Of a stretch of DNA of 64,000 nucleotides, positions 1 to 64,000 are shown piece by piece. The notes beneath the pieces were generated by a model that saw only the letters and a list, made by a program, of their open reading frames with translations, made no database searches and was not told where the DNA came from. The number at the start of each line of letters is the position of its first letter. The stretch's first letter is position 1. This stretch comes from Nitrosomonas aestuarii (lineage in GTDB: Bacteria; Pseudomonadota; Gammaproteobacteria; Burkholderiales; Nitrosomonadaceae), in the NCBI RefSeq assembly GCF_003046585.1, contig NZ_QAAE01000001.1, forward strand, positions 1-64,000, read 5' to 3'. The translations under genes and the position numbers were made by a program.

Positions 1-192
1 TATTTTAGAACGACGGATGTAACCGGTGCGATTGAGTTGCCGGCGGGAACAGAGATGGTCATGCCAGGTGACAATGTATCGGTGACGGTGAATCTGATTG
101 CACCAATTGCGATGGAGGAGGGTCTGCGTTTTGCCATCCGTGAGGGGGGTAGAACAGTCGGAGCCGGTGTGGTTGCTAAGATAATTGAATAA
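1..192 (+). CDS. tuf: Elongation factor Tu, C-terminal fragment
   Basis: The last 63 codons of EF-Tu, the GTPase that delivers aminoacyl-tRNA to the ribosome; the gene begins before the window. The visible part is the end of beta-barrel domain 3, with the family-typical stretches [16 protein letters not shown] and the C-terminal [15 protein letters not shown], ending in TAA at 190-192. It sits directly upstream of rpsJ, the usual place for the tuf copy that closes the str operon, so the preceding genes are expected to be rpsL, rpsG and fusA. The 85-base gap to rpsJ holds a weak AGGA ribosome binding site and no other recognisable element. Confidence 0.97.
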
Positions 193-277
193 TGTAAGTG
201 AATAGGGCTGAATTTGTTGTTTGATAATAATAGCGTCAGCAGTGTAAATAATTAATTCAAGTCCTCAGGATCAGAAT

Positions 278-586
278 ATGCAAAGTCAAAAAATAAGAAT
301 TCGCCTTAAAGCTTTTGATTATCGATTAATTGATAAGTCAGCTCTCGAAATCGTGGATACTGCAAAGAGAACGGGTGCGGTTGTAAGGGGCCCAGTGCCT
401 CTGCCTACGCGAATAGAAAGATTTGACGTGCTTCGATCCCCTCATGTTAATAAAACGTCTCGAGATCAGTTTGAAATAAGAACGCATCTTAGGTTAATGG
501 ACATAATTGATCCAACAGATAAAACGGTTGATGCCCTAATGAAATTAGATTTGCCGGCTGGCGTAGATGTTGAAATCAAGCTTTAG
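278..586 (+). CDS. rpsJ: 30S ribosomal protein S10
   Basis: 102 residues, the standard S10 length, starting [20 protein letters not shown]10 is part of the 30S head and also acts as NusE in transcription antitermination. It is the first gene of the S10 cluster, as in most proteobacteria. The 74-base gap to rplC has no gene and no clear terminator. Confidence 0.97.
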
Positions 587-660
587 CGCTTGGGTGATTT
601 GAGTTAAGGGTAAAGCCCGGTTTAATTAAATAATAAGTGGCTTCAAAGGTTTAGGAAGAA

Positions 661-1311
661 ATGATGAGTTTAGGTTTAATCGGTCAAAAGATAGGGATGA
701 CGCGAGTTTTTGCGGAAAATGGTGATAGTCTGCCTGTGACGGTAGTAGATGTATCTCGGAATCGAGTGACGCAGATTAAAACTCAAGAAACAGATGGATA
801 TTCTGCGGTTCAGTTGTCATTTGGCAAGAAAAGATCAGTTCGAGTTAATAAGCCTTTAGCTGGGCATTATTCTAAAGCTGGAGCTGAAGCGGGGAGTTTA
901 ATTAAAGAGTTTCGCGTAAATTCTGATGAAGATGTAGCTCATATAGAAAACGGGTCAATAATAGACATAGACCTGTTTCAAGCGGGCCAAAAAGTTGATG
1001 TGTCAGGAACTACCATTGGTAAAGGTTATGCGGGCACAATTAAAAGGCATAATTTTTCTTCTAATAGAGCTACGCACGGTAATTCTAAAGCACATAGAAA
1101 GCCGGGTTCTATCGGTATGGCACAGGATCCTGGTAGAATCTTCCCGGGGAAGCGTATGTCTGGGCAGATGGGTAATGTAAAAAGAACGGTCCAAAATCTT
1201 GAAATAGTTAAAGTTGATAAAGAAAGAAATTTGCTTCTAATAAAAGGCGCAATTCCGGGATCAAAGGGCGGTAAAGTTTTGATACGTCCAAGCATCAAGG
1301 TAAAACAATAA
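661..1311 (+). CDS. rplC: 50S ribosomal protein L3
   Basis: L3 (216 residues) reaches into the peptidyl-transferase region and is an early 50S assembly initiator. The N-terminus [15 protein letters not shown] and the long loop near residues 140-170 ([17 protein letters not shown], then [10 protein letters not shown]) are diagnostic. Two ATG codons are adjacent (661 and 664); the AGGA at about 651-654 suits either, and most L3 proteins begin with a single M, so 664 is equally possible. Confidence 0.96.
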
Positions 1312-1336
1312 AATTAAAGGATAAGGTAGATAAGTA

Positions 1337-1957
1337 ATGGATCTTAAGTTGATCAATGAGCAAAATCAAGAGGCTGGTAGCATGTCAGTCTCAGATTCTT
1401 TATTTGATAGGGAGTATAATGAAGCGCTTGTGCATCAAGTAATTACATCTTATCTATCTAATGCAAGAGCTGCTACTCGAGCGCAAAAAGGGCGTTCTGA
1501 TGTTTCTAAGTCAACCCGTAAACCTTGGCGGCAAAAGGGAACGGGTAGGGCGCGAGTAGGCAGAGCTTCTAGCCCAATCTGGCGCGGTGGAGGTAAGGTT
1601 TTTCCAAATAGTCCGGATGAAAATTTTAGCAAAAAAATAAATAGAAAAATGTACCGCGCGGGTATGAGTGTTATATTATCAAAGCTAATACGGGATAAGA
1701 GATTAATTGTAATTGACTCATTTACAGTTAAGTCGCATAAAACGAAAGAATTGTCAGAAAAGCTGAAACAGTTCGGTATTGAAAATGTTCTACTAATAAC
1801 ACATGAAATGGAAGATAATCTGTATTTGTCTTCGCGAAATTTACCGAATACTTTGGCATTGGAAGCGGTTAGCACAGATCCGGTAAGTCTTTTGAAGTAT
1901 AAGCAGACCATTGTTACTTCAGATAGCATCAAAAAATTTGAGGAATTATTTTCATGA
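1337..1957 (+). CDS. rplD: 50S ribosomal protein L4
   Basis: 206 residues; binds 23S rRNA and in enterobacteria represses its own operon. The conserved extended loop is present around residues 40-85 ([38 protein letters not shown]). An AAGG-type ribosome binding site lies upstream. The stop overlaps the rplW start by four bases (ATGA), implying translational coupling. Confidence 0.96.
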
Positions 1958-2289
1958 ACAAAACTGTGAGTAATTATGAGCGGTTGATGCAGGTGATTCA
2001 TGCTCCATATATTTCTGAAAAGGGAACCTTTTTAGGAGAGGCATATAATCAGACAATTTTTCGGGTTGCTAAAGATGCGAGTAAAAGTGAAATAAAAGCA
2101 GCTATTGAATTTTTATGGAAAGAGCAAAAAATTGAAGTCGAAAAAGTACAAACCCTGAATGTAAAAGGTAAGAAAAAGAGATTTGGACGATTTTTGGGGC
2201 GACGTAGCAATTGGAAGAAAGCCATTGTGAGTATTAAAAAAGGCCAAGAACTGAGTTTTACGCACCTATCAAAAGCAGAGGGTAAATAA
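1954..2289 (+). CDS. rplW: 50S ribosomal protein L23
   Basis: 111 residues. L23 lies at the polypeptide exit tunnel and docks trigger factor and SRP. The typical [19 protein letters not shown] start and the basic [19 protein letters not shown] loop are present. It is about ten residues longer at the N-terminus than many L23 proteins. The start overlaps the rplD stop, and its TAA shares one base with the rplB ATG (TAATG). Confidence 0.96.
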
Positions 2290-3122
2290 TGGCGCTCATT
2301 AAGCTAAGACCTACATCGCCGGGAAGGCGCTCGGTAGTCCGACAGGTACAGAATGATTTGTACAAGGGTGAGCCATATAAGGCGCTGCTAGAGAAGCAGG
2401 CTAAAACAGCAGGACGTAATAATACTGGTAGAATTACTACTCGTCACAAAGGCGGCGGACACAAACAATTCTATCGTCTGATAGACTTCAAGCGGAATAA
2501 AGACAATATACCTGGAAAAGTCGAGAGGATAGAATATGATCCAAATCGTTCAGCTAATATTGCGTTGGTGTGTTATCGAGATGGCGAGAGAAAATATATT
2601 ATCGCACCCAAGGGGTTGGTTCAAGGTAGCATAGTGACAAGTGGAAGCGGTGCACAGATAAAACCGGGTGATGCATTGCCGTTGCGTAACATTCCTGTTG
2701 GCACGGTCGTGCATTGTATTGAGCTAATGCCTGGTAAAGGTGCCCAACTTGCAAGATCAGCAGGTACATCTGCGCAATTACAAGCGAGAGATGGTAATTA
2801 TGCTCAATTAAAATTGCGTTCAGGTGAAATTCGAAAAGTTCACATAAACTGTAGGGCAACTATCGGCGAGGTCAGCAACTCAGAGCATAATCTGAGGTCA
2901 ATAGGAAAAGCTGGCGCCACAAGGTGGCGCGGGATTAGGCCGACAGTACGAGGAGTAGCGATGAATCCTGTAGATCACCCTCATGGTGGTGGTGAAGGTC
3001 GTACGTCAGGTGGGCGGCATCCTGTGAGTCCTTGGGGCGTGCCGGCAAAAGGTTATCGCACACGATCTAATAAACGTACAGAAACTATGATTGTAAGACA
3101 TAGATATTCAAGAAAAGGTTAA
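2289..3122 (+). CDS. rplB: 50S ribosomal protein L2
   Basis: 277 residues, full length. L2 is needed for subunit joining and peptidyl transfer. It contains the C-terminal hallmark [21 protein letters not shown] at about residues 221-241, whose histidine lies near the catalytic centre, and the N-terminal [15 protein letters not shown]. Base composition is somewhat richer in GC than the neighbouring small genes. Confidence 0.97.
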
Positions 3123-3124
3123 AA

Positions 3125-3403
3125 ATGGCAAGATCAATAAAAAAAGGACCTTTTGTTGATTCGCATCTGATCGCAAAAGTCGAAAAGGCACAAGATTCAA
3201 AAGATAAGCGCCCGATAAAAACATGGTCTAGAAGGTCAACTATCCTACCTGCTTTTATCGGAATGACTATTTCAGTCCATAACGGAAGGCAACATGTACC
3301 AATTTTTGTGACAGAAAATATGGTTGGTCATAAATTAGGTGAATTTGCGCAGACTAGAACATTTAAGGGTCATGCTGCAGATAAAAAAACAGGTAAACGT
3401 TAA
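3125..3403 (+). CDS. rpsS: 30S ribosomal protein S19
   Basis: 92 residues; head protein near the A-site finger bridge. Diagnostic [15 protein letters not shown] start and [16 protein letters not shown] near the C-terminus. Only two bases separate it from rplB. Confidence 0.97.
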
Positions 3404-3415
3404 GGTGCTGTCATA

Positions 3416-3745
3416 ATGGAAACGCTAGCTAAATTAAAAGATGTGCGATTATCTGCACAAAAGGGACGATTAATTGCAGATCAAATTAGAGGTTTGCAGG
3501 TAGATAAGGCTATAAATATACTGGCATTTAGCACAAAAAAAGGCGCTGTTATAGTTCGTCAACTGCTTGAGTCTGCAATTGCAAATGCAGAACATAATAA
3601 TGGTGCAGATATTGATGATCTAAAAATCTCCAGTATCTATGTCGATAGGGCCACATATATGCCACGCACAAGTGCGCGCGCAAAAGGGCGCGGTAATCGA
3701 ATTATGAAGCCGACCTGTCATATTACAATTACGGTCGCTGATTAA
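3416..3745 (+). CDS. rplV: 50S ribosomal protein L22
   Basis: 109 residues; its beta-hairpin lines the exit tunnel and is a site of macrolide resistance mutations. The hairpin is visible at about residues 80-100 ([18 protein letters not shown]). Starts [18 protein letters not shown], the usual L22 N-terminus. Confidence 0.97.
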
Positions 3746-3782
3746 TACTGATTAGAATTTTTTAAAAAAGGCAATAATATTA

Positions 3783-4553
3783 ATGGGTCAAAAAATACAT
3801 CCAACTGGTTTTCGCCTATCTGTCCAACGAAACTGGTTGTCAAAATGGTATGCTAATAGCAGTGCGTTTGCAACTATGTTGAATGAAGATATTAAAGTTA
3901 GAAATTTTTTATCTAAAAAGCTTAAGCATGCATCTGTTGGTAGAGTTTTGATAGAACGACCATCAAAAAATGCCAGAATTACTATATATAGTGCTCGTCC
4001 TGGAGTGGTAATTGGGAAAAAAGGTGAGGACATAGAACTGCTGCGTGCAGAATTGCAAAAAAGAATGGGCGTTCCAGTTCATGTAAATATTGAAGAGATT
4101 AGAAAGCCTGAGCTTGATGCCCAGTTAATCGCAGATAACATAGCACAGCAATTAGAAAAAAGAATAATGTTTCGGCGTGCTATGAAAAGAGCGATGCAGA
4201 ATGCCATGAGACTGGGTGCGCAAGGTATTAAAATAATGAGCTCTGGAAGATTGAATGGCATAGAAATTGCGCGAACAGAGTGGTATAGGGAGGGGAGAGT
4301 GCCTTTGCATACATTAAGAGCTGATTTAGACTATGCGACCTCAGAGGCACAAACAACTTATGGAATAATTGGTATAAAAGTCTGGATTTTTAAAGGTGAA
4401 GTTATTGGAAAGACGAATAGTACTCAATTAACCTCGCCCCATAGCGTAGAAACTGACAAGAAAAGGATCAGCAAAAAAGATAAGCTAGTTCCAGTAACAG
4501 AAAAGTCTGGAACAAAACAAGATTCTGGAGATAATGATGCTTCAACCAGCTAG
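3783..4553 (+). CDS. rpsC: 30S ribosomal protein S3
   Basis: 256 residues; forms the mRNA entry channel. The KH domain signature [17 protein letters not shown] lies at about residues 75-91. After the conserved core ends near residue 217 ([11 protein letters not shown]) there is a Lys/Ser/Asp-rich tail of about 38 residues, longer than in enterobacteria and probably disordered. The last 17 bases overlap rplP. Confidence 0.96.
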
Positions 4554-4953
4554 AACGAAATATCGAAAACAACAAAAAGGAAGAAACACCGGGATAGCGA
4601 CACGAGGGTCCAAGGTAAGTTTTGGCGAGTTTGGTTTGAAAGCAGTTGAGAGAGGGCGTATAACGGCACGACAAATCGAGGCTGCCAGGCGCGCAATGAC
4701 GAGACATATCAAAAGAGGTGGTCGTATCTGGATCCGAATATTTCCAGATAAACCAATATCCCATAAACCAGCTGAAGTAAGAATGGGTAAGGGTAAAGGT
4801 AGTCCAGAATATTTTGTAGCTGAGATCAAGCCTGGAAAAATGTTATATGAAATGGATGGTGTAAACGAAGAATTAGCGCGAGAAGCTTTTCGCTTAGCAG
4901 CGGCTAAGTTGCCTATTCGAACAATATTTACAATTAGACAACTGGGTGGTTGA
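4537..4953 (+). CDS. rplP: 50S ribosomal protein L16
   Basis: Supports A-site tRNA positioning. [17 protein letters not shown] is the standard N-terminus, so the second of two adjacent ATG codons (4537 rather than 4534) is preferred, giving 138 residues. The start lies inside the 3' end of rpsC, and the stop TGA (4951-4953) is three bases before the rpmC ATG. Confidence 0.95.
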
Positions 4954-4955
4954 TA

Positions 4956-5150
4956 ATGAATAAGAGCGATATTCGAAATATGAATCTCACCGAGTTGAAT
5001 ACAGAATTACATTCCTTGTTAAGAGCACAGTTTGGTTTGAGAATGCAATTAGCGACACAGCAAATTTCAAACCCAAATCAATTAAAAAAAGTGAGAAGAG
5101 ATATAGCGCGCGTTAAAACATTGATTACACAAAGAAATAATGAATTATGA
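4956..5150 (+). CDS. rpmC: 50S ribosomal protein L29
   Basis: 64 residues of mostly helical sequence at the exit tunnel ([18 protein letters not shown], then [13 protein letters not shown]). A TTG at 4950 would add two residues and overlap rplP, but the ATG at 4956 gives the standard N-terminus. Overlaps rpsQ by four bases (ATGA). Confidence 0.93.
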
Positions 5151-5410
5151 GTACTGAAAAAATAAATCGTACCGTTAGTGGCAAAGTAACGAGTGATAAA
5201 ACAAGTAAAACTGTTACCGTACTTGTTGACAGAAGAGTAAAGCATCCTTTGTATGGAAAAATAATCTCTCGATCCAAAAAATATCGTGTACATGATGAGA
5301 CAAATGAAAGTCAAATTGGGGATATAGTATTAATTGAAGAATGCAGGCCAATTTCTAAAACTAAATCATGGCGTCTGGTTAAAATTATTACTCGTGCTGC
5401 GATAGCCTAA
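5147..5410 (+). CDS. rpsQ: 30S ribosomal protein S17
   Basis: 87 residues, OB-fold primary 16S rRNA binder. Shows [18 protein letters not shown] and [18 protein letters not shown]. Last gene of the S10 cluster; a 184-base gap follows before rplN. Confidence 0.96.
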
Positions 5411-5594
5411 CAAAATCTTTTTCGACATAAGTTTGCATAATTTACTATTAGTAAGTAAAATCACGCGCTGCATCCAAGTGAAGCCAAGAATATTAATTAA
5501 AATTATAAAAAAATCAACAAGAATTGTATGGCTTCAATTAAATTATAAAAACTTACAACGACATAAAATCAACTCTTAAATAAGTGAACTTATA
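5411..5594 (+). other. AT-rich gap between S10 and spc clusters
   Basis: 184 very AT-rich bases with no reading frame. An 8-base inverted repeat TGAAGCCA (5479-5486) / TGGCTTCA (5529-5536) brackets about 42 AT-rich bases. The gap is much longer than any other in this ribosomal block, so it may hold the promoter or a leader for rplN onward. I cannot assign -35/-10 boxes with confidence. Confidence 0.35.
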
Positions 5595-5963
5595 ATGATT
5601 CAAATGCAATCAATCCTGAAAGTTGCGGATAACACAGGTGCCAGATCCGTAATGTGCATTAAAGTACTTGGTGGATCAAAGCGACACTATGCAAGTATCG
5701 GAGATATAATAAAAATTAGTGTCAAAGATGCTGCGCCACGAGGCAGGGTTAAGAAGGGCGAAATTTATAATGCTGTTGTAGTTCGGACAGCTAAGGGTGT
5801 AAGGCGTGTAGATGGCTCTTTGTTAAAATTCGATAGTAATGCGGCTGTTCTGTTAAATAATAAATTTGAACCTATAGGTACACGGATATTTGGTCCGGTT
5901 ACAAGAGAATTACGCACTGCAAAATTCATGAAAATTGTATCGTTGGCGCCCGAAGTTCTTTGA
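5595..5963 (+). CDS. rplN: 50S ribosomal protein L14
   Basis: 122 residues, typical length; contributes to intersubunit bridges. Starts [18 protein letters not shown] and contains [20 protein letters not shown]. First gene of the spc cluster. Confidence 0.97.
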
Positions 5964-5981
5964 ACACATTGGAATAAATTG

Positions 5982-6293
5982 ATGAGAAAGATAAAAAAAG
6001 GTGATGATGTAATTATACTTGCCGGAAAAGATAGAGGGAAGAGAGGCACAGTAACGAAGTTGTCAGGTAGTTCAAGACTTCACGTGCAAGGTGTTAATTC
6101 AGTAAAAAAACATCAAAAACCCAATCCGTCTACTGGTTCCGCTGGTGGTATTGTTAATTTAGACTTGTCAATACATATTTCCAACGTGGCTATATATAAC
6201 TTTGCATCTAAGAAACATGATCGCGTCGGTTTTGATTTTGACACTGACAACAAAAAAATTAGAGTGTTCAGATCAAGTGGCGAAAAAATTTAA
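5982..6293 (+). CDS. rplX: 50S ribosomal protein L24
   Basis: 103 residues; early 50S assembly initiator with an N-terminal KOW motif (KKGDDVIILAGKDRGKRG). A TTG at 5979 would add one residue; the ATG at 5982 gives the usual MRKIKKGDDV start. Confidence 0.95.
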   Translation: MRKIKKGDDVIILAGKDRGKRGTVTKLSGSSRLHVQGVNSVKKHQKPNPSTGSAGGIVNLDLSIHISNVAIYNFASKKHDRVGFDFDTDNKKIRVFRSSGEKI

Positions 6294-6310
6294 ACAATGA
6301 ATAGAAAACA

Positions 6311-6850
6311 ATGAGCCGCTTACAAGAATATTATAAAACGACAATAACCAAACAAATGACTAATGAGTTTGGTTATAAATCGATAATGGAAGTTCCGAAG
6401 ATACTGAAAATTACTTTGAATATTGGTGTTGGTGAAGCAACTATAGATAAAAAAGTAATTGATTTTGCTGTTGCTGATCTTAAAAAAATCTCTGGCCAGC
6501 AGCCAGTAGTAACTCGAGCAAGAAAATCAATAGCTACTTTTAAAGTTCGCGAGGGATATCCGATAGGTTGCATGGTTACATTAAGAGGTGTGCGGATGTA
6601 TGAGTTTCTAGATAGATTGATATCAATTGCCATTCCTAGAATTCGTGATTTTCGTGGAATCTCTTCTAAATCATTTGACGGCCGGGGAAATTATAATTTA
6701 GGCATTAAAGAGCAGCTAATATTTCCTGAGATTGATTATGATAAAATTGATGCGCTTAGAGGTTTGAATATCTCGATAAATACAACAGCTAAGAATGATA
6801 AAGAAGCAAAAGCACTTTTAGGTGCTTTTAACTTTCCATTTAAAAATTGA
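6311..6850 (+). CDS. rplE: 50S ribosomal protein L5
   Basis: 179 residues; binds 5S rRNA in the central protuberance. Contains [18 protein letters not shown] and the conserved [20 protein letters not shown] and [13 protein letters not shown] stretches. Confidence 0.97.
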
Positions 6851-6857
6851 GTAAAAG

Positions 6858-7163
6858 ATGGCAAAAATAGCTATTATCAACCGAAATAAAAAAAGACAGC
6901 AAATGGTTCTAAAATTTTTTGATCGACGAAAAATGTTGAATCATAAGATTAATAATATGTCACTTAGCGAAGATGAGAGGTATGAAGCTCGATTACAATT
7001 GCAAAATCTTCCACGCAATTCAAGTCCGGTAAGATTGCGTAATAGATGCTCAATAACTGGGCGTCCACGTGGTGTATACTCGAAATTCGGATTGGGTCGG
7101 ACTAAACTGCGCGAAATAGCTATGAGTGGCAAGATCCCTGGCATTACTAAAGCTAGCTGGTAA
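6858..7163 (+). CDS. rpsN: 30S ribosomal protein S14 (zinc-free form)
   Basis: 101 residues, the long form without the CXXC...CXXC zinc ribbon; only one cysteine ([11 protein letters not shown]) is present. C-terminal [18 protein letters not shown] is diagnostic. Contrast with S4 and L36 in this same block, which carry zinc-type cysteine sets. Confidence 0.96.
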
Positions 7164-7211
7164 AAAATAACCTAATTCGCAAATAAATTATTTATTAGAA
7201 GAGCATTAATC

Positions 7212-7607
7212 ATGAGTATGAGTGACCCGATTGCAGATATGCTAACGCGTATACGTAATGCGCAAATGGCAAAGAAAACAACCGTTTGCTTTCCTTTTTC
7301 CAAAATTAAATCTGCAATAGCGTTAGTACTTAAAGATGAAGGATATATAGTAGATATAAACAAAAAGGCAAATGGTAGTCATAATACTATTGAAGTAACA
7401 TTGAAATATTATGCTGGTGCTGGTGTAATTGAGAAAATTAACAGAGTAAGTAAACCGGGTTTGCGTATTTATAAGCCTGCATCTGCAATACCTGAGGTCA
7501 TGAATGGATTGGGAATATCAATAATTTCTACGTCCAAAGGTGTTATGACAGGAAAAAAAGCGCAACAAGTCGGGGTCGGTGGTGAAATATTATGTGAAGT
7601 TGTGTGA
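7212..7607 (+). CDS. rpsH: 30S ribosomal protein S8
   Basis: 131 residues; central 16S rRNA binder and, in enterobacteria, repressor of the spc operon. Starts [19 protein letters not shown]-terminal [20 protein letters not shown] is typical. Confidence 0.97.
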
Positions 7608-7621
7608 TAAAGGAAACAAAA

Positions 7622-8155
7622 ATGTCACGAATTAGTAAAAATCCTGTCACAATTCCTTCCAACGTTGAAGTTAAATTAGAAGCGTCACGAGTAATTGTCA
7701 AGGGGCCAAATGGCACTTTAGAGCAAGCACTGAAGCCTCAAGTTCAATTAAAACAAGATAATAATCTTGTTTTAATTAGTTCTACTGATGAGTCTAAATT
7801 TTCTAATGCAATGTCAGGAACAATACGTTCTTTAGTTGCTAATATGGTTAAAGGTGTTGCAGAAGGCTTTGAAAAGAAATTGCTCCTTGTGGGAGTTGGT
7901 TATCGTGCACAATTGAGTGGTGATAATATAAATTTAAACTTGGGTTTTTCACATCCTGTTAGTTATCCAGTTCCCCAAGGTATAAAGATAGAAATTCCAA
8001 CTCAAACCGAAATAATTATCAAAGGAATTGATAAGCAACAAGTTGGTCAAGTTGCTGCAGAAATTCGCTCGTTTAGACCACCCGAACCATACAAAGGTAA
8101 AGGTGTGCGCTATTCGGACGAAACAGTAATTCTGAAAGAAGCCAAGAAAAAATAA
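7622..8155 (+). CDS. rplF: 50S ribosomal protein L6
   Basis: 177 residues, standard length, from the ATG at 7622 ([18 protein letters not shown]), which is preceded by AAAGGAAA at about 7610. The frame stays open to a GTG at 7604 overlapping rpsH, but those six codons do not match the family. Conserved C-terminal [14 protein letters not shown] present. Confidence 0.96.
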
Positions 8156-8172
8156 GACTAAGATAATATATT

Positions 8173-8529
8173 ATGCAAAGCCTTAAATTAAATCGATTGA
8201 GAAGAGCTAAACAAACAAGGGTGAGAATTGCTAAACAGGGCACACCACGACTCTCTGTTTTTAGAACGAATCAACACATCTATGCCCAAATCATCGACGA
8301 TCGAAATCATAAAACATTAACTGGGGCTTCGACGCTAGAGTCCGAAGTTAGAAATGAAGTAAGCCTCGGCGGTAACAAAGTGGCTGCAGCAATTATAGGT
8401 AAACGAATCGCGGAAAAAGCAAAAAAACTTGGTATCTCACAAGTAGCTTTTGATCGTTCGGGTTATAAATTTCATGGTCGTGTCAAAGTACTTGCAGAAG
8501 CCGCACGAGATAATGGATTAAAGTTTTAA
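8173..8529 (+). CDS. rplR: 50S ribosomal protein L18
   Basis: 118 residues; binds 5S rRNA through its basic N-terminus ([20 protein letters not shown]). C-terminal [20 protein letters not shown] is diagnostic. Confidence 0.97.
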
Positions 8530-8541
8530 ATAATAGATATT

Positions 8542-9069
8542 ATGGCAAAAAATTACAGTAAGAATAACCCGCAAGACGACGCTGGCCAAGATGATTTAAG
8601 AGAAAAGATGGTCTCGATAAATCGCGTCACTAAAGTAGTAAAAGGTGGACGTATACTAGGATTCGCAGCTTTAACAGTAGTTGGCGATGGAGATGGCGGC
8701 GTTGGAATGGGTAAAGGCAAGTCGAGAGAAGTGCCGGTTGCCGTACAAAAAGCAATGGATGAAGCTAAGCGTTCGATGATTAAAGTTAAACTAAAGAATG
8801 GTACAATATATCATCCGATTATCGGTAGGCACGGAGCTGCTCGGGTTTATATGCAACCTGCACCTGAAGGTACAGGTATTATAGCTGGTGGACCGATGAG
8901 GGCAATATTTGAAGTAATGGGCATGCATAATATTTTAGCAAAATGCATAGGTTCTACAAATCCGTATAATGTTGTTAGAGCAACATTGCAGGGACTTTAT
9001 TCTATGAATACGCCTGCAATGATAGCGGCCAAACGTGGTAAATCAGTCGAAGAAATATTGGAACGATGA
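8542..9069 (+). CDS. rpsE: 30S ribosomal protein S5
   Basis: 175 residues; fidelity and mRNA-entry protein. Double-stranded RNA-binding segment [18 protein letters not shown], then [20 protein letters not shown] and [19 protein letters not shown] short Asn/Asp-rich N-terminal tail precedes the core. Confidence 0.97.
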
Positions 9070-9074
9070 TAGCT

Positions 9075-9263
9075 ATGACAGATAAATTGCAGAAAACTAT
9101 TAAAATTACCTTAATTAAAAGCTTAATAGGTACCAAAAAATCACATCGTTCGACCATAAAGGGATTGGGTTTGAGGCGAATTAACAGTCAGTCTGAATTA
9201 GAAAACACACCTGCTGTTCGTGGCATGATAGAAAAAGTTAAATATTTGGTTAAGTGTGAATAA
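9075..9263 (+). CDS. rpmD: 50S ribosomal protein L30
   Basis: 62 residues from the ATG at 9075 ([17 protein letters not shown]). An ATG at 9066 would overlap the rpsE stop, but the only purine-rich site (GGAA at 9060-9063) is better spaced for 9075. [20 protein letters not shown] is the L30 signature. Confidence 0.93.
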
Positions 9264-9264
9264 A

Positions 9265-9702
9265 ATGTTTTTAAATACAATTAAAACCTCAGATGGCGCC
9301 ACTAGGCAAAGAAAAAGAGTTGGAAGAGGTGTCGGCAGTGGCGATGGAAAGACAGCGGGCAGAGGTCATAAGGGTCAAAAATCTCGAGCAGGTGGTTTTC
9401 ATAAAGTTGGGTTTGAAGGCGGACAAATGCCTTTACATAGACGCCTGCCAAAAAGAGGCTTCAGTTCCCTTAAATCCAATAAAGTAGCTAGCCTGCGTTT
9501 GCATGCACTAGTAAACATCTCTGATTCACCTATAACCATCGCTACAATTAAAGACAAAGGATTAATTCCTGGTGGTATGAAACAAGTTAAATTATATCTA
9601 GCTATAAAGGATTCAATTAGTACAAAAATAGATTTAGAAGGTATAAAAGTTTCTAAAGGAGTAAAAAGAGAAATTGAAGCTGCTGGTGGCAGTGTCAAGT
9701 AA
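9265..9702 (+). CDS. rplO: 50S ribosomal protein L15
   Basis: 145 residues from the ATG at 9265 ([18 protein letters not shown]); a GTG at 9256 is in frame but adds non-family residues. Contains the glycine-rich basic stretch [20 protein letters not shown] and [18 protein letters not shown]. Confidence 0.95.
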
Positions 9703-9716
9703 ATAAAGGTATAAAA

Positions 9717-11048
9717 TTGGCTAATAAAGGATTCTCACATAAACCTGTAGATAAGTTTGCCGACCTAAAACGTCGGCTTTGGTTTTTATTATTAGCACTA
9801 ATTGTTTATAGAATTGGTGCGCATGTACCTGTGCCGGGTATTGATCCAAACGTATTGAAAGATTTATTTGAATCTCAACAAGGTGGCGTACTGGGCATGT
9901 TTAATATGTTCTCGGGCGGTGCGTTATCACGGTTTTCGATATTTGCATTAGGCATTATGCCATATATCTCAGCTTCTATTATTATGCAGCTTGGAACTGT
10001 TGCGGTTCCACATCTAGAAGCTTTGAAGAAAGAAGGCGAAAGCGGTCGTAGAAAGATAACCCAATATACAAGATATGGAACCTTAGTACTCGCTTTGGTA
10101 CAAAGTTATGGTATCTCGATTGCTCTTCAATCTCAACCTGGGCTGGTTATTAACCCTGGATCAATGTTTGTCTTAACTACCGTAATTACATTAGTTACTG
10201 GTACAATTTTTCTAATGTGGTTAGGCGAGCAGATTACCGAACGCGGTATTGGAAATGGTATTTCACTAATAATATTTGCCGGGATAGCAGCTGGTTTACC
10301 GAGCGCGATTGGTGGTACGTTAGATTTGGTCAGTACTGGTTCAATGCATTTCCTGGTAGCTCTTTTCATCTTTATAGCCGCTGCTTTGGTAACTGGTTTT
10401 GTGGTTTTTGTCGAAAAAGGCCAGCGCAGAATTTTGGTCAATTATGCCAAAAGGCAAGTAGGTAAAAAGATCTATGGTGGACAAAGCTCCCATCTCCCTT
10501 TAAAACTTAATATGGCTGGTGTTATTCCACCTATTTTTGCTTCTAGTATAATTTTGTTTCCTGCGACCCTTGCTGGGTGGTTTGCTTCAGGTGAATCAAT
10601 GATATGGTTGCGCGATATCAGTGCTGCTTTATCACCCGGTCAACCTTTCTACGTTTTTTTATATGCCACCATGATTATTTTCTTTTGTTTCTTTTACACT
10701 GCTCTAGTGTTTAATCCAAAAGAAACATCTGACAATTTAAAGAAAAGCGGTGCATTCATCCCTGGAATCAGACCGGGAGATCAAACTACTCGCTATATAG
10801 AGCGTATAATGTTGAGATTGACATTAACTGGATCTATTTATGTGACACTAGTTTGCTTGCTACCAGAATTTTTAATTTTAAAATGGAATGTACCTTTTTA
10901 TTTTGGCGGTACTTCATTACTCATTATTGTCATAGTTACAATGGACTTCATGTCACAGGTTCAATCGCACGTTATGTCTTCTCAATATGATAGTTTATTA
11001 AAAAAAGCTAATTTGAAAGGTAGCAATGGACGACTCCCTGCTAGATAG
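9717..11048 (+). CDS. secY: Protein translocase channel subunit SecY
   Basis: 443 residues, integral inner-membrane protein with ten expected membrane segments forming the SecYEG channel. Visible: a plug/TM2 region [31 protein letters not shown], and the conserved cytosolic loop [16 protein letters not shown]. The reading frame begins with TTG at 9717 (TTG GCT AAT AAA), preceded by AAAGGT at 9705-9710. No in-frame ATG or GTG precedes the conserved N-terminus, so TTG is taken as the start. In the spc cluster between rplO and infA, as usual. Confidence 0.96.
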
Positions 11049-11062
11049 AGATTAAACAAATA

Positions 11063-11281
11063 ATGGCTAAGGAAGAGACTATACAGATGCAAGGTGAAGT
11101 GCTTGAAACTTTACCGAATGCTACGTTTAAAGTTAAATTAGAAAATGGACATGTAGTTTTAGGTCATATTTCGGGAAAAATGAGGATGCATTACATTAGA
11201 ATTCTTCCTGGAGATAAGGTAACCGTTGATCTTACACCGTATGATTTGACAAGGGCACGAATTACCTTCAGAGCTAAATAA
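11063..11281 (+). CDS. infA: Translation initiation factor IF-1
   Basis: 72 residues, OB fold; occupies the ribosomal A site during initiation. [20 protein letters not shown] and the C-terminal [18 protein letters not shown] are family hallmarks. Between secY and rpmJ, a common arrangement in betaproteobacteria. Confidence 0.97.
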
Positions 11282-11300
11282 GAAAAACTAAGGAGATTAA

Positions 11301-11414
11301 ATGAAAGTAATGGCATCAGTAAAAAAAATTTGTAGAAACTGTAAGATAATAAAACGAAATAGAGTGGTACGTGTAATTTGTACAGACCCGCGACACAAGC
11401 AAAGACAAGGTTAA
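11301..11414 (+). CDS. rpmJ: 50S ribosomal protein L36
   Basis: 37 codons starting at ATG 11301, behind a strong AGGAG site (about 11291-11295). The peptide [19 protein letters not shown] continues to [11 protein letters not shown]. It keeps the CXXC...C...H zinc-binding set (C11, C14, C27, H32), so this is the zinc-containing paralogue. The second M matches frequent L36 N-termini such as MKVRASVKK. Confidence 0.95.
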
Positions 11415-11445
11415 GCCACTTAATTCATAATAGGTTATTTAATAA

Positions 11446-11805
11446 ATGGCACGTATAGCAGGTGTAAATTTACCCAATCATCAACATGTGAATATTGCGT
11501 TAACGGCAATATATGGCATAGGCCGTACAACTTCATTACAAATATGTGATCAGGTTGGTATTGCATCCGACATTAAACTAAAGGAATTATCCGATCAACA
11601 ATTGGATTTGCTGAGAGATCATATAGCAAAAATTGTAATCGAAGGTGACTTGCGGCGCGAAGTTTCGATGAATATTAAAAGATTGATGGATTTAGGTTGT
11701 TATAGAGGTTTTCGTCACAGAAAAGGTTTGCCTGTTAGAGGTCAAAGAACGAGAACGAATGCTCGAACCCGCAAGGGCCCTCGAAAAGCAATTCGAGCAA
11801 GATAA
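11446..11805 (+). CDS. rpsM: 30S ribosomal protein S13
   Basis: 119 residues; head protein contacting P-site tRNA and the B1 bridge. [20 protein letters not shown] start and the C-terminal [19 protein letters not shown] tail are diagnostic. Opens the alpha cluster. Confidence 0.97.
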
Positions 11806-11834
11806 ATATAAGTTGATCTTTTTAGGATAAAATC

Positions 11835-12224
11835 ATGGTTAAATCAAATGTCCGTACAAGAAAAAAAATAAAAAAAAATGTGTCTGAGGGAATTGCGCAT
11901 ATACATGCTTCCTTTAATAATACTATTGTAACGATTACAGACAGACAAGGAAATGCATTGTCTTGGGCTACCTCAGGTGGGGCTGGATTTAAAGGATCTA
12001 GAAAAAGCACTCCTTTTGCTGCTCAAGTTGCTGCTGAGATTGCAAGTAAGGTTGCAATCGAATGCGGCGTTAAAAACCTAGAAGTTAAAATTAAGGGACC
12101 TGGACCAGGAAGGGATTCTGCTGTAAGAGCACTAAATGGCGCTGGTTTTAAAATAATAAGTATCTCAGATGTAACATCTGTACCTCATAATGGGTGTCGA
12201 CCACCTAAAAAACGTCGTATTTAA
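11835..12224 (+). CDS. rpsK: 30S ribosomal protein S11
   Basis: 129 residues, platform protein. Contains [20 protein letters not shown] and the C-terminal [14 protein letters not shown], the invariant S11 ending. An AGGA site lies just upstream. Confidence 0.97.
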
Positions 12225-12234
12225 GGAGAACCCT

Positions 12235-12861
12235 TTGGCTAGATATCTTGAATCCAAATGCAAATTGTGTCGCCGTGAAGGTGAGAAGCTCTTTTTAAAA
12301 GGAGAGAAATGTTTTACGGACAAATGTGCAATTGATCGTAGAAATTACCCGCCTGGTCAGCACGGACAAAAAAAATCGCGTATATCGGACTATGGTGTTC
12401 AATTACGTGAGAAACAAAAAATAAGACGTATATACGGCATTTTTGAGAAGCAATTCAGAATTATATATAAAAATGCTGATAGACAACGTGGCGTCACAGG
12501 CGATAACTTGTTGCAACAATTGGAAAGTCGCTTGGACAATGTGGTTTACTTAATGGGATTTGGTTCTTCGCGTGCTGAGTCGCGTCAAATCATTCGGCAC
12601 AATAGTATACTCGTCAACGGAAGTAGAGTTAATATACCTTCATATATCGTAGAACCCGGTGATACAATCGCTGTTGACCAAAAATCGAGCGATCAATTGC
12701 GGATAAAAGCCTCACTTCAAGCTGCAGATAACCGTGGATATCCCTCTTGGATTGAAGTCGATATAAAAGGAATGAAAGGAACCTTTAAAAATAAACCTGA
12801 TCGCTCTGACTTACCTTCAACTATTAACGAATCTTTAGTAGTTGAGTTGTATTCCAAGTAG
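12235..12861 (+). CDS. rpsD: 30S ribosomal protein S4 (four-cysteine form)
   Basis: 208 residues from a TTG at 12235 that follows an ideal AAGGAG at 12223-12228; starting further upstream would overlap rpsK and add non-family residues. S4 nucleates 30S assembly and in enterobacteria represses the alpha operon. The N-terminal part carries CKLC near residues 9-12, then two more cysteines ([12 protein letters not shown]), followed by [17 protein letters not shown]. This is the zinc-binding arrangement known from Thermus S4, not the cysteine-poor E. coli type. The S4 RNA-binding domain follows ([15 protein letters not shown]). Confidence 0.96.
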
Positions 12862-12895
12862 TAAATTTTAATATCACTTTCTTTAAGGTCATTAA

Positions 12896-13900
12896 ATGCA
12901 AGGTAATGATATATTAACACCACGTATTATAGATGTTCAGAATATATCACCATTACATGCTAAAGTTGTAATGGAGCCATTTGAAAGGGGATACGGATAT
13001 ACACTAGGTAATGCTTTACGTAGAATATTATTATCGTCTATGTCGGGCTACGCTCCAACCGAAGTTAAAATAGCTGGTGTCGTACACGAATATTCCACTT
13101 TAGATGGCGTTCAGGAAGATGTTGTAGATGTATTACTTAACATTAAGGGTATTGTACTTAAATTACATAATTCAGAAGAAGTTACGTTAAGACTTTCCAA
13201 GTCTGGTAAAGGTGTTGTCACAGCAAATGATATCGCATCAAGTCATGATGTTGAAATATTAAATCCTGATCATGTGATTGCACATTTGACGACTGGGGGA
13301 AAGCTTGATTTACAGCTTAAGATATCCCGTGGTAGAGGATATGTTCCTGCTACCACTCGGAAAATTTCTCAAGAAGAAAAGAGTATTGGCACTATAATAC
13401 TTGATGCATCTTTTAGCCCGATACGACGTGTTAGTTATACTGTTGAAAGTGCCAGAGTTGAGCAAAGAACAGATCTTGATAAACTCATAATGGATATTGA
13501 AACTAATGGGGTTGTAGATCCTGAAGAAGCTATTCGATACGCAGCAAGAGTATTAGTGCAACAACTATCTGTATTTGCAGATTTAGAAAGCACCCCGATA
13601 CCTACAGAGCAACCTATCATTCCACAAATTGATCCTGTTTTGTTAAGACCAGTAGATGACCTAGAATTGACAGTGCGTTCCGCCAATTGTTTGAAGGTTG
13701 AGAATATTTATTATATTGGTGATCTAATACAACGTACTGAGGCAGAGCTATTACGTACCCCTAATCTTGGGAGAAAATCTCTTAATGAGATTAAAGAAGT
13801 ACTTGCTGCTCGTGAACTTACACTAGGTATGAAATTAGATAATTGGCCACCTGCAAATTTAGAGAATTTAACTAAGGACATTAATCATGCGTCATCATAA
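12896..13900 (+). CDS. rpoA: RNA polymerase alpha subunit
   Basis: 334 residues. The N-terminal dimerisation/assembly domain contains [20 protein letters not shown]; the C-terminal domain, which contacts UP elements and activators, carries [20 protein letters not shown] and [19 protein letters not shown]. The last 14 bases overlap the start of rplQ. Confidence 0.97.
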
Positions 13901-14288
13901 CGCTTTTCGTAAACTAAACAGATCAAGCAGTCACAGAGCTGCAATGTTTCGCAATATGACAAATTCACTTTTGCGTCATGAAATTATAAAAACCACGTTA
14001 CCAAAAGCGAAAGAATTAAGAGGGTACGCCGAACCCATGATAACGCTTGGTAAGAATTCTAACTTCTCCAATAAAAGACGTGCATTCAACAAGTTACGAG
14101 ATCGTGAAATCGTTACAAAGTTATTTTCTGAATTAGGCCCTCGCTATGCCACTCGACCCGGTGGATATATAAGGATCTTAAAGTACGGATTCAGAAAAGG
14201 TGATAATGCCCCAATGGCATTGGTTGAATTGGTGGATCGGCCTATTGAAGAAACTGCTATAACCGACGTAAAAGAAGAAGATCAATAA
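13887..14288 (+). CDS. rplQ: 50S ribosomal protein L17
   Basis: 133 residues; [20 protein letters not shown] start and [20 protein letters not shown] are diagnostic. The start codon lies 14 bases inside rpoA, so translation is probably coupled. Closes the alpha cluster. A short acidic C-terminal tail (DVKEEDQ) extends past the conserved end. Confidence 0.96.
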
Positions 14289-14439
14289 CACAGTTGTTGT
14301 CTCTAAGTGCACAAACAACTTAATTTTTCGATTACTTAGAATACTATCGGACAGGAGGATTCACTCCTATAGATCACTTAGTGCAGACTTAAGTTGTACT
14401 AATCTAACCTTATTTAAACTCATTCAACATTCTTCGAAC

Positions 14440-15294
14440 TTGGATATTCATATAATTCAAGTTCGAGGACTTGGTTTATGTTGGTTACGACCATTTGAAT
14501 GGATTAGTGAAAGCAAAATTAGATCATATTCAAATGTCTCCCTTCTAAATTACAATATATCAATATTTGATTTTTTAGACTCCACAAACAGTTACCTCTT
14601 AAGAAATAAGTCATGCTATATAGCCGACGAACGTACTCCTGTAGTAGTTACTGAACTACAATCGAGTGGCCGCGGGACTCATAATAGAGGCTGGTTTTCT
14701 AATTTAGGTGGTTCACTCACTTTTTCTATATTGTGGCGATTTGAGCGTAGCATAAAACATTTGTCGTCTCTTAGTTTGGTACTTGGCGTCTGTCTTGTAA
14801 GAGTATTTCAAAAGCTATCCCTCGATAAAGTTCAATTAAAATGGCCTAATGATGTCTTGTATAATAAACGTAAATTTGCTGGAATTCTGATTGAATGTTC
14901 CACTAATAGTGATGGTTCCATAACTGCAATCATTGGCATAGGTGTAAATCTTAAATTAGCTTCACATATACCAGATAGTATCAATCATTCTGTAACTGAT
15001 CTGTATCATATTTCTGGTAAGTTCTATAGTCGTAACCGGATATTAGCCTTGCTATTGAGTGAGCTTGATTCAGTTTTACAAGCTTTCGAAAATGAAGGCT
15101 TTAGGATTTTTCGCAATGAATGGGAAAGCTTTCATGCATATCAAGGACAGAATGTGGTTTTACATCTGCCTGACCAATACCCTATTGAAGGTATTGTTGA
15201 AGGTGTTGCAGATGATGGCACCTTGTTTCTTATTACTTCTTCCGGTCGACAACAATTTGCTATTGGCGAAATCAGCTTAAGAGTTATAGTCTAA
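14440..15294 (+). CDS. birA: Biotin-[acetyl-CoA-carboxylase] ligase BirA
   Basis: Attaches biotin to the carboxyl-carrier protein of acetyl-CoA carboxylase. Catalytic domain motifs: SSGRGTHNRGWFSNLGGS (biotinyl-AMP loop), LKWPNDVLYNKRKFAGILIE (central lysines), GIGVNL, and a C-terminal SH3-like part (IEGIVEGVADDGTLFL). The first canonical start codon is the TTG at 14440 (284 residues). However, the same frame is open back to a stop at 14269, and the translation from about 14323 (FRLLRILSDRRIHSY, then TNLTLFKLIQHSS) aligns with the BirA helix-turn-helix repressor domain, yet that stretch contains no ATG, GTG or TTG. Either a rare start (such as ATT at 14323) is used or the DNA-binding domain has been lost from translation. 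Followed one base later by coaX. Confidence 0.85.
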   Translation: MDIHIIQVRGLGLCWLRPFEWISESKIRSYSNVSLLNYNISIFDFLDSTNSYLLRNKSCYIADERTPVVVTELQSSGRGTHNRGWFSNLGGSLTFSILWRFERSIKHLSSLSLVLGVCLVRVFQKLSLDKVQLKWPNDVLYNKRKFAGILIECSTNSDGSITAIIGIGVNLKLASHIPDSINHSVTDLYHISGKFYSRNRILALLLSELDSVLQAFENEGFRIFRNEWESFHAYQGQNVVLHLPDQYPIEGIVEGVADDGTLFLITSSGRQQFAIGEISLRVIV

Positions 15295-15295
15295 A

Positions 15296-16051
15296 ATGTT
15301 TTCTCTACTTGCGATTGATTCTGGTAATTCTTATCTTAAATGGGCTTATTTTGAAAATAATCAATGTATAAGTCATAATAAAATTCTAAATCAAGAGATT
15401 ACGCAACTATCAGATTCGTTTTCATCATTAAAACAACCTGACCTCATCCTCATTTCTCAGGTATCAGATCAACGAATAAAAGATCAGATATCTTCTTTTT
15501 TTAAAAATTGGGGTAGTGAGCCGCGTTGGATTTATCCCCTGACCAAACAATGCGGTGTGACTAATAACTATGATAATCCTGGTCAGCTTGGCAGTGATCG
15601 CTGGGCCTCTTTAATTGCTGCGTGGCATAAATATCATGCGTCTTGTCTGGTTGTTAATATAGGTACAGCTATGACCGTTGATGCACTATCTAATGATGGA
15701 GTTTTTCTGGGTGGAATAATCCTCCCCGGCCCACATTTAATGTGGAATAGTGTTCTATTAAATACGCAAATATTTAACAATAACGATGATTACCGATATG
15801 AAATTTTCCCAGTAGAAACTAAGAATGCTCTTTACAGCGGTATTATTCAATCGTTAGTGGGATCTATAGAAAGAATGAGACATTTGTTTCATTTGAACCA
15901 CGGCAGTCCCCCAAAAAATTGCATTATCAGTGGTGGTGGAGTTGCTGATATACTTCCCCATTTTGATTTTGAATATACGTTTATTGATAATTTAGTTTTA
16001 GAGGGATTAAATATTATTGCCAATGACATGAAAATTGCCAACCAAGCGTAA
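15296..16051 (+). CDS. coaX: Type III pantothenate kinase
   Basis: Phosphorylates pantothenate, the first step to coenzyme A. 251 residues with the ASKHA-fold signatures: [16 protein letters not shown] (phosphate loop with catalytic Asp), [30 protein letters not shown] and GGIILPGP. The ATG lies one base after the birA stop; birA-coaX adjacency is common in proteobacteria, where fused forms also exist. Confidence 0.94.
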
Positions 16052-16059
16052 AGTGGAAT

Positions 16060-16671
16060 ATGTCTTTATTCAAAGAAGCATCATTTTACATTTCAGTGAA
16101 CAAATTAATCGATTTGCCCTTGCATGATGGCGTTGAAATTGCCTTTGCAGGTCGTTCTAATGCAGGTAAATCCAGTGTAATTAATACACTGACAAGTCAT
16201 AAGAAACTTGCTTTTGTTAGTAAAACCCCAGGGCGAACACAACTTATTAACTTTTATCAACTTCGTTCCGATCTTTTTCTGGTAGATTTACCAGGTTATG
16301 GTTACGCGAAGGTTCCAATTGAAATACGGAATCACTGGAAATCCCTTCTCAGCAATTATTTACAAACCCGCAAAGAATTACTTGGGCTTGTCTTGATAAT
16401 GGATATTCGTCATCCTTTAAAAGACTTGGATTTACAAATGCTGAACTGGTTTACAATAACCGATAAGTCAGTACATATTATGTTGACAAAAGCCGACAAA
16501 TTAAGTCGGCAGCAAGCTAATATTACACTTAACAAGGTTACAGATTTTTTGGTTCTACATTATCCAGCAGTAAGTGTCCAATTGTTTTCAAGTACAAAAA
16601 CGGTGGGTGTGGAAGAGGCAAACAGGACAATTAAAAGCTGGGTTGACAAGAACCCCAAACAGTTAGATTAG
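16060..16671 (+). CDS. engB: Ribosome biogenesis GTPase EngB (YihA/YsxC)
   Basis: 203 residues; essential GTPase in 50S maturation. G1 [15 protein letters not shown]3 [10 protein letters not shown] and G4 TKADK are all present at family-typical spacing. It follows coaX by eight bases and precedes hemB across a structured gap, the order seen in several betaproteobacteria. Confidence 0.95.
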
Positions 16672-16703
16672 CATCAGGCATTTACGTATATGTAATATAA
16701 AAA

Positions 16704-16785
16704 CCCCCGGTTAAAAAGGGGAGCAAAACCGGGGGGAACCGCCTTAATATCACATAAGACCCTGTCACAGGGAGATAAGACAGGG
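16704..16785 (+). other. Two consecutive strong hairpins between engB and hemB
   Basis: The first hairpin pairs CCCCCGGTT (16704-16712) with AACCGGGGG (16727-16735) around a 14-base loop rich in A and G. The second pairs CCCTGTC (16760-16766) with GACAGGG (16779-16785); its loop begins ACAGGG, so an alternative pairing of CCCTGT with ACAGGG is possible. Neither stem is followed by a T-run, so these are not ordinary intrinsic terminators. The element could be the engB 3' end, a leader RNA for hemB or a small RNA. A conserved anti-hemB RNA motif is known from Burkholderia near hemB, but I cannot confirm similarity. Confidence 0.5.
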
Positions 16786-16867
16786 CACAAACTAATTATG
16801 CTCATTTAGAAGACAATGCAATTACAATACAAGTTCCTTAAAAATTACTATTTATTCGAGAATATGA

Positions 16868-17875
<1,008 letters not shown>

Positions 17876-17992
17876 AAACTAATTCTTTTAGTAGTATTAT
17901 TCTCCCGGTCAGTCAATATATAGAGACCAGTGCACATTATGCGTCTGGTGTATTGGCCGTTTAAAAGTGACCGCCCACCATTCGATGGTATA

Positions 17993-20311
17993 CTAAAATA
18001 ATTGATCCCTTAAGCTTTGAGTTGTTTCACCTAGGCCATCTAAATCCTCATTGGATAATGGCGGTAGTTGTTCACGAAAAAAGTATTCAGGAATGCCGTT
18101 TGATAATACTCTCAGGCCGGTTTCCGGATTAATTCTTTCTGCAACAATGCCTTCTGGTGGATTATATTTGGCAATAGGCTCTTCTTTTAGCGCCGTGCTC
18201 ATATACTGCATCCAGATCGGTAAGGCAACACGTCCTCCAGTTTCATTTTTCCCGAGTGACTGAGGTTCGTCATACCCTATCCATGCAACCGCCACCAGGT
18301 TTTTTTGAAAGCCGCAAAACCAAGCATCTACAAAATTGCTGGTGGTGCCCGTTTTTCCCGCTAGGTCTGAGCGGCCCAGTTGTTTTGCTCTGACGGCTGT
18401 CCCATAGTTGATGACATCCTGCATCATACTTGTCATAATAAAAGCATTGCGGGGGTCAATGACTCGTGGGGCATCGTTTGAAGCGGTTGCTGGTCGTGTT
18501 TGTTCATAAATATTTCCATTTTCATCTTCTATACGTTTGATGAAATAGGGTTCTATCCGAAAACCTTCATTGGCAAATACAGCATATCCCGCTGCCATTT
18601 GCATTGCAGTTACCGAACCTGAGCCCAATGACATTGGTAAATACGGTGGATGTTTATCTGCGTCAAAGCCAAATCGCGTGATGTAATCTTGTGCATACTG
18701 CAAATCGATAGCTTGTAAGATTCGGATTGACGCTAGATTTTTAGATTTTGCTAGTGCCTCTCGCATACGCATAGGTCCGCCATATTTGCCGTCAAAATTT
18801 CTAGGTTCCCATAATTTACTTCCGGTTTGTGAAGCACTGAAAGAAAGCGGCGCATCATTAATGATAGTTGCGGCGGTAAATCCCTTTTCTAATGAAGCAG
18901 AATAAATAAATGGTTTGAAACTTGAGCCGGGTTGTCGCCATGCTTGTGTGACATGGTTAAACTGATTTCGATGAAAATCAAAACCGCCGATTAATGCTCG
19001 AATTGCGCCGTCGTGTGAATTTATGGAAACTAATGCTGCTTCGACTTTGGGTAGTTGTACCACATGCCATATCTTTTTTGCGTCTTGTTGAATACGTATC
19101 ACTGCGCCGGGGCTGATATGTTTTTTCTCGGCAGATTTTTTTTCAGCGAGGTATTTTGCTACAAATTTAAGACCTTCTGTTTTAATTTGTATAATTTCAC
19201 CTCCCTTTTTGTAGGCTTGTATTTCGGTATTCTTTACAATCAATGCGATTGCTGGGATTATGTCATCACTTTCGTTGAAATCATCCAGCGCTTCTTCAAG
19301 TGCTTTTTCTTGATTTTTTTCGTATTTCTGTAAATCAATATATGCTTCTGGACCGCGATATCCTCGACGCTTGTCATATTCCAGCACATTGGAGCGTATT
19401 GCCTGATATGCGGCATGCTGATCTCGATGTCGAATTGTTGTGTAAACTCTGATCCCTCTGGTATAGGCTTCTTCATTAAAACGTTCATAAACAACTTGTC
19501 TGGCCATTTCAGCAACATAATCAGCCGGCATGACGAATTCTCTGGACTGTTTTACAACAGGCACGGGTTGCTTCTCTAACTGCTTGAATTCTTGTTCAGA
19601 AATATGGTTGAGTTTATACAAACGACCAAGGACATAAAGTTGTCTTGTTTTAGCGCGTTTGGGGTTAACCACGGGGTTAAAGCTGGAAGGTGCTTTTGGT
19701 AATCCGGCCAGCATTGCGGCCTCAGCTATACTAATATCCTGCAGTGATTTGCCAAAATAAGTTTGTGCAGCTGCTGCAAAACCATAGCTGCGCTGACCAA
19801 GATAAATCTGATTAATATAAAGTTCTAAAATCTTATCTTTGCTCAAGTTGTGTTCAATTTTAAAAGCCAGCAACGCTTCACTAAATTTTCTTGTTAATGT
19901 TTTTTCTCTTGTTAAAAAAAAGTTTCGCGCGACTTGCATTGTGATTGTGCTGGCCCCCTGACGGACACCACCAGCTGCAAAATTAGAATATGCGGCACGC
20001 AGAACACCTAAATAATCCACACCGCCATGTTCATAGAAACGATCGTCTTCAGCGGCAAGGATGGCTTGTTTAAGTTGTGAAGGGACTTCATCAATGGTGA
20101 CTAGATTGCGGCGCTCGGCACCAAATTCGCCGATTAAAAAACCTTCTTCGCTATATATCCGTAATGGTATTTTGGGGCGGTAATCGGTTAATGCATTAAG
20201 GGAAGGCAACGAAGAGAACGTAACAAGCGCGGCAAAAAAAAGCAGCAGTATGCTGACCACACTTAATGCCAAGATAGTGATGAAAGAAGAATAAAGCCAG
20301 CGGGATATCAT
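17993..20311 (-). CDS. mrcA: Penicillin-binding protein 1A (bifunctional peptidoglycan synthase)
   Basis: 772 residues, anchored by one N-terminal membrane segment (SFITILALSVVSILLLFFAA). The glycosyltransferase family 51 domain shows EDDRFYEHGG, QGASTITMQVARNFFL, RKFSEALLAFKIE and KDKILELYINQIYLG. The transpeptidase domain has SSFK within PGSSFKPF, SKN, and KTGTTSNFVDAWF. An OB-like insert lies between them. It is divergent from pilM over about 200 bases, an arrangement conserved in many gammaproteobacteria and betaproteobacteria (ponA next to pilMNOPQ). Confidence 0.95.
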   Translation of the reverse strand: MISRWLYSSFITILALSVVSILLLFFAALVTFSSLPSLNALTDYRPKIPLRIYSEEGFLIGEFGAERRNLVTIDEVPSQLKQAILAAEDDRFYEHGGVDYLGVLRAAYSNFAAGGVRQGASTITMQVARNFFLTREKTLTRKFSEALLAFKIEHNLSKDKILELYINQIYLGQRSYGFAAAAQTYFGKSLQDISIAEAAMLAGLPKAPSSFNPVVNPKRAKTRQLYVLGRLYKLNHISEQEFKQLEKQPVPVVKQSREFVMPADYVAEMARQVVYERFNEEAYTRGIRVYTTIRHRDQHAAYQAIRSNVLEYDKRRGYRGPEAYIDLQKYEKNQEKALEEALDDFNESDDIIPAIALIVKNTEIQAYKKGGEIIQIKTEGLKFVAKYLAEKKSAEKKHISPGAVIRIQQDAKKIWHVVQLPKVEAALVSINSHDGAIRALIGGFDFHRNQFNHVTQAWRQPGSSFKPFIYSASLEKGFTAATIINDAPLSFSASQTGSKLWEPRNFDGKYGGPMRMREALAKSKNLASIRILQAIDLQYAQDYITRFGFDADKHPPYLPMSLGSGSVTAMQMAAGYAVFANEGFRIEPYFIKRIEDENGNIYEQTRPATASNDAPRVIDPRNAFIMTSMMQDVINYGTAVRAKQLGRSDLAGKTGTTSNFVDAWFCGFQKNLVAVAWIGYDEPQSLGKNETGGRVALPIWMQYMSTALKEEPIAKYNPPEGIVAERINPETGLRVLSNGIPEYFFREQLPPLSNEDLDGLGETTQSLRDQLF

Positions 20312-20511
20312 GAAAGTAAATTCAAAATTTTGAACAAAATTTATTTAAAACAGTTTTAGGGGGTATATATCCCTTTTTTTTACAAATCATTTTTTTTAGA
20401 GTCTGTCAGAATTGTCGCCAGATTGCCAGCTTCTAAAAAAACAGTTTTTAAAGCCTGGAAGCTTGTTCAGGTGCAAACTAGTTCCTGGCATGGTTTGAAA
20501 TTAATTAACCA

Positions 20512-21639
20512 GTGAGTATCACCTCAAATAGAACAATGTTCAAGGGAAAATTTGATATTAATCTCGACTTTATGAAAATTAACTCCTCACATTTAATTGG
20601 AGTTGATATCAGCTCATCATCAGTAAAAATGGTGGAGTTATCAAAAGCGGGAAAAGGGGCCGGCAATTATCGTGTTGAACGGTATGTCATAGAACCATTG
20701 CATGGAAATGCAATGCAAGATGGTGCCATTGTGAATATGGATACTGTCAGTGAAAGCATACAACGCGCCTGGAAAAGATTAGGTTCTAAGTGCAGAAGAG
20801 TTGCAATGGCACTGCCGGCTTCCGATGTCATCACCAAGAAAATAATTGTCCCAGCTGGACAACGCGAAGATGATCTGGAATTTCAGGTTGAGAATGAAGC
20901 CAGTCAATATATACCTTTTGCCCTTGATGAGGTCAATCTTGATTTTCAAGTTTTGAGACCTTTACCTAACAATCCAGATGAAGTGGAAGTGCTCATCGCG
21001 GCTTCGCGCAGAGATAAAGTTGAAGATCGGGTTGCCGCATCGTTGTCAGCTGGCCTTAAAACCATTGTGATGGATGCCGAGCCCTATGCGGCACAGACTG
21101 TTTTCGAATTGATAAAGAATCAATTCCCTGAAAGCGGTAATGATCAAGTGATTGCAATAGTCGATATTGGTGCTACTGTGATGAAAACCAATGTGCTTCA
21201 TAACGGCGAGTCAGTATATATGCGCGACCAGCCGTTTGGGGGAGATCAACTTACGCAAGAAATTCACAATCAATATAATTTATCTCTCGAAGATTCAGAA
21301 AAAGCCAAGCGTAATGGTAATTTGCCTGAAAATTATAAAACAGATGTGCTGCATCCATTCTGTGAAACATTGGCAATTGAAGTGATGCGGGCAATTCAGT
21401 TTTTTTATACTTCAACACAATATACCGAAATCAATTACATCTTGATTGCTGGTGGGTGTGCAGCAATACCGAGTTTAGATGAAGTCATTACATCACGCAC
21501 ACAAGTTAGTACACTCGTTATAAATCCATTCTCAAGTATGGAGCTGTCCAGTCGTATTATTCCGAGGCAAATCAATAATGATGCGCCATCTCTTTTAATT
21601 GCTTGTGGCTTGGCTATGCGTAGCTTTGATCCGTCATGA
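20512..21639 (+). CDS. pilM: Type IV pilus assembly protein PilM
   Basis: Actin-like cytoplasmic protein of the pilus alignment complex, which binds the N-terminus of PilN. The conserved start LIGVDISSSSVKMVEL is at about residues 29-44, followed by the ATPase-fold motifs GQREDDLEFQVENEASQYIP, VDIGATVMKTNVL and ILIAGGCAAIPSL. The start is uncertain: GTG at 20512, ATG at 20536 or ATG at 20572 are in frame and none has a good ribosome binding site. First gene of pilMNOPQ; overlaps pilN by four bases. Confidence 0.92.
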   Translation: MSITSNRTMFKGKFDINLDFMKINSSHLIGVDISSSSVKMVELSKAGKGAGNYRVERYVIEPLHGNAMQDGAIVNMDTVSESIQRAWKRLGSKCRRVAMALPASDVITKKIIVPAGQREDDLEFQVENEASQYIPFALDEVNLDFQVLRPLPNNPDEVEVLIAASRRDKVEDRVAASLSAGLKTIVMDAEPYAAQTVFELIKNQFPESGNDQVIAIVDIGATVMKTNVLHNGESVYMRDQPFGGDQLTQEIHNQYNLSLEDSEKAKRNGNLPENYKTDVLHPFCETLAIEVMRAIQFFYTSTQYTEINYILIAGGCAAIPSLDEVITSRTQVSTLVINPFSSMELSSRIIPRQINNDAPSLLIACGLAMRSFDPS

Positions 21640-22223
21640 TTAAAATTAATCTTCTTCCACATCGAGAGTTAAAACGTAAAACACGACAACAACAGTTTGC
21701 GGTTTTTGCTGGAGTAGTCTGTGCGTTCGCTTTAATTACAATTTGGGGAGTGCATAATATTTTTGTCGGCAAAATTGAGTACCAGAATGGACGTAATCAA
21801 TACTTAAATAATCATATTGCTATTCTTGATAGACAGATCGCAGATATAAGAGACATTAAGAATCATACCCATGAACTGCTTGCACGTAAAAGTGTTGTCG
21901 AGACACTCCAGGGCAATCGATCTGAAGTCGTTTATTTGTTGGATCAATTAGTCAGATTGCTACCAGATGGTGTGTATCTGAAAAGTGTCAAGCAAGAAGG
22001 ACACAGTATCAATTTAACCGGTTACGCACAATCAAATGCTTGGGTATCGACATTAATGCGTAATCTTGAATCTTCTCCATGGTTGGAATCTCCTGCACTC
22101 ATTGAAATAAAAGCCGTGACTGTTAATAACGTTCGTCAGAATGAGTTTAATTTAAATATCAAATTAAAGTCGTCAATTGATGACAATGATGCGATTAATT
22201 CTAGTAATTCCAATGTTTTGTAA
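21636..22223 (+). CDS. pilN: Type IV pilus assembly protein PilN
   Basis: 195 residues, bitopic inner-membrane protein. Begins with the conserved PilM-binding INLLPHRELKRKTRQQQF motif, then one membrane segment (FAVFAGVVCAFALITIWGV), a coiled-coil region and a periplasmic ferredoxin-like domain. Start overlaps the pilM stop (ATGA). Confidence 0.93.
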   Translation: MIKINLLPHRELKRKTRQQQFAVFAGVVCAFALITIWGVHNIFVGKIEYQNGRNQYLNNHIAILDRQIADIRDIKNHTHELLARKSVVETLQGNRSEVVYLLDQLVRLLPDGVYLKSVKQEGHSINLTGYAQSNAWVSTLMRNLESSPWLESPALIEIKAVTVNNVRQNEFNLNIKLKSSIDDNDAINSSNSNVL

Positions 22224-22235
22224 GATTTGTTCGCT

Positions 22236-22850
22236 ATGACTGTACTTGAAGAATTGCGTTATCTCGACCCTAATGATCCGGGAAAATGGCCGACGCCAAT
22301 AAGGACAATTGCACTGTTTTTATTGCTGTTCGTAATGATAATGGCTGGTTATTTTTTTGTTTGGCAGGATCAAATGAATAATCTCGACAATGCTCGTGTA
22401 GAAGAGCAGACATTGAAAGACAGTTATCTTGTTAAAAAAAGCAGCGCGATTAATCTGCCTGTTCTAAAGCAGCAGCTAAATGATATTGAGCAGTCGTTAA
22501 GTGCGCTTTTAAAACAGCTCCCCAATAAGTCCGAGATGGAAGCGTTGCTGGTTGATGTAAATCAGGCTGGTTTAGGGCGCGGATTGCAGTTCGAATTATT
22601 TAAGCCAGCCGAAAGTGAAATAATCCATGATTTCTATGCTGAATTATCTGTGTCTGTCAGAGTGACAGGCAGTTACCATGATATCGGTTCATTTGCCAGT
22701 GATATCGCTCAATTACCGCGGATTGTGACACTCAATAACATCAATATAGTGCCAGGCAACGACAATATGTTGATACTGGATGCTATCGCCAAAACTTTCC
22801 GGTATCTGGATGAAGACGAATTACTGAGTCAGGGAGTAAAAATCCAATGA
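22236..22850 (+). CDS. pilO: Type IV pilus assembly protein PilO
   Basis: 204 residues from the ATG at 22236 (MTVLEELRYLDPNDPGKWP); an in-frame TTG at 22227 would add three residues. One membrane segment (TIALFLLLFVMIMAGYFFVW), then a coiled coil and the periplasmic domain that pairs with PilN. Overlaps pilP by four bases. Confidence 0.92.
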   Translation: MTVLEELRYLDPNDPGKWPTPIRTIALFLLLFVMIMAGYFFVWQDQMNNLDNARVEEQTLKDSYLVKKSSAINLPVLKQQLNDIEQSLSALLKQLPNKSEMEALLVDVNQAGLGRGLQFELFKPAESEIIHDFYAELSVSVRVTGSYHDIGSFASDIAQLPRIVTLNNINIVPGNDNMLILDAIAKTFRYLDEDELLSQGVKIQ

Positions 22851-23356
22851 AAATAAGTTATTGGGCGATACTGGTTACCACAACATTGTTAACAGCTTGT
22901 GATAACAGTGATCATAGTGACCTTGATACGTTTATCAGCAATGCGGGCAAGGGGCTTCGTGGGCAGGTTGATCCACTGCCAGAGGTTAAGTCATATGAAT
23001 TCTTTACTTATGATGCATTTGAAATTCCAAGTCCCTTTGCCCCTAGGAAAAATGAACAGGTGCACAGTTCAACAAATGGAATGAAGCCTGACTTGGTTAG
23101 AAGAAAGGAGTTTTTGGAGAGTTTTCCATTGGAAAGTCTGGAAATGGTGGGTTCGTTAGAGCAAAAAGAAATTATTTATGCCGTTGTTAAAACGCCGGAG
23201 GGGAATTTGCTGCGTGTGAGTGTTGGTAATTATCTGGGTCAGGATTATGGAAAAATAAAACAAATTTCGGAATCACAAATTGAATTAAGAGAGCTGGTAC
23301 AAGATGGTGTTAACGAATGGACTGAGCGCGCCAGTACGCTTATGCTAAAAAATTAG
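22847..23356 (+). CDS. pilP: Type IV pilus lipoprotein PilP
   Basis: 169 residues with a lipoprotein signal ending in the lipobox LLTAC, followed by an unstructured linker and the HR-type beta domain (KTPEGNLLRVSVGNYLGQDYGKI). PilP links the PilNO inner-membrane complex to the secretin PilQ. Confidence 0.93.
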   Translation: MKISYWAILVTTTLLTACDNSDHSDLDTFISNAGKGLRGQVDPLPEVKSYEFFTYDAFEIPSPFAPRKNEQVHSSTNGMKPDLVRRKEFLESFPLESLEMVGSLEQKEIIYAVVKTPEGNLLRVSVGNYLGQDYGKIKQISESQIELRELVQDGVNEWTERASTLMLKN

Positions 23357-23366
23357 GAGTCTAACA

Positions 23367-25472
23367 ATGAAACTACAAATAAACAAAATTGTGTTTTTAA
23401 AGCCATGGTTTGTAGCATTGTTACTTATACTGTCATGCACAGTTTATGCAGATGCCATACCCGAACAGCAATTCAATAATATGAGTTCTATTGATATTTC
23501 AACTAGGGAAGGTGGTAAGGTAGTGGCCAAACTGGCTCTTGATCAACCACTCGTTAATGTGCCTATAGGCGTTTCTCTGAGCAACCCAAATAGAATATAT
23601 TTTGATTTTTATAATGTGGCCAACGGCCTGGGGAGAAATTACCAGGAAATTGAAGAAGGTGATTTGCATAGTATCAACATTGTTCAGGTTGGTGATCGTA
23701 CTCGTCTAGTATTTAATTTGTCCGGGTTGATGCACCATGAAACAGTGCTGCAAGATAATACATTATTAATTATTTTCAAAACTATGGGTGAGCGCCATAA
23801 TGTCAGATCAGCTGCGCATTTCGCCAAAGGCACAATTGAGAAGGCGCTGAATAGTCTGTTGGACATTGATTTCCGTCGCGGTGAAAGTGGTGAAGGTAGA
23901 GTCATAGTTGATTTAATGCACGCAGGTGCAGGTATTGATGTGCATCAACAAGGAGAAAAGCTCGTTGTTGAGTTTATCGATACTTATTTGCCAGATAATC
24001 TGGAAAGAAAGCTTGATGTAGTAGATTTCGGTACGCCCATACAGATCGTTGATACAACCATGCAAGGCGATAATGTTCGCATGTCAATACACCCAACCGG
24101 CCGCTGGGAACATTCGGCGCGCCAGACGGATACTCGATTTGTTCTGGAAGTGCGTGCATTGACAGAAGACGAAGATGAAATTGTTCAGCGGAAGCGTGCA
24201 AATGGCGGGTATATAGGCGAGAGGTTATCGCTTAACTTTCAGGATGTGGAAGTGCGTGCAGTATTGCAGGTTATCGCTGATTTTACAAACCTGAATATTA
24301 TTGCCAGTGATTCTGTCGGTGGTAATCTAACTCTGCGTTTAAGAGATGTTCCATGGGATCAGGCCCTTGATATTGTCTTACAAGCAAATGGCCTGGCCAA
24401 ACGCCAGACTGGAAATGTCATTTTTGTTGCGCCGAGTAAAGAAATGGCCGATAGAGAACTGCTTGATCTGGAAGCTAAGCAACAAGTTGCGGAAATAGAG
24501 CCGCTTATTACGGAAACTTTCCAGCTTAACCACCGTCGCGTGAATTCGATTTCATTTGAAGGTATGTTAAGTAATCGTGGAACGATTAATCTGGATGAAA
24601 TCAGTAATACAATGACCATAACCGACATTCCTGTAAAAATTGGCGAGATTAGAAAACGCATAAGGCGTCTGGATGTATTCGAAAGGCAGGTTATGATAGA
24701 AGCACGGATTGTCGATGCGACAGAGACATTCAGTCGTAATCTGGGTGTGCGTTTTGGCGTGCAAAATGCTTCGAAAGCAGGCGGTAATCGTATAGGTGTT
24801 TCCGGGAATGTGGCCGGTTCAAGCGACCTGGCTGCCGGTGGTGGTGTTGTAACTGGTGGCGAAAATTTAAATGTAAACCTTCCGGCTGCCGGTGCTGCTT
24901 TGATTGGCGGACCCGCTACTTTGGGCTTAAGTTTATTGAAAATAAATAATTCCAGATTAATTAATCTGGAATTGTCCGCGTTAGAAACAGATACCAAGGG
25001 TCGTGTTATAGCCAGCCCCCGTGTTGTAACGGCACACGGGGTAGAAGCGATTATTGAACAAGGTGACCGTGTACCATTCCAGCAGGCTACCAGCAGCGGT
25101 GCGACAAGTATTCGTTTTGTTGATGCAGTTTTGAGACTGAAAGTTAAGCCATTGATTACTTTTGACAATCAAATTGATATGGAACTGAGTGTTAATCAGG
25201 ATAAGATCGGTCAAAGTGTGAATGCGTTTTTACCACCTGCGATTAATACAAAACAGGTGACGACTAAAGTCTTGGTGGAAAATGGTGGAACGGTTGTCAT
25301 TGGGGGTATTTTCGAACGAAACGAGAATAATGTAGTTAATAAAGTGCCTCTGTTAGGAGATATACCCTATATTGGTCACATATTCAGAAATACATCCAAG
25401 CGGGATGATAAGCGGGAATTACTGGTTTTTGTAACACCACGTATATTAAATGAAAGCCTTAATTTACAATAG
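23367..25472 (+). CDS. pilQ: Type IV pilus outer-membrane secretin PilQ
   Basis: 701 residues with a signal peptide ending near residue 28 (VYADA). Two N-terminal AMIN-type beta domains (to about residue 270), a secretin/TonB short N-terminal domain (LSLNFQDVEVRAVLQVIADF), an N1 domain, and the C-terminal secretin pore with VIASPRVVTAHGVEAIIEQG and VPLLGDIPYIGHIFRN. Forms the gated channel through which the pilus fibre exits. Last gene of the operon; only six bases separate its stop from the convergent trmL stop, so no dedicated terminator fits between them. Confidence 0.95.
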   Translation: MKLQINKIVFLKPWFVALLLILSCTVYADAIPEQQFNNMSSIDISTREGGKVVAKLALDQPLVNVPIGVSLSNPNRIYFDFYNVANGLGRNYQEIEEGDLHSINIVQVGDRTRLVFNLSGLMHHETVLQDNTLLIIFKTMGERHNVRSAAHFAKGTIEKALNSLLDIDFRRGESGEGRVIVDLMHAGAGIDVHQQGEKLVVEFIDTYLPDNLERKLDVVDFGTPIQIVDTTMQGDNVRMSIHPTGRWEHSARQTDTRFVLEVRALTEDEDEIVQRKRANGGYIGERLSLNFQDVEVRAVLQVIADFTNLNIIASDSVGGNLTLRLRDVPWDQALDIVLQANGLAKRQTGNVIFVAPSKEMADRELLDLEAKQQVAEIEPLITETFQLNHRRVNSISFEGMLSNRGTINLDEISNTMTITDIPVKIGEIRKRIRRLDVFERQVMIEARIVDATETFSRNLGVRFGVQNASKAGGNRIGVSGNVAGSSDLAAGGGVVTGGENLNVNLPAAGAALIGGPATLGLSLLKINNSRLINLELSALETDTKGRVIASPRVVTAHGVEAIIEQGDRVPFQQATSSGATSIRFVDAVLRLKVKPLITFDNQIDMELSVNQDKIGQSVNAFLPPAINTKQVTTKVLVENGGTVVIGGIFERNENNVVNKVPLLGDIPYIGHIFRNTSKRDDKRELLVFVTPRILNESLNLQ

Positions 25473-25478
25473 CAAAAC

Positions 25479-25943
25479 TTATATTCCACTCTGAAAGCCA
25501 GTCTGTCGCCATGCCTCATATGTGATAATGGCGACGGTGTTGGATAAATTCAGGCTGCGACTGTTCGATACCATGGGTATACGGACGCGCATTTGAGTAG
25601 AGAGGCTGCTTATAATTTCCTCAGGTAATCCCATCGTTTCCGATCCAAATAAAAATGCATCACTATTTGTATATTTGATCGAGTCATAGCGTGTTTTTCC
25701 TCTGGTAGTTATGGCAAAAAGACGCTTTCCCACAATAAAACGTGCACAGTCCGACCAGTTTTCATGAATCTTGATGCTGGCAAACTCATGATAATCAAGA
25801 CCCGCGCGCAACAATTGCTTATCGCGCAAGATAAAACCCAGCGGCTTGACCAAATGTAGTTGCACGCCTGTATTGGCGCATAAACGAATGATATTACCCG
25901 TGTTCTGTGGAATTTCTGGTTGATATAGAATAATATTGAACAT
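25479..25943 (-). CDS. trmL: tRNA (cytidine/uridine-34-2'-O)-methyltransferase TrmL
   Basis: 154 residues, minimal SPOUT methyltransferase that modifies the wobble base of leucine tRNAs. The knot motifs are visible: N-terminal YQPEIPQNTGNIIRLCANTG, FLFGSETMGLP, and C-terminal IPMVSNSRSLNLSNTVAI. Convergent with pilQ, and 38 bases downstream of comF on the same strand. Confidence 0.94.
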   Translation of the reverse strand: MFNIILYQPEIPQNTGNIIRLCANTGVQLHLVKPLGFILRDKQLLRAGLDYHEFASIKIHENWSDCARFIVGKRLFAITTRGKTRYDSIKYTNSDAFLFGSETMGLPEEIISSLSTQMRVRIPMVSNSRSLNLSNTVAIITYEAWRQTGFQSGI

Positions 25944-25981
25944 GAAATATGATGTGCCAGCTCGTTTGTTGTGTTAAATAT

Positions 25982-26692
25982 CTAGAAGCCTAAGTCAGCG
26001 CGTGTGCGAAATTGATCGGTTCGGGCTCTTGTTATGATCCAGTTACTGATCTTCGCAGCCCCTTTTTTGCGTAATTGTTGTGCCAGCGCGTTCAATGTTG
26101 CGCCGGTTGTCATGACATCATCAATTACCGCTACATGTTTTCCGGATAAATCAGTCTTGCAACGAAAAGCATTTTGAACATTCTTGTTGCGCGCTTTCCA
26201 TGATAGACCTGTTTGTGGTGGTGTATTCTTGATACGTTCACAACTATCAGAAGATAAAGTAATATTAATTTTTCTGGCAACATAACGACTTATTTCTAAT
26301 GCTTGATTAAATCCCCTTTCTTGTAATCGTTTGGAATGCAGTGGCATGGGTATGATTAGGTCAGGACTTTCAGTCAACGCTTGAGATTTCAGTTTGTCAA
26401 TCAACAATTCAGCCAGTATCGGTGCTATCGCAAGTTGCATTTTATATTTTAATGTGTGTATAAGTGCATCTAGCGGAAAGGCATAGGTGAATGCAGCAAT
26501 TGTAGTGGTGAAAGCGGGCGGCTTGGATAAGCAGGTACCACATTTCTGATCTTGGCTGAAAGGAGTTGCTTTTAAACATGTGGGGCAATGATTGGCTGGG
26601 ATACAGGGTAAGCTTTTAAGGCAGGCATTACACAGATGCTGATTTGAGAATGCATCACAAAGAATGCAGTTTTTTTCAATCAAATTTTTCAA
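25982..26692 (-). CDS. ComF family phosphoribosyltransferase-like protein
   Basis: 236 residues. The N-terminal quarter holds four CXXC pairs (CILC, CNAC, CPTC, CGTC) consistent with a double zinc ribbon; the C-terminal part is a type I phosphoribosyltransferase fold with the PRPP-binding motif VAVIDDVMTTGATLNAL. ComF is linked to natural transformation in competent bacteria, and proximity to a complete pilMNOPQ operon is suggestive, but the biochemical activity is unknown. Divergent from bioB. Confidence 0.88.
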   Translation of the reverse strand: MKNLIEKNCILCDAFSNQHLCNACLKSLPCIPANHCPTCLKATPFSQDQKCGTCLSKPPAFTTTIAAFTYAFPLDALIHTLKYKMQLAIAPILAELLIDKLKSQALTESPDLIIPMPLHSKRLQERGFNQALEISRYVARKINITLSSDSCERIKNTPPQTGLSWKARNKNVQNAFRCKTDLSGKHVAVIDDVMTTGATLNALAQQLRKKGAAKISNWIITRARTDQFRTRADLGF

Positions 26693-26727
26693 ATTGTTAT
26701 ACCCTGGTCAAAAAACATCTGCCTGAA

Positions 26728-26756
26728 TTGACAATACTGCTTGAATCCGTAATCAT
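26728..26756 (+). promoter_or_regulatory. Candidate promoter of the biotin operon
   Basis: A consensus -35 TTGACA at 26728-26733 followed after 17 bases by a weak -10 (AATCAT, 26751-26756), 60 bases upstream of the bioB start. The -10 is poor, so this is tentative. No BirA-type operator is evident. Confidence 0.3.
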
Positions 26757-26815
26757 TCATTTCATTATAAATTTAAACGAAATTAGCTATCTCAAAATAT
26801 TCAAAGGAAGCTGTT

Positions 26816-27838
26816 ATGCATTGTAATTCACTCACATCGGATATACCAAATAATCGAAAAGTTAACAAAAGCTTGGTTGAAAAGGCGGGTGAATCAGCTC
26901 AATGGACTGTCACCGAGATACAGTCGTTACTTGACATGCCTTTTAACGATCTGATATTTCAGGCGCAACAGGTACATCGTCGACATCATGATGCGAATGC
27001 CGTGCAGTTGTCTACGTTGATATCCGTTAAAACGGGTGGGTGCTCCGAGGACTGCGGTTATTGTCCGCAGGCTGCCCGTTATCATACCGGTGTCGAGAAC
27101 CAGGACATGCTATCCATTGACAGCGTGGTAACCGCTGCTGCTGCGGCAAAGGCGCAAGGCGCTACAAGATTTTGTATGGGCGCTGCCTGGAGAGGGCCTA
27201 AACAGCGCGACATGGAAAAAGTGACACAAATGATAAGCGCTGTGAAAGCGTTGGGTATGGAAACCTGCGCAACTCTGGGCATGCTGAAACCGGAGCAGGC
27301 GAGACAATTAGGAGAAGTAGGATTAGATTATTATAATCATAACCTTGATACATCTCCCGATTATTATGAGGAGATTATTACTACCCGGAACTATCAGGAT
27401 CGCTTGGATACATTGCGGGAAGTGCGTAATGCCGGCATTAATGTCTGTTGTGGCGGTATTGTGGGTATGGGTGAAACGCGTGAAGCACGTGCTGGCTTAA
27501 TTACGCAGCTGGCTAATTTAGATCCTTATCCGAACTCTGTACCTGTTAATCATCTGGTGCAGGTTGAAGGAACACCTTTGTACGGTACTGCTGTCCTTGA
27601 TCCGCTGGAATTTGTCAGAACAATTGCTGCCGCTCGAATTACCATGCCAAAAGCAATGGTACGATTATCGGCCGGCAGGCGTGAGATGTCGGAAGCGGTG
27701 CAGGCGTTATGCTTTTTAGCAGGCGCAAATTCGATTTTCTATGGCGACAAATTATTGACGACTGGTAATCCCGACGTACAGCAAGATAAGGCATTGCTTG
27801 ATAAATTAGGCATGCAATCCTTATCTGCTTCAGCTTAA
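26816..27838 (+). CDS. bioB: Biotin synthase BioB
   Basis: Radical-SAM enzyme inserting sulfur into dethiobiotin. 340 residues with the CXXXCXXC cluster ([12 protein letters not shown]), the [2Fe-2S] cysteines in the ETCATLGML and [12 protein letters not shown] segments, and [14 protein letters not shown] good AAAGGAAG site lies at about 26803-26810. First gene of bioBFHCD. Confidence 0.96.
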
Positions 27839-27856
27839 ATGAATTTGGAATGATGC

Positions 27857-29038
27857 ATGTTTTCTGATCTGGCTGAACAACTGTTGATTCGGGAGCAGCA
27901 GGGTTTAAAGCGTTACCGGTCTATTCTTGAAAGTCCTCAGTCAACACATGTGACTATTGACGGACATGCGTATCTCTCTTTTAGCAGTAATGATTACCTG
28001 GGATTGGCCAGTCATCCTGTGCTGGTTCAATCTGTTTGCCAGGGGGCTCAGTTGTATGGCGTAGGTTCAGGAGCATCGCACTTGGTGAATGGACATAGTA
28101 CCGCGCACCATGTACTTGAGGAAGCGCTTGCGCAATTTACCGGTTTTTCTGAGGCACTGTTATTTTCTACCGGTTATATGGCAAATATAGGCGTTGTGAC
28201 GGCGCTTGTCGGGCGCAACGATGCTATTTTTGCAGACAAGCTGAATCATGCGTCACTCAATGATGCCGCCATACTTTCAAGAGCGCAGCTGATTCGTTAT
28301 CCGCATTTTGATCTGCTAACGTTGGAACGGCGCCTGATAGCATCTAAGGCGAAGCGAAAACTGATTATCACCGATGCGGTATTCAGCATGGATGGTGATG
28401 TGGCGCCTGTTGAAAATCTGGTTAAGCTATGTAATAAATACAATGCCATGTTATTGCTGGATGACGCACATGGTTTTGGCGTGCTTGGTAGGAATGGGCG
28501 CGGTATACTGTTTACCTCAGAAAAAAGAAGAGAATCAGTTCGGACAGCGCTGCATGCATCTAATATTATCTATATGGCGACACTTGGAAAAGCAGCTGGC
28601 GTTTTTGGTGCCTTTGTCGCTGCTTCATCCGAAATCATTGCGACACTGATACAAGCGGCAAAAAGTTATATTTACACAACCGCAAGTCCGCCAATGCTGG
28701 CGCATGTTCTATTGAAAAGTTTGCAACTGATTGAGCAGGATAACTGGCGCCGTGAGCGCTTGTTCCAATTGATTAAGCAGTTAAAAGATGCAATGCGGAC
28801 ATTGCGATGGAGATTGCTGCCCTCGAATACACCGATTCAACCTTTGCTTATCGGTGATACGAAGGAGGCGATGCGTATCAGTCAAAATTTGAAATCGCAA
28901 GGTATTCTGGTGCCAGCCATTCGACCACCTACTGTGCCACGGAATACAGCGCGGCTGCGTATTTCTTTATCTGCTTCTCACAGGGACGAAGATATTGCTC
29001 GTTTAGCCAGCGCGTTACAAAACACAAACGCTGCGTGA
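27857..29038 (+). CDS. bioF: 8-amino-7-oxononanoate synthase BioF
   Basis: 393 residues; PLP enzyme condensing pimeloyl-ACP with alanine. Motifs: SNDYLGLASHP, GVGSGASHLVNGHS, LDDAHGFGVLG (PLP aspartate and histidine) and ATLGKAAGVFGAF (Schiff-base lysine). Nineteen bases after bioB. Confidence 0.95.
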   Translation: MFSDLAEQLLIREQQGLKRYRSILESPQSTHVTIDGHAYLSFSSNDYLGLASHPVLVQSVCQGAQLYGVGSGASHLVNGHSTAHHVLEEALAQFTGFSEALLFSTGYMANIGVVTALVGRNDAIFADKLNHASLNDAAILSRAQLIRYPHFDLLTLERRLIASKAKRKLIITDAVFSMDGDVAPVENLVKLCNKYNAMLLLDDAHGFGVLGRNGRGILFTSEKRRESVRTALHASNIIYMATLGKAAGVFGAFVAASSEIIATLIQAAKSYIYTTASPPMLAHVLLKSLQLIEQDNWRRERLFQLIKQLKDAMRTLRWRLLPSNTPIQPLLIGDTKEAMRISQNLKSQGILVPAIRPPTVPRNTARLRISLSASHRDEDIARLASALQNTNAA

Positions 29039-29069
29039 TAATCAATATACGCTGACTGCATATCAGTAG

Positions 29070-29831
29070 ATGTCAACAGAAACAATCCATATCGAAACAC
29101 TGGGTAACGGACCCGATCTGGTTTTACTGCATGGCTGGGCAATGCACAGTGGTGTCTGGAAAGGCGTCCGTGACTTGCTGGCGTTGCGTTTTCGCGTACA
29201 TTTGTTCGATTTGCCCGGTCATGGTTTTAGTTCCGCCTGTAAGCTGGATAATTTCGATCATGTTGTCGACATTATCCAAGACAGACTACCTGAAAATAGC
29301 ATTATCTGCGGCTGGTCTCTGGGTGGGCAAATAGCAATAGCTTTGGCTTTGAATAATCCTGCGCGTGTTAACAAACTGGTGCTTGTTTCCACTACCCCCT
29401 GTTTTGTAAAACGGCACGACTGGCCATGGGGAGTGGAGCGCAAGTTTCTAAAATTTTTTTTAGAAAACTTGCATCAAAATTATCGAACATCGATCAATCG
29501 TTTTCTGACGCTTCAAATCAATGGTGGAAGCAATGTCACAGATACTTTGGCGCAACTTCGTGAATATGTTTTTGAGCGGGAACAACCTAATTATAATACG
29601 TTACAAGAAGGACTCTTAATTTTGCAAACAAATGATATGCGTGAAAATTTGCACCGTGTTGAACAACCGGTTTTATTGTTGCATGGTGAAAATGATGTAA
29701 TAACGCATCCTTGTGCCGCAGACTGGATGCATAAGCAGCTAGAAAATTCCAAGTTAGTGCTATTCCCGCGCTGCGGTCATGCGCCTTTCTTAACGGATCC
29801 AGAGACATTTGTGGCCTGTCTCAATGAGTGA
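29070..29831 (+). CDS. bioH: Pimeloyl-ACP methyl ester carboxylesterase BioH
   Basis: 253 residues, alpha/beta hydrolase that frees pimeloyl-ACP from its methyl ester. Catalytic triad visible: Ser in CGWSLGGQ, Asp in LLHGENDVI, His in RCGHAPFL; oxyanion HGWAMHSGVW. Here it is in the bio operon between bioF and bioC, rather than at a remote locus as in E. coli. The last eight bases overlap bioC. Confidence 0.93.
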   Translation: MSTETIHIETLGNGPDLVLLHGWAMHSGVWKGVRDLLALRFRVHLFDLPGHGFSSACKLDNFDHVVDIIQDRLPENSIICGWSLGGQIAIALALNNPARVNKLVLVSTTPCFVKRHDWPWGVERKFLKFFLENLHQNYRTSINRFLTLQINGGSNVTDTLAQLREYVFEREQPNYNTLQEGLLILQTNDMRENLHRVEQPVLLLHGENDVITHPCAADWMHKQLENSKLVLFPRCGHAPFLTDPETFVACLNE

Positions 29832-30702
29832 AGATTATCGGCTGGATAAACGCCAATTGCGGAATGCTTTTGGGCGCGCTGCAACAACCTATGATCAGGC
29901 CGCTGTTTTACAACGGGAAATTAGTGACCGTATGTTTTCCCGTCTGGATTATATCAAATATGCTCCAGATACAATTTTGGATGCAGGCAGTGGAACGGGC
30001 TATGGTACACAAAAACTTAGTGTGCGTTATCCGGACAGCCGGCTCGTGGCGATGGATATTGCCTGGGCCATGTTGCAGCATGCGCAGCCGATAGCGACAG
30101 GGTGGCGGCGTTTCTGGCCGTTTCAAAAAAAACAGATACAGTATCTGTGTGCTGATATGGAGCGCTTGCCCGTCAAAGACGAAAGTGTTGGCATGGTTTG
30201 GTCAAATCTGGCGTTGCAGTGGTGCAATGATCTGGATAAGACTTTTTGTGAAGTTAATCGTGTTTTGAAAACAGACGGGCTCTTTATGTTCAGTACTTTC
30301 GGGCCGGATACCTTGCAGGAATTAAGACAGGCTTTTGGCCATGTAGATGCTTCTGTGCATGTTAATCGGTTTATTGATATGCATGATATTGGCGATCTGC
30401 TGGTGCATAATCGCTTTGCAACACCGGTTATGGATATGGAGTATATAACCCTGACTTATGATGATGTCATGCGTGTTATGCGTGACCTCAAAGCGATTGG
30501 TGCACATAATGTTGCGCAAGGAAGGCGGCAGGGCCTGACGGGTAAGATGAGATGGAAAAAAGTGATTGAGCGGTATGAAACATTGCGCTCAAAAGGCAAA
30601 CTGCCGGCAACCTTTGAAGTCATTTATGGCCATGCCTGGAAGCTGCCGCCGAAACAATCGGTGATAACACCAGAAATCCGTAAACAAATTATTATGAGCT
30701 AG
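29824..30702 (+). CDS. bioC: Malonyl-ACP O-methyltransferase BioC
   Basis: 292 residues from the ATG at 29824 (MSEDYRLDKRQLRNAFGRAA); an ORF start 15 bases upstream lies further within bioH and is not supported. SAM-binding motif ILDAGSGTGYGTQKL, then VWSNLALQWCNDLDKTF. Methylates malonyl-ACP to start pimelate-chain synthesis; partner of BioH in the same operon. Confidence 0.93.
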   Translation: MSEDYRLDKRQLRNAFGRAATTYDQAAVLQREISDRMFSRLDYIKYAPDTILDAGSGTGYGTQKLSVRYPDSRLVAMDIAWAMLQHAQPIATGWRRFWPFQKKQIQYLCADMERLPVKDESVGMVWSNLALQWCNDLDKTFCEVNRVLKTDGLFMFSTFGPDTLQELRQAFGHVDASVHVNRFIDMHDIGDLLVHNRFATPVMDMEYITLTYDDVMRVMRDLKAIGAHNVAQGRRQGLTGKMRWKKVIERYETLRSKGKLPATFEVIYGHAWKLPPKQSVITPEIRKQIIMS

Positions 30703-30703
30703 C

Positions 30704-31369
30704 ATGGCCGGTAGTTTTTTTGTAACCGGAACTGATACAGGCATTGGCAAAACATTCGTCAGTTGCCTGTTATTACATGCTTTTGCGGCACAAAATAAAA
30801 CAGTTGTCGGTATGAAACCCATTGCTGCCGGGCAAGAAAACGGAAAATGGCTGGACGTGGAGTTGCTACGTGCAGCCAGTAATATAAATGTTCCCTGTGA
30901 GTGGATGAACCCTTATGCGTTACATGCACCCATTGCGCCGCATATTGCCGCCCGGCAAGAAGGTGTTGAAATTGATTTGACGAGAATTTACAACGCATTT
31001 CATGAACTCAAAAAAAGTGTGGAATGCGTTGTTGTCGAGGGTGTGGGTGGTTTTCTGGTGCCTGTCAATGAGCGGCAGGATACTTCAGACTTGGCGAAGT
31101 TGTTGGCATTACCGGTGATTCTGGTCGTCGGCATGCGGTTAGGGTGTATTAGCCATGCGTTATTAACACAGCAGATAATCCAACATACTGGCTTGCGCTT
31201 GGTTGGATGGGTAGCGAATTGTATTGACCCGGGCGCGTTGGTATTGGATGAAAACATTGCTGCGTTGCGACAACGGCTTGATTGTCCTTTACTGGGCGTT
31301 GTGCCGTTTGTATCTGAGCCCGATGTGCAGACACTCAGTCAATTCATTGATGTGTCGAAAATTTTATGA
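30704..31369 (+). CDS. bioD: Dethiobiotin synthetase BioD
   Basis: 221 residues; ATP-dependent ureido-ring closure. P-loop GTDTGIGKTFVS, substrate region GMKPIAAGQ, and VVVEGVGGFLVPV. Last gene of the operon. BioA (DAPA aminotransferase) is not in the window. Convergent with nudB over 35 bases. Confidence 0.95.
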   Translation: MAGSFFVTGTDTGIGKTFVSCLLLHAFAAQNKTVVGMKPIAAGQENGKWLDVELLRAASNINVPCEWMNPYALHAPIAPHIAARQEGVEIDLTRIYNAFHELKKSVECVVVEGVGGFLVPVNERQDTSDLAKLLALPVILVVGMRLGCISHALLTQQIIQHTGLRLVGWVANCIDPGALVLDENIAALRQRLDCPLLGVVPFVSEPDVQTLSQFIDVSKIL

Positions 31370-31404
31370 GATCGACAGTAAAACTTTTTTTTATGCATGC
31401 CTGA

Positions 31405-31872
31405 TCAAATAGGAGAAAAGGAGTATTGACTGATATCGGATTGACGCATGGGCAGACTTCGGATCGCTTCTGCATTGCTCCAGGAAAATACTTTAGCAGC
31501 TGCCTGTTGCCAGGGTAGCCAGAGATAGTCGAGATGTTCTTTTGGCGCAATTCTGACAGGTTTTATCTCGGGCAGGCAGAGACTGAAAACATGCTCGGCG
31601 TTATGTGTAACATTCGGTGCATAGCGCCAGCGCCATTCTTTGAAGATCTCGAACCGGTTTTGTGTTTTCCAGTCTGAGAGTTGATAATCTAGCGGATTCA
31701 GACCCGTTTCTTCTGCGATTTCACGAAGTGCGGTTTGCTGAAGCGATTCGTTTTGATGCTGGCTGCCTGTGACGGATTGCCAGTATCCGGGGTGATCTGC
31801 GCGTTCAAGTAAAAGAATCTGTAGATTCTGTGTATGAATAACAACCAGAACAGATACAGGGATTTTATACAT
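31405..31872 (-). CDS. nudB: Dihydroneopterin triphosphate diphosphatase NudB
   Basis: 155 residues with a complete Nudix box (G-x5-E-x7-REIAEETGL). Hydrolyses dihydroneopterin triphosphate in folate synthesis. It lies 29 bases downstream of aspS on the same strand, the conserved aspS-nudB order; a shared transcript is likely. Confidence 0.9.
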   Translation of the reverse strand: MYKIPVSVLVVIHTQNLQILLLERADHPGYWQSVTGSQHQNESLQQTALREIAEETGLNPLDYQLSDWKTQNRFEIFKEWRWRYAPNVTHNAEHVFSLCLPEIKPVRIAPKEHLDYLWLPWQQAAAKVFSWSNAEAIRSLPMRQSDISQYSFSPI

Positions 31873-31901
31873 TAAATGTGCCGGTTGTTTTTATCAGAGG
31901 A

Positions 31902-33683
31902 TCAATTTTTTGGTTGTTCTGTTTTGCGCAGACGAATGTTCAGCTCCTTGAGTTGTTTTTCGTCAACGGTATCGGGTGCGTGGGTTAATAAGCATTGCGC
32001 GCGCTGTGTTTTTGGAAATGCGATGACGTCACGAATAGATTCAGAGCCGGTCATGAGTGTAACGATACGGTCAAGACCAAATGCGATACCGCCGTGTGGC
32101 GGTGCGCCATATTGTAATGCTTCCAGCAAGAAACTGAATTTTTCTTTGGCCTCTTCCTCAGAAATACCCAGCGCCTGAAATACTTTTGATTGTACCTCGT
32201 TGCGATGAATACGCACCGAGCCGCCGCCAATTTCCGAGCCGTTCAGAACCATGTCATAGGCTTTCGATAATGCTTCTCCAGGTTTGTTTTGCAGCAAATC
32301 CTCGTGACCGTCGGCTGGCGAGGTGAAAGGATGATGTAATGCCTGCCAGCGATTATCTTCCTCATCCCATTCGAACATCGGAAAATCAATCACCCAGGCC
32401 GGTCGCCAGCCGGATTCGGCATGGCCATGTTGATGCCCGATTTTAATGCGCAGTGCCCCGAGGGCTTCGTTCACAATTTTGGCCTTGTCAGCACCGAAGA
32501 AAATCAGATCACCATCTTTCGCCCCAGTACGCTCAAGAATGATTTGAATTATGTCTTCCGGCAGAAACTTCAGAATAGGGGATTGCAGTCCGGTTTGTCC
32601 GTCGCCGAGTTTGTTGATTTTGATATAGGCCAGTCCCTTGGCACCATAAATGCCGACAAACTGCGTGTAATCGTCAATTTCCTTGCGTGTCAGGCGGCCC
32701 CCGTTGGGGACGAGTAACGCGGCGACACGTCCGTTTGATTTTTCTGCAGCCTCGCGGAAAACCTTAAACGGTACTTCTTTCATAATATCGGTTAATTCCG
32801 TCAGCTCCAGCGTGACGCGCAAATCCGGTTTGTCACTGCCGTATTTATGCATCGCTTCTGCGTAAGTCAGGCGTGGAAAAGGGTCGGGCAATTCGACATT
32901 GCTGACTGTTTTGAAAAGACTGCGAATCATCTCTTCCATCAGCGACATGATTTCTGCTTCCGAAAGGAAAGAGGTTTCAATATCAATCTGCGTAAATTCC
33001 GGTTGCCGGTCGGCACGCAAATCCTCATCACGGAAGCAGCGTGCTATCTGATAGTAGCGGTCAAATCCAGAAACCATCAATAACTGTTTGAACAATTGCG
33101 GTGATTGCGGCAAGGCAAAGAAATGATTTGCATTGACACGTGACGGTACCAGGTAATCGCGCGCACCCTCGGGTGTCGATTTGGTGAGGATAGGCGTTTC
33201 AATGTCGAGAAAGCCCTGTTGATCCAGAAAAACACGTACAGCCATGGTGACTTTATGCCGCAAGCGCAGATTGGACTGCATTACCGGGCGGCGCAAGTCC
33301 AGGTAACGGTGTTCCAGTCGAACAAACTCACTGATATGATCGTCATCCATCAAAAATGGTGGCGTTAATGAAGCATTCAGAATTTCCATATTGACCACCA
33401 GTACTTCAATTTCTCCACTGTATAGCGCTGTATTAACCGTGCCTTCCGGGCGTCTTCGGACTTTTCCGGTCACTTTCAAAACATATTCGTTGCGAACTTT
33501 TTCTGCAAGCTGAAACGTCTCAATATTATCGGGATCGCAGACGACTTGTACCAGCCCCTCACGGTCGCGTAAATCGATGAAAATCACACCGCCGTGATCA
33601 CGGCGTCTATGTACCCAGCCATAGAGTGTTATGATTTCATCGAGATAGTGTGTGTTGATGGCTCCGCAGTAATTTGTACGCAT
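31902..33683 (-). CDS. aspS: Aspartyl-tRNA synthetase
   Basis: 593 residues, bacterial class II type. N-terminal OB anticodon-binding domain ([21 protein letters not shown]), class II motifs 2 ([20 protein letters not shown]) and 3 ([16 protein letters not shown]), and an inserted GAD domain in between. May be non-discriminating (charging tRNA-Asn too) if the organism uses GatCAB; the sequence alone does not decide this. Confidence 0.96.
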
Positions 33684-33753
33684 AGTATATTTTTTATAAA
33701 CCTGAAATAACGGGTATGGAATGTGGAACGAGCTGTATTCGCATCATGGGTTT

Positions 33754-34113
33754 TTAATCAGTAGGTGTGGTGGTCGTGGTGCCGGTTTTTGTTTTTGATT
33801 CAGTTGGTGCCGGTGTTGGCGATGCTGCGTTGGTATCGGTTTTCGAATCCGTCTTTGCATCAGAAGATTTAGATTCTGCAGATTCAGACTGTGCGCTGCT
33901 TTTCTCAGATTTTGCTGCGGGCTGTGCAGGTTTGTTCTTGAAATCCGTCACATACCAGCCGCTTCCTTTGAGTTGAAACCCGACGGCAGAAATCTGCTTG
34001 GCGTAATCTTCGCTGCCACACTCCGGGCAGGCTTTGACCGGCGCATCGCTCATTTTCTGCATATGCTCTTTTTTCGCGCCGCATGAATTGCAAAGATATT
34101 CATAAATGGGCAT
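33754..34113 (-). CDS. FmdB-family zinc-ribbon protein
   Basis: 119 residues from the ATG at 34113, which follows a perfect GGAGG site; the frame is open to a TTG 15 bases upstream that would include that site. The N-terminal 60 residues form a CXXC...CXXC zinc ribbon (MPIYEYLCNSCG, then CPECGSEDYAKQ). The rest is a low-complexity tail of Ser, Lys, Thr, Asp and Pro ending in a run of threonines. Function unknown; it is regularly found just upstream of aspS in betaproteobacteria, as here. Confidence 0.88.
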   Translation of the reverse strand: MPIYEYLCNSCGAKKEHMQKMSDAPVKACPECGSEDYAKQISAVGFQLKGSGWYVTDFKNKPAQPAAKSEKSSAQSESAESKSSDAKTDSKTDTNAASPTPAPTESKTKTGTTTTTPTD

Positions 34114-34433
34114 AAAAACCTCCAACAATCCAAAATTAAATAAACCGATTATTATACCTTAACCTGAGTATTGCGCCAGTGTGCTGTTTCGATGTGAAAA
34201 GCCTGAATATGGAAGGCACTGAAACCGATAGACTGCTATGGAAAATAAGTCAAGATTTGATGAATATATTGATTATCTATTTTCTTGTTATGCATGGCGT
34301 TCCACGTAAACTTCAACCAATAACAGCAGAAAGAGGCAGTGCCGCTCTTGATTGTCCGGGTTCATACTTATATGCGACATTTTTCTATAATCTTTTTAAT
34401 CGTGTTATTTTAGATTGTTTTCAAACAAGTCGA
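34114..34433. other. Gene-free stretch between manC and the FmdB gene
   Basis: 320 bases. The first 20 or so contain the FmdB ribosome binding site; the AT-rich remainder should hold the promoter of the FmdB-aspS-nudB unit and the end of the manC transcript. Open frames here are short or merely antisense extensions of manC, and I see no convincing gene, hairpin terminator or repeat. Confidence 0.4.
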
Positions 34434-35885
34434 CTAGGTCTTGTCCCGCCCGTAAACATCTTCAAAACGCACAATATCATCCTCGCCAAGGTAGGAGCCG
34501 GATTGAACTTCGATCATTTCCAGCGGGACGCGGCCCGGGTTCTCCAGACGGTGCTGGGTGCCGACCGGGATGTAGGTGGATTCGTTTTCGGTGACCAGAA
34601 AGCTTTCATCCCCGCGTGTTACGCGCGCAGTGCCACGTACCACGATCCAGTGTTCGGTACGATGATGGTGCATTTGCAGCGATAATGCAGCGCCGGGTTT
34701 GACGACAATCCGTTTGACCTGGAAGCGTTCTCCGGAATCCACGCCGTCATACCACCCCCAGGGGCGGAAAACCTTACGGTGCAAATGGCTTTCTGATCGC
34801 CCGGTTTTCTTGAGATTGTCGACGATTTTTTTGACGTCCTGGGTTTGATCCTTATGTGCAACCAGAATGGCGTCAGGAGTTTCTACAACGATCATATCCC
34901 TGATGCCCACACAGGCTACCAGGCGGCTTTCTGAAATGGCAAGCGTATTATTGCATTCATGCAGTAGTACATCACCTTGTGAAACATTGCCGGATTGATC
35001 CTTGGGCAGAACATGCCACAGTGAGTCCCATGCGCCCACATCTGACCAGCCTGCTGTCAAAGGAATCACTGCGCCTGCAGGTAACTGCGGATTTTGCCCA
35101 AGCGCGATATGTTCCATGACAGCATAATCAATGGACTTGCTGGTACATTGCTCAAAAGCGGTTTTTTCGACGCGCGTGAAATTCCCATCTACTGAACCGC
35201 CATTCCAGGCGGTGCGGCATGCAGACAGAATATTTGGGTGGCATAGCTCTATGGCCTGCAGCCATATTGATGCATGCATCAGAAAAAGTCCACTGTTCCA
35301 GAGAAAGGTGCCAGCATCAAGATAGGCTTGTGCGGTGGTGCTATCCGGTTTTTCTACAAAACGCGCGATACTGTAAGCATCGCTGTTCTCCAGTTGGTCG
35401 CCGGTTTGTATGTAACCAAAGCCTGTTTCCGGCTTGTCGGGGGTAATGCCAAAAGTCACAATGCGGCCTTGCAGCGCAAGCTGAACGCCTTGTTGAACTG
35501 CTTTTTTAAAGACTTCAGTATCGACGATGACATGATCGGACGGCATCACCAGTAAAATGGGGTCGTCGCCTTGATGAAGGGCGGTAAGTGCTGCGATTGT
35601 GAGCGCAGGCGCTGTATTGCGCCCGCTGGGTTCGAGCAGAATGGTGCCATTGCGTTCCATTACACGTAATTGCTCGGCAATCACGAAGCGGTATTCTTCA
35701 TTACAGACCACGATAGGATCTGTTACTTCAATATCGTCGAGTCCGTCCATGCGGCGAACCGTGGCTTGTAATAATGAATCCTCACTGATCAGTGATAATA
35801 GTTGTTTGGGATGTTTTTCGCGGGAGAGCGGCCATAGTCTTGTGCCCGAGCCGCCTGACAAGATAACTGGAATAAGTGTATGCAT
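34434..35885 (-). CDS. manC: Mannose-1-phosphate guanylyltransferase / mannose-6-phosphate isomerase
   Basis: 483 residues, bifunctional type II enzyme making GDP-mannose. N-terminal nucleotidyltransferase with VILSGGSGTRLWPLSR and the catalytic FVEKPD; C-terminal cupin isomerase with RPWGWYDGVDSGERFQVKRI, QMHHHRTEHWIVV (metal histidines) and GTQHRLENPG. Follows wecB by 66 bases on the same strand. GDP-mannose feeds exopolysaccharide or LPS synthesis, but no glycosyltransferases are nearby. Confidence 0.94.
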   Translation of the reverse strand: MHTLIPVILSGGSGTRLWPLSREKHPKQLLSLISEDSLLQATVRRMDGLDDIEVTDPIVVCNEEYRFVIAEQLRVMERNGTILLEPSGRNTAPALTIAALTALHQGDDPILLVMPSDHVIVDTEVFKKAVQQGVQLALQGRIVTFGITPDKPETGFGYIQTGDQLENSDAYSIARFVEKPDSTTAQAYLDAGTFLWNSGLFLMHASIWLQAIELCHPNILSACRTAWNGGSVDGNFTRVEKTAFEQCTSKSIDYAVMEHIALGQNPQLPAGAVIPLTAGWSDVGAWDSLWHVLPKDQSGNVSQGDVLLHECNNTLAISESRLVACVGIRDMIVVETPDAILVAHKDQTQDVKKIVDNLKKTGRSESHLHRKVFRPWGWYDGVDSGERFQVKRIVVKPGAALSLQMHHHRTEHWIVVRGTARVTRGDESFLVTENESTYIPVGTQHRLENPGRVPLEMIEVQSGSYLGEDDIVRFEDVYGRDKT

Positions 35886-35951
35886 AGCGATTTTCTATAA
35901 ATTACGAAGAGTAATGAATCAATTGAGGGTCATAAAACCATTTATGCGCAT

Positions 35952-37085
35952 TTATTCAGAATTCACAGGTGATGTAATAAGTGCTTCAGCCAGAATGCGC
36001 ACGATTCTTTCAGCGGCTTTGCCATCCCATAGTTGAGGCCGGCGGCATGGTTTGTCCGGGCCGCGCAGTATTTTAATGGTTTCTTCAACAATGCGCGCCG
36101 GATTGATGCCTACAAGCGTATTTGATCCTTCTTCAACGGTGATAGGGCGCTCGGTATTTTCACGTATGGTGATACAGGGCACTCCCAGTGCGGTTGTTTC
36201 TTCCTGCAGACCGCCACTGTCCGTTAAGACGACCGCGGCATCTTTCCACAAATGAAGAAACGGCATGTAAGCCTGTGGGCCGATCAGCGTGATGTTGGGG
36301 CCAAGGTCAATGGCGAATTTATCTAGATTGTTGCGTGTACGTGGATGCACTGGAAAGATAAGAGGTAATTCACGGGCGATTTCCTTAAGTGCTTCGCTGA
36401 TTCCGGAAAAGGTTTTTGCGTCATCTACATTGCTGGGGCGATGGAGCGTGATGACGCCATAGCGTTTTCCCGCATCAAGTTGTGTCGTCTTAAATGGCGT
36501 TGTGGGAAAACAGCCGGTATCCATATTGGCCAGTTTTTCAGCCTGATATAGCAGGTTATCCACCATCACATGTCCGACTAGAAAGGTGGCCGTATCCAGC
36601 TTGCCTTCATGTTGCAGATGCCTCAATCCACTGGGTTCGGTTACAAAAAACCAGTCGGAGATACTGTCGGTTACCAGGCGGTTTATTTCTTCGGGCATCC
36701 GCATGTCGCCGCTGCGTAAGCCTGCTTCAACATGCGCGACCGGTATTTGCAGTTTTTTTGCGACGATAGAGCAGGCCAGTGTTGAATTGACATCGCCAAC
36801 AACCAGCACTGCATCCGGCATGTCGTTCTGGCAGTATTCTTCAAATGCGGTCATTATTTTGGCTGTTTGCTGCGCATGTGATCCGCCGCCAACGCCCATA
36901 AAAATATCCGGTTGGGGTATGCCCAGTTCCTCAAAAAAAACTTCGTTCATTTCCGGATCATAATGCTGACCTGTGTGAATAATTCGATATGTCAATATGT
37001 TTTGCTTGTTCAATGCGCGTACGATAGGGGCGATTTTCATGAAATTAGGTCTGGCGCCGGCGACAAGGTAGATTTTTTTTTGCAT
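35952..37085 (-). CDS. wecB: UDP-N-acetylglucosamine 2-epimerase (non-hydrolysing)
   Basis: 377 residues, full length; makes UDP-ManNAc for surface polysaccharide. Family motifs: VAGARPNFMKIAPIVRAL, HTGQHYDPEMNEVFF, HVEAGLRSGDMRMPEEINR, DSGGLQEETTALGVPCITIR. Probably co-transcribed with manC. Divergent from bfd across a 291-base gap. Confidence 0.95.
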   Translation of the reverse strand: MQKKIYLVAGARPNFMKIAPIVRALNKQNILTYRIIHTGQHYDPEMNEVFFEELGIPQPDIFMGVGGGSHAQQTAKIMTAFEEYCQNDMPDAVLVVGDVNSTLACSIVAKKLQIPVAHVEAGLRSGDMRMPEEINRLVTDSISDWFFVTEPSGLRHLQHEGKLDTATFLVGHVMVDNLLYQAEKLANMDTGCFPTTPFKTTQLDAGKRYGVITLHRPSNVDDAKTFSGISEALKEIARELPLIFPVHPRTRNNLDKFAIDLGPNITLIGPQAYMPFLHLWKDAAVVLTDSGGLQEETTALGVPCITIRENTERPITVEEGSNTLVGINPARIVEETIKILRGPDKPCRRPQLWDGKAAERIVRILAEALITSPVNSE

Positions 37086-37284
37086 GTGTTTTATCGAGTG
37101 GATTGAAGTGTCGAATTTGTAGAGGCTAATCGCTCATGCGAATTACGCAGCACTTATTTTAAAATGATTATTGTTGACGGGTAAGTTGAAATTTGTACGC
37201 TTTAACAAGGTATTTCTACAAATTATGGCATGCGGGCGAATATTTCTGTTGAAATTTCTTGCAATCTTTTTAAAGAAGAATATA

Positions 37285-37309
37285 ATTACGAATCATTCTC
37301 ATTAATAAT
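37285..37309. promoter_or_regulatory. Fur-box-like operator upstream of bfd
   Basis: Read on the minus strand this site contains ATTAATGAGAATGATTCGTA, close to the classical AATGAGAATGATT-type Fur half-site pair. It lies about 70 bases before bfd in an otherwise featureless AT-rich gap (37086-37376) shared with the divergent wecB. Control of an iron-storage pair by Fur is expected from known regulons. Confidence 0.6.
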
Positions 37310-37376
37310 ATTGTTTTTAGTTAGTTTGTTTTTATAGGCTGCAAAGCACTGAAATCTTTTAGTTGGGGCGTATATC

Positions 37377-37646
37377 ATGTATATTTGTGTTTGCAAGGGA
37401 GTGACAGACAGCGCAATCCGCGAAGCGGTCAATAATGGTGCTGAGCGTATGCGTGATTTGAAAACCTGTCTCGGTGTGACTGAACAATGCGGAATCTGTG
37501 CCTGCCATGCAAAGGAAATTCTAGAGCAGGCACGCGCCGAAAAAGCGCAGTTGCATTCTTCCATTCCAGAAATTACGTGCTTAACAACAGAGCAGCCTGA
37601 GGAGACAGACTATGAAAGGGGATACCGATATTATTCAGTGGCTTAA
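37377..37646 (+). CDS. bfd: Bacterioferritin-associated ferredoxin
   Basis: 89 residues; [2Fe-2S] protein that reduces bacterioferritin to mobilise stored iron. Cys4, Cys6, Cys38 and Cys41 match the cluster ligands; two further cysteines are at 31 and 43. It has a C-terminal extension of about 25 residues compared with the 64-residue E. coli protein, and its last 35 bases overlap bfr. Confidence 0.92.
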
Positions 37647-38076
37647 TCGCCAATTACTGCATGAGCTTACCGCGATCAATCAATATTTCTTACATGCCCG
37701 TATGTATAAAAACTGGGGTTTCAACAGCCTGGGCAAGCATGAGTATGATGAGTCAATCGAGGAAATGAATCACGCGGACAAGCTGATAGAACGCATTCTA
37801 ATGCTTGAAGGTCTGCCGAATTTACAGGATCTGGGCAAGTTGATGATCGGTGAGAGCGTTGAGGAATGCGTTGCCTGTGATTTAAAAATGGAGCTGACGG
37901 CGCATGAGACATTAACAGCGGCAGTTGCTGTATGCGAGGCGAAGGGAGATTATGTTTCACGCGAGATTTTTGAAAGTATTCTGGAGGATACCGAAGAACA
38001 TATAGACTGGTTGGAAACGCAGCTTGATGTGATGAAGAAAGTCGGTATACAAAACTGGCTGCAGAGTCAGATATAA
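37612..38076 (+). CDS. bfr: Bacterioferritin
   Basis: 154 residues; 24-mer iron-storage protein with haem b. Met52 (haem ligand) is present, as are ferroxidase residues Glu18, Glu51, His54, Glu94 and His130. The sixth position, Glu127 in E. coli, reads Thr here ([13 protein letters not shown]), with Glu at 128 and 129. The start at 37612 has GAGGAGA upstream and lies inside bfd, so translation is probably coupled to it. Several unusual cysteines (CVACD, VCEAK) are visible in the middle helices. Confidence 0.94.
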
Positions 38077-38243
38077 TTCTTTGTTAATTCCGGATTTTTT
38101 TGATGGTGTTGTGGTGGAATGCCCTAATAAAAACGTGGTTAGGCATTTAAGGCACCTAACTATGTGGCAGCGATAAATGAATCAGTGTAGTGTCTCGCAT
38201 TCGATGAGATATGCAAGCCGTACACTAGGATAAAATTAAAGAC
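38077..38243. other. Gene-free stretch after bfr
   Basis: Holds no gene. A short hairpin GTTAGG/CCTAAC lies near 38137-38160. With the adjoining repeat element and the following 120 bases, the full bfr-to-receptor gap is 384 bases. Confidence 0.35.
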
Positions 38244-38338
38244 AACAGTACTCCATCAATGAAGAGTGGTAACCCCAGTAACATAGCGCTCAAGAAAAGC
38301 TAACTGGTCTCATCACTCTTCGTTGATGGAGTACTGTT
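38244..38338. repeat. MITE-like element with 27-base terminal inverted repeats
   Basis: The left arm 38244-38270 begins AACAGTACTCCATCAA and the right arm 38312-38338 ends TTGATGGAGTACTGTT; the arms match at 25 of 27 positions, and one mismatch would be a G-U pair in RNA. The 41-base interior continues to fold (CCAGT/ACTGG at 38275-38279 and 38303-38307, TAGC/GCTA inside). The 95-base unit therefore folds almost completely. It has no coding capacity. This is the architecture of a small non-autonomous transposon or a REP-type element; no second copy is in the window. Confidence 0.6.
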
Positions 38339-38460
38339 ATGATACGACGCTTTTTACCAGGTGGTGTCGAGACGCTAAAAAATAAACCTGATCTCTTTTC
38401 CTGACATGCCATTCAACGTACCGAAAGTGGATCAACTGGCAATAGCAGCAAAGAAAAGTA

Positions 38461-40908
38461 ATGAGTATAATAATAAAAATGATTCTTATATACAAGAAAG
38501 AGCAAAATGAATTTAAGCTTTATCTACATTTTTGCTTAAACTGTTTTGTTTTGCTTAGTTGTTTTTTTCTGAATAATGCATTTGCTCAAGTGTCTGAAAA
38601 TAAACATGCAGAAGTGATCGAGCAGACATACAATATTCCTGCTGGGTTGCTGCAAGATGCGCTAAATAAATTTTCGCGACAAGCAGGTATTGATCTTATT
38701 TATGACCCGGCGCTTTTGAAGGGTGCTAAAACACAAGGACTGGAAGGCAGCTTTGACATATCGTCAGGGTTAAATTTTTTATTAATCGGCAGTGGACTCA
38801 GATTCGTTCAACAGACTGAAGGTTATGAAATTGTTGCTGCGCAGTCTGCGGGGGGGCTTGAAGTTTCGGGCGCGCAATCCTCCGGAGGTGTCACCGTATT
38901 ACCCACAATTCAGATATCAGCTGGCAATACCGGAAACTATGCCGCTACCAGCAGTGTCACTGCAACCAAGACAAATACGCTGTTACGCGATGTGCCACAG
39001 TCGATAACCGTCGTGACTGAGGAATTGATAAAGGACCAGGCAATTCAGAGCTTGGGAGATGCCGTGCGATATGTGCCGGGTGTCGGTGTGTCTCAAGGAG
39101 AGGGTAATCGTGATGCCTTGGTATTTCGTGGCAACCGCTCGACCGGTGATTTTTTTATTGATGGTGTGCGCGATGACGTGCAGTTTTTCCGGGATATATA
39201 CAATATCGAACGTGTCGAAGTGTTGAAAGGAGCTAACGGTATGATTTTTGGCCGTGGCGGTTCGGGCGGTGTGGTCAACCGGGTAACCAAGCAGGCGAAT
39301 TGGGATCCGGTGCGTGAGTTCTCATTCCAGGGCGGTTCTTTTAACAAAAAAAGGATGACGGCGGATTTCGGCCATGTGTTGAATGACAAGGTGGCTTTTC
39401 GGGTAAATGGCCTGTTTGAGGATTCTGATAGTTTTCGTGATGATGTGGTCTTGCGTCGTCGCGGCGTTTCACCGACGGTTACGATTAAACCCACCAAGCG
39501 CACCAAGGTCGTTTTGAATATGGAACGCTTTCATGACGACAGAACAGCAGACCGGGGTATCCCGTCTTTTCTTGGCCGTCCGGCAGATGTCAAGAGGTCG
39601 CAGTTTTTTGGCGATCCCAACCGCAGTCATGCGGATGTGGAAGTGCTGGCTTTTAATTCATTAATCGAACATCACTTTGACTTCGGTATGACGCTGCGCA
39701 ACCGGACAAATTATGCACAATACGATAAATTCTATCAAAATGTTTTTGCCAATAGTCCTGTTTTTGCAGACCGGGTGTCGCTGGGTGCCTACAACGATAC
39801 CTCGGACCGTGAAAATGTATTTAACCAGACCGATTTATTGTATTCACTGAACACTGGACCCATCAGTCATACATTTTTAGCCGGTGTTGAAATAGGCCAG
39901 CAGATTACCAGTAATATACGTCAGACAGGTTTATTTAATAACGATCCAAGAGGTACCAGTTTCCGTGTGCCGCTGAGTAATCCGGTTACCAATGTGCCCA
40001 TCTCATTTATTACTCAGGATTCAGATGCCGATAACCGCAGCGTTGTCGATATCACATCGTTGTATATCCAGGATCAAATCGAATTGTTACCCCAGTTACA
40101 GGCTATTGCGGGTGTCCGTTATGATCTGTTTGAAGTAAATTTTCAGAAAAGAAATGGCGAGAGCACGCAAATCAAAACAACCGATCATTTGATTTCGCCG
40201 CGATTCGGTTTGATTTATAAACCGATTGAGCCTGTTTCATTCTATGCAAGCTTTAGCCAGGCATTTGTGCCCAGAGCGGGTGAGCAGTTGACTTCCATTA
40301 TTGTCACCAGAGCCACATTGAAGCCGGAAAAATTCACTACGTGGGAAGCGGGGGTTAAATGGGACATTTACCCGAGTCTTGCACTGACGGGCGCTGTTTA
40401 CAGACTGGATCGTACAAATGTTATTACCATTGATCCAAATGATTCGTCACGGACTTTTCTGACTAAAGGCCAACGTACCGAAGGTGTTGAAATTGGTTTA
40501 AGCGGCCAACTCACATCTAATTGGAGTGTGATGGGTGGATATGCTTATCAGGAGGGGGAACTCACCAGTACGCAATCATCAGATGCGCAAAAAGGTGCAA
40601 CGGTAGCAGAACTTCCCCGCAATACTTTTTCGATGTGGAGCAGGTATGACATTACACCCAGGATCGGTGCGGCATTTGGCGTTATTTACCGCAGCTCAAT
40701 GTTTGCAGCAGTAGATAATACAGTGCGAATTCCTGATTTTACCCGTGTTGATGCTGCTTTGTTTGCACAACTAACCCGTCAGGTCCGGGCACAGATTAAT
40801 ATTGAAAATCTCTTCGATACACATTATTTTGCATCGGTTCATAATAATAATAACATTTCGCCTGGATCGCCTTTTGCAGTACGTGCAACGCTTGTCGCTA
40901 ATTTTTAG
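38461..40908 (+). CDS. TonB-dependent receptor with STN domain (siderophore receptor)
   Basis: 815 residues. Signal peptide with hydrophobic core LYLHFCLNCFVLLSCFFLNNAFA ending near residue 42; STN (secretin/TonB N-terminal) domain at about 56-125; plug at about 150-310 (DVPQSITVVTEELIKDQ, VEVLKGANGMIFGRGGSGG); then the barrel ending in the aromatic VRATLVANF. Plug style is that of Fiu/FhuA-like ferric siderophore receptors. An STN domain normally implies signalling to an anti-sigma/ECF sigma pair, but none is in the window. The start may be 38461 or the ATG at 38479; a weak Fur-like palindrome overlaps these codons. Confidence 0.88.
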   Translation: MSIIIKMILIYKKEQNEFKLYLHFCLNCFVLLSCFFLNNAFAQVSENKHAEVIEQTYNIPAGLLQDALNKFSRQAGIDLIYDPALLKGAKTQGLEGSFDISSGLNFLLIGSGLRFVQQTEGYEIVAAQSAGGLEVSGAQSSGGVTVLPTIQISAGNTGNYAATSSVTATKTNTLLRDVPQSITVVTEELIKDQAIQSLGDAVRYVPGVGVSQGEGNRDALVFRGNRSTGDFFIDGVRDDVQFFRDIYNIERVEVLKGANGMIFGRGGSGGVVNRVTKQANWDPVREFSFQGGSFNKKRMTADFGHVLNDKVAFRVNGLFEDSDSFRDDVVLRRRGVSPTVTIKPTKRTKVVLNMERFHDDRTADRGIPSFLGRPADVKRSQFFGDPNRSHADVEVLAFNSLIEHHFDFGMTLRNRTNYAQYDKFYQNVFANSPVFADRVSLGAYNDTSDRENVFNQTDLLYSLNTGPISHTFLAGVEIGQQITSNIRQTGLFNNDPRGTSFRVPLSNPVTNVPISFITQDSDADNRSVVDITSLYIQDQIELLPQLQAIAGVRYDLFEVNFQKRNGESTQIKTTDHLISPRFGLIYKPIEPVSFYASFSQAFVPRAGEQLTSIIVTRATLKPEKFTTWEAGVKWDIYPSLALTGAVYRLDRTNVITIDPNDSSRTFLTKGQRTEGVEIGLSGQLTSNWSVMGGYAYQEGELTSTQSSDAQKGATVAELPRNTFSMWSRYDITPRIGAAFGVIYRSSMFAAVDNTVRIPDFTRVDAALFAQLTRQVRAQINIENLFDTHYFASVHNNNNISPGSPFAVRATLVANF

Positions 40909-40963
40909 CGCATCAATTTTTTAATGCACAAGCAAATTATTTTTTATCATTTTTTACATTAAC

Positions 40964-40982
40964 AATAATTATTATCATTAAC
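40964..40982. promoter_or_regulatory. Strong Fur-box-like operator
   Basis: AATAATTATTATCATTAAC matches the 19-base Fur consensus GATAATGATTATCATTATC at 16 positions. It is 62 bases before the start of the tandem-domain protein, in the 136-base gap after the TonB receptor, and suggests iron repression of that gene and possibly of the oxidase beyond it. Confidence 0.7.
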
Positions 40983-41044
40983 ATTAGTGTTATTATTACA
41001 CTAGATAAAAATCTAGTCGTGTTTAACAAATAGAGGGTAATTTT

Positions 41045-43318
41045 ATGATTCAAAAATTTAAGACGATTGTTTTGGCCGGTGGTCTTGTCGTTATGACGGG
41101 GGGTCATTTTGCAGTAAACCATGACAGCACAGCCGCGTATGCGGCGACGCTTGAAACAATATCGAAAACAACGGTAGAGGAAGTTAACGCGGCTGTTTCG
41201 GCATTTCAGGAGATCGGTTCGCTCAGAAGAGAAGATCCGATCAATACCGATGCCATACGCAGTGCCTATGTGAATTCAATTCAGGCACTGGCGCAACAGG
41301 CCGATGCAGCCAATGATCTGGCACTTGACGGTATTGTATTGGCCGCGATAGATGAGATCGGCAGCAACAATGAACCCGAACTGGCGGCACAGGTAATTGA
41401 TAAAACCTTGCAACATGTGTTTTTCCTGACTATTCTCGATCGCGTTACTGCTGTACGTGACGATTTTGATGTGACTGACACAGAAACATTGAATTTAAAA
41501 TGGAATGAAGCCGTTGCCGCATTCGAAGCGATAAAAGGGACTGCTGCCAGAGAAAATAAAGTGCTTACGGCCGACAGGCAATCCATACAAACCGGTGATA
41601 ATCCAACGCTGGATATTCAGATCGGTATGGCATTTGAGCGCGGCAGAAATGCGTTAAATAAACAAAATCTGGCAGAAGATAAAATCGAGATCAGCATTGT
41701 ACGGCAGATCATACGTTTATCGTTGGCCAGGGCATATTATATCGGCGTGTTACGGGAGGTCGAGGGTATCATATCGAACCGCAATCGGGATATTGCAGAA
41801 GCCAGAGAAAAACAGAAGGAAGGTGAGAATTTTTACCGGATTATTGAAGATTTTATTACCCGGGAAAATGCGATGGGTAGTGAATTGATTAAGGCGCAGT
41901 TTACAGGGGATGTGGCGCAGGTTGAAGCAGACCAGATAGTCAGTGAACTCAGTAAGGGATTCATAGGTCGCGTACGCGCGGAACTGACTGCCAATGAAGC
42001 GAGCATATTGGATAACCGCGGACGAGCCTTGGAAGTCGCAGAAGAAGCAATTTTGTACGCCAACACTTTCCTCGCCGATCTTGAATTGCGTTTGGATTCC
42101 GCGTCACGCGTTTCTTTGGAAACCGCCTTAAACAGTCTTAAAGCGGCTAGCAATGATATGGATGCAGCAATTGCCGAACAGGCACGCCGGACTGCAACGG
42201 ATATTTTGCTGGCGTATGAGCAGACACTGAATGTTGCAGATTATGAACAAACTCAGAACACGCCTTTTGTCGATGCGGCAGTAACATCATTTCAGACTAT
42301 CGGTGCATTGCGTCGACAATCTCCGGTTGATGCCCAGGCTATTATGGATGCGTATACAGGTGAATTGCAGCAATTAACAAAGTTTATCGATAGTATCCAC
42401 GGACTGGCCATGGATGCCGATATCCTTGCCGCCATAGACAATATCAGCAATAACCAGCAGGTGCCGCTTGCGGCACAGGTCATTGATAAAACTTTGCAAC
42501 GTGTTTTTGTCTTGACGCTGCATAATCGTGTCGTGCTTGTGCTGAATTCGTTTGGCGATCTATCTGTATCCGAATTAGAACTGGAATGGGATAGGGCGTT
42601 CGCTGCTTTTCAGGCGATTAAAGGCACAACAGCCCGAGAGAACAAAGTGTTAACCGCTGATAGGCAATCCATCGAATCCGGCAGCAATCCCTATTTGGAC
42701 AGTCGAATAACACTGGCATTTATACTGGGTAAAGATGCCATAGTGAATGCGGCTTCTGATGGAATGGAGCAGATTGTCCTTGCAAGTGAAAGAATTGTAG
42801 CCCCTTTAGTGCGCAGTTATTTTATCGGCGTGCTGCGTGAGGTGGAAGGTATTGTTGAGAACAGAGCGCGCGATATTGATGAAGCATTGGAAAAGCAGGT
42901 CGAAGGTATCTATTTTTATCGTATTGTGGAGTTGGCAGTATCTCGGTTTAATCCAAGTGGGAATGCTTTAATTAAGTCTCAGTTATCCGGTGATTTGTCG
43001 GCTGTAAATGCAAACCAGATAGTCAGTGAAATTAGCAAAGCGTTAATTGGTTTGGTTAATAATGAGCTGACTGAATTCGAACAAGCATTGGGTTCAGACA
43101 GTGAACAGGCAAAATTGGTGGCTGAGATAGCAGCACTTTATACGCAAATCATACTGCCGGATCTGGAATTACGTTTGGATGCAACGAAACGCGTAAAAAT
43201 AGAAAATGCCCTGCAGGACCTAATCGAAGCTGGTGCAAATAATGATCAGGCAAAAGGAGTTACCGCACAACAGTCCATAACCGGATTGCTTGCGGAATAC
43301 GCAAATACACTGATCTGA
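41045..43318 (+). CDS. Secreted protein made of two tandem copies of a ~345-residue domain; possibly Fea1-like iron protein
   Basis: 757 residues. A signal peptide ends near residue 33 (AYA|AT). The rest is two copies of one mainly helical domain, at about 48-392 and 408-757, with corresponding residues offset by about 362 and almost no gaps. Shared blocks: AIKGTxARENKVLTADRQSI (162 and 524), GVLREVEGI (234 and 596), EKQxEGxxFYRI (255 and 617), NQIVSE/DQIVSE, and LELRLD (346 and 707). Conserved acidic residues in the second and third blocks could bind metal. It has a strong GAGGG ribosome site, a Fur box upstream and a terminator just after. Neighbours are a TonB receptor and a ceruloplasmin-like oxidase. 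I do not recognise it with certainty; the context recalls the algal low-iron-induced periplasmic FEA1 family, which is a hypothesis only. Confidence 0.8.
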   Translation: MIQKFKTIVLAGGLVVMTGGHFAVNHDSTAAYAATLETISKTTVEEVNAAVSAFQEIGSLRREDPINTDAIRSAYVNSIQALAQQADAANDLALDGIVLAAIDEIGSNNEPELAAQVIDKTLQHVFFLTILDRVTAVRDDFDVTDTETLNLKWNEAVAAFEAIKGTAARENKVLTADRQSIQTGDNPTLDIQIGMAFERGRNALNKQNLAEDKIEISIVRQIIRLSLARAYYIGVLREVEGIISNRNRDIAEAREKQKEGENFYRIIEDFITRENAMGSELIKAQFTGDVAQVEADQIVSELSKGFIGRVRAELTANEASILDNRGRALEVAEEAILYANTFLADLELRLDSASRVSLETALNSLKAASNDMDAAIAEQARRTATDILLAYEQTLNVADYEQTQNTPFVDAAVTSFQTIGALRRQSPVDAQAIMDAYTGELQQLTKFIDSIHGLAMDADILAAIDNISNNQQVPLAAQVIDKTLQRVFVLTLHNRVVLVLNSFGDLSVSELELEWDRAFAAFQAIKGTTARENKVLTADRQSIESGSNPYLDSRITLAFILGKDAIVNAASDGMEQIVLASERIVAPLVRSYFIGVLREVEGIVENRARDIDEALEKQVEGIYFYRIVELAVSRFNPSGNALIKSQLSGDLSAVNANQIVSEISKALIGLVNNELTEFEQALGSDSEQAKLVAEIAALYTQIILPDLELRLDATKRVKIENALQDLIEAGANNDQAKGVTAQQSITGLLAEYANTLI

Positions 43319-43323
43319 TCTTC

Positions 43324-43365
43324 AAAGCACCTTGTCAGGAAAATTCTTCTGACAAGGTGCTTTTT
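43324..43365 (+). terminator. Rho-independent terminator
   Basis: A perfect 15-base stem, AAAGCACCTTGTCAG (43324-43338) with CTGACAAGGTGCTTT (43349-43363), a ten-base loop, and a T-rich tail. Six bases after the tandem-domain gene, so the oxidase gene downstream is either read through or has its own promoter in 43366-43447. Confidence 0.9.
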
Positions 43366-43447
43366 CTTATTATTGAGCGAGTGAATTGATTTGAGCATAT
43401 TTAGCAACGGGTATTGCCTGTAATTTTATGAATAAAGGGGTGATCAG

Positions 43448-44530
43448 ATGTGTTGGAAAACAATCTATCGCATAGCGATAGTAATTGTACTGTTCGAATT
43501 ATTGAGTAATCCGGTTTGGGCGAAGAAAGCCAAGGAAAAAGTCTATTGGATAGCTGCAGATGAGGTAAATTGGGATTATGCGCCTTCTTTTCCTGTTAGT
43601 GCGATGTCGGGACAAGAATTTACCGACGATGAGCGCGTATTTGTGGAGGCGGGGATTGGGCGTCGTTATTTAAAATCCGTATATCGAGAATACACGGCTG
43701 GTTTTGCAGCATTAAAACCGAGAAGCGTTGAAGAGCAGCATCTGGGCATCCTTGGACCTATCATCCGCGCCACAGTGGGTGATCGAATTATTGTTCATTT
43801 TAAAAATAATACGCGCTTCCCGGCAAACATTCACCCTCACGGTGTTTTCTATACCAAAGCCCATGAAGGGGCATCTTATGACGATGGTAATAATCATAAA
43901 AGAGATGACATTGTTGCACCGGGTAAAACGTATACTTATCAATGGGATGTTCCTGAACGTGCCGGCCCGGGTCCCAACGATCCCAGTTCAATTGCTTGGA
44001 TTTATCACGGTCATGTTGACGAGCCCGTGGATACCAATGCGGGACTCATCGGACCGATTATTATTACTAAACGTGGTGCCGGAGATCAAAATGGTTCACC
44101 TGTAGATGTCGACCGGGAGTTTGTTACGCTGTTTACGGTATTCGATGAGAATGTAAGCAGCTATCTCGACGTCAATCTTTCATCTTGCAGTGGGTCTTGT
44201 GATCCGGAAGATGAAGATTTTCAGGAAAGTAATCTGATGCATGGTATGAATGGCCTGGTTTATGGCAATAATCAGGGCTATGTCATGGCTAAGCATGAAC
44301 GGGTACGCTGGTATATTCTGGGTATGGGCACCGAAGTCGATCTGCATACGCCGCACTGGCACGGCGCAACATTACTACATAATGGTAACCGTCTGGATGT
44401 GACTGAAGTTTTACCGGCTGCTACTAAAACGCTTGATATGCGACCCGATTCTCAGGGAGACTGGATGTACCATTGCCATGTCAATGATCATATTGGCGCT
44501 GGTATGGTGACGCATTTTGCAGTCAAATGA
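43448..44530 (+). CDS. Two-domain multicopper oxidase, ceruloplasmin-like (probable ferroxidase)
   Basis: 360 residues with a signal peptide ending near residue 25 (VWA). Domain 1 carries H129-P-H131 and H187-G-H189; domain 2 carries H300-TPH-W-H305 and H342-C-H344-x3-H348-x4-M353, so all type 1, 2 and 3 copper ligands are present and the type 1 site is in domain 2. Two-domain oxidases of this kind act as trimers. The domain 1 style (HPHGVFYTKAHEGASYDDG, VPERAGPGPNDPSS, DTNAGLIGPIII) is that of ceruloplasmin and factor V/VIII repeats rather than of laccase. Ferroxidase activity is inferred from this and from the iron context. A strong AAAGGGG site precedes the ATG. Confidence 0.9.
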   Translation: MCWKTIYRIAIVIVLFELLSNPVWAKKAKEKVYWIAADEVNWDYAPSFPVSAMSGQEFTDDERVFVEAGIGRRYLKSVYREYTAGFAALKPRSVEEQHLGILGPIIRATVGDRIIVHFKNNTRFPANIHPHGVFYTKAHEGASYDDGNNHKRDDIVAPGKTYTYQWDVPERAGPGPNDPSSIAWIYHGHVDEPVDTNAGLIGPIIITKRGAGDQNGSPVDVDREFVTLFTVFDENVSSYLDVNLSSCSGSCDPEDEDFQESNLMHGMNGLVYGNNQGYVMAKHERVRWYILGMGTEVDLHTPHWHGATLLHNGNRLDVTEVLPAATKTLDMRPDSQGDWMYHCHVNDHIGAGMVTHFAVK

Positions 44531-44557
44531 AAACGGTTTAAAAAACATCAGCCGATT

Positions 44558-44592
44558 TTTCATTGCAAAAATTGATTATTTTTGCAATGAAA
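44558..44592. terminator. Bidirectional terminator hairpin
   Basis: A perfect 15-base stem TTTCATTGCAAAAAT / ATTTTTGCAATGAAA with a five-base loop between the convergent oxidase gene (+) and cytochrome gene (-). The T- and A-rich stem ends could provide U-runs in both directions. Confidence 0.65.
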
Positions 44593-44613
44593 GGCGCATG
44601 CACTGCACAGTGC

Positions 44614-45201
44614 TTATTCGAACGGTGCTTTATCATGGTGATGCATGTGGTCGTCATGTTCAGCAGTGCTACTGCCGCCATTTTTGCTGGTCAGTTCATG
44701 GTAGCGGTCTGTTGACATGCCGGCTAAATCTTGAACAAAAAAGGCCATTGCCCAGATAACGTTATTGTCATGTGTAATTCCCCAGGCAGGCATGGCCGTC
44801 ATCTTGATGCCGTTCTTAATAACCCAGAAATACGCTTTAATCTGTTCCTGTGAATCTTCCTGACTGGTAGGCGGTATGCGCTGATGAAACACCGGTGCCT
44901 GCGGATAGAGACCTTGTGCCAGTTCAGTGGTTGCCTGCCCAGGTGCAAGATGACATGCGGTGCACATGGCATCATAGTGCATGGCTCCTATAGTCACATA
45001 ATCAAAGTCGCTTGATGCGCTCATTACGGGGATTTCCAGGTCTTTTGAGCGTGCTGAAATGGAATTGACACGCACCCATTCAATCATTTTCTCGGTAATC
45101 GTCCAGTGCTTTTCTGTGGCTGCCATGTTGTAGGCGCCTGATCCCATGACATATGCCGCTGCCAACAGTGATGCGAGTAGCAGACCAACAATTAATTTCA
45201 T
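44614..45201 (-). CDS. Periplasmic monohaem cytochrome c with histidine-rich C-terminus
   Basis: 195 residues. Signal peptide or anchor at the N-terminus (LIVGLLLASLLAAAYVMGSG), one haem c site CTACH near residue 80, and a probable methionine ligand in KMTAMPAWG. The C-terminus is unusual: EHDDHMHHHDKAPFE, a histidine cluster that could bind copper or iron. It lies next to the multicopper oxidase but on the opposite strand; it could pass electrons to or from it, but nothing in the sequence proves this. Confidence 0.85.
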   Translation of the reverse strand: MKLIVGLLLASLLAAAYVMGSGAYNMAATEKHWTITEKMIEWVRVNSISARSKDLEIPVMSASSDFDYVTIGAMHYDAMCTACHLAPGQATTELAQGLYPQAPVFHQRIPPTSQEDSQEQIKAYFWVIKNGIKMTAMPAWGITHDNNVIWAMAFFVQDLAGMSTDRYHELTSKNGGSSTAEHDDHMHHHDKAPFE

Positions 45202-45326
45202 CTTTTGCTCTCCTTATTCTTATGCGTGGATGAACAAATAAAAAATCTGTAGATACGCGGTCACAATAGCATATCCCATGTTAATTGCGGGAGAAATTAA
45301 TCCGTGAGATCTGCTCACATGGCGTG

Positions 45327-46376
45327 CTAGGCTATTGTCACCTCTTTGGATAAATAGACATCCTGAATAGTATTAAGCAATTTTATGCCTTCTGCAAACG
45401 GTTTCTGAAATGCTTTTCGTCCGGAAATAAGTCCCATACCGCCTGCACGTTTATTAATGACTGCAGTACGAACGGCTTGATGTAAATCATCACTGCCGGA
45501 TTCTCCGCCTGAGTTAATCATGCCGATGCGCCCCATATAACAATTGGCAACTTGATAACGTACCAGGTCAATCGGGTGGCCTGTCGTCAGTTCGTCGTAG
45601 ACTTTAGGACTGGTTTTGCCAAATTTAATGGCGTTGTAACCGCCGTTGTTGATGGCCATTTTTTGTTTAATGATGTCGGCGCCGATGGTGGCTGCCAAAT
45701 GATTGGCCTGACCGGTCAGGTCGGCGCTGACATGGTAATCTTTGTCGGCTTTCTTGAATGCAGAGTTGCGGGTATAAGCCCACAAAATGGTGACCATACC
45801 CAGATCATGTGCATGTTCAAAGGCTTCAGTCACTTCCTGGATTTGTCTACGCGATTCTTCTGAACCATAAAAAACGGTAGCGCCAACTGCACAGGCGCCC
45901 ATATCGAAGGCCTGATCAACGCTGGCAAAAAGGGTTTGATCATATTTATTGGGATAAGTCAGAAGTTCGTTATGGTTAATCTTGAGAATCATCGGGATTT
46001 TATGCGCATATTTTCGTGCAATACTGCCGAGTACGCCCAGCGTTGATGCGACGCCATTACAACCGCCTTCAATAGCCAGTTTGGCAATATTTTCAGGATC
46101 GAAAAACATCGGATTGGGTGCAAAGGATGCGCCGGCTGAGTGTTCTACGCCCTGATCAACCGGTAACAAGGATAAATAACCCGTGCCGGCCAAACGCCCA
46201 TGATTGTAGAGCGCCTGAAGATTGCGCAAAACACACGGTTTGCGGTTGTTCGCAATGAATACACGATCAATGAAATCGGGACCCGGAGTGTATAATCCGT
46301 CTTTAGGAATGCCTTTGCAGATATGATCGAGGAGTGTTTCGCTCTCGTCTTTCAGGATAGTGGTGATGGTCGTCAT
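45327..46376 (-). CDS. fbaB: Fructose-bisphosphate aldolase class I (FbaB/DhnA type)
   Basis: 349 residues from the ATG at 46376 ([18 protein letters not shown]), which follows AAGGAAAG; the open frame continues 49 codons upstream without family similarity. The archaeal-type class I aldolase uses a Schiff-base lysine. Conserved [62 protein letters not shown] and [19 protein letters not shown] match E. coli FbaB. It serves glycolysis/gluconeogenesis or the Calvin cycle in an autotroph. It is unrelated to its iron neighbours. Confidence 0.93.
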
Positions 46377-46928
46377 TTTCTTTCCTTTTGATTGCAAGAT
46401 TGGTGAATAAAGGGTGTCAGAATGAAGGGATTGAGCTTTTCCAAAAAAATTCACTGCTATTCCACTCTCACGCAGATCGACAGTCCAGTCGGCTAAAATC
46501 AAGCCATGGCTGATTAAACTCAATTTGAGTAGCCAACATGCGCATTGTAATACGATCTTTTAGTAAAAACTCTAAAACCATATTTGTAAAACGTATTTTT
46601 TGAATCAGGCTTGCCAGAAACGGTATTTATGGCTCGCAATACTCAGACACAGTATCATCATACAGTTTTAATCAACTGTCGCTCATAGAGTTTGGGCTGA
46701 GTCCACTAACTGGCTTTATTTGGCTATAAAAATGCATATGTTTACATTTTCGGGGCGGGCGATGTAAGGCAACAACAGGTGAGATAGCGGATTAATGCAT
46801 AATAAATGTGCATTTAGAATCTGTTTCTTACGCTGCAGCGGTACTGCGGATATTTTTTCTCTAAGCTAATAAATTTTTAATATCGCTTAGAGAGCCGATC
46901 AAGTATCGGGGGCTGTTGAGCTGCGCGA
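46377..46928. other. 552-base gene-free region between iucD and fbaB
   Basis: Should contain the fbaB promoter and the 3' end of the iuc transcript. The only marked structure is an inverted repeat TCTCTAAGC (46858-46866) / GCTTAGAGA (46885-46893) with an 18-base AT loop, about 35 bases past the iucD stop. It lacks a T-run on the outgoing side on either strand. No reading frame with gene-like features is seen. Confidence 0.4.
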
Positions 46929-48206
46929 CTAAACGCTTTCATAGCTTAAAAAATTAGGAGCGAAATTATTGATTTGATAGATTGTCTTTTGAGAAATAGC
47001 ATTCGTAATAACCGCTGATCGCCATGCCATCAGGCTCGTTTGTGGTTCGAAGATTCCGTGTTCATATCTGCTAAAATTTTGCACGAAAATTTTGTTATTG
47101 ACAGATCCTTCCCATTGTATTGAGAAGTCTTTATTTACCTGAAAGCAGTTACTTTCATCAAAATGAATATAATGTTTAATTGAATTGATGAATTTCGGAA
47201 TACTGTTCTCAAAACCGGTACATAAGATCACAATGTCAGCGTTCAGGCGCTCTTTTTTTTGTGTAAAGTGATTTGACAAGCAGAGTTCATAATAGCTGTT
47301 GGTATTGCTGACGCTTTCGAGTCGTCGATACGGAAGGATTTTGAAATTTATCTGAGAATTAACTACGTTTTGTGCATAATAAAGTTCATTGTAAAGATTC
47401 TGTAAATAGGCTGGCGTATTACCATCGCTGGACAACTTTTGATAATTAACAATTTGTTTTTTCAGTTCAATATTTATCGTAAAAAAATCTTCTGCATAAT
47501 TCGGACTGAAGTACTCATTAGTAAATGCGGACTCATCTAAAGGTTCCAGATTGGGTCTGCTGGAAACAAGCGTTACCGATTCTGCACAGCCCCATTTTTC
47601 TTTTAATATATTTCTAAAAACTTCAATACCTGTCTGGCCGCCGCCGATAATCACGATACTTTTATTATGCGTATTCAAGCTTTCTAAAAAAGCAGATTTG
47701 GCATGGAAAAATGTCTTGCTGATATAAGGTACGGTAAACGCCGGAATCTTGGGACTGATTCCTGTACCAATGCATATATTTTTGGTTTTAAATTTCTTTT
47801 CTTTATTCTCAATAGTAAAAAATTTCCCGTCATAACGAAGCGTTTCAATTTTAGAATTGAATGATAATTTTTCCGGCATTTGCTGGGCTACCCACTGACA
47901 ATAGAGCTCAAACTCTTTTCTGGTGACGACGTTTCGGTTGGTATTCATAAATGAATGAAAAAGACCATTCTGTACCAGATAGTTTAGAAAAGAATAGGGA
48001 CTTGTAGGATCGACACCGGTCACGAGGTCTTTCAAAAAAGCCGTTTGCATGTCTGAGTCCGGAAAAATAATTTCCGAGTGCCATTGAAATAATGGCTTTT
48101 CATCAAAGAAATGGGTTTTTAAAAATTTATTTTTTTCTGAAACGGCAGCCAGACTCAGATTGAACGGACCGATCCCGATGCCTGCGAGATCAAGTATATT
48201 ATCCAT
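46929..48206 (-). CDS. iucD: L-lysine N6-monooxygenase, IucD-like
   Basis: 425 residues, the length of E. coli IucD. Flavin enzyme that hydroxylates the side-chain amine of lysine, the first step to aerobactin. FAD site GIGIGPFNLSLAA near the N-terminus, FFDEKPLFQWHSEIIFPDSD, MQTAFLKDLVTGVDPTSPYS, NADPH site VIIGGGQTGIEVF, and the late LCTGFENSIP. Last of four tightly packed genes; its ATG overlaps the iucC stop region by eight bases. Confidence 0.93.
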   Translation of the reverse strand: MDNILDLAGIGIGPFNLSLAAVSEKNKFLKTHFFDEKPLFQWHSEIIFPDSDMQTAFLKDLVTGVDPTSPYSFLNYLVQNGLFHSFMNTNRNVVTRKEFELYCQWVAQQMPEKLSFNSKIETLRYDGKFFTIENKEKKFKTKNICIGTGISPKIPAFTVPYISKTFFHAKSAFLESLNTHNKSIVIIGGGQTGIEVFRNILKEKWGCAESVTLVSSRPNLEPLDESAFTNEYFSPNYAEDFFTINIELKKQIVNYQKLSSDGNTPAYLQNLYNELYYAQNVVNSQINFKILPYRRLESVSNTNSYYELCLSNHFTQKKERLNADIVILCTGFENSIPKFINSIKHYIHFDESNCFQVNKDFSIQWEGSVNNKIFVQNFSRYEHGIFEPQTSLMAWRSAVITNAISQKTIYQINNFAPNFLSYESV

Positions 48207-49935
48207 GGTGATTGCCTTTTGCTAACAGCGGATTTTTCAGCGGATTTCCAAGCTCTGGTCTGGGTCTTTGTGCAGAATCCTGATAACCGATTGCAAAACG
48301 CACTCTATTCAAGAGAATCCGGTGAAAGTTGGATGTCATCAGACTCGGCACATTGGATTGAGTCGGATAATTTTTTTCGTAGTCAGAAATTACGGAACCG
48401 AGTAAGTGATAAAAGTTTGTTTCTTTAAAACGATGTGAAATAAAAAGTGCTTGGGAAACGAATCTGAGCACCGATACAAAATGACCGGTTATCAAATCGT
48501 AAATAATATGTTCAGCAGGAAGAAAATCGATCTTATTCAATGTGCGTACAGAGAATTTGTTTCTTGTCTGCGATGGCAAGTTTTTATTGAATCGTAAATC
48601 ACCCTGAAAATCCTTTATGATCAGGCCTGACGGGATACTGTTTTTAAGTTTCAGTAATGTGTTTTGGCCATGCGCAACAAGACCGATCCCATATTGAGAT
48701 TGAAGATGGTAGAGGGGGATCACCACCTTTTTAAAATACTGTTCTAGCCATTGCTCGATGGACAACAACGATTTATCTATCAGATGGCCGATTAAAGAAT
48801 TTCCATTATTATCCTGAAAAGAGAGTGATCCGGTCATCAGGCATTTTTCATGTTGTTTGAGCTTGGTTGTACTGGGTTCCCGCCATATTGCGCCAAGAAA
48901 TTCTTTATAACGATACGGCGCATCTTGAATATCGCTGTATTCAGGTGAAACATAGCTGAAAGCGGCCACATCCTTTAAACAATCGGTATTTGCTTCAACT
49001 AATACATCATCCTGCTTAAGAATGGATTCAATGCCTTCTGATATATCTGAAGCGACTGAGATATAGTGTGCAGGAATGCCTCTAACGCATGAGGTATTTA
49101 AAATTGAAATGGGCAGTTTTAGATCGTAACGCTGCCTGTTACTGTAATTAGAAAAAGTTCTTATCGATATGTGCGGTTTGTAGTAATCACCGATGCTTGA
49201 AAGAAAGACAATGTTTTTACTACTGATATCTTTCTGAAAAAAGATTCGAATTTTATTTTCCCACTGCCAAGCGTGTACTGGAATAATATAATAAGAATCA
49301 AAATCAATTGTATTATCATTACATATTTCTTTTAAATGATTCATTGCTTGTTTGGACAAATCGGCAGTTGCAATTGCCTCAAAAGATTGCTCTTTTGCGC
49401 AGTTAATCGTAAGCAGATTTTTTTTGATGGCTAAACGAACAAACTTAACCGTGTTACTATTTTCTGGTGCGAAAGCCGACAGGTCGTCCGGAGACCAGCC
49501 GATTCTCCCTTTATTGAGAATAAGCTTAGGATGTCCATTGAGATAGGTTTCTATCTCCAGTGAATCGAGTTGATACATTTTTTCGACAGATATCGGCTTT
49601 TGCAATAAAACTTGATCGCTATAAAGCGTATGGAACATTTCTTCTAGAAAATTGGCGAGGGTGATGTCTCCCATTTTTGTCAAATATTGCGTTTCTTTAA
49701 AAAACCTTGCAGCATCAAGCATCTGACCATCACTGCGTTTTAGTGTATCTGCATCAATAACGAGATCGCACCAAACGCTTTTAAATGCCTTGAAAGCGTA
49801 ATTTACCTGTTTATTTATTCTTAAACTATAAGTGTTTTTTTCTGTTTCACTGAGTTCATCAGTAAAAATTTCTTCAAAATACAGTTCACTGATGGCTTTA
49901 ATGATAAGGTTTCTGTTCGCTGTTTCCCAACTCAT
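48199..49935 (-). CDS. iucC: Aerobactin synthase, IucC-like (NIS synthetase)
   Basis: 578 residues from the ATG at 49935 (MSWETANRNLIIKAISELYF), preceded by GGAGGG and overlapping the upstream stop (ATGA); an earlier in-frame start is less likely. IucA/IucC-family NTP-dependent synthetase joining the second N-acetyl-N-hydroxylysine to the citrate half-product. Typical LSGHPK-like segment (LNGHPKLILNKGRIGW), IPVHAWQWENKI, LNTSCVRGIP, YGIGLVAHGQNTLLKL and KDFQGDLR. C-terminal FhuF-like part follows. Confidence 0.92.
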   Translation of the reverse strand: MSWETANRNLIIKAISELYFEEIFTDELSETEKNTYSLRINKQVNYAFKAFKSVWCDLVIDADTLKRSDGQMLDAARFFKETQYLTKMGDITLANFLEEMFHTLYSDQVLLQKPISVEKMYQLDSLEIETYLNGHPKLILNKGRIGWSPDDLSAFAPENSNTVKFVRLAIKKNLLTINCAKEQSFEAIATADLSKQAMNHLKEICNDNTIDFDSYYIIPVHAWQWENKIRIFFQKDISSKNIVFLSSIGDYYKPHISIRTFSNYSNRQRYDLKLPISILNTSCVRGIPAHYISVASDISEGIESILKQDDVLVEANTDCLKDVAAFSYVSPEYSDIQDAPYRYKEFLGAIWREPSTTKLKQHEKCLMTGSLSFQDNNGNSLIGHLIDKSLLSIEQWLEQYFKKVVIPLYHLQSQYGIGLVAHGQNTLLKLKNSIPSGLIIKDFQGDLRFNKNLPSQTRNKFSVRTLNKIDFLPAEHIIYDLITGHFVSVLRFVSQALFISHRFKETNFYHLLGSVISDYEKNYPTQSNVPSLMTSNFHRILLNRVRFAIGYQDSAQRPRPELGNPLKNPLLAKGNHHG

Positions 49936-50747
49936 AAGTGCCCTCCGGTAAACAGTCGTTCCCGGGTGCATTCCAAGAGCACGGCGTGTTTATGTGGAAA
50001 GCTGAATTCTTTTATTCGCCTCCATACGGGAAAAGAATCTACGTATTGCAGCACCTTTCTGTTATCCGAGCGAGGTTCGGCCATGATTTTTAAAGTTCTC
50101 GGGTCGTCAAGAAAAAGGTAGTGAACAACGCATTTCAATACTGCATCAGTATTTTTGATACCTAAGAACTTTCTCTCTCCGATTAGAAAATGAAAGCCTC
50201 TGTCATAATCGTGGCTGTCGTAGTAAGGCCCCAGTCGGTCTTCCTTCGTCCAGTAAAATTCAAAATACCCAACAGGCTCACCATCGACTTCCAGCATTGC
50301 CGGGATAAGATGTGGATCGGCCAGGTTCTTTTTTATATATTCGAGATGTTTTTCGGGGGTACCTGCAAGCTCCCAGTATTCCGAAACACGTCCGTTGTTA
50401 TGCCATGAAGAAAATACAGCCAAATCTCTTGCCGGATCAATGACTCTGAATACGATTGTTCTGTTGATTTCATAAATGTATCTCTCGTAAAGCGAAGTAT
50501 TTTTCTCCGGGTTGTGTCTCACGGGGTGGGAGACATCGTTAGTTCTCATCCAGGTTGTTGGATAAAGATCGTTTTCAGACGGCTTTATCCAATAAGGGGA
50601 AAATTGAAAAAACTCACTGCGGTTGATTATAATATTATGATTATTCGAGTTAACTTCTATTTCCTGAACGCCGGGCCTGAAGTATTCTTTTAATCGTTCC
50701 TCGTTATTCAGAAAAAAACTTCTCATGGTGGAAACGGTTCTATGCAT
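49932..50747 (-). CDS. iucB: N6-hydroxylysine O-acetyltransferase-like protein, IucB-like (GNAT)
   Basis: 271 residues from the ATG at 50747 (MHRTVSTMRSFF), overlapping iucA by eight bases; an open frame extends 13 codons further. The C-terminal half is the siderophore GNAT domain: EYWELAGTPEKHLEYI, VGYFEFYWTKEDRLGPYY, DRGFHFLIGERKFLG, LDDPRTLKIMAEPRSDNRKV and IKEFSFPHKHAVLLECTRER, matching IucB. It acylates hydroxylysine before condensation. The N-terminal half is shorter than in E. coli IucB (315 residues). Confidence 0.9.
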   Translation of the reverse strand: MHRTVSTMRSFFLNNEERLKEYFRPGVQEIEVNSNNHNIIINRSEFFQFSPYWIKPSENDLYPTTWMRTNDVSHPVRHNPEKNTSLYERYIYEINRTIVFRVIDPARDLAVFSSWHNNGRVSEYWELAGTPEKHLEYIKKNLADPHLIPAMLEVDGEPVGYFEFYWTKEDRLGPYYDSHDYDRGFHFLIGERKFLGIKNTDAVLKCVVHYLFLDDPRTLKIMAEPRSDNRKVLQYVDSFPVWRRIKEFSFPHKHAVLLECTRERLFTGGHL

Positions 50748-52440
50748 TACAAGAATCTTTGGAAATTTTATAGAGTGGGTTATCAATTGCGTTATAGATA
50801 TCTAACGGGTTCTTCTCGGTATTTTCATTGACGCCGTTCAAACAACAAAAAAAATTCCCTTTTTGTTTTAACGTGCTTGAATTCAGTAAGTAATCAATAA
50901 AGGAATAATCCAGTAGATGACTGCTTTTTTTATTCTGCAGGTATTTTAGAACCATCCTGAGTAACGTTTCTTCGGTACACGCCTGTTGTACCGCCAGAGC
51001 ATTGATTAAACTGAATGTTGAATTTATGATGAGATAGTATCCAAGCAGCGCGTGTGCCATCGGGTTATCTAGAACATTACCGTTATTGACGTCGAGGGAT
51101 AATGTCTCGTTTTTCATTTTTTCATAGCCAAGCCGGGTATAGCCTGTTCCCTGGCAATCTCTGAAAATAACGCCGCAGGGATAATTGTCATTTAATTGAA
51201 CAATGATATTCTGCTGATGCGCGCCAAAAAGGATGCCGTAGTCTGCTTGGGCCATAATAAAGGGATCAAGCACATTTTCCAGATACAGGCCAAACCATTT
51301 TTTTGCATCTATACTACGCGATGAAAAAAATCCCTTGTCCAGATACGGATTGGGTTGCGTTATTGTCGACAAAACGATGGCTTCTTTTTTGTCATGCGCC
51401 TTGAAAGGATTTTCTCTGATAAGCACGATTGTTTCCAGGATAATCGGATTTGACAGCCCCTTAATCGCCAGGAATGAAGGCTCGTTCAATATTTGAAAGC
51501 TTGGATGCTCAGTGAGAAACTGCTTTCCGCTGGTTGAATTCATGACTTCGTGGACTTGAAGTCCTCTGACAACTTCAACTGCCTGCAAATGCCTGATTGA
51601 ATTGGTTATTCTGAGCGAAAGTGAAAACTTAAGCATATAATCGCTGTTCTCACAATAAATGGTTCGCAATGAACTCGTCGCTTTCCATTTTAATAGGCCC
51701 TCTTTTTCAATCGGTATCAGGTGTTTATTTTTTATTAACGTATCGATATCATGATGTTTATTGATCACTCTAAATTGCCAGGGATGAAAAGGAAAGGGCT
51801 TGTATTGACTGTCAACGACTTCGTGATGGTCTTGTTCAAAAAGATTGGCACACCAGTCCTCATCAACAAAATGACTTGAATTCATTTGGAAAAAATATTC
51901 TTTTTTAAGTAAAACCCATTTTAAGGCGAATGCATTGCCGAACTCGGGTGCGAATAACTGATGGTCGTGATTTTTAAACTGTTCCTTGCTCTTGGGGCAG
52001 GGATGAAAATTGTGCCCGAGTATGAGTGCCTGTTCAGCGTCTATAAAAGACAAAGGCTTTATTCGGAATAGGGCGCCATAGCCTGGTTTTCTATAAATCA
52101 ATATTTTTATCAGATTTTGGTAGCTTTCCATGATGCGTGGGTAAAGCACGTGAAAACCATCTTTTTTATTGATGATCTGGAAAAGCTCTTGTACAAACAT
52201 TTTAAAGCTTAGCGATTCCTTGTTCCTGTCTATGGTTCTGTAAAAAGCATTTTTATAAGCATGACTACCCACATTAGAATATTGCTCAAGTGCAATACTT
52301 AACGTTTTGCGTTCATTTCTAAATACAATTTCATTATTTTCCACTTCAAAATCATGCCATTCTCTCAGGAGAGAATTAACCAGTGCAGTTGCAGAAAATT
52401 TTTCTGCAAGCTGCTTCGTATTAAAATTCTGATGATTCAT
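50740..52440 (-). CDS. iucA: N2-citryl-N6-acetyl-N6-hydroxylysine synthase, IucA-like (NIS synthetase)
   Basis: 566 residues from the ATG at 52440 (MNHQNFNTKQLAEKFSATAL); the open frame goes 37 codons further upstream, with sequence that does not look conserved. Family motifs: LGHNFHPCPKSKE, FPFHPWQFRVI, TSSLRTIYCENSDYMLKFSL, QADYGILFGAHQQNIIVQL and IFRDCQGTGYTRLG, then KGNFFCCLNGVNENT near the end. Joins the first hydroxamate arm to citrate. First of iucABCD, transcribed away from the divergent MFS gene across a Fur-box-like site. Confidence 0.92.
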   Translation of the reverse strand: MNHQNFNTKQLAEKFSATALVNSLLREWHDFEVENNEIVFRNERKTLSIALEQYSNVGSHAYKNAFYRTIDRNKESLSFKMFVQELFQIINKKDGFHVLYPRIMESYQNLIKILIYRKPGYGALFRIKPLSFIDAEQALILGHNFHPCPKSKEQFKNHDHQLFAPEFGNAFALKWVLLKKEYFFQMNSSHFVDEDWCANLFEQDHHEVVDSQYKPFPFHPWQFRVINKHHDIDTLIKNKHLIPIEKEGLLKWKATSSLRTIYCENSDYMLKFSLSLRITNSIRHLQAVEVVRGLQVHEVMNSTSGKQFLTEHPSFQILNEPSFLAIKGLSNPIILETIVLIRENPFKAHDKKEAIVLSTITQPNPYLDKGFFSSRSIDAKKWFGLYLENVLDPFIMAQADYGILFGAHQQNIIVQLNDNYPCGVIFRDCQGTGYTRLGYEKMKNETLSLDVNNGNVLDNPMAHALLGYYLIINSTFSLINALAVQQACTEETLLRMVLKYLQNKKSSHLLDYSFIDYLLNSSTLKQKGNFFCCLNGVNENTEKNPLDIYNAIDNPLYKISKDSCNA

Positions 52441-52559
52441 TTTCAATATACATCCAGCGAATAAGCATATTTTTTGGATTTTGCGTGATAAGTTACGCCA
52501 ATACAGTGTAGATCCACTATTCAGTGCGTTATGCAATAAGATAGCAGTCAATTAATGTA

Positions 52560-52578
52560 AATGCAAATCATTTGTATT
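52560..52578. promoter_or_regulatory. Fur-box-like palindrome in the iucA/MFS divergent promoter
   Basis: AATGCAAATCATTTGTATT is a near-perfect 9-1-9 palindrome of the AATGCAAATCATT kind seen in betaproteobacterial Fur operators, although it matches the E. coli consensus only moderately. Its position in the shared gap (52441-52626) would allow one site to repress both the siderophore operon and the transporter. It also argues that the MFS protein starts downstream of it. Confidence 0.55.
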
Positions 52579-52626
52579 ACTGTTATTATTGTGATTTTAA
52601 ACTTAACTTTAACTCTCTTAATCTTG

Positions 52627-53811
52627 ATGAGCCAACATGAAGTTTCTGCGATCTCTCCAATAGTGCTCGCTTTGCCAATTGCTATTACAGGCGCCACACA
52701 GAGCTTACTTGTGATCGCATTGCCAATTATTATCGCGTTGACCGAACTGAAGATCAGTCAGCTGAGTCCTGTTCTGGGGCTTTCTGCGCTTGCATTTCTG
52801 ATTGGTGGATATGTCTGGCCAAGACGCATAATGCCGGGGCAGCGTCGTCAGTTGCTGCAAAGACTCCTGGCCGTTGCGGCGATCAGTCAAATTTTATTTG
52901 TCGTCCTCTTATTTGCCGGTACTTACGAAATATTCGGCGCATTTATTCTGCTGAGCGCATTATTTGTCACAAGATTCATCTACGGGTTTACCGTATCGGG
53001 TGTTTATCCCACAGTACAGGCCTGGCTGGTCAGTGAGCACTCGGAGTCTGAGCAGATTCGCCATAGAGCGCTGACATACATGAGCGTGACAATTAATGCT
53101 GCCCGTGTCCTGGTTCCATTGATAGCGTCAGGACTGATAATGTATCAATCTGAGATGGTGTTGGCGCTGTTGATCGGATTGCCACTTGCAGCGCTGTTGT
53201 TGTTGCCCCGGGAGCAAATACCATTAATCAATGTATCGCTTGCCGCGCCTGTAAACCGATGGCCTGAAATTACCATTGTACTGCCGGCAGTTCTGGTTCA
53301 CATGAGTCTGGGGATCGCAGAGTTCATTATCGGCCCTTATCTCTCCGTTGAGTGGGGGATTACGCTTGGCAACACATTAATCTATACAGCGCTTCTTCTC
53401 GCAAGCATAGCTGCCTGCATGATGCTTACTCAATTCATAAGTCTACGTTATCGTCTCCAACCCGGTCAGTTGTTGATCTGGTCTCCAGCAGGGATGGCGT
53501 TGGGCGCGTTTATTGCAGCTATCTATCCATCGACATTGCCTGCAGGATTGATGTTAATCGCGATTTCACTTGCCTTGCTGCTGCCAGCCTCGGCTACCGG
53601 TGCTGTTGCAGGCCGTGATCCGAAAGCTCAGGCGCATGCCAGTGCCGATCTTTACACTGCGCGAATTCTTGGGCATCTGCTGGGTGTAACGATTGCCGGT
53701 CCTTTGTTCGAGATCGCTTCACACCTGCCGCTTGTTGCCGCTGCAATATCTGCTCTTATGGCGATACCTGCCAGCGCGAAACTCCGGCGGGCGCTGACAA
53801 CCAGTGCTTAA
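52627..53811 (+). CDS. MFS transporter, probable siderophore exporter
   Basis: 394 residues from the ATG at 52627 (MSQHEVSAISPIVLAL); an in-frame ATG at 52561 lies within the Fur-like palindrome. About twelve hydrophobic segments, beginning PIVLALPIAITGATQSLLVIALPII; a loop-2-type basic segment (GYVWPRRIMPGQRRQ) and FTVSGVYPTVQAWLV in the first half. A gene divergent from iucA encoding an MFS exporter recalls ShiF/IucX in aerobactin loci; export of the siderophore is inferred from position. It is visibly richer in GC than the iuc genes. Confidence 0.82.
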   Translation: MSQHEVSAISPIVLALPIAITGATQSLLVIALPIIIALTELKISQLSPVLGLSALAFLIGGYVWPRRIMPGQRRQLLQRLLAVAAISQILFVVLLFAGTYEIFGAFILLSALFVTRFIYGFTVSGVYPTVQAWLVSEHSESEQIRHRALTYMSVTINAARVLVPLIASGLIMYQSEMVLALLIGLPLAALLLLPREQIPLINVSLAAPVNRWPEITIVLPAVLVHMSLGIAEFIIGPYLSVEWGITLGNTLIYTALLLASIAACMMLTQFISLRYRLQPGQLLIWSPAGMALGAFIAAIYPSTLPAGLMLIAISLALLLPASATGAVAGRDPKAQAHASADLYTARILGHLLGVTIAGPLFEIASHLPLVAAAISALMAIPASAKLRRALTTSA

Positions 53812-53906
53812 ACGTTCAGTTTGTTATGCACTAACATCAAACTATCTTTTAAGTGAAGATACGATAATTTTGACATTGCATCGAATAAAGATACCGTCAA
53901 CACAAA

Positions 53907-53943
53907 AAAGAGCCCAGCGGTACAAATTTACGCTGCGCTCTTT
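53907..53943. terminator. Bidirectional terminator
   Basis: A 13-base stem with one mismatch, AAAGAGCCCAGCG (53907-53919) and CGCTGCGCTCTTT (53931-53943), with an 11-base loop and A-run before/T-run after, between the convergent MFS (+) and RTX (-) genes. Confidence 0.8.
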
Positions 53944-53960
53944 CCCCTATAAAATTAATA

Positions 53961-54779
53961 TTATGCGGCTACAGTGAAGAAATCGGTAAGATTAGCGCTG
54001 ACATCATCAACCGATACGCCTACTAACTGGATTGTACTGCCGCCACCCAGATCAATTGTGGTTCCAAAGTCATCGCTGCCTTCTTCTCCATAACTGGTAA
54101 TGCGGGTTGCAAAATCATCAGCGGTCTGAATACCTGTGCCGTTGATATCAGCGACGATCATGAACTGGTCTGTCTCGGCATTAAAACTGTTTACCGTGTC
54201 ATTACCATCATCACCTCTATAGACAAGCTCATTCGAACGATCGTCTCGTGAACCTGAACCATAGAGCAGATCGTCGCCAGCCTGACCAAAAATCTGATTG
54301 TGACCCGAACCGCCGCTAATCCAGTCGTTTCCACCGTTACCTAGAATAACGTCGTCTTCTTCACCCCCAAAAATAACGTCGGTACCATCACCACCGATAA
54401 TCAAATCGTTACCGAGTGAGCCATATAAAGCGTTGGTACCTGTCACACCGTACAATGTATCGCCATCTTCATTACCGAACAACTGATCGTTGCCCACTCC
54501 GCCCCACAAAAGGTCGGCGCCCAAGCCACCCTCAAGCCAATCATTGCCGGAGCCGCCATACATCAAATCGTTGCCGGCTTCTCCGAATAGCAGGTCATTA
54601 CCTGCTTCAGCGTAAACAACGTCGTCGCCATCGCCCAGATAAGCAACATCGTTTTCGTAACCGAGCCTGAGTCCGTCATCACCGCCACCAGCAAGCACTA
54701 CTGATGAACCAGATGTCCATATCACTTCACCTTCGTTAGATCCAAAAACAAGGCCAGTGCCGCGTACAATTTCAGTCAT
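53961..54779 (-). CDS. RTX calcium-binding repeat protein, secreted
   Basis: 272 residues with no N-terminal signal peptide. From about residue 40 to 180 it is almost entirely GGxGxDxLx nonapeptide repeats (for example GEAGNDLMYGGSGNDWLEGG), which fold into a calcium-loaded beta-roll. The C-terminal 90 residues (after DDGNDTVNSFNAETDQFMI) resemble the C-terminal type I secretion region, ending in DFFTVAA. No catalytic domain is visible. An AGGAG site precedes the ATG and a Fur-box-like site lies 130 bases upstream, so it may be an iron-starvation product. No type I exporter genes are in the window. Confidence 0.88.
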   Translation of the reverse strand: MTEIVRGTGLVFGSNEGEVIWTSGSSVVLAGGGDDGLRLGYENDVAYLGDGDDVVYAEAGNDLLFGEAGNDLMYGGSGNDWLEGGLGADLLWGGVGNDQLFGNEDGDTLYGVTGTNALYGSLGNDLIIGGDGTDVIFGGEEDDVILGNGGNDWISGGSGHNQIFGQAGDDLLYGSGSRDDRSNELVYRGDDGNDTVNSFNAETDQFMIVADINGTGIQTADDFATRITSYGEEGSDDFGTTIDLGGGSTIQLVGVSVDDVSANLTDFFTVAA

Positions 54780-54910
54780 ACTTCACTCCTAATTGATTAT
54801 TGGTTTTCGTTTGGTCACACTATCGTGCGCTATCTCTGTGATCAGCAGTAAAGAAAAAATGAGTACTTTAAAAACAATCTCAATCAATTCAAGACTAGTT
54901 TGTTCACATT

Positions 54911-54931
54911 AATGAGAATTATAATCATTTG
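54911..54931. promoter_or_regulatory. Fur-box-like operator upstream of the RTX gene
   Basis: AATGAGAATTATAATCATTTG closely resembles known Fur boxes of the AATGAGAATTATTATCATT kind. The 370-base gap 54780-55149 otherwise contains only the 55087 hairpin and AT-rich sequence. Confidence 0.65.
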
Positions 54932-55086
54932 TATTTAGATTATCAATATTATTTGTGTTTTTAACCTGAGATTTATATTCCGGTTCATATTCAAATTCTG
55001 ATCAACGTTATAAAACAGTTGTTTTAAAGATTAGAACGCGAATATAAATTGCGTCGCAAGCATCAGGTGCCGCGTATAAGTGGCTC

Positions 55087-55131
55087 GCATTTTGCCCTTA
55101 AAGGTGCAAACATTCTTTAAGGGCAAAATGC
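55087..55131. other. Perfect 17-base hairpin downstream of the PEP-CTERM gene
   Basis: GCATTTTGCCCTTAAAG (55087-55103) pairs exactly with CTTTAAGGGCAAAATGC (55115-55131), with an 11-base loop. It begins 18 bases past the PEP-CTERM stop on the minus strand, the position of a terminator, but no T-run follows on either strand. Confidence 0.55.
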
Positions 55132-55149
55132 TGCTGTGGAAACGATGAG

Positions 55150-55932
55150 TTATATAAATGGTTCTTGCTGCTTGTTGCGTCGTCGGGCGGCGAATATTAA
55201 AGCGCTCAGCCCCAGTCCCACCAGAAACAGGGTGTCTGGTGCCGGAACCGCTTGCAGACCGGATTCAAAGGACATAATTTGAAAATTGGGCTCTAGATGA
55301 ATTTTGATTATCTGGGTAATGGAGAAAGGCTGGTTAATGTCATTGACAGCAATTCGGCCATAGCTGCCATTAAATCCATTGCCGCCACTGAAAATACCAT
55401 TGCCCAGTGTTGTCGCGCCGACCGTATCAAAATTTAAATTAGAGGTATTGTAGAAGTAATTTACTTCAACCGTGTTTAATGGATTTGTGCCGAGTCTTCC
55501 TGCAATTCCGGCGCTTAAAAAGCCGTTAACACCCAACCCATCCAGCATAAAATCATTATCTGAAATTTCAATGGTGAGTGTGCCGCCGCTTGCAGAGGAG
55601 ACAGCAAGTTCACGCAAAAAAAGGTCTGCCTGGGTGTTGGTATTTGGGGGCAGGGGCTTTGATACGCCTGAGGAGGCGGTCAGAAAGAAATTTGGCGTGC
55701 TGAAAGATGTTGAGAGCAAACCCAATATACCCGGACTATTATCGGGTGTTGTGCTCGCTCCACCAGTGGTTATTTGGTCAGTGGCCGTGATAACTGTCGG
55801 CGCGCCTGTAAGTGGTGTATCCGTTATTCTTAACATTAACGTTGCCTGGCTTGCATTGATGCCGAGCACTGAAATGAACAAAAATGTAATAAAGCTTTTT
55901 GTAAATTTAATTAGAACTGTTGTTATTGTCAT
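55150..55932 (-). CDS. PEP-CTERM sorting-domain protein
   Basis: 260 residues. Signal peptide at the N-terminus (FITFLFISVLGINASQA) and the tripartite C-terminal sorting signal: VPAPDT, a hydrophobic segment (LFLVGLGLSALIFAA), and the basic RRRNKQQ. The middle is Ser/Thr/Asn/Gly-rich beta-type sequence of unknown function, typical of exosortase (EpsH) substrates. The exosortase itself is not in the window. The PAP variant replaces the usual PEP. Confidence 0.87.
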   Translation of the reverse strand: MTITTVLIKFTKSFITFLFISVLGINASQATLMLRITDTPLTGAPTVITATDQITTGGASTTPDNSPGILGLLSTSFSTPNFFLTASSGVSKPLPPNTNTQADLFLRELAVSSASGGTLTIEISDNDFMLDGLGVNGFLSAGIAGRLGTNPLNTVEVNYFYNTSNLNFDTVGATTLGNGIFSGGNGFNGSYGRIAVNDINQPFSITQIIKIHLEPNFQIMSFESGLQAVPAPDTLFLVGLGLSALIFAARRRNKQQEPFI

Positions 55933-56077
55933 GATATTGCTCTTGATTTCTATGTGTTGTGGTTGATTTGGTTAAATATATAACACCTTGTTCTTTTTGG
56001 ATTAAATTGCTGTATGTGTGTGCGTCCAACAATCGTCTTGCTGGATTGTTCTGAATCTATAGAATGTGTCACTGTTG

Positions 56078-58168
56078 TTACCAGTTGAATGCGTAAGTAA
56101 AACCGACGATACGTCCCGGGCCCGTGGCAAAACCATAAGGCGTACCCGAAGCCTGACTGACTAATGGAAAATAATTTTCATTTAACAGATTTTTGACGGC
56201 AACAGTAAAATGTCCTGGCCCTACTGCAATACTTGATGTCAGGTCGACAATGACATAATCATCTACAGGCAGCCCGCCAAATTGTGTTGAATTGGGTGTT
56301 CGGTCACCGATATATAATGCCTGCATTCGGTTTTGCCACCAGCTTAACGGGCTATATTCGAGAAAACCTGATAACTTCACTGGCGAAATTCGGGTATTCG
56401 GTAAATCTTCATCAAACTTGCCGTCATTATCCAGGTCCATCTCGCCTTCCGCCCAGCTTGCGGTGCCGCCAACATTTACTTGTTCATTCACCTGATAAGA
56501 CAATTCGCCTTCAACGCCCCAGATACGTTCGGGTAGCTTAATGATGCTCAGGTCTTTGTTAAAGGTAGTGCCATTATTCGAGTCGCTGTAGAAACCCACT
56601 ACTGACGCCTGCACAGGTCCATAGCGGCCGCGCAGGCCCAGTTCGAAGTTATCGACCTTTGCTGCTTCGGAGGCCAGCTGACCGGCGCTGGAAATTGCCG
56701 CATTTGCGTCTCTGATTGCACGTCCGATATCCGCAATAGAAAAACTCTGGGAATAGCCGCCGTAGAGCTCAAGGTAGTCCGTAATGAATACAACTGCACT
56801 GCCATTAAACAATGTGTTGTTATAATCCACCTCATCACCGCTGACGCTGTTTCCACCGCGATTGATTACATTTGAAATGTCGACAGAGATGGCTTCCTGA
56901 CGGACGCCGCCCCGCAATATCGCATAGTCGCTAATCGGTAATTCAAGCTCTAAAAATCCTGCAAGCGCATCTTGTCGCATGAAAGGCACGACTGTTGGTC
57001 CATCAAGTCCTGCCTGAACCACCTGATCGCGCAGATAATCCAGACCCCAGATTGCACTGAACTCGTAATTTTTAATGGTAATGGGGGTGTTAATCGTTAA
57101 CCGGCTGCCAAATTTTTCAGCCCTGACTTCAGTTTGTGCAAACCCTGGAAATTTGGCAAAGCGCGCGATCTGATCGCCATAATAGCCTTTCAGAGAAACA
57201 TGGCTGCCAAAAAAGTTTTTATTGATATAGTCAACACCCACAAGTGTGTTTTTTGTCCCGGGATTAAATGGATTAAATTGACCGCGCACCGCCGGAGTTT
57301 TGATGCCATTCGCCGGATCTCCGAGGCCGAATGTATAGTTGGTGTCCTGTCTGATATTAAAATGGTTAACAGTGAATTGCACACGCTGCCGGTCATTGTC
57401 AAAATTAAAACCCAATTTCCCGAGAATATTAAAGGTATTGGTGTCGGCCAGTCCGCCCTGCACGCCAATTGGATCGGGGGCAATACGATCACCGCTCGCA
57501 TCAAAAAATTGGCCACGTTCACCGTATGTACCGGACACCAGATAATCCATATTGTCCCGTGTACCGGAAATCCGATGTGTTGTCTCCCACATAATTGAGT
57601 CATCAAAATGCTGTGTTGAGAAACGTATGCCGCCTTTTGAAAAACCTTCTCTCAACTTCTTGGAGGCGTGCTTGGTAATAATGTTAATCAGGCCACCGGC
57701 TGCGCCAAAACCATAAGCGGCAGTGCCGCCCCGCACAACCTCGATACGTTCAATCGCATCGACATCAATGGTATTCAGATCACGACTGGATGTGCGAAGG
57801 GCAGTTGACTGCGGAATACCATCGATTAACACCAGGTAATCACGACCACGCAGCGTCTGGCCGAACGATGAAAGTGCTTCCGTGCTGGGTCCCAGCCCAG
57901 GTACGGTTTTGGCCAAAACATCACTTAAATTACGTGCAAATGCCGCTTGTTGCTGAATATCTTTATTGGATATCACGGTCACTGAACGGGTTGTTTCCGA
58001 GACGGGCGTTTCAGTCCGCGTGGCCGTGACAACGACTGGTTCCATAGCGCTATTGCGGCCAGATGTGTCCTGCGCGAAAAGTTGGTTGGATAATGTGCCT
58101 CCAATCAACAATAGTTGAACGGGTAACATGCGATGCCATCTGTAGATTAAATTAAATATTGTTGTCAT
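56078..58168 (-). CDS. TonB-dependent ferric siderophore receptor, IutA-like
   Basis: 696 residues from the ATG at 58168 (MTTIFNLIYRWHRMLPVQ); an in-frame ATG at 58225 falls within the Fur box and is less likely. Signal peptide ends near NQLFA. TonB box-like PVVVTATRTET, plug with LSDVLAKTVPGLGPS, RGRDYLVLIDGIPQS, IDAIERIEVVRGGTAAYG and GAAGGLINIITK; the barrel ends in FTYAFNW. Several segments (GVEGELSYQVNEQ, DYNNTLFNGSAV) are reminiscent of the aerobactin receptor IutA, matching the iucABCD operon 4 kb away. No STN domain. Confidence 0.85.
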   Translation of the reverse strand: MTTIFNLIYRWHRMLPVQLLLIGGTLSNQLFAQDTSGRNSAMEPVVVTATRTETPVSETTRSVTVISNKDIQQQAAFARNLSDVLAKTVPGLGPSTEALSSFGQTLRGRDYLVLIDGIPQSTALRTSSRDLNTIDVDAIERIEVVRGGTAAYGFGAAGGLINIITKHASKKLREGFSKGGIRFSTQHFDDSIMWETTHRISGTRDNMDYLVSGTYGERGQFFDASGDRIAPDPIGVQGGLADTNTFNILGKLGFNFDNDRQRVQFTVNHFNIRQDTNYTFGLGDPANGIKTPAVRGQFNPFNPGTKNTLVGVDYINKNFFGSHVSLKGYYGDQIARFAKFPGFAQTEVRAEKFGSRLTINTPITIKNYEFSAIWGLDYLRDQVVQAGLDGPTVVPFMRQDALAGFLELELPISDYAILRGGVRQEAISVDISNVINRGGNSVSGDEVDYNNTLFNGSAVVFITDYLELYGGYSQSFSIADIGRAIRDANAAISSAGQLASEAAKVDNFELGLRGRYGPVQASVVGFYSDSNNGTTFNKDLSIIKLPERIWGVEGELSYQVNEQVNVGGTASWAEGEMDLDNDGKFDEDLPNTRISPVKLSGFLEYSPLSWWQNRMQALYIGDRTPNSTQFGGLPVDDYVIVDLTSSIAVGPGHFTVAVKNLLNENYFPLVSQASGTPYGFATGPGRIVGFTYAFNW

Positions 58169-58206
58169 TTTAGTTTTAATATAATAATGAGAAAAATAAA
58201 CTAAGC

Positions 58207-58225
58207 AATAATGATTAGCATTCAA
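58207..58225. promoter_or_regulatory. Fur-box-like operator upstream of the IutA-like receptor
   Basis: AATAATGATTAGCATTCAA matches the 19-base Fur consensus at 14 positions, with the core ATAATGATTA intact. It is 39 bases before the preferred start codon. The rest of the 291-base gap to the PepSY gene (58169-58459) is AT-rich with no gene. Confidence 0.65.
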
Positions 58226-58459
58226 TAAATATAAAATTTATTGGATGTATCGAATTACATTCATCGTTATTTTTGATACTGCTACTTGTGGTATTTTTAA
58301 AAAAATCGCTGGTTTGAGCTATTGGCTCAAGAAGATCGATTCTATTTTTTAGGCCTTGCTAATAATCGGTTGTTAACGGCTGATTCCATTTTGCAATTTG
58401 TATTGAACTGTGCTTGCTTTGTCTCAAATGATGAAATATTTCGCAGGTTATATATTTCA

Positions 58460-59557
58460 TCATGTTAGCCGTGCCTTTGTGAATTTCGCCTGCGGTTTCT
58501 GCCGCCGATACCACCAGGTATACAGGCCAGTAACAAACAATAGAGATGGGGCCAGTCCTGCTGCAAACATCAGTAAACGGCCCGGCAACCCTGCAGCGGT
58601 TCCAATATGTAAAGGGTATTTTAGATCTGCAATTTGTTGACCAGTCCCGCTATATTTAGCATCATGATTCATCAACACTTCGCCCGTCACAGTATTTAAT
58701 GCGACATAACTTGTGCCATTTGGATGCGAATTTTCCGGATGTTTCAGTCTGACAACAAAAGGTGCTTGCGGATGGCTTGGAAATCGCAACCAGGTCGCCT
58801 GCGCATCAGGTACAGTAGACTCGGCAGTCTTCAGTAGTTCACTGGGTGTAATAGGTGTGACTTGCGGTGCTGCAATTTCAATTAGCGGCGGTTCGGGTAG
58901 TCCTGGACCACCAAAAACCGCGATCAGCGCAGCGTTGGTTTGTTTGTAGAAAACCATAGCGGTGCCTGTCAGCGCAGCAGTAAAAAGCAATATCATTGAA
59001 ATCAATCCAACTGAGCGATGCAGCGCAAACCATCGCGCTAATCGAGACTCTTTACGAGGTATGCGCAGTGCATTTAATAGTTTCCGCCAGCCTGGCCATG
59101 CCAGCCATAATCCGGTTAAAACTGTTAGCAATAAGACTATTCCTATGAATCCGTTAACAAGCAATCCGTTATCGCCTGCCAGTAGGTGTACATGAAAATC
59201 ATGCAGAAAACCTAATAGACCAGCGTGCTCATCACGCTTGCCGAGGATCTCCAGACTCCATGGGTTAACGTATACAAGCTGTATCACTTTATCATTTTCT
59301 ATCCAATATTCGATGCTGCGGTGTGGTTCTCGTGGCAAACGAGCCAGTAACAGGGTGTGATTTGGAAATTCGATCCGAACCTTATCAGTTGCTTCGTCCA
59401 ACCGGACAGGTTCGGGTTGCGGATTGACGTGCCAGAGGTTGGAATTAAAGTAGACGTCCAGTTCATCATCGAAAACGAGAATACTTCCCGTTAATCCTGA
59501 CAGACTAAAAATTGCACCGATAACAATTCCGACCCACAAATGTATTTTTTGTAACAA
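58460..59557 (-). CDS. PepSY-associated membrane protein (siderophore-iron reductase type)
   Basis: 365 residues beginning with TTG at 59557 behind AAAGGA (LQKIHLWVGIVIG after the initiator). Four main membrane segments: near residues 5-28, 130-155, 185-210 and 335-355. PepSY-type periplasmic segments lie between them. Conserved histidines in HLWVG, FLHDFHVHLL and WFALHRSVG fit haem or metal binding within the membrane. Related proteins (PiuB, FpvG) take part in reductive release of iron from siderophores. It lies just upstream of the IutA-like gene on the same strand, and its own Fur box is 250 bases upstream. Confidence 0.83.
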   Translation of the reverse strand: MLQKIHLWVGIVIGAIFSLSGLTGSILVFDDELDVYFNSNLWHVNPQPEPVRLDEATDKVRIEFPNHTLLLARLPREPHRSIEYWIENDKVIQLVYVNPWSLEILGKRDEHAGLLGFLHDFHVHLLAGDNGLLVNGFIGIVLLLTVLTGLWLAWPGWRKLLNALRIPRKESRLARWFALHRSVGLISMILLFTAALTGTAMVFYKQTNAALIAVFGGPGLPEPPLIEIAAPQVTPITPSELLKTAESTVPDAQATWLRFPSHPQAPFVVRLKHPENSHPNGTSYVALNTVTGEVLMNHDAKYSGTGQQIADLKYPLHIGTAAGLPGRLLMFAAGLAPSLLFVTGLYTWWYRRQKPQAKFTKARLT

Positions 59558-59804
59558 GTGATGTCCTTTCCAATTAATAATAAAAATAGTCGTATAAGTT
59601 TTTTAAAACAGCATGTTTTATTCGGCTTGCAAGGTGATGCAGCTGGGTGGTTGTGAGAAATTCACGGCGCGAGTAACAAATTATCTAACTCAAAGAAAAT
59701 CTCCTCATCGTTGATGCGACGGGCTTGTAGTGTAAAAGAACCGCGGTAGTTGGTGATATTGATAGCACTTTAATCATTAAGTTATTTTTGATAATAATGC
59801 TAAT

Positions 59805-59823
59805 GATAATGATTATTATTAAT
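59805..59823. promoter_or_regulatory. Strong Fur-box-like operator upstream of the PepSY gene
   Basis: GATAATGATTATTATTAAT matches 16 of 19 positions of the Fur consensus, with the first 12 identical. Flanking ATAATAATGCTAATG extends the repeats, so two Fur dimers may bind. In the 439-base gap 59558-59996, which otherwise shows no gene. Confidence 0.72.
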
Positions 59824-59996
59824 AAATGCAATATGTCGTGTGGGAGCGTATTGTTTGAATGATGATCAGAAAATGGCGACAGTTAATCACTGCGAAAACT
59901 TCAATTTCTATATCGGGCTGTCTGCGGCAATTGAACTACATGGCTAAACTTTCAACGCACCAGGATTTCATGAAGCTGTGTGCGCGAAGTGGGTGA

Positions 59997-60926
59997 TTAA
60001 ACTGTATGGTTTTTCAATTCTGTTTGAATGCTGGCGCGGTTCAGATGTGGTGCAAACATCTCTATAAAATCAAAAACAAATTGCTGTAAATAGCTGGTGC
60101 GACTAATTCCGATGCGTGTTGTACTAGGCTCGAATAGGTGGCTTGCATCAATAGCGCGAAGCTGTTCGTCACGTTGCGGGTCAAAAGCCATTTTTGCCAG
60201 TATGCCAATGCCAAGGCCTAGTTCCACATAAGTTTTAATCACATCCGAATCAATTGCGGTTAAAACGACATTGGGTGTCAATCCTTTTTTCTCAAATGCC
60301 TGATTTATTTTTGACCGGCCGGTAAAAGCAAAGTCATAAGTAATAATAGGGTATTGGCTGATCGCTTCCAGTGAGAGTTTTTTTTCATGCAATAGCGGGT
60401 GATCGGGTGGTACGACAACACATCTGTTCCATTGATAGCATGGCAGCATGATTAATTCGTGAAAATGTTCAATTGCCTCGGTTGCAATAGCGATATCTGC
60501 CTCGCCGGAAGTAACCAGCGATGAAATTTGAACAGGACTGCCTTGACGTAAAATGAGCCGGACTTTTGGGTGAAGTGCTGTGAAACGTTTGATAACAGGC
60601 GGCAGCGCATAGCGCGCCTGAGTGTGTGTAGTGGCGATGGTCAATGTTCCTCTGCCTTCATGCGTATATTCCTGTGCGGCTTTTTTCAGATTCTCTGCTT
60701 CCTGTAATATTTTGCGCGCAATTTGAATGATGATTTGTCCAGGTGGTGTCACTTGAATTAACCGTTTTCCGTTTCGAATAAAAATGGGTACTCCCAGCTC
60801 ATCCTCAAGCAGTTGTATTTGTTTGCTAATTGCAGGCTGGGACGTGTGCAATTTTTGCGCGGCCTTTGACAGGTTGAGTTTTTGATTATCGGCTTCGCAA
60901 AGGTAACGTAACTGTTGTAGTTTCAT
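59997..60926 (-). CDS. cysB: CysB-like LysR-family transcriptional regulator
   Basis: 309 residues from the ATG at 60926 (MKLQQLRYLCEADNQKLN, the CysB N-terminus); an ATG 15 bases upstream is less likely. Winged helix-turn-helix with LNLSKAAQKLHTSQPAISKQ, then the ligand domain with TTHTQARYALPPVIKRF, the most characteristic CysB stretch, and LPCYQWNRCVVVPPDHPL. CysB-type regulators sense acetylserine or sulfate-derived signals and activate sulfur assimilation genes; the divergent permease and the reductase downstream are plausible targets. Confidence 0.9.
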   Translation of the reverse strand: MKLQQLRYLCEADNQKLNLSKAAQKLHTSQPAISKQIQLLEDELGVPIFIRNGKRLIQVTPPGQIIIQIARKILQEAENLKKAAQEYTHEGRGTLTIATTHTQARYALPPVIKRFTALHPKVRLILRQGSPVQISSLVTSGEADIAIATEAIEHFHELIMLPCYQWNRCVVVPPDHPLLHEKKLSLEAISQYPIITYDFAFTGRSKINQAFEKKGLTPNVVLTAIDSDVIKTYVELGLGIGILAKMAFDPQRDEQLRAIDASHLFEPSTTRIGISRTSYLQQFVFDFIEMFAPHLNRASIQTELKNHTV

Positions 60927-61048
60927 ATGCAATTCATCCAAATAATATTTAGTTATAATAATCTAACACAATATTATTTTGAATTATATAGAGATGTTGT
61001 TATCATGCCGCCTTCCCAAAGTTTTGAAAATAATAATTAGGATAGTGA

Positions 61049-61825
61049 ATGGAATGGGGTTATACGTTATCGGGATTGGTCGTTGGATTTATCGTTGGTG
61101 TGACCGGCGTTGGTGGCGGTTCCTTGATGACGCCACTATTGATTATGGTGTTTGGTGTTTCACCGGCCACTGCGGTGGGAACAGATTTGCTTTATGCTGC
61201 CTTGACAAAAGCGGGCGGTGCCTGGGTGCATGGCCGTCAGAAAACAGTGCATTGGGGACTGGTTGGGCGCTTGGCGCTGGGCAGTGTGCCAGCGGCTTTT
61301 ATCACAATTCTGGTTTTAAATGCGATTAGTGTTGATAATGCACTTTTTTCTAATCTGATAACCAGCACACTCGGTATTGCGTTGATTTTAACTGCAATGG
61401 CACTATTATTTCGCCAGCAATTAACGCGCTTGGGCAGGGCGCATTTTGGTTTTTTGGTAGAATGGCGGGATCAGCATATTGTATCTGCCACGGTCATTAC
61501 CGGCTTTGTTCTGGGTGTGCTTGTCACTATCTCATCAGTCGGTGCGGGTGCTTTGGGTATGGTCGTTTTGTTTATGCTGTATCCGCGTCTCCCGGCGGTG
61601 ACCCTGGTGGGCAGTGATATTGCCCATGCTGTGCCATTGACGCTGGTGGCAGGTTTGGGGCATGCCTATATGGGTACAGTGGATTATAGCTTACTGGCAA
61701 GTTTGTTAGTGGGTTCTCTGCCAGGCATATATATAGGCAGTCATGTCAGTAAACGCATACCGGACCGTTTGTTGCGCCCGGTGTTGTCAACGGTGCTTAT
61801 TCTGATTGGTATCAAGCTAATTTGA
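61049..61825 (+). CDS. TauE/SafE-family permease (probable sulfite or sulfate transporter)
   Basis: 258 residues, very hydrophobic, with about eight membrane segments. N-terminal VGFIVGVTGVGGGSLMTPLL and the second-half VLGVLVTISSVGAGALGMVVLF are the paired TSUP motifs. Divergent from the CysB-like gene and upstream of a sulfite reductase, suggesting transport of a sulfur oxyanion; direction and substrate are inferred. Confidence 0.88.
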   Translation: MEWGYTLSGLVVGFIVGVTGVGGGSLMTPLLIMVFGVSPATAVGTDLLYAALTKAGGAWVHGRQKTVHWGLVGRLALGSVPAAFITILVLNAISVDNALFSNLITSTLGIALILTAMALLFRQQLTRLGRAHFGFLVEWRDQHIVSATVITGFVLGVLVTISSVGAGALGMVVLFMLYPRLPAVTLVGSDIAHAVPLTLVAGLGHAYMGTVDYSLLASLLVGSLPGIYIGSHVSKRIPDRLLRPVLSTVLILIGIKLI

Positions 61826-62020
61826 TAAAAAGCCATGCAGTTTAAAAGGGCAATGCACATTAAGGTGTATGCCATAGTTGTTTTATAATTGGTTAAAAAA
61901 GTTTGAATCAGACAGACTTGAGATCGAAGAAATCTGTTCAGCATTGTAAATTTAGTTATGGCTCTGAGTGACTTTAGTGATTTTTAAGATCAATAAGTAC
62001 GAAAGAAAGGATTGATTTTT

Positions 62021-62251
62021 ATGAGTACAAATGTAGAAAATAAACCGAAACAGGTTACCTGGTTTAATGGTTGTGGCGGACGGATTGGCGTTGTAGTAGG
62101 TGAGAAGGGTGATTTTGCATACATCGGCATGGCATTAAGACATGATGAAGACGATGATGTAGATCATATTATGAAGTATGGCGCCAAGTTCCCGTTGGAT
62201 GCGGCATTGTTGCTACCTGTTTCCAAAGATTACACCAAAGCTGAATCTTGA
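62021..62251 (+). CDS. Small acidic protein of unknown function
   Basis: 76 residues from the ATG at 62021, with GAAAGG upstream (a TTG nine bases earlier is in frame). The sequence includes QVTWFNGCGGRIGVVVGEKG, an HDEDDDVDHIMKYG acidic patch and LLLPVSKDYTKAE. It has one cysteine and no membrane segment. It lies between the permease and the reductase on the same strand, which suggests a role in sulfur or reductase function. I do not recognise the family. Confidence 0.75.
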   Translation: MSTNVENKPKQVTWFNGCGGRIGVVVGEKGDFAYIGMALRHDEDDDVDHIMKYGAKFPLDAALLLPVSKDYTKAES

Positions 62252-62372
62252 ATTGTCAGTCGAGAGAAATTGCTATACTTAATGGGTATTCCTGTTGGAA
62301 TATGGTGTATATGGCCGAACAATCTGAGTGGCCTGACCAGATGATGGGATGAATAAACGGAGGTTATAAATT

Positions 62373-64000
62373 ATGTATTGCTACGATGAGTATGATCAAA
62401 AAATTGTTGATGAACGTGTTGCGCAATACCGCGATCAAGTGCGTCGGCGCTTAGGAAACGAATTGACTGAAACAGAGTTTCTACCACTCAGATTGCAAAA
62501 CGGATTATACATGCAAGTGCATGCTTATATGCTACGTATTGCTGTGCCCTATGGCATGATTTCTTCAAGACAGATGCGGATGTTTGCGCACATTGCGCGT
62601 AAATATGATCGTAGTTATGGTCACTTTACTACGCGTCAGAATATCCAGTTCAACTGGATTAAACTCGAAGATACCCCCGATATTCTGACGGATCTGGCTT
62701 CTGTACAAATGCACGCTATCCAGACATCCGGTAATTGCATACGCAATATTACTTCTGACGAATATGCCGGTGTGGCACAGGATGAAGTGGTTGATCCTCG
62801 CCCATTTGCCGAGATCTTGCGTCAGTGGAGTACTTTTCATCCGGAATTCGCCTATTTGCCGCGTAAATTCAAAATAGCTATCAGTGGGGGCAAGGAGGAT
62901 CGTGCTGCTATTCTTGCGCATGATATTGGTTTGTCCGTTACCAAAAATGCACAGGGCGAAGTAGGCTTCCGGGTACTGGTCGGTGGCGGTCTTGGACGTA
63001 CACCGATTGTTGGCAACGAAATATGTGAATTTGTACCGTGGCAGCATATTTTGACCTATGTCGAATCGATCTTGCGTATCTACAATCAGTTTGGCAGACG
63101 CGATAATAAATTTAAAGCACGTATTAAAATTCTGGTAAAAGCTTTAGGGATTGATGAGTTCAGGCGTCTGGTTGAGGCAGACTGGGCTGATATTAAAGAT
63201 GGACCGGGCACGCTGACTGCTGAAGAAGTGGCGCGTATGGCCAGTTTTTTTACCGACCCGAATTATGAAATACTGCCTGATCATGATTCAAAGCTGAATG
63301 AATTCAAGGTGGATAACCGCAATTTTTCCAACTGGATGTTGCGCAATGTGAAACCGCATCGTGTGCCGGGTTATGCGATAGTCGTTTTATCTGTGAAAAA
63401 ACCGGGTAATGCACCGGGTGATGTAACCGATGTGCAAATGGACGCGATTGCAGACTTGGCGGATCGTTATAGTTTTGGCGAAATGCGTATCACGCATAAG
63501 CAGAATGTTGTTTTTGCAGATGTCAAACAATCCGATTTGGTCGAACTTTGGCAGGAAGTCAATAAACTGGAACTGGCCTCGCCGAATATTGGCTTGTTGA
63601 CAGATATGATAAGCTGTCCCGGCGCCGAATTTTGTACATTGGCGAATGCACGTTCAATTCCGTTAGCGAAGCTGATTGCCGAGCGTTTTGAGAGTCTTGA
63701 CTTCCAGCATGACATCGGTGAAATAACGCTAAATATTTCAGGTTGTATGAATGCGTGCGGGCAGAATCATATCGGTAATATTGGTGTAACCGGCGTTGAA
63801 AAAAAGAATCACGAAGAGTGGTATCAGATAGCGATTGGTGGTGCTGAAGGAAACGATTGTTCTATTGGTAAAATTCTGGGACCCTCCTTTACTTTTTTTC
63901 AGGTTCCTCAGGCAATCGAACGTATTCTGCAGGTTTATCTGCGTGAACGAATCGACGAAGGTGAACGTTTTATCGATACGGTGCGTCGGATCGGGCATCA
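62373..64000 (+). CDS. cysI: Sulfite/nitrite reductase hemoprotein subunit, 5' part
   Basis: 542 complete codons from the ATG at 62373 (MYCYDEYDQKIVDERVAQYR), behind GGAGG at 62360-62364; the gene runs off the right edge, with no stop seen. Sirohaem and [4Fe-4S] enzyme reducing sulfite to sulfide (or nitrite to ammonia). First half-repeat ends in YGHFTTRQNIQFNW; the cluster cysteines are SCPGAEFCTLA (C-x5-C) and SGCMNACGQNH (C-x3-C). The CysB-like gene next door favours assimilatory sulfite reductase. Confidence 0.9.
   Translation, partial: MYCYDEYDQKIVDERVAQYRDQVRRRLGNELTETEFLPLRLQNGLYMQVHAYMLRIAVPYGMISSRQMRMFAHIARKYDRSYGHFTTRQNIQFNWIKLEDTPDILTDLASVQMHAIQTSGNCIRNITSDEYAGVAQDEVVDPRPFAEILRQWSTFHPEFAYLPRKFKIAISGGKEDRAAILAHDIGLSVTKNAQGEVGFRVLVGGGLGRTPIVGNEICEFVPWQHILTYVESILRIYNQFGRRDNKFKARIKILVKALGIDEFRRLVEADWADIKDGPGTLTAEEVARMASFFTDPNYEILPDHDSKLNEFKVDNRNFSNWMLRNVKPHRVPGYAIVVLSVKKPGNAPGDVTDVQMDAIADLADRYSFGEMRITHKQNVVFADVKQSDLVELWQEVNKLELASPNIGLLTDMISCPGAEFCTLANARSIPLAKLIAERFESLDFQHDIGEITLNISGCMNACGQNHIGNIGVTGVEKKNHEEWYQIAIGGAEGNDCSIGKILGPSFTFFQVPQAIERILQVYLRERIDEGERFIDTVRRIGH

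Follow-up and report, generated by a model that had tools for sequence, protein, structure and literature searches.

A Nitrosomonas aestuarii locus with a FEA-like protein and a ceruloplasmin-like oxidase: a candidate periplasmic iron-assimilation module

In EfeUOB and similar systems, a periplasmic iron-binding protein is found beside a redox enzyme. The algal protein FEA1 was crystallised as the stretch from Gln19 to Ala362 (PMC8098128), and Ot-Fea1 of Ostreococcus carries a tandem duplication (PMC4855317). Bacterial six-domain multicopper oxidases have been reported, including a 1886-aa Nitrosomonas europaea protein (PMC3600357, available sections). In N. europaea, NE1538-NE1543 combines a TonB receptor and a multicopper oxidase in one operon, for which a role in iron has been suggested (PMC10781756, available sections).

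Here, a 64-kb stretch of Nitrosomonas aestuarii DNA (the window) was analysed, in which a TonB receptor gene, a Fur-box-like site, a gene for a FEA-like protein and a multicopper oxidase gene lie in series, with siderophore genes adjoining. A sequence-only reading had described these parts as a bacterial counterpart of algal FEA1/FOX1. All of the parts were found in place, and the observation itself is confirmed. With moderate confidence, we favour an iron-starvation module for periplasmic iron assimilation, consisting of a FEA-like iron binder and an exchangeable redox enzyme, here a candidate ferroxidase.

The tandem-domain FEA-like protein

The FEA-like gene (41045..43318, + strand), supported by its ORF, profiles and model, encodes 757 residues with an N terminus that resembles a signal peptide by eye. 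Domain 1 covers residues 36 to 395 (41150..42229, +) and domain 2 residues 396 to 757 (42230..43315, +). The halves are 49% identical (E = 6e-102), which upholds the description of a secreted protein of two repeated domains. The whole-protein model is confident and mainly helical (pLDDT 90, pTM 0.86), as is that of the first half alone (pLDDT 96, pTM 0.92). Once the first 34 residues are removed, the pI is calculated as about 4.5. Cysteine is absent from the protein; thus, a lipoprotein signal with a lipobox Cys is absent as well. Within the domain, tyrosines Y75, Y264 and Y391 are conserved. A tree separated the N halves, the C halves and the planctomycete domains into three clades.

Sequence searches of the PDB with the protein and with a profile of alignment A1 (33 of the 48 available FEA-like halves) gave no credible match. 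Fold searches with the full model against the PDB and BFVD, and with a single domain against the PDB, gave no match at E ≤0.001. R/K-E/D-x-x-E motifs, reportedly claimed for algal relatives, were missing from 22 of 61 FEA-like domains, and an Ftr1-type REXXE motif was rejected as not conserved. The lack of a PDB fold match and the patchiness of these motifs were both counted against the module.

Direct membership of the Pfam Fea1 family, which the earlier reading had suggested checking, was not borne out, as PF07692 did not match the window protein up to an E value of 10. PF07692 was likewise absent among the 25 of 46 families listed for 24 relatives, a comparison in which HMMER drops most weak matches. 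A genome search with PF07692 matched none of 299 Pseudomonadota; since the controls gave no match either, this is not evidence of absence. The profile NF038033 ("FEA1-related lipoprotein") matched the FEA-like protein with 41 bits (E = 9.6e-11) against a cut-off of 250, covering the same region in both halves. Kinship with FEA1 was thus supported in part: the NF038033 signal recurs in 21 of 24 relatives at E ≤0.01, but it stays below the cut-off and PF07692 is silent. This weak but repeated signal hints that the protein may be distantly related to the algal iron-gathering protein.

In a genome search, NF038033 matched 16 of 299 Pseudomonadota, 2 of them Nitrosomonas. In the other 14 genomes, every match was confined to the N terminus of the profile (positions 11 to 127), and some Nitrosomonas matches from a separate search were of this type as well; such matches look compositional and were left unused. 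Pfam DUF4856 (PF16148) matched the FEA-like protein with 24.5 bits, above its cut-off of 22.3, and matched only 3 of 24 relatives. No M75/imelysin (EfeO) Pfam match was seen up to an E value of 10, and a search of a plasmid collection gave no match. In the portion of the literature searched, no link between FEA1-like proteins and Nitrosomonas or anammox bacteria was found, nor a paper naming DUF4856. TBDR-pTFP of S. maltophilia was rejected as a relative, its protein having an unrelated thioredoxin fold in the available part of its description.

The ceruloplasmin-like oxidase

The oxidase gene (43448..44530, +) encodes a 360-aa two-domain multicopper oxidase, again with an N terminus that looks like a signal peptide by eye. 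Its residues 10 to 359, 31 to 359 and 30 to 359 align to the three units of human ceruloplasmin with 238 to 254 bits each, and identities to the first two units are 138 of about 350 and 147 of about 329 positions. The earlier description of domain 1 as ceruloplasmin-like was borne out in the comparison with ceruloplasmin, but the likeness is not limited to domain 1, as both cupredoxin domains are ceruloplasmin-like. The residues that we take to be the type 1 and trinuclear copper ligands are all present (H129/H131, H187/H189, H300, H303/H305, H342-C343-H344, H348 and M353). With two domains rather than six, the enzyme could rebuild the copper cluster only as a trimer.

In the alignment, the iron site of ceruloplasmin is represented by E260 and H265 (44225..44242, +; ceruloplasmin E935 and H940), E296 (44333..44335, +; E971/E272) and D347 (44486..44488, +; D1025). 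All four residues are kept in 19 of 19 aligned ceruloplasmin-like oxidases, the window included, and in 0 of 9 distinct control oxidases. The controls were hand-picked weaker matches that keep the copper histidines (10 rows, L218 being the same as L040); in 5 of the 9, HDH takes the place of HCH in the alignment. Alignment A3 excludes a broken oxidase copy of genome G008 (L029/L089). Judged by its sequence, the oxidase of this locus is probably a ferroxidase. A second group of ceruloplasmin-like oxidases has the same iron site and is located elsewhere, which was also counted against the module.

Control signals and gene neighbourhood

A Fur-box-like site (40964..40982) lies 62 nt 5' of the FEA-like start codon and scores 16 of 19 against what we take to be the classical Fur consensus. 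Only two regions in the 64 kb reach this score, and 30 shuffles of the 200-nt stretch upstream of the FEA-like gene gave a mean of 12 versus the 16 observed. The survey of relatives covered loci L073 to L098 and the window; L098 and the receptor of L088 were skipped because upstream DNA was missing. Sites of at least 14/19 were present 5' of 19 of 26 FEA-like genes, compared with 28 of 172 other genes, and sites of at least 16/19 preceded 8 of 26 and 1 of 172, respectively. Hence, the near-consensus Fur box seen in the earlier reading holds up and recurs before orthologues. An own site of at least 14/19 was found for only 1 of 8 oxidase genes, and none of 23 receptor ORFs had a site of at least 15/19.

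Between the FEA-like and oxidase genes lies an intrinsic terminator (43324..43363, +) with a 17-bp stem (-26.8 kcal/mol, z -8.3). Strong terminators (about -20 or lower) were found at 3 of 8 oxidase-bearing loci, this locus included. With a strong terminator between the genes, the Fur site may therefore not drive the oxidase fully. The terminator and the general lack of own Fur sites at oxidase genes and receptor ORFs were counted against the module.

The control signals also bear on a protective role, in which the oxidase would rid the periplasm of toxic Fe(II) or Cu(I), with the FEA-like protein acting as a buffer. CueO and other multicopper oxidases give protection from copper and iron, and ammonia oxidisers hold much copper and haem; both points fit such a role. 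However, a gene under Fur-box-like control would be expected to be expressed at low iron, whereas detoxification would call for the reverse, and we regard protection as improbable compared with the favoured role in iron assimilation.

Upstream of the FEA-like gene, the expected TonB receptor is present (38461..40908, +) and is of the siderophore type (TIGR01783, 306 bits, cut-off 223.5); a bacterioferritin-like ferritin gene (37612..38076, +; Pfam Ferritin, 137 bits) is a further neighbour. Siderophore biosynthesis genes occupy 46929..52551 on the - strand: a Lys/Orn monooxygenase, an IucA/IucC-like synthetase, an acetyltransferase and a second synthetase-like ORF, with Pfam support for three of the four and the last (50740-52551) assigned by eye only.

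Neighbours were counted on 61 loci (74 minus 12 planctomycete loci and L184), and loci with too little flanking DNA were dropped from each denominator. Most are titled Nitrosomonas, while a few are assigned no further than Proteobacteria, Gamma- or Betaproteobacteria or Nitrosomonadaceae; a single assembly supplied both L173 and L180. A receptor orthologue lies directly upstream of the FEA-like gene at 47 of 55 loci, ExbD occurs within 7 kb at 14 of 45, and a ferritin gene is found at most 7 kb upstream at 10 of 45. In general, the iron context comprises TonB receptors, ExbB/ExbD/TonB, ferritin-like genes and, at some loci, siderophore genes.

Pairing with the oxidase recurs elsewhere, for example in N. 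mobilis (L151) and N. oligotropha Nm75 (L155), but is not obligatory; the FEA-like gene is also carried by Nitrosomonas sp. Nm51 and N. marina. The oxidase lies directly downstream of the FEA-like gene at 17 of 53 loci, including short copies of 188 aa (L152) and 167 aa (L156). A di-haem MauG/peroxidase-like gene is found within 5 kb downstream at 9 of 53 loci, two of the nine genes being 3.8 to 3.9 kb distant, and 2 of 53 loci carry the oxidase as well. Neither the oxidase nor this di-haem gene (c17) lies downstream at 29 of 53 loci; one of them, L115, has a DHOR gene about 800 bp downstream. The FEA-like gene is present in each of the 10 genus genomes that have a close oxidase orthologue. 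In G018 and G019 this orthologue does not adjoin the FEA-like gene, the G018 copy being near siderophore-type genes (L099). The separation in G018 and G019 and the 29 loci without a redox partner were further observations counted against the module.

The FEA-like domain also occurs, usually singly, in Planctomycetota (Brocadia, Kuenenia and others). At 10 of the 11 planctomycete loci with downstream DNA, a di-haem cytochrome gene comes next on the same strand (-29 to 359 nt). No receptor match was found in the available flanking DNA of the 12 planctomycete loci. These counts bear on a purely siderophore-based route, in which the FEA-like protein would bind the ferric siderophore delivered by the receptor and the oxidase would be a bystander or an oxidiser of siderophore or copper. 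The siderophore type of the receptor, the siderophore genes that follow the locus and the far commoner receptor neighbour all fit such a route. On the other side stand the planctomycete loci, most of which have a di-haem cytochrome rather than a receptor, and the iron site that the oxidase retains and the control oxidases lack. We therefore judge this route unlikely, although less so than protection.

The di-haem neighbours raise a third explanation, that a MauG/MbnH-like enzyme creates a metal site in the FEA-like protein by oxidising one of its side chains, with the oxidase standing in for this enzyme. The one di-haem product tested, that of L137, is nearest to the TIGR04039 MbnH family (47.9 bits, cut-off 362.85), and the conserved tyrosines fit this explanation too. 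Yet a MauG-type modifier would hardly be expected to be replaced by a copper oxidase, and the iron site of the latter suggests that Fe(II) is the substrate; we regard modification as very improbable.

Inner-membrane permeases were also considered. Neither FTR1 (EfeU/FTR1) nor FeoB was found in the N. aestuarii genome; across 41 Nitrosomonas-genus genomes, FeoB_C was found in none and FTR1 in only 5. FTR1 and the FEA-like gene were both looked for in 37 genus genomes, and no FEA-like gene was present in the 4 that have FTR1 (chance 0.0019, with kinship and incomplete genomes ignored). FTR1 was thus rejected as the partner permease in this genome.

The proposed module and known systems

In the favoured iron-assimilation module, iron shortage would lead Fur to release the FEA-like gene, and the secreted tandem-domain protein would accumulate and bind Fe(III) through conserved Tyr, Asp and Glu residues. 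The oxidase, equivalent to one third of ceruloplasmin, would form a homotrimer with trinuclear copper and iron sites spanning the subunits, and would use O2 to turn Fe(II) into Fe(III), which the FEA-like protein could then hold. At related loci, this redox role may fall to a di-haem peroxidase-like enzyme or a di-haem cytochrome. As for the proposed FEA1/FOX1 counterpart, the iron context, the recurrence of the pair, the iron site and a weak FEA1-related signal support it, but Pfam Fea1 membership does not.

More tentatively, the locus may represent a type of bacterial iron-capture module that was not met in the literature searched. A FEA1-related domain common to Nitrosomonas and anammox-type Planctomycetota would be coupled to an exchangeable redox enzyme, which in Nitrosomonas would be a living one-third ceruloplasmin, homotrimeric and with complete copper and iron sites. 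If so, bacteria would share the theme of the algal FEA1-FOX1 pairing, and the oxidase would serve as a living model for the proposed two-domain ceruloplasmin ancestor. As a small expressible unit, it should facilitate the study of ceruloplasmin triplication and of a cross-subunit iron site. The nitrogen cycle is driven by ammonia oxidisers and anammox bacteria, whose demand for haem iron is unusually high. With FeoB_C and FTR1 so scarce in the genus, the module offers definite candidate genes for iron uptake.

Compared with known systems, the locus shares with EfeUOB the pairing of an iron-binding protein and a redox enzyme, but differs in having no M75/imelysin match and no EfeU/FTR1 in its genome. 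The likeness to NF038033 and DUF4856 is local only. All copper ligands and iron-site residues align with those of human ceruloplasmin, which has six domains versus two here, and the bacterial relatives among the proteins listed in the available part of PMC3600357 span 1231 to 2681 aa, unlike this 360-aa unit. Like the present locus, NE1538-NE1543 brings a TonB receptor together with a multicopper oxidase; from the available part of its description, that oxidase is probably a member of the second ceruloplasmin-like group and, like the one in L103, adjoins a DUF2325 gene. The available part of PMC3600357 treats algal FOX1 as six-domain, whereas the bacterial oxidase has two domains, and the neighbour here is a TonB receptor instead of a permease. 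With Chlamydomonas FEA1/FEA2 and FOX1, Ostreococcus Ot-Fea1 and diatom ISIP2a, the locus shares a secreted domain of about 345 residues, and with Ot-Fea1 also the tandem duplication. Finally, just as the alga expresses FEA1 coordinately with the ferroxidase FOX1, the FEA-like gene here has Fur-box-like control and an adjacent ceruloplasmin-like oxidase.

Locus layout and Fur-box-like sites

In the window, a bacterioferritin-like gene (37612-38076) and a TonB-dependent siderophore-type receptor gene (38461-40908; TIGR01783, 306 bits) precede a Fur-box-like site (40964-40982), which scored 16/19 against the classical consensus. The gene for a putatively secreted 757-residue tandem-domain protein, called FEA-like after algal FEA1, follows at 41045-43318, and a strong terminator (43324-43363) separates it from the multicopper oxidase gene (43448-44530; 360 residues). 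Beyond the oxidase gene come a gene for cytochrome c and genes of siderophore biosynthesis on the opposite strand. The Fur box, tandem-domain protein, oxidase and preceding TonB receptor described in the sequence-only reading were confirmed at these coordinates. Between the ferritin and receptor genes, an inverted repeat with arms of ~24 bp (38245-38340) was seen by eye and is perhaps a small mobile element.

Of 37 genus genomes, 28 carried the FEA-like gene, compared with none of 24 others from the order; the closest named relatives of the window protein, from Nitrosomonas marina and Nitrosomonas sp. Nm51, were 73-74% identical. Neighbors were counted in 61 non-planctomycete loci. A receptor lay immediately upstream in 47/55 loci, with ExbD and ferritin genes within 7 kb upstream in 14/45 and 10/45, respectively. 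An oxidase lay immediately downstream in 17/53 loci, and 9/53 had a di-haem CCP/MauG-like gene no more than 5 kb downstream (both, 2/53; neither, 29/53). Ten of those 37 genomes contained close orthologues of the oxidase, and each also had an FEA-like gene; the two genes were adjacent in all of these except G018 and G019. In G018, the oxidase had siderophore genes nearby, acetyltransferase and Lys/Orn oxygenase-like. One of the eight adjacent oxidase copies was broken (genome G008, L089:9807 onwards) beside a full-length FEA-like gene; it may be a pseudogene or reflect faulty assembly. In many Nitrosomonas (loci L079, L086, L092, and others), genes for an RTX-like protein and a cytidylyltransferase-like protein were observed just past the FEA-like locus.

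For regulation, the 200 nt upstream of 26 FEA-like and 172 other genes were scanned in loci L073-L098 and the window. Sites scoring at least 16/19 preceded 8/26 FEA-like genes versus 1/172 other genes (Fisher p 2.5e-7), and sites scoring at least 14/19 preceded 19/26 versus 28/172 (p 1e-8); the genes are not independent in either comparison. No site of at least 15/19 was found upstream of the 23 receptor ORFs in the same survey, and only one of eight oxidase genes (L073) had its own site. Because the sites precede the FEA-like gene rather than the receptor ORFs or most oxidase genes, the apparent Fur target is the FEA-like gene itself. Downstream of this gene, the terminator was strong in the window, L073, and L086; in the remaining 5/8 oxidase-carrying loci, the first 130 nt contained a weak one or none. 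The window oxidase may be expressed via read-through or from its own promoter. Elsewhere in the window, overlapping Fur-box-like sites (59793-59823, 16/19 on both strands) sit between a PepSY-type gene (58460-59557, - strand) and a LysR-like gene (59997-60941, - strand), near a TonB-receptor-like ORF (56078-58225, - strand), all three named by eye.

A ceruloplasmin-like oxidase with the iron site

Human ceruloplasmin is built from a two-domain unit repeated three times. The window oxidase matched each unit with 238-254 bits, sharing 138 of about 350 positions with the first and 147 of about 329 with the second, and its sequence contains the four HxH motifs, with all ligands of the type 1 copper site present in domain 2. 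The ceruloplasmin iron site comprises E935, H940, and D1025 with E272, and E971. In the checked alignment, these numbers fell on residues aligned to the window oxidase, which has E260, H265, D347, and E296 at the iron-site positions. All four residues were present in 19/19 aligned ceruloplasmin-like oxidases (the window oxidase, 8 of its close orthologues, and 10 members of a second group), and the complete site was found in 0/9 distinct control oxidases from the genus and order, all of which retain the copper histidines. Since the trinuclear copper center and iron site of ceruloplasmin span units, the simple prediction is that the window oxidase would form a homotrimer.

A ceruloplasmin-like oxidase (E 1e-25 or better) was found in 2/299 Pseudomonadota genomes surveyed, both Nitrosomonas. 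The second group (L101-L110) was 44-48% identical to the window oxidase, with identical iron-site residues. A gene of one family (the single member scanned was assigned by Pfam to DUF2325) lay upstream in 10/10 loci, with a 550-aa gene intervening in L102 and L108; L101 and L110 also carried a ferritin gene, and L103 a hemin-type TonB receptor. A 456-aa protein of this DUF2325 family is also encoded 3' of the FEA-like gene in L171 (8005-9375). In the two-domain oxidases of L212-L216, HDH replaces the second-domain HCH; with the Cys lost, type 1 copper is therefore possible only in domain 1.

The FEA-like protein and its planctomycete relatives

The two halves of the FEA-like protein were 49% identical across 359 alignment positions. 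The protein contains five histidines and no cysteine; its calculated pI is 4.5 (first 34 residues excluded). AlphaFold2 gave confident models of the whole protein (pLDDT 90, pTM 0.86) and the first half (pLDDT 96, pTM 0.92), in which the domain is predicted to be mostly helical with two short strands. Foldseek with these models returned no relative of solved structure (best E 0.018 and 0.016, respectively). The protein matched NCBIfam NF038033 "FEA1-related lipoprotein" (41 bits, E 9.6e-11; far under the cut-off of 250) and, slightly above the family cut-off, DUF4856; these matches recurred in 21/24 and 3/24 relatives, respectively. Because the NF038033 match recurs, though below cut-off, the protein is probably linked, if distantly, to the FEA1-related group. 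Pfam Fea1 was absent among the matches listed for the 24 relatives, and the proposed FEA1 identity is plausible but unproven. Candidate O-donors Y75, D87, D119, D177, E238, E259, Y264, D345, and Y391, each conserved in at least 59/61 domains, may bind iron.

The domain also occurred in Planctomycetota records (Candidatus Brocadia, Kuenenia, Anammoxibacter, and others; 12/74 loci, 50-58% identity), as a single copy in 11/12 proteins. A carboxypeptidase-regulatory-like domain preceded it in the one Brocadia protein scanned. The next same-strand gene encoded a cytochrome with two CxxCH motifs in 10/11 loci with downstream DNA, at a distance of -29 to 359 nt; the exception, Anammoxibacter (L126), had two FEA-like domains and no such cytochrome next. 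N halves, C halves, and planctomycete domains formed separate clades (support 0.988, 0.75, and 0.993; midpoint rooting), which is consistent with a single ancient duplication in Nitrosomonas and with transfer among nitrogen-cycle bacteria in either direction. Downstream of one Brocadia FEA-like gene (L130:17069-19657), an 862-aa protein carries eight CxxCH motifs as well as a region resembling multicopper oxidases.

Putative redox-assisted iron capture and known systems

In part of the variants, the theme appears to be a secreted FEA-like domain near a periplasmic redox protein, either a ceruloplasmin-like oxidase, a di-haem MauG-like protein, DHOR (L115), or a di-haem cytochrome. These arrangements are most simply read as redox-assisted iron capture: the redox enzyme would oxidize Fe(II), and the FEA-like protein, once secreted, would bind and retain Fe(III) in the periplasm, with transfer and uptake presumably following. 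The idea of an iron module proposed earlier is well supported by conservation; the neighbors, Fur-box-like sites, and iron-site residues are all evident at the sequence level. Among inner-membrane importers, FTR1 was not found in the window's genome; it was present in 5/41 genus genomes and together with the FEA-like gene in 0/37 genomes checked for both. FeoB_C was found in 0/41 genus genomes, and the same search was positive in 7/14 controls.

As published accounts describe, iron-starved Chlamydomonas secretes FEA1, co-expressed with FOX1 and FRE1 (PMC8098128), and Ot-Fea1 of Ostreococcus, with duplicated Fea1 domains, was found iron-loaded (PMC4855317). A review places the phytotransferrin ISIP2a as a distant relative of FEA1 (PMC7676907). 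Six-domain oxidases were proposed to have arisen when a two-domain protein was triplicated; the bacterial six-domain relatives listed include an 1886-aa N. europaea protein (PMC3600357). An iron role was suggested for the N. europaea operon NE1538-NE1543, which encodes a TonB receptor together with a multicopper oxidase (PMC10781756); this oxidase probably belongs to the second group seen here, near the DUF2325 gene. In phage-infected N. europaea, two multicopper oxidases were strongly induced with low-iron genes (PMC13356812). To the sequence-only proposal of a bacterial counterpart of Chlamydomonas FEA1/FEA2 and FOX1, the present comparison adds a putative ceruloplasmin iron site, conserved Fur-box-like sites, an apparently exchangeable redox partner, and planctomycete relatives.
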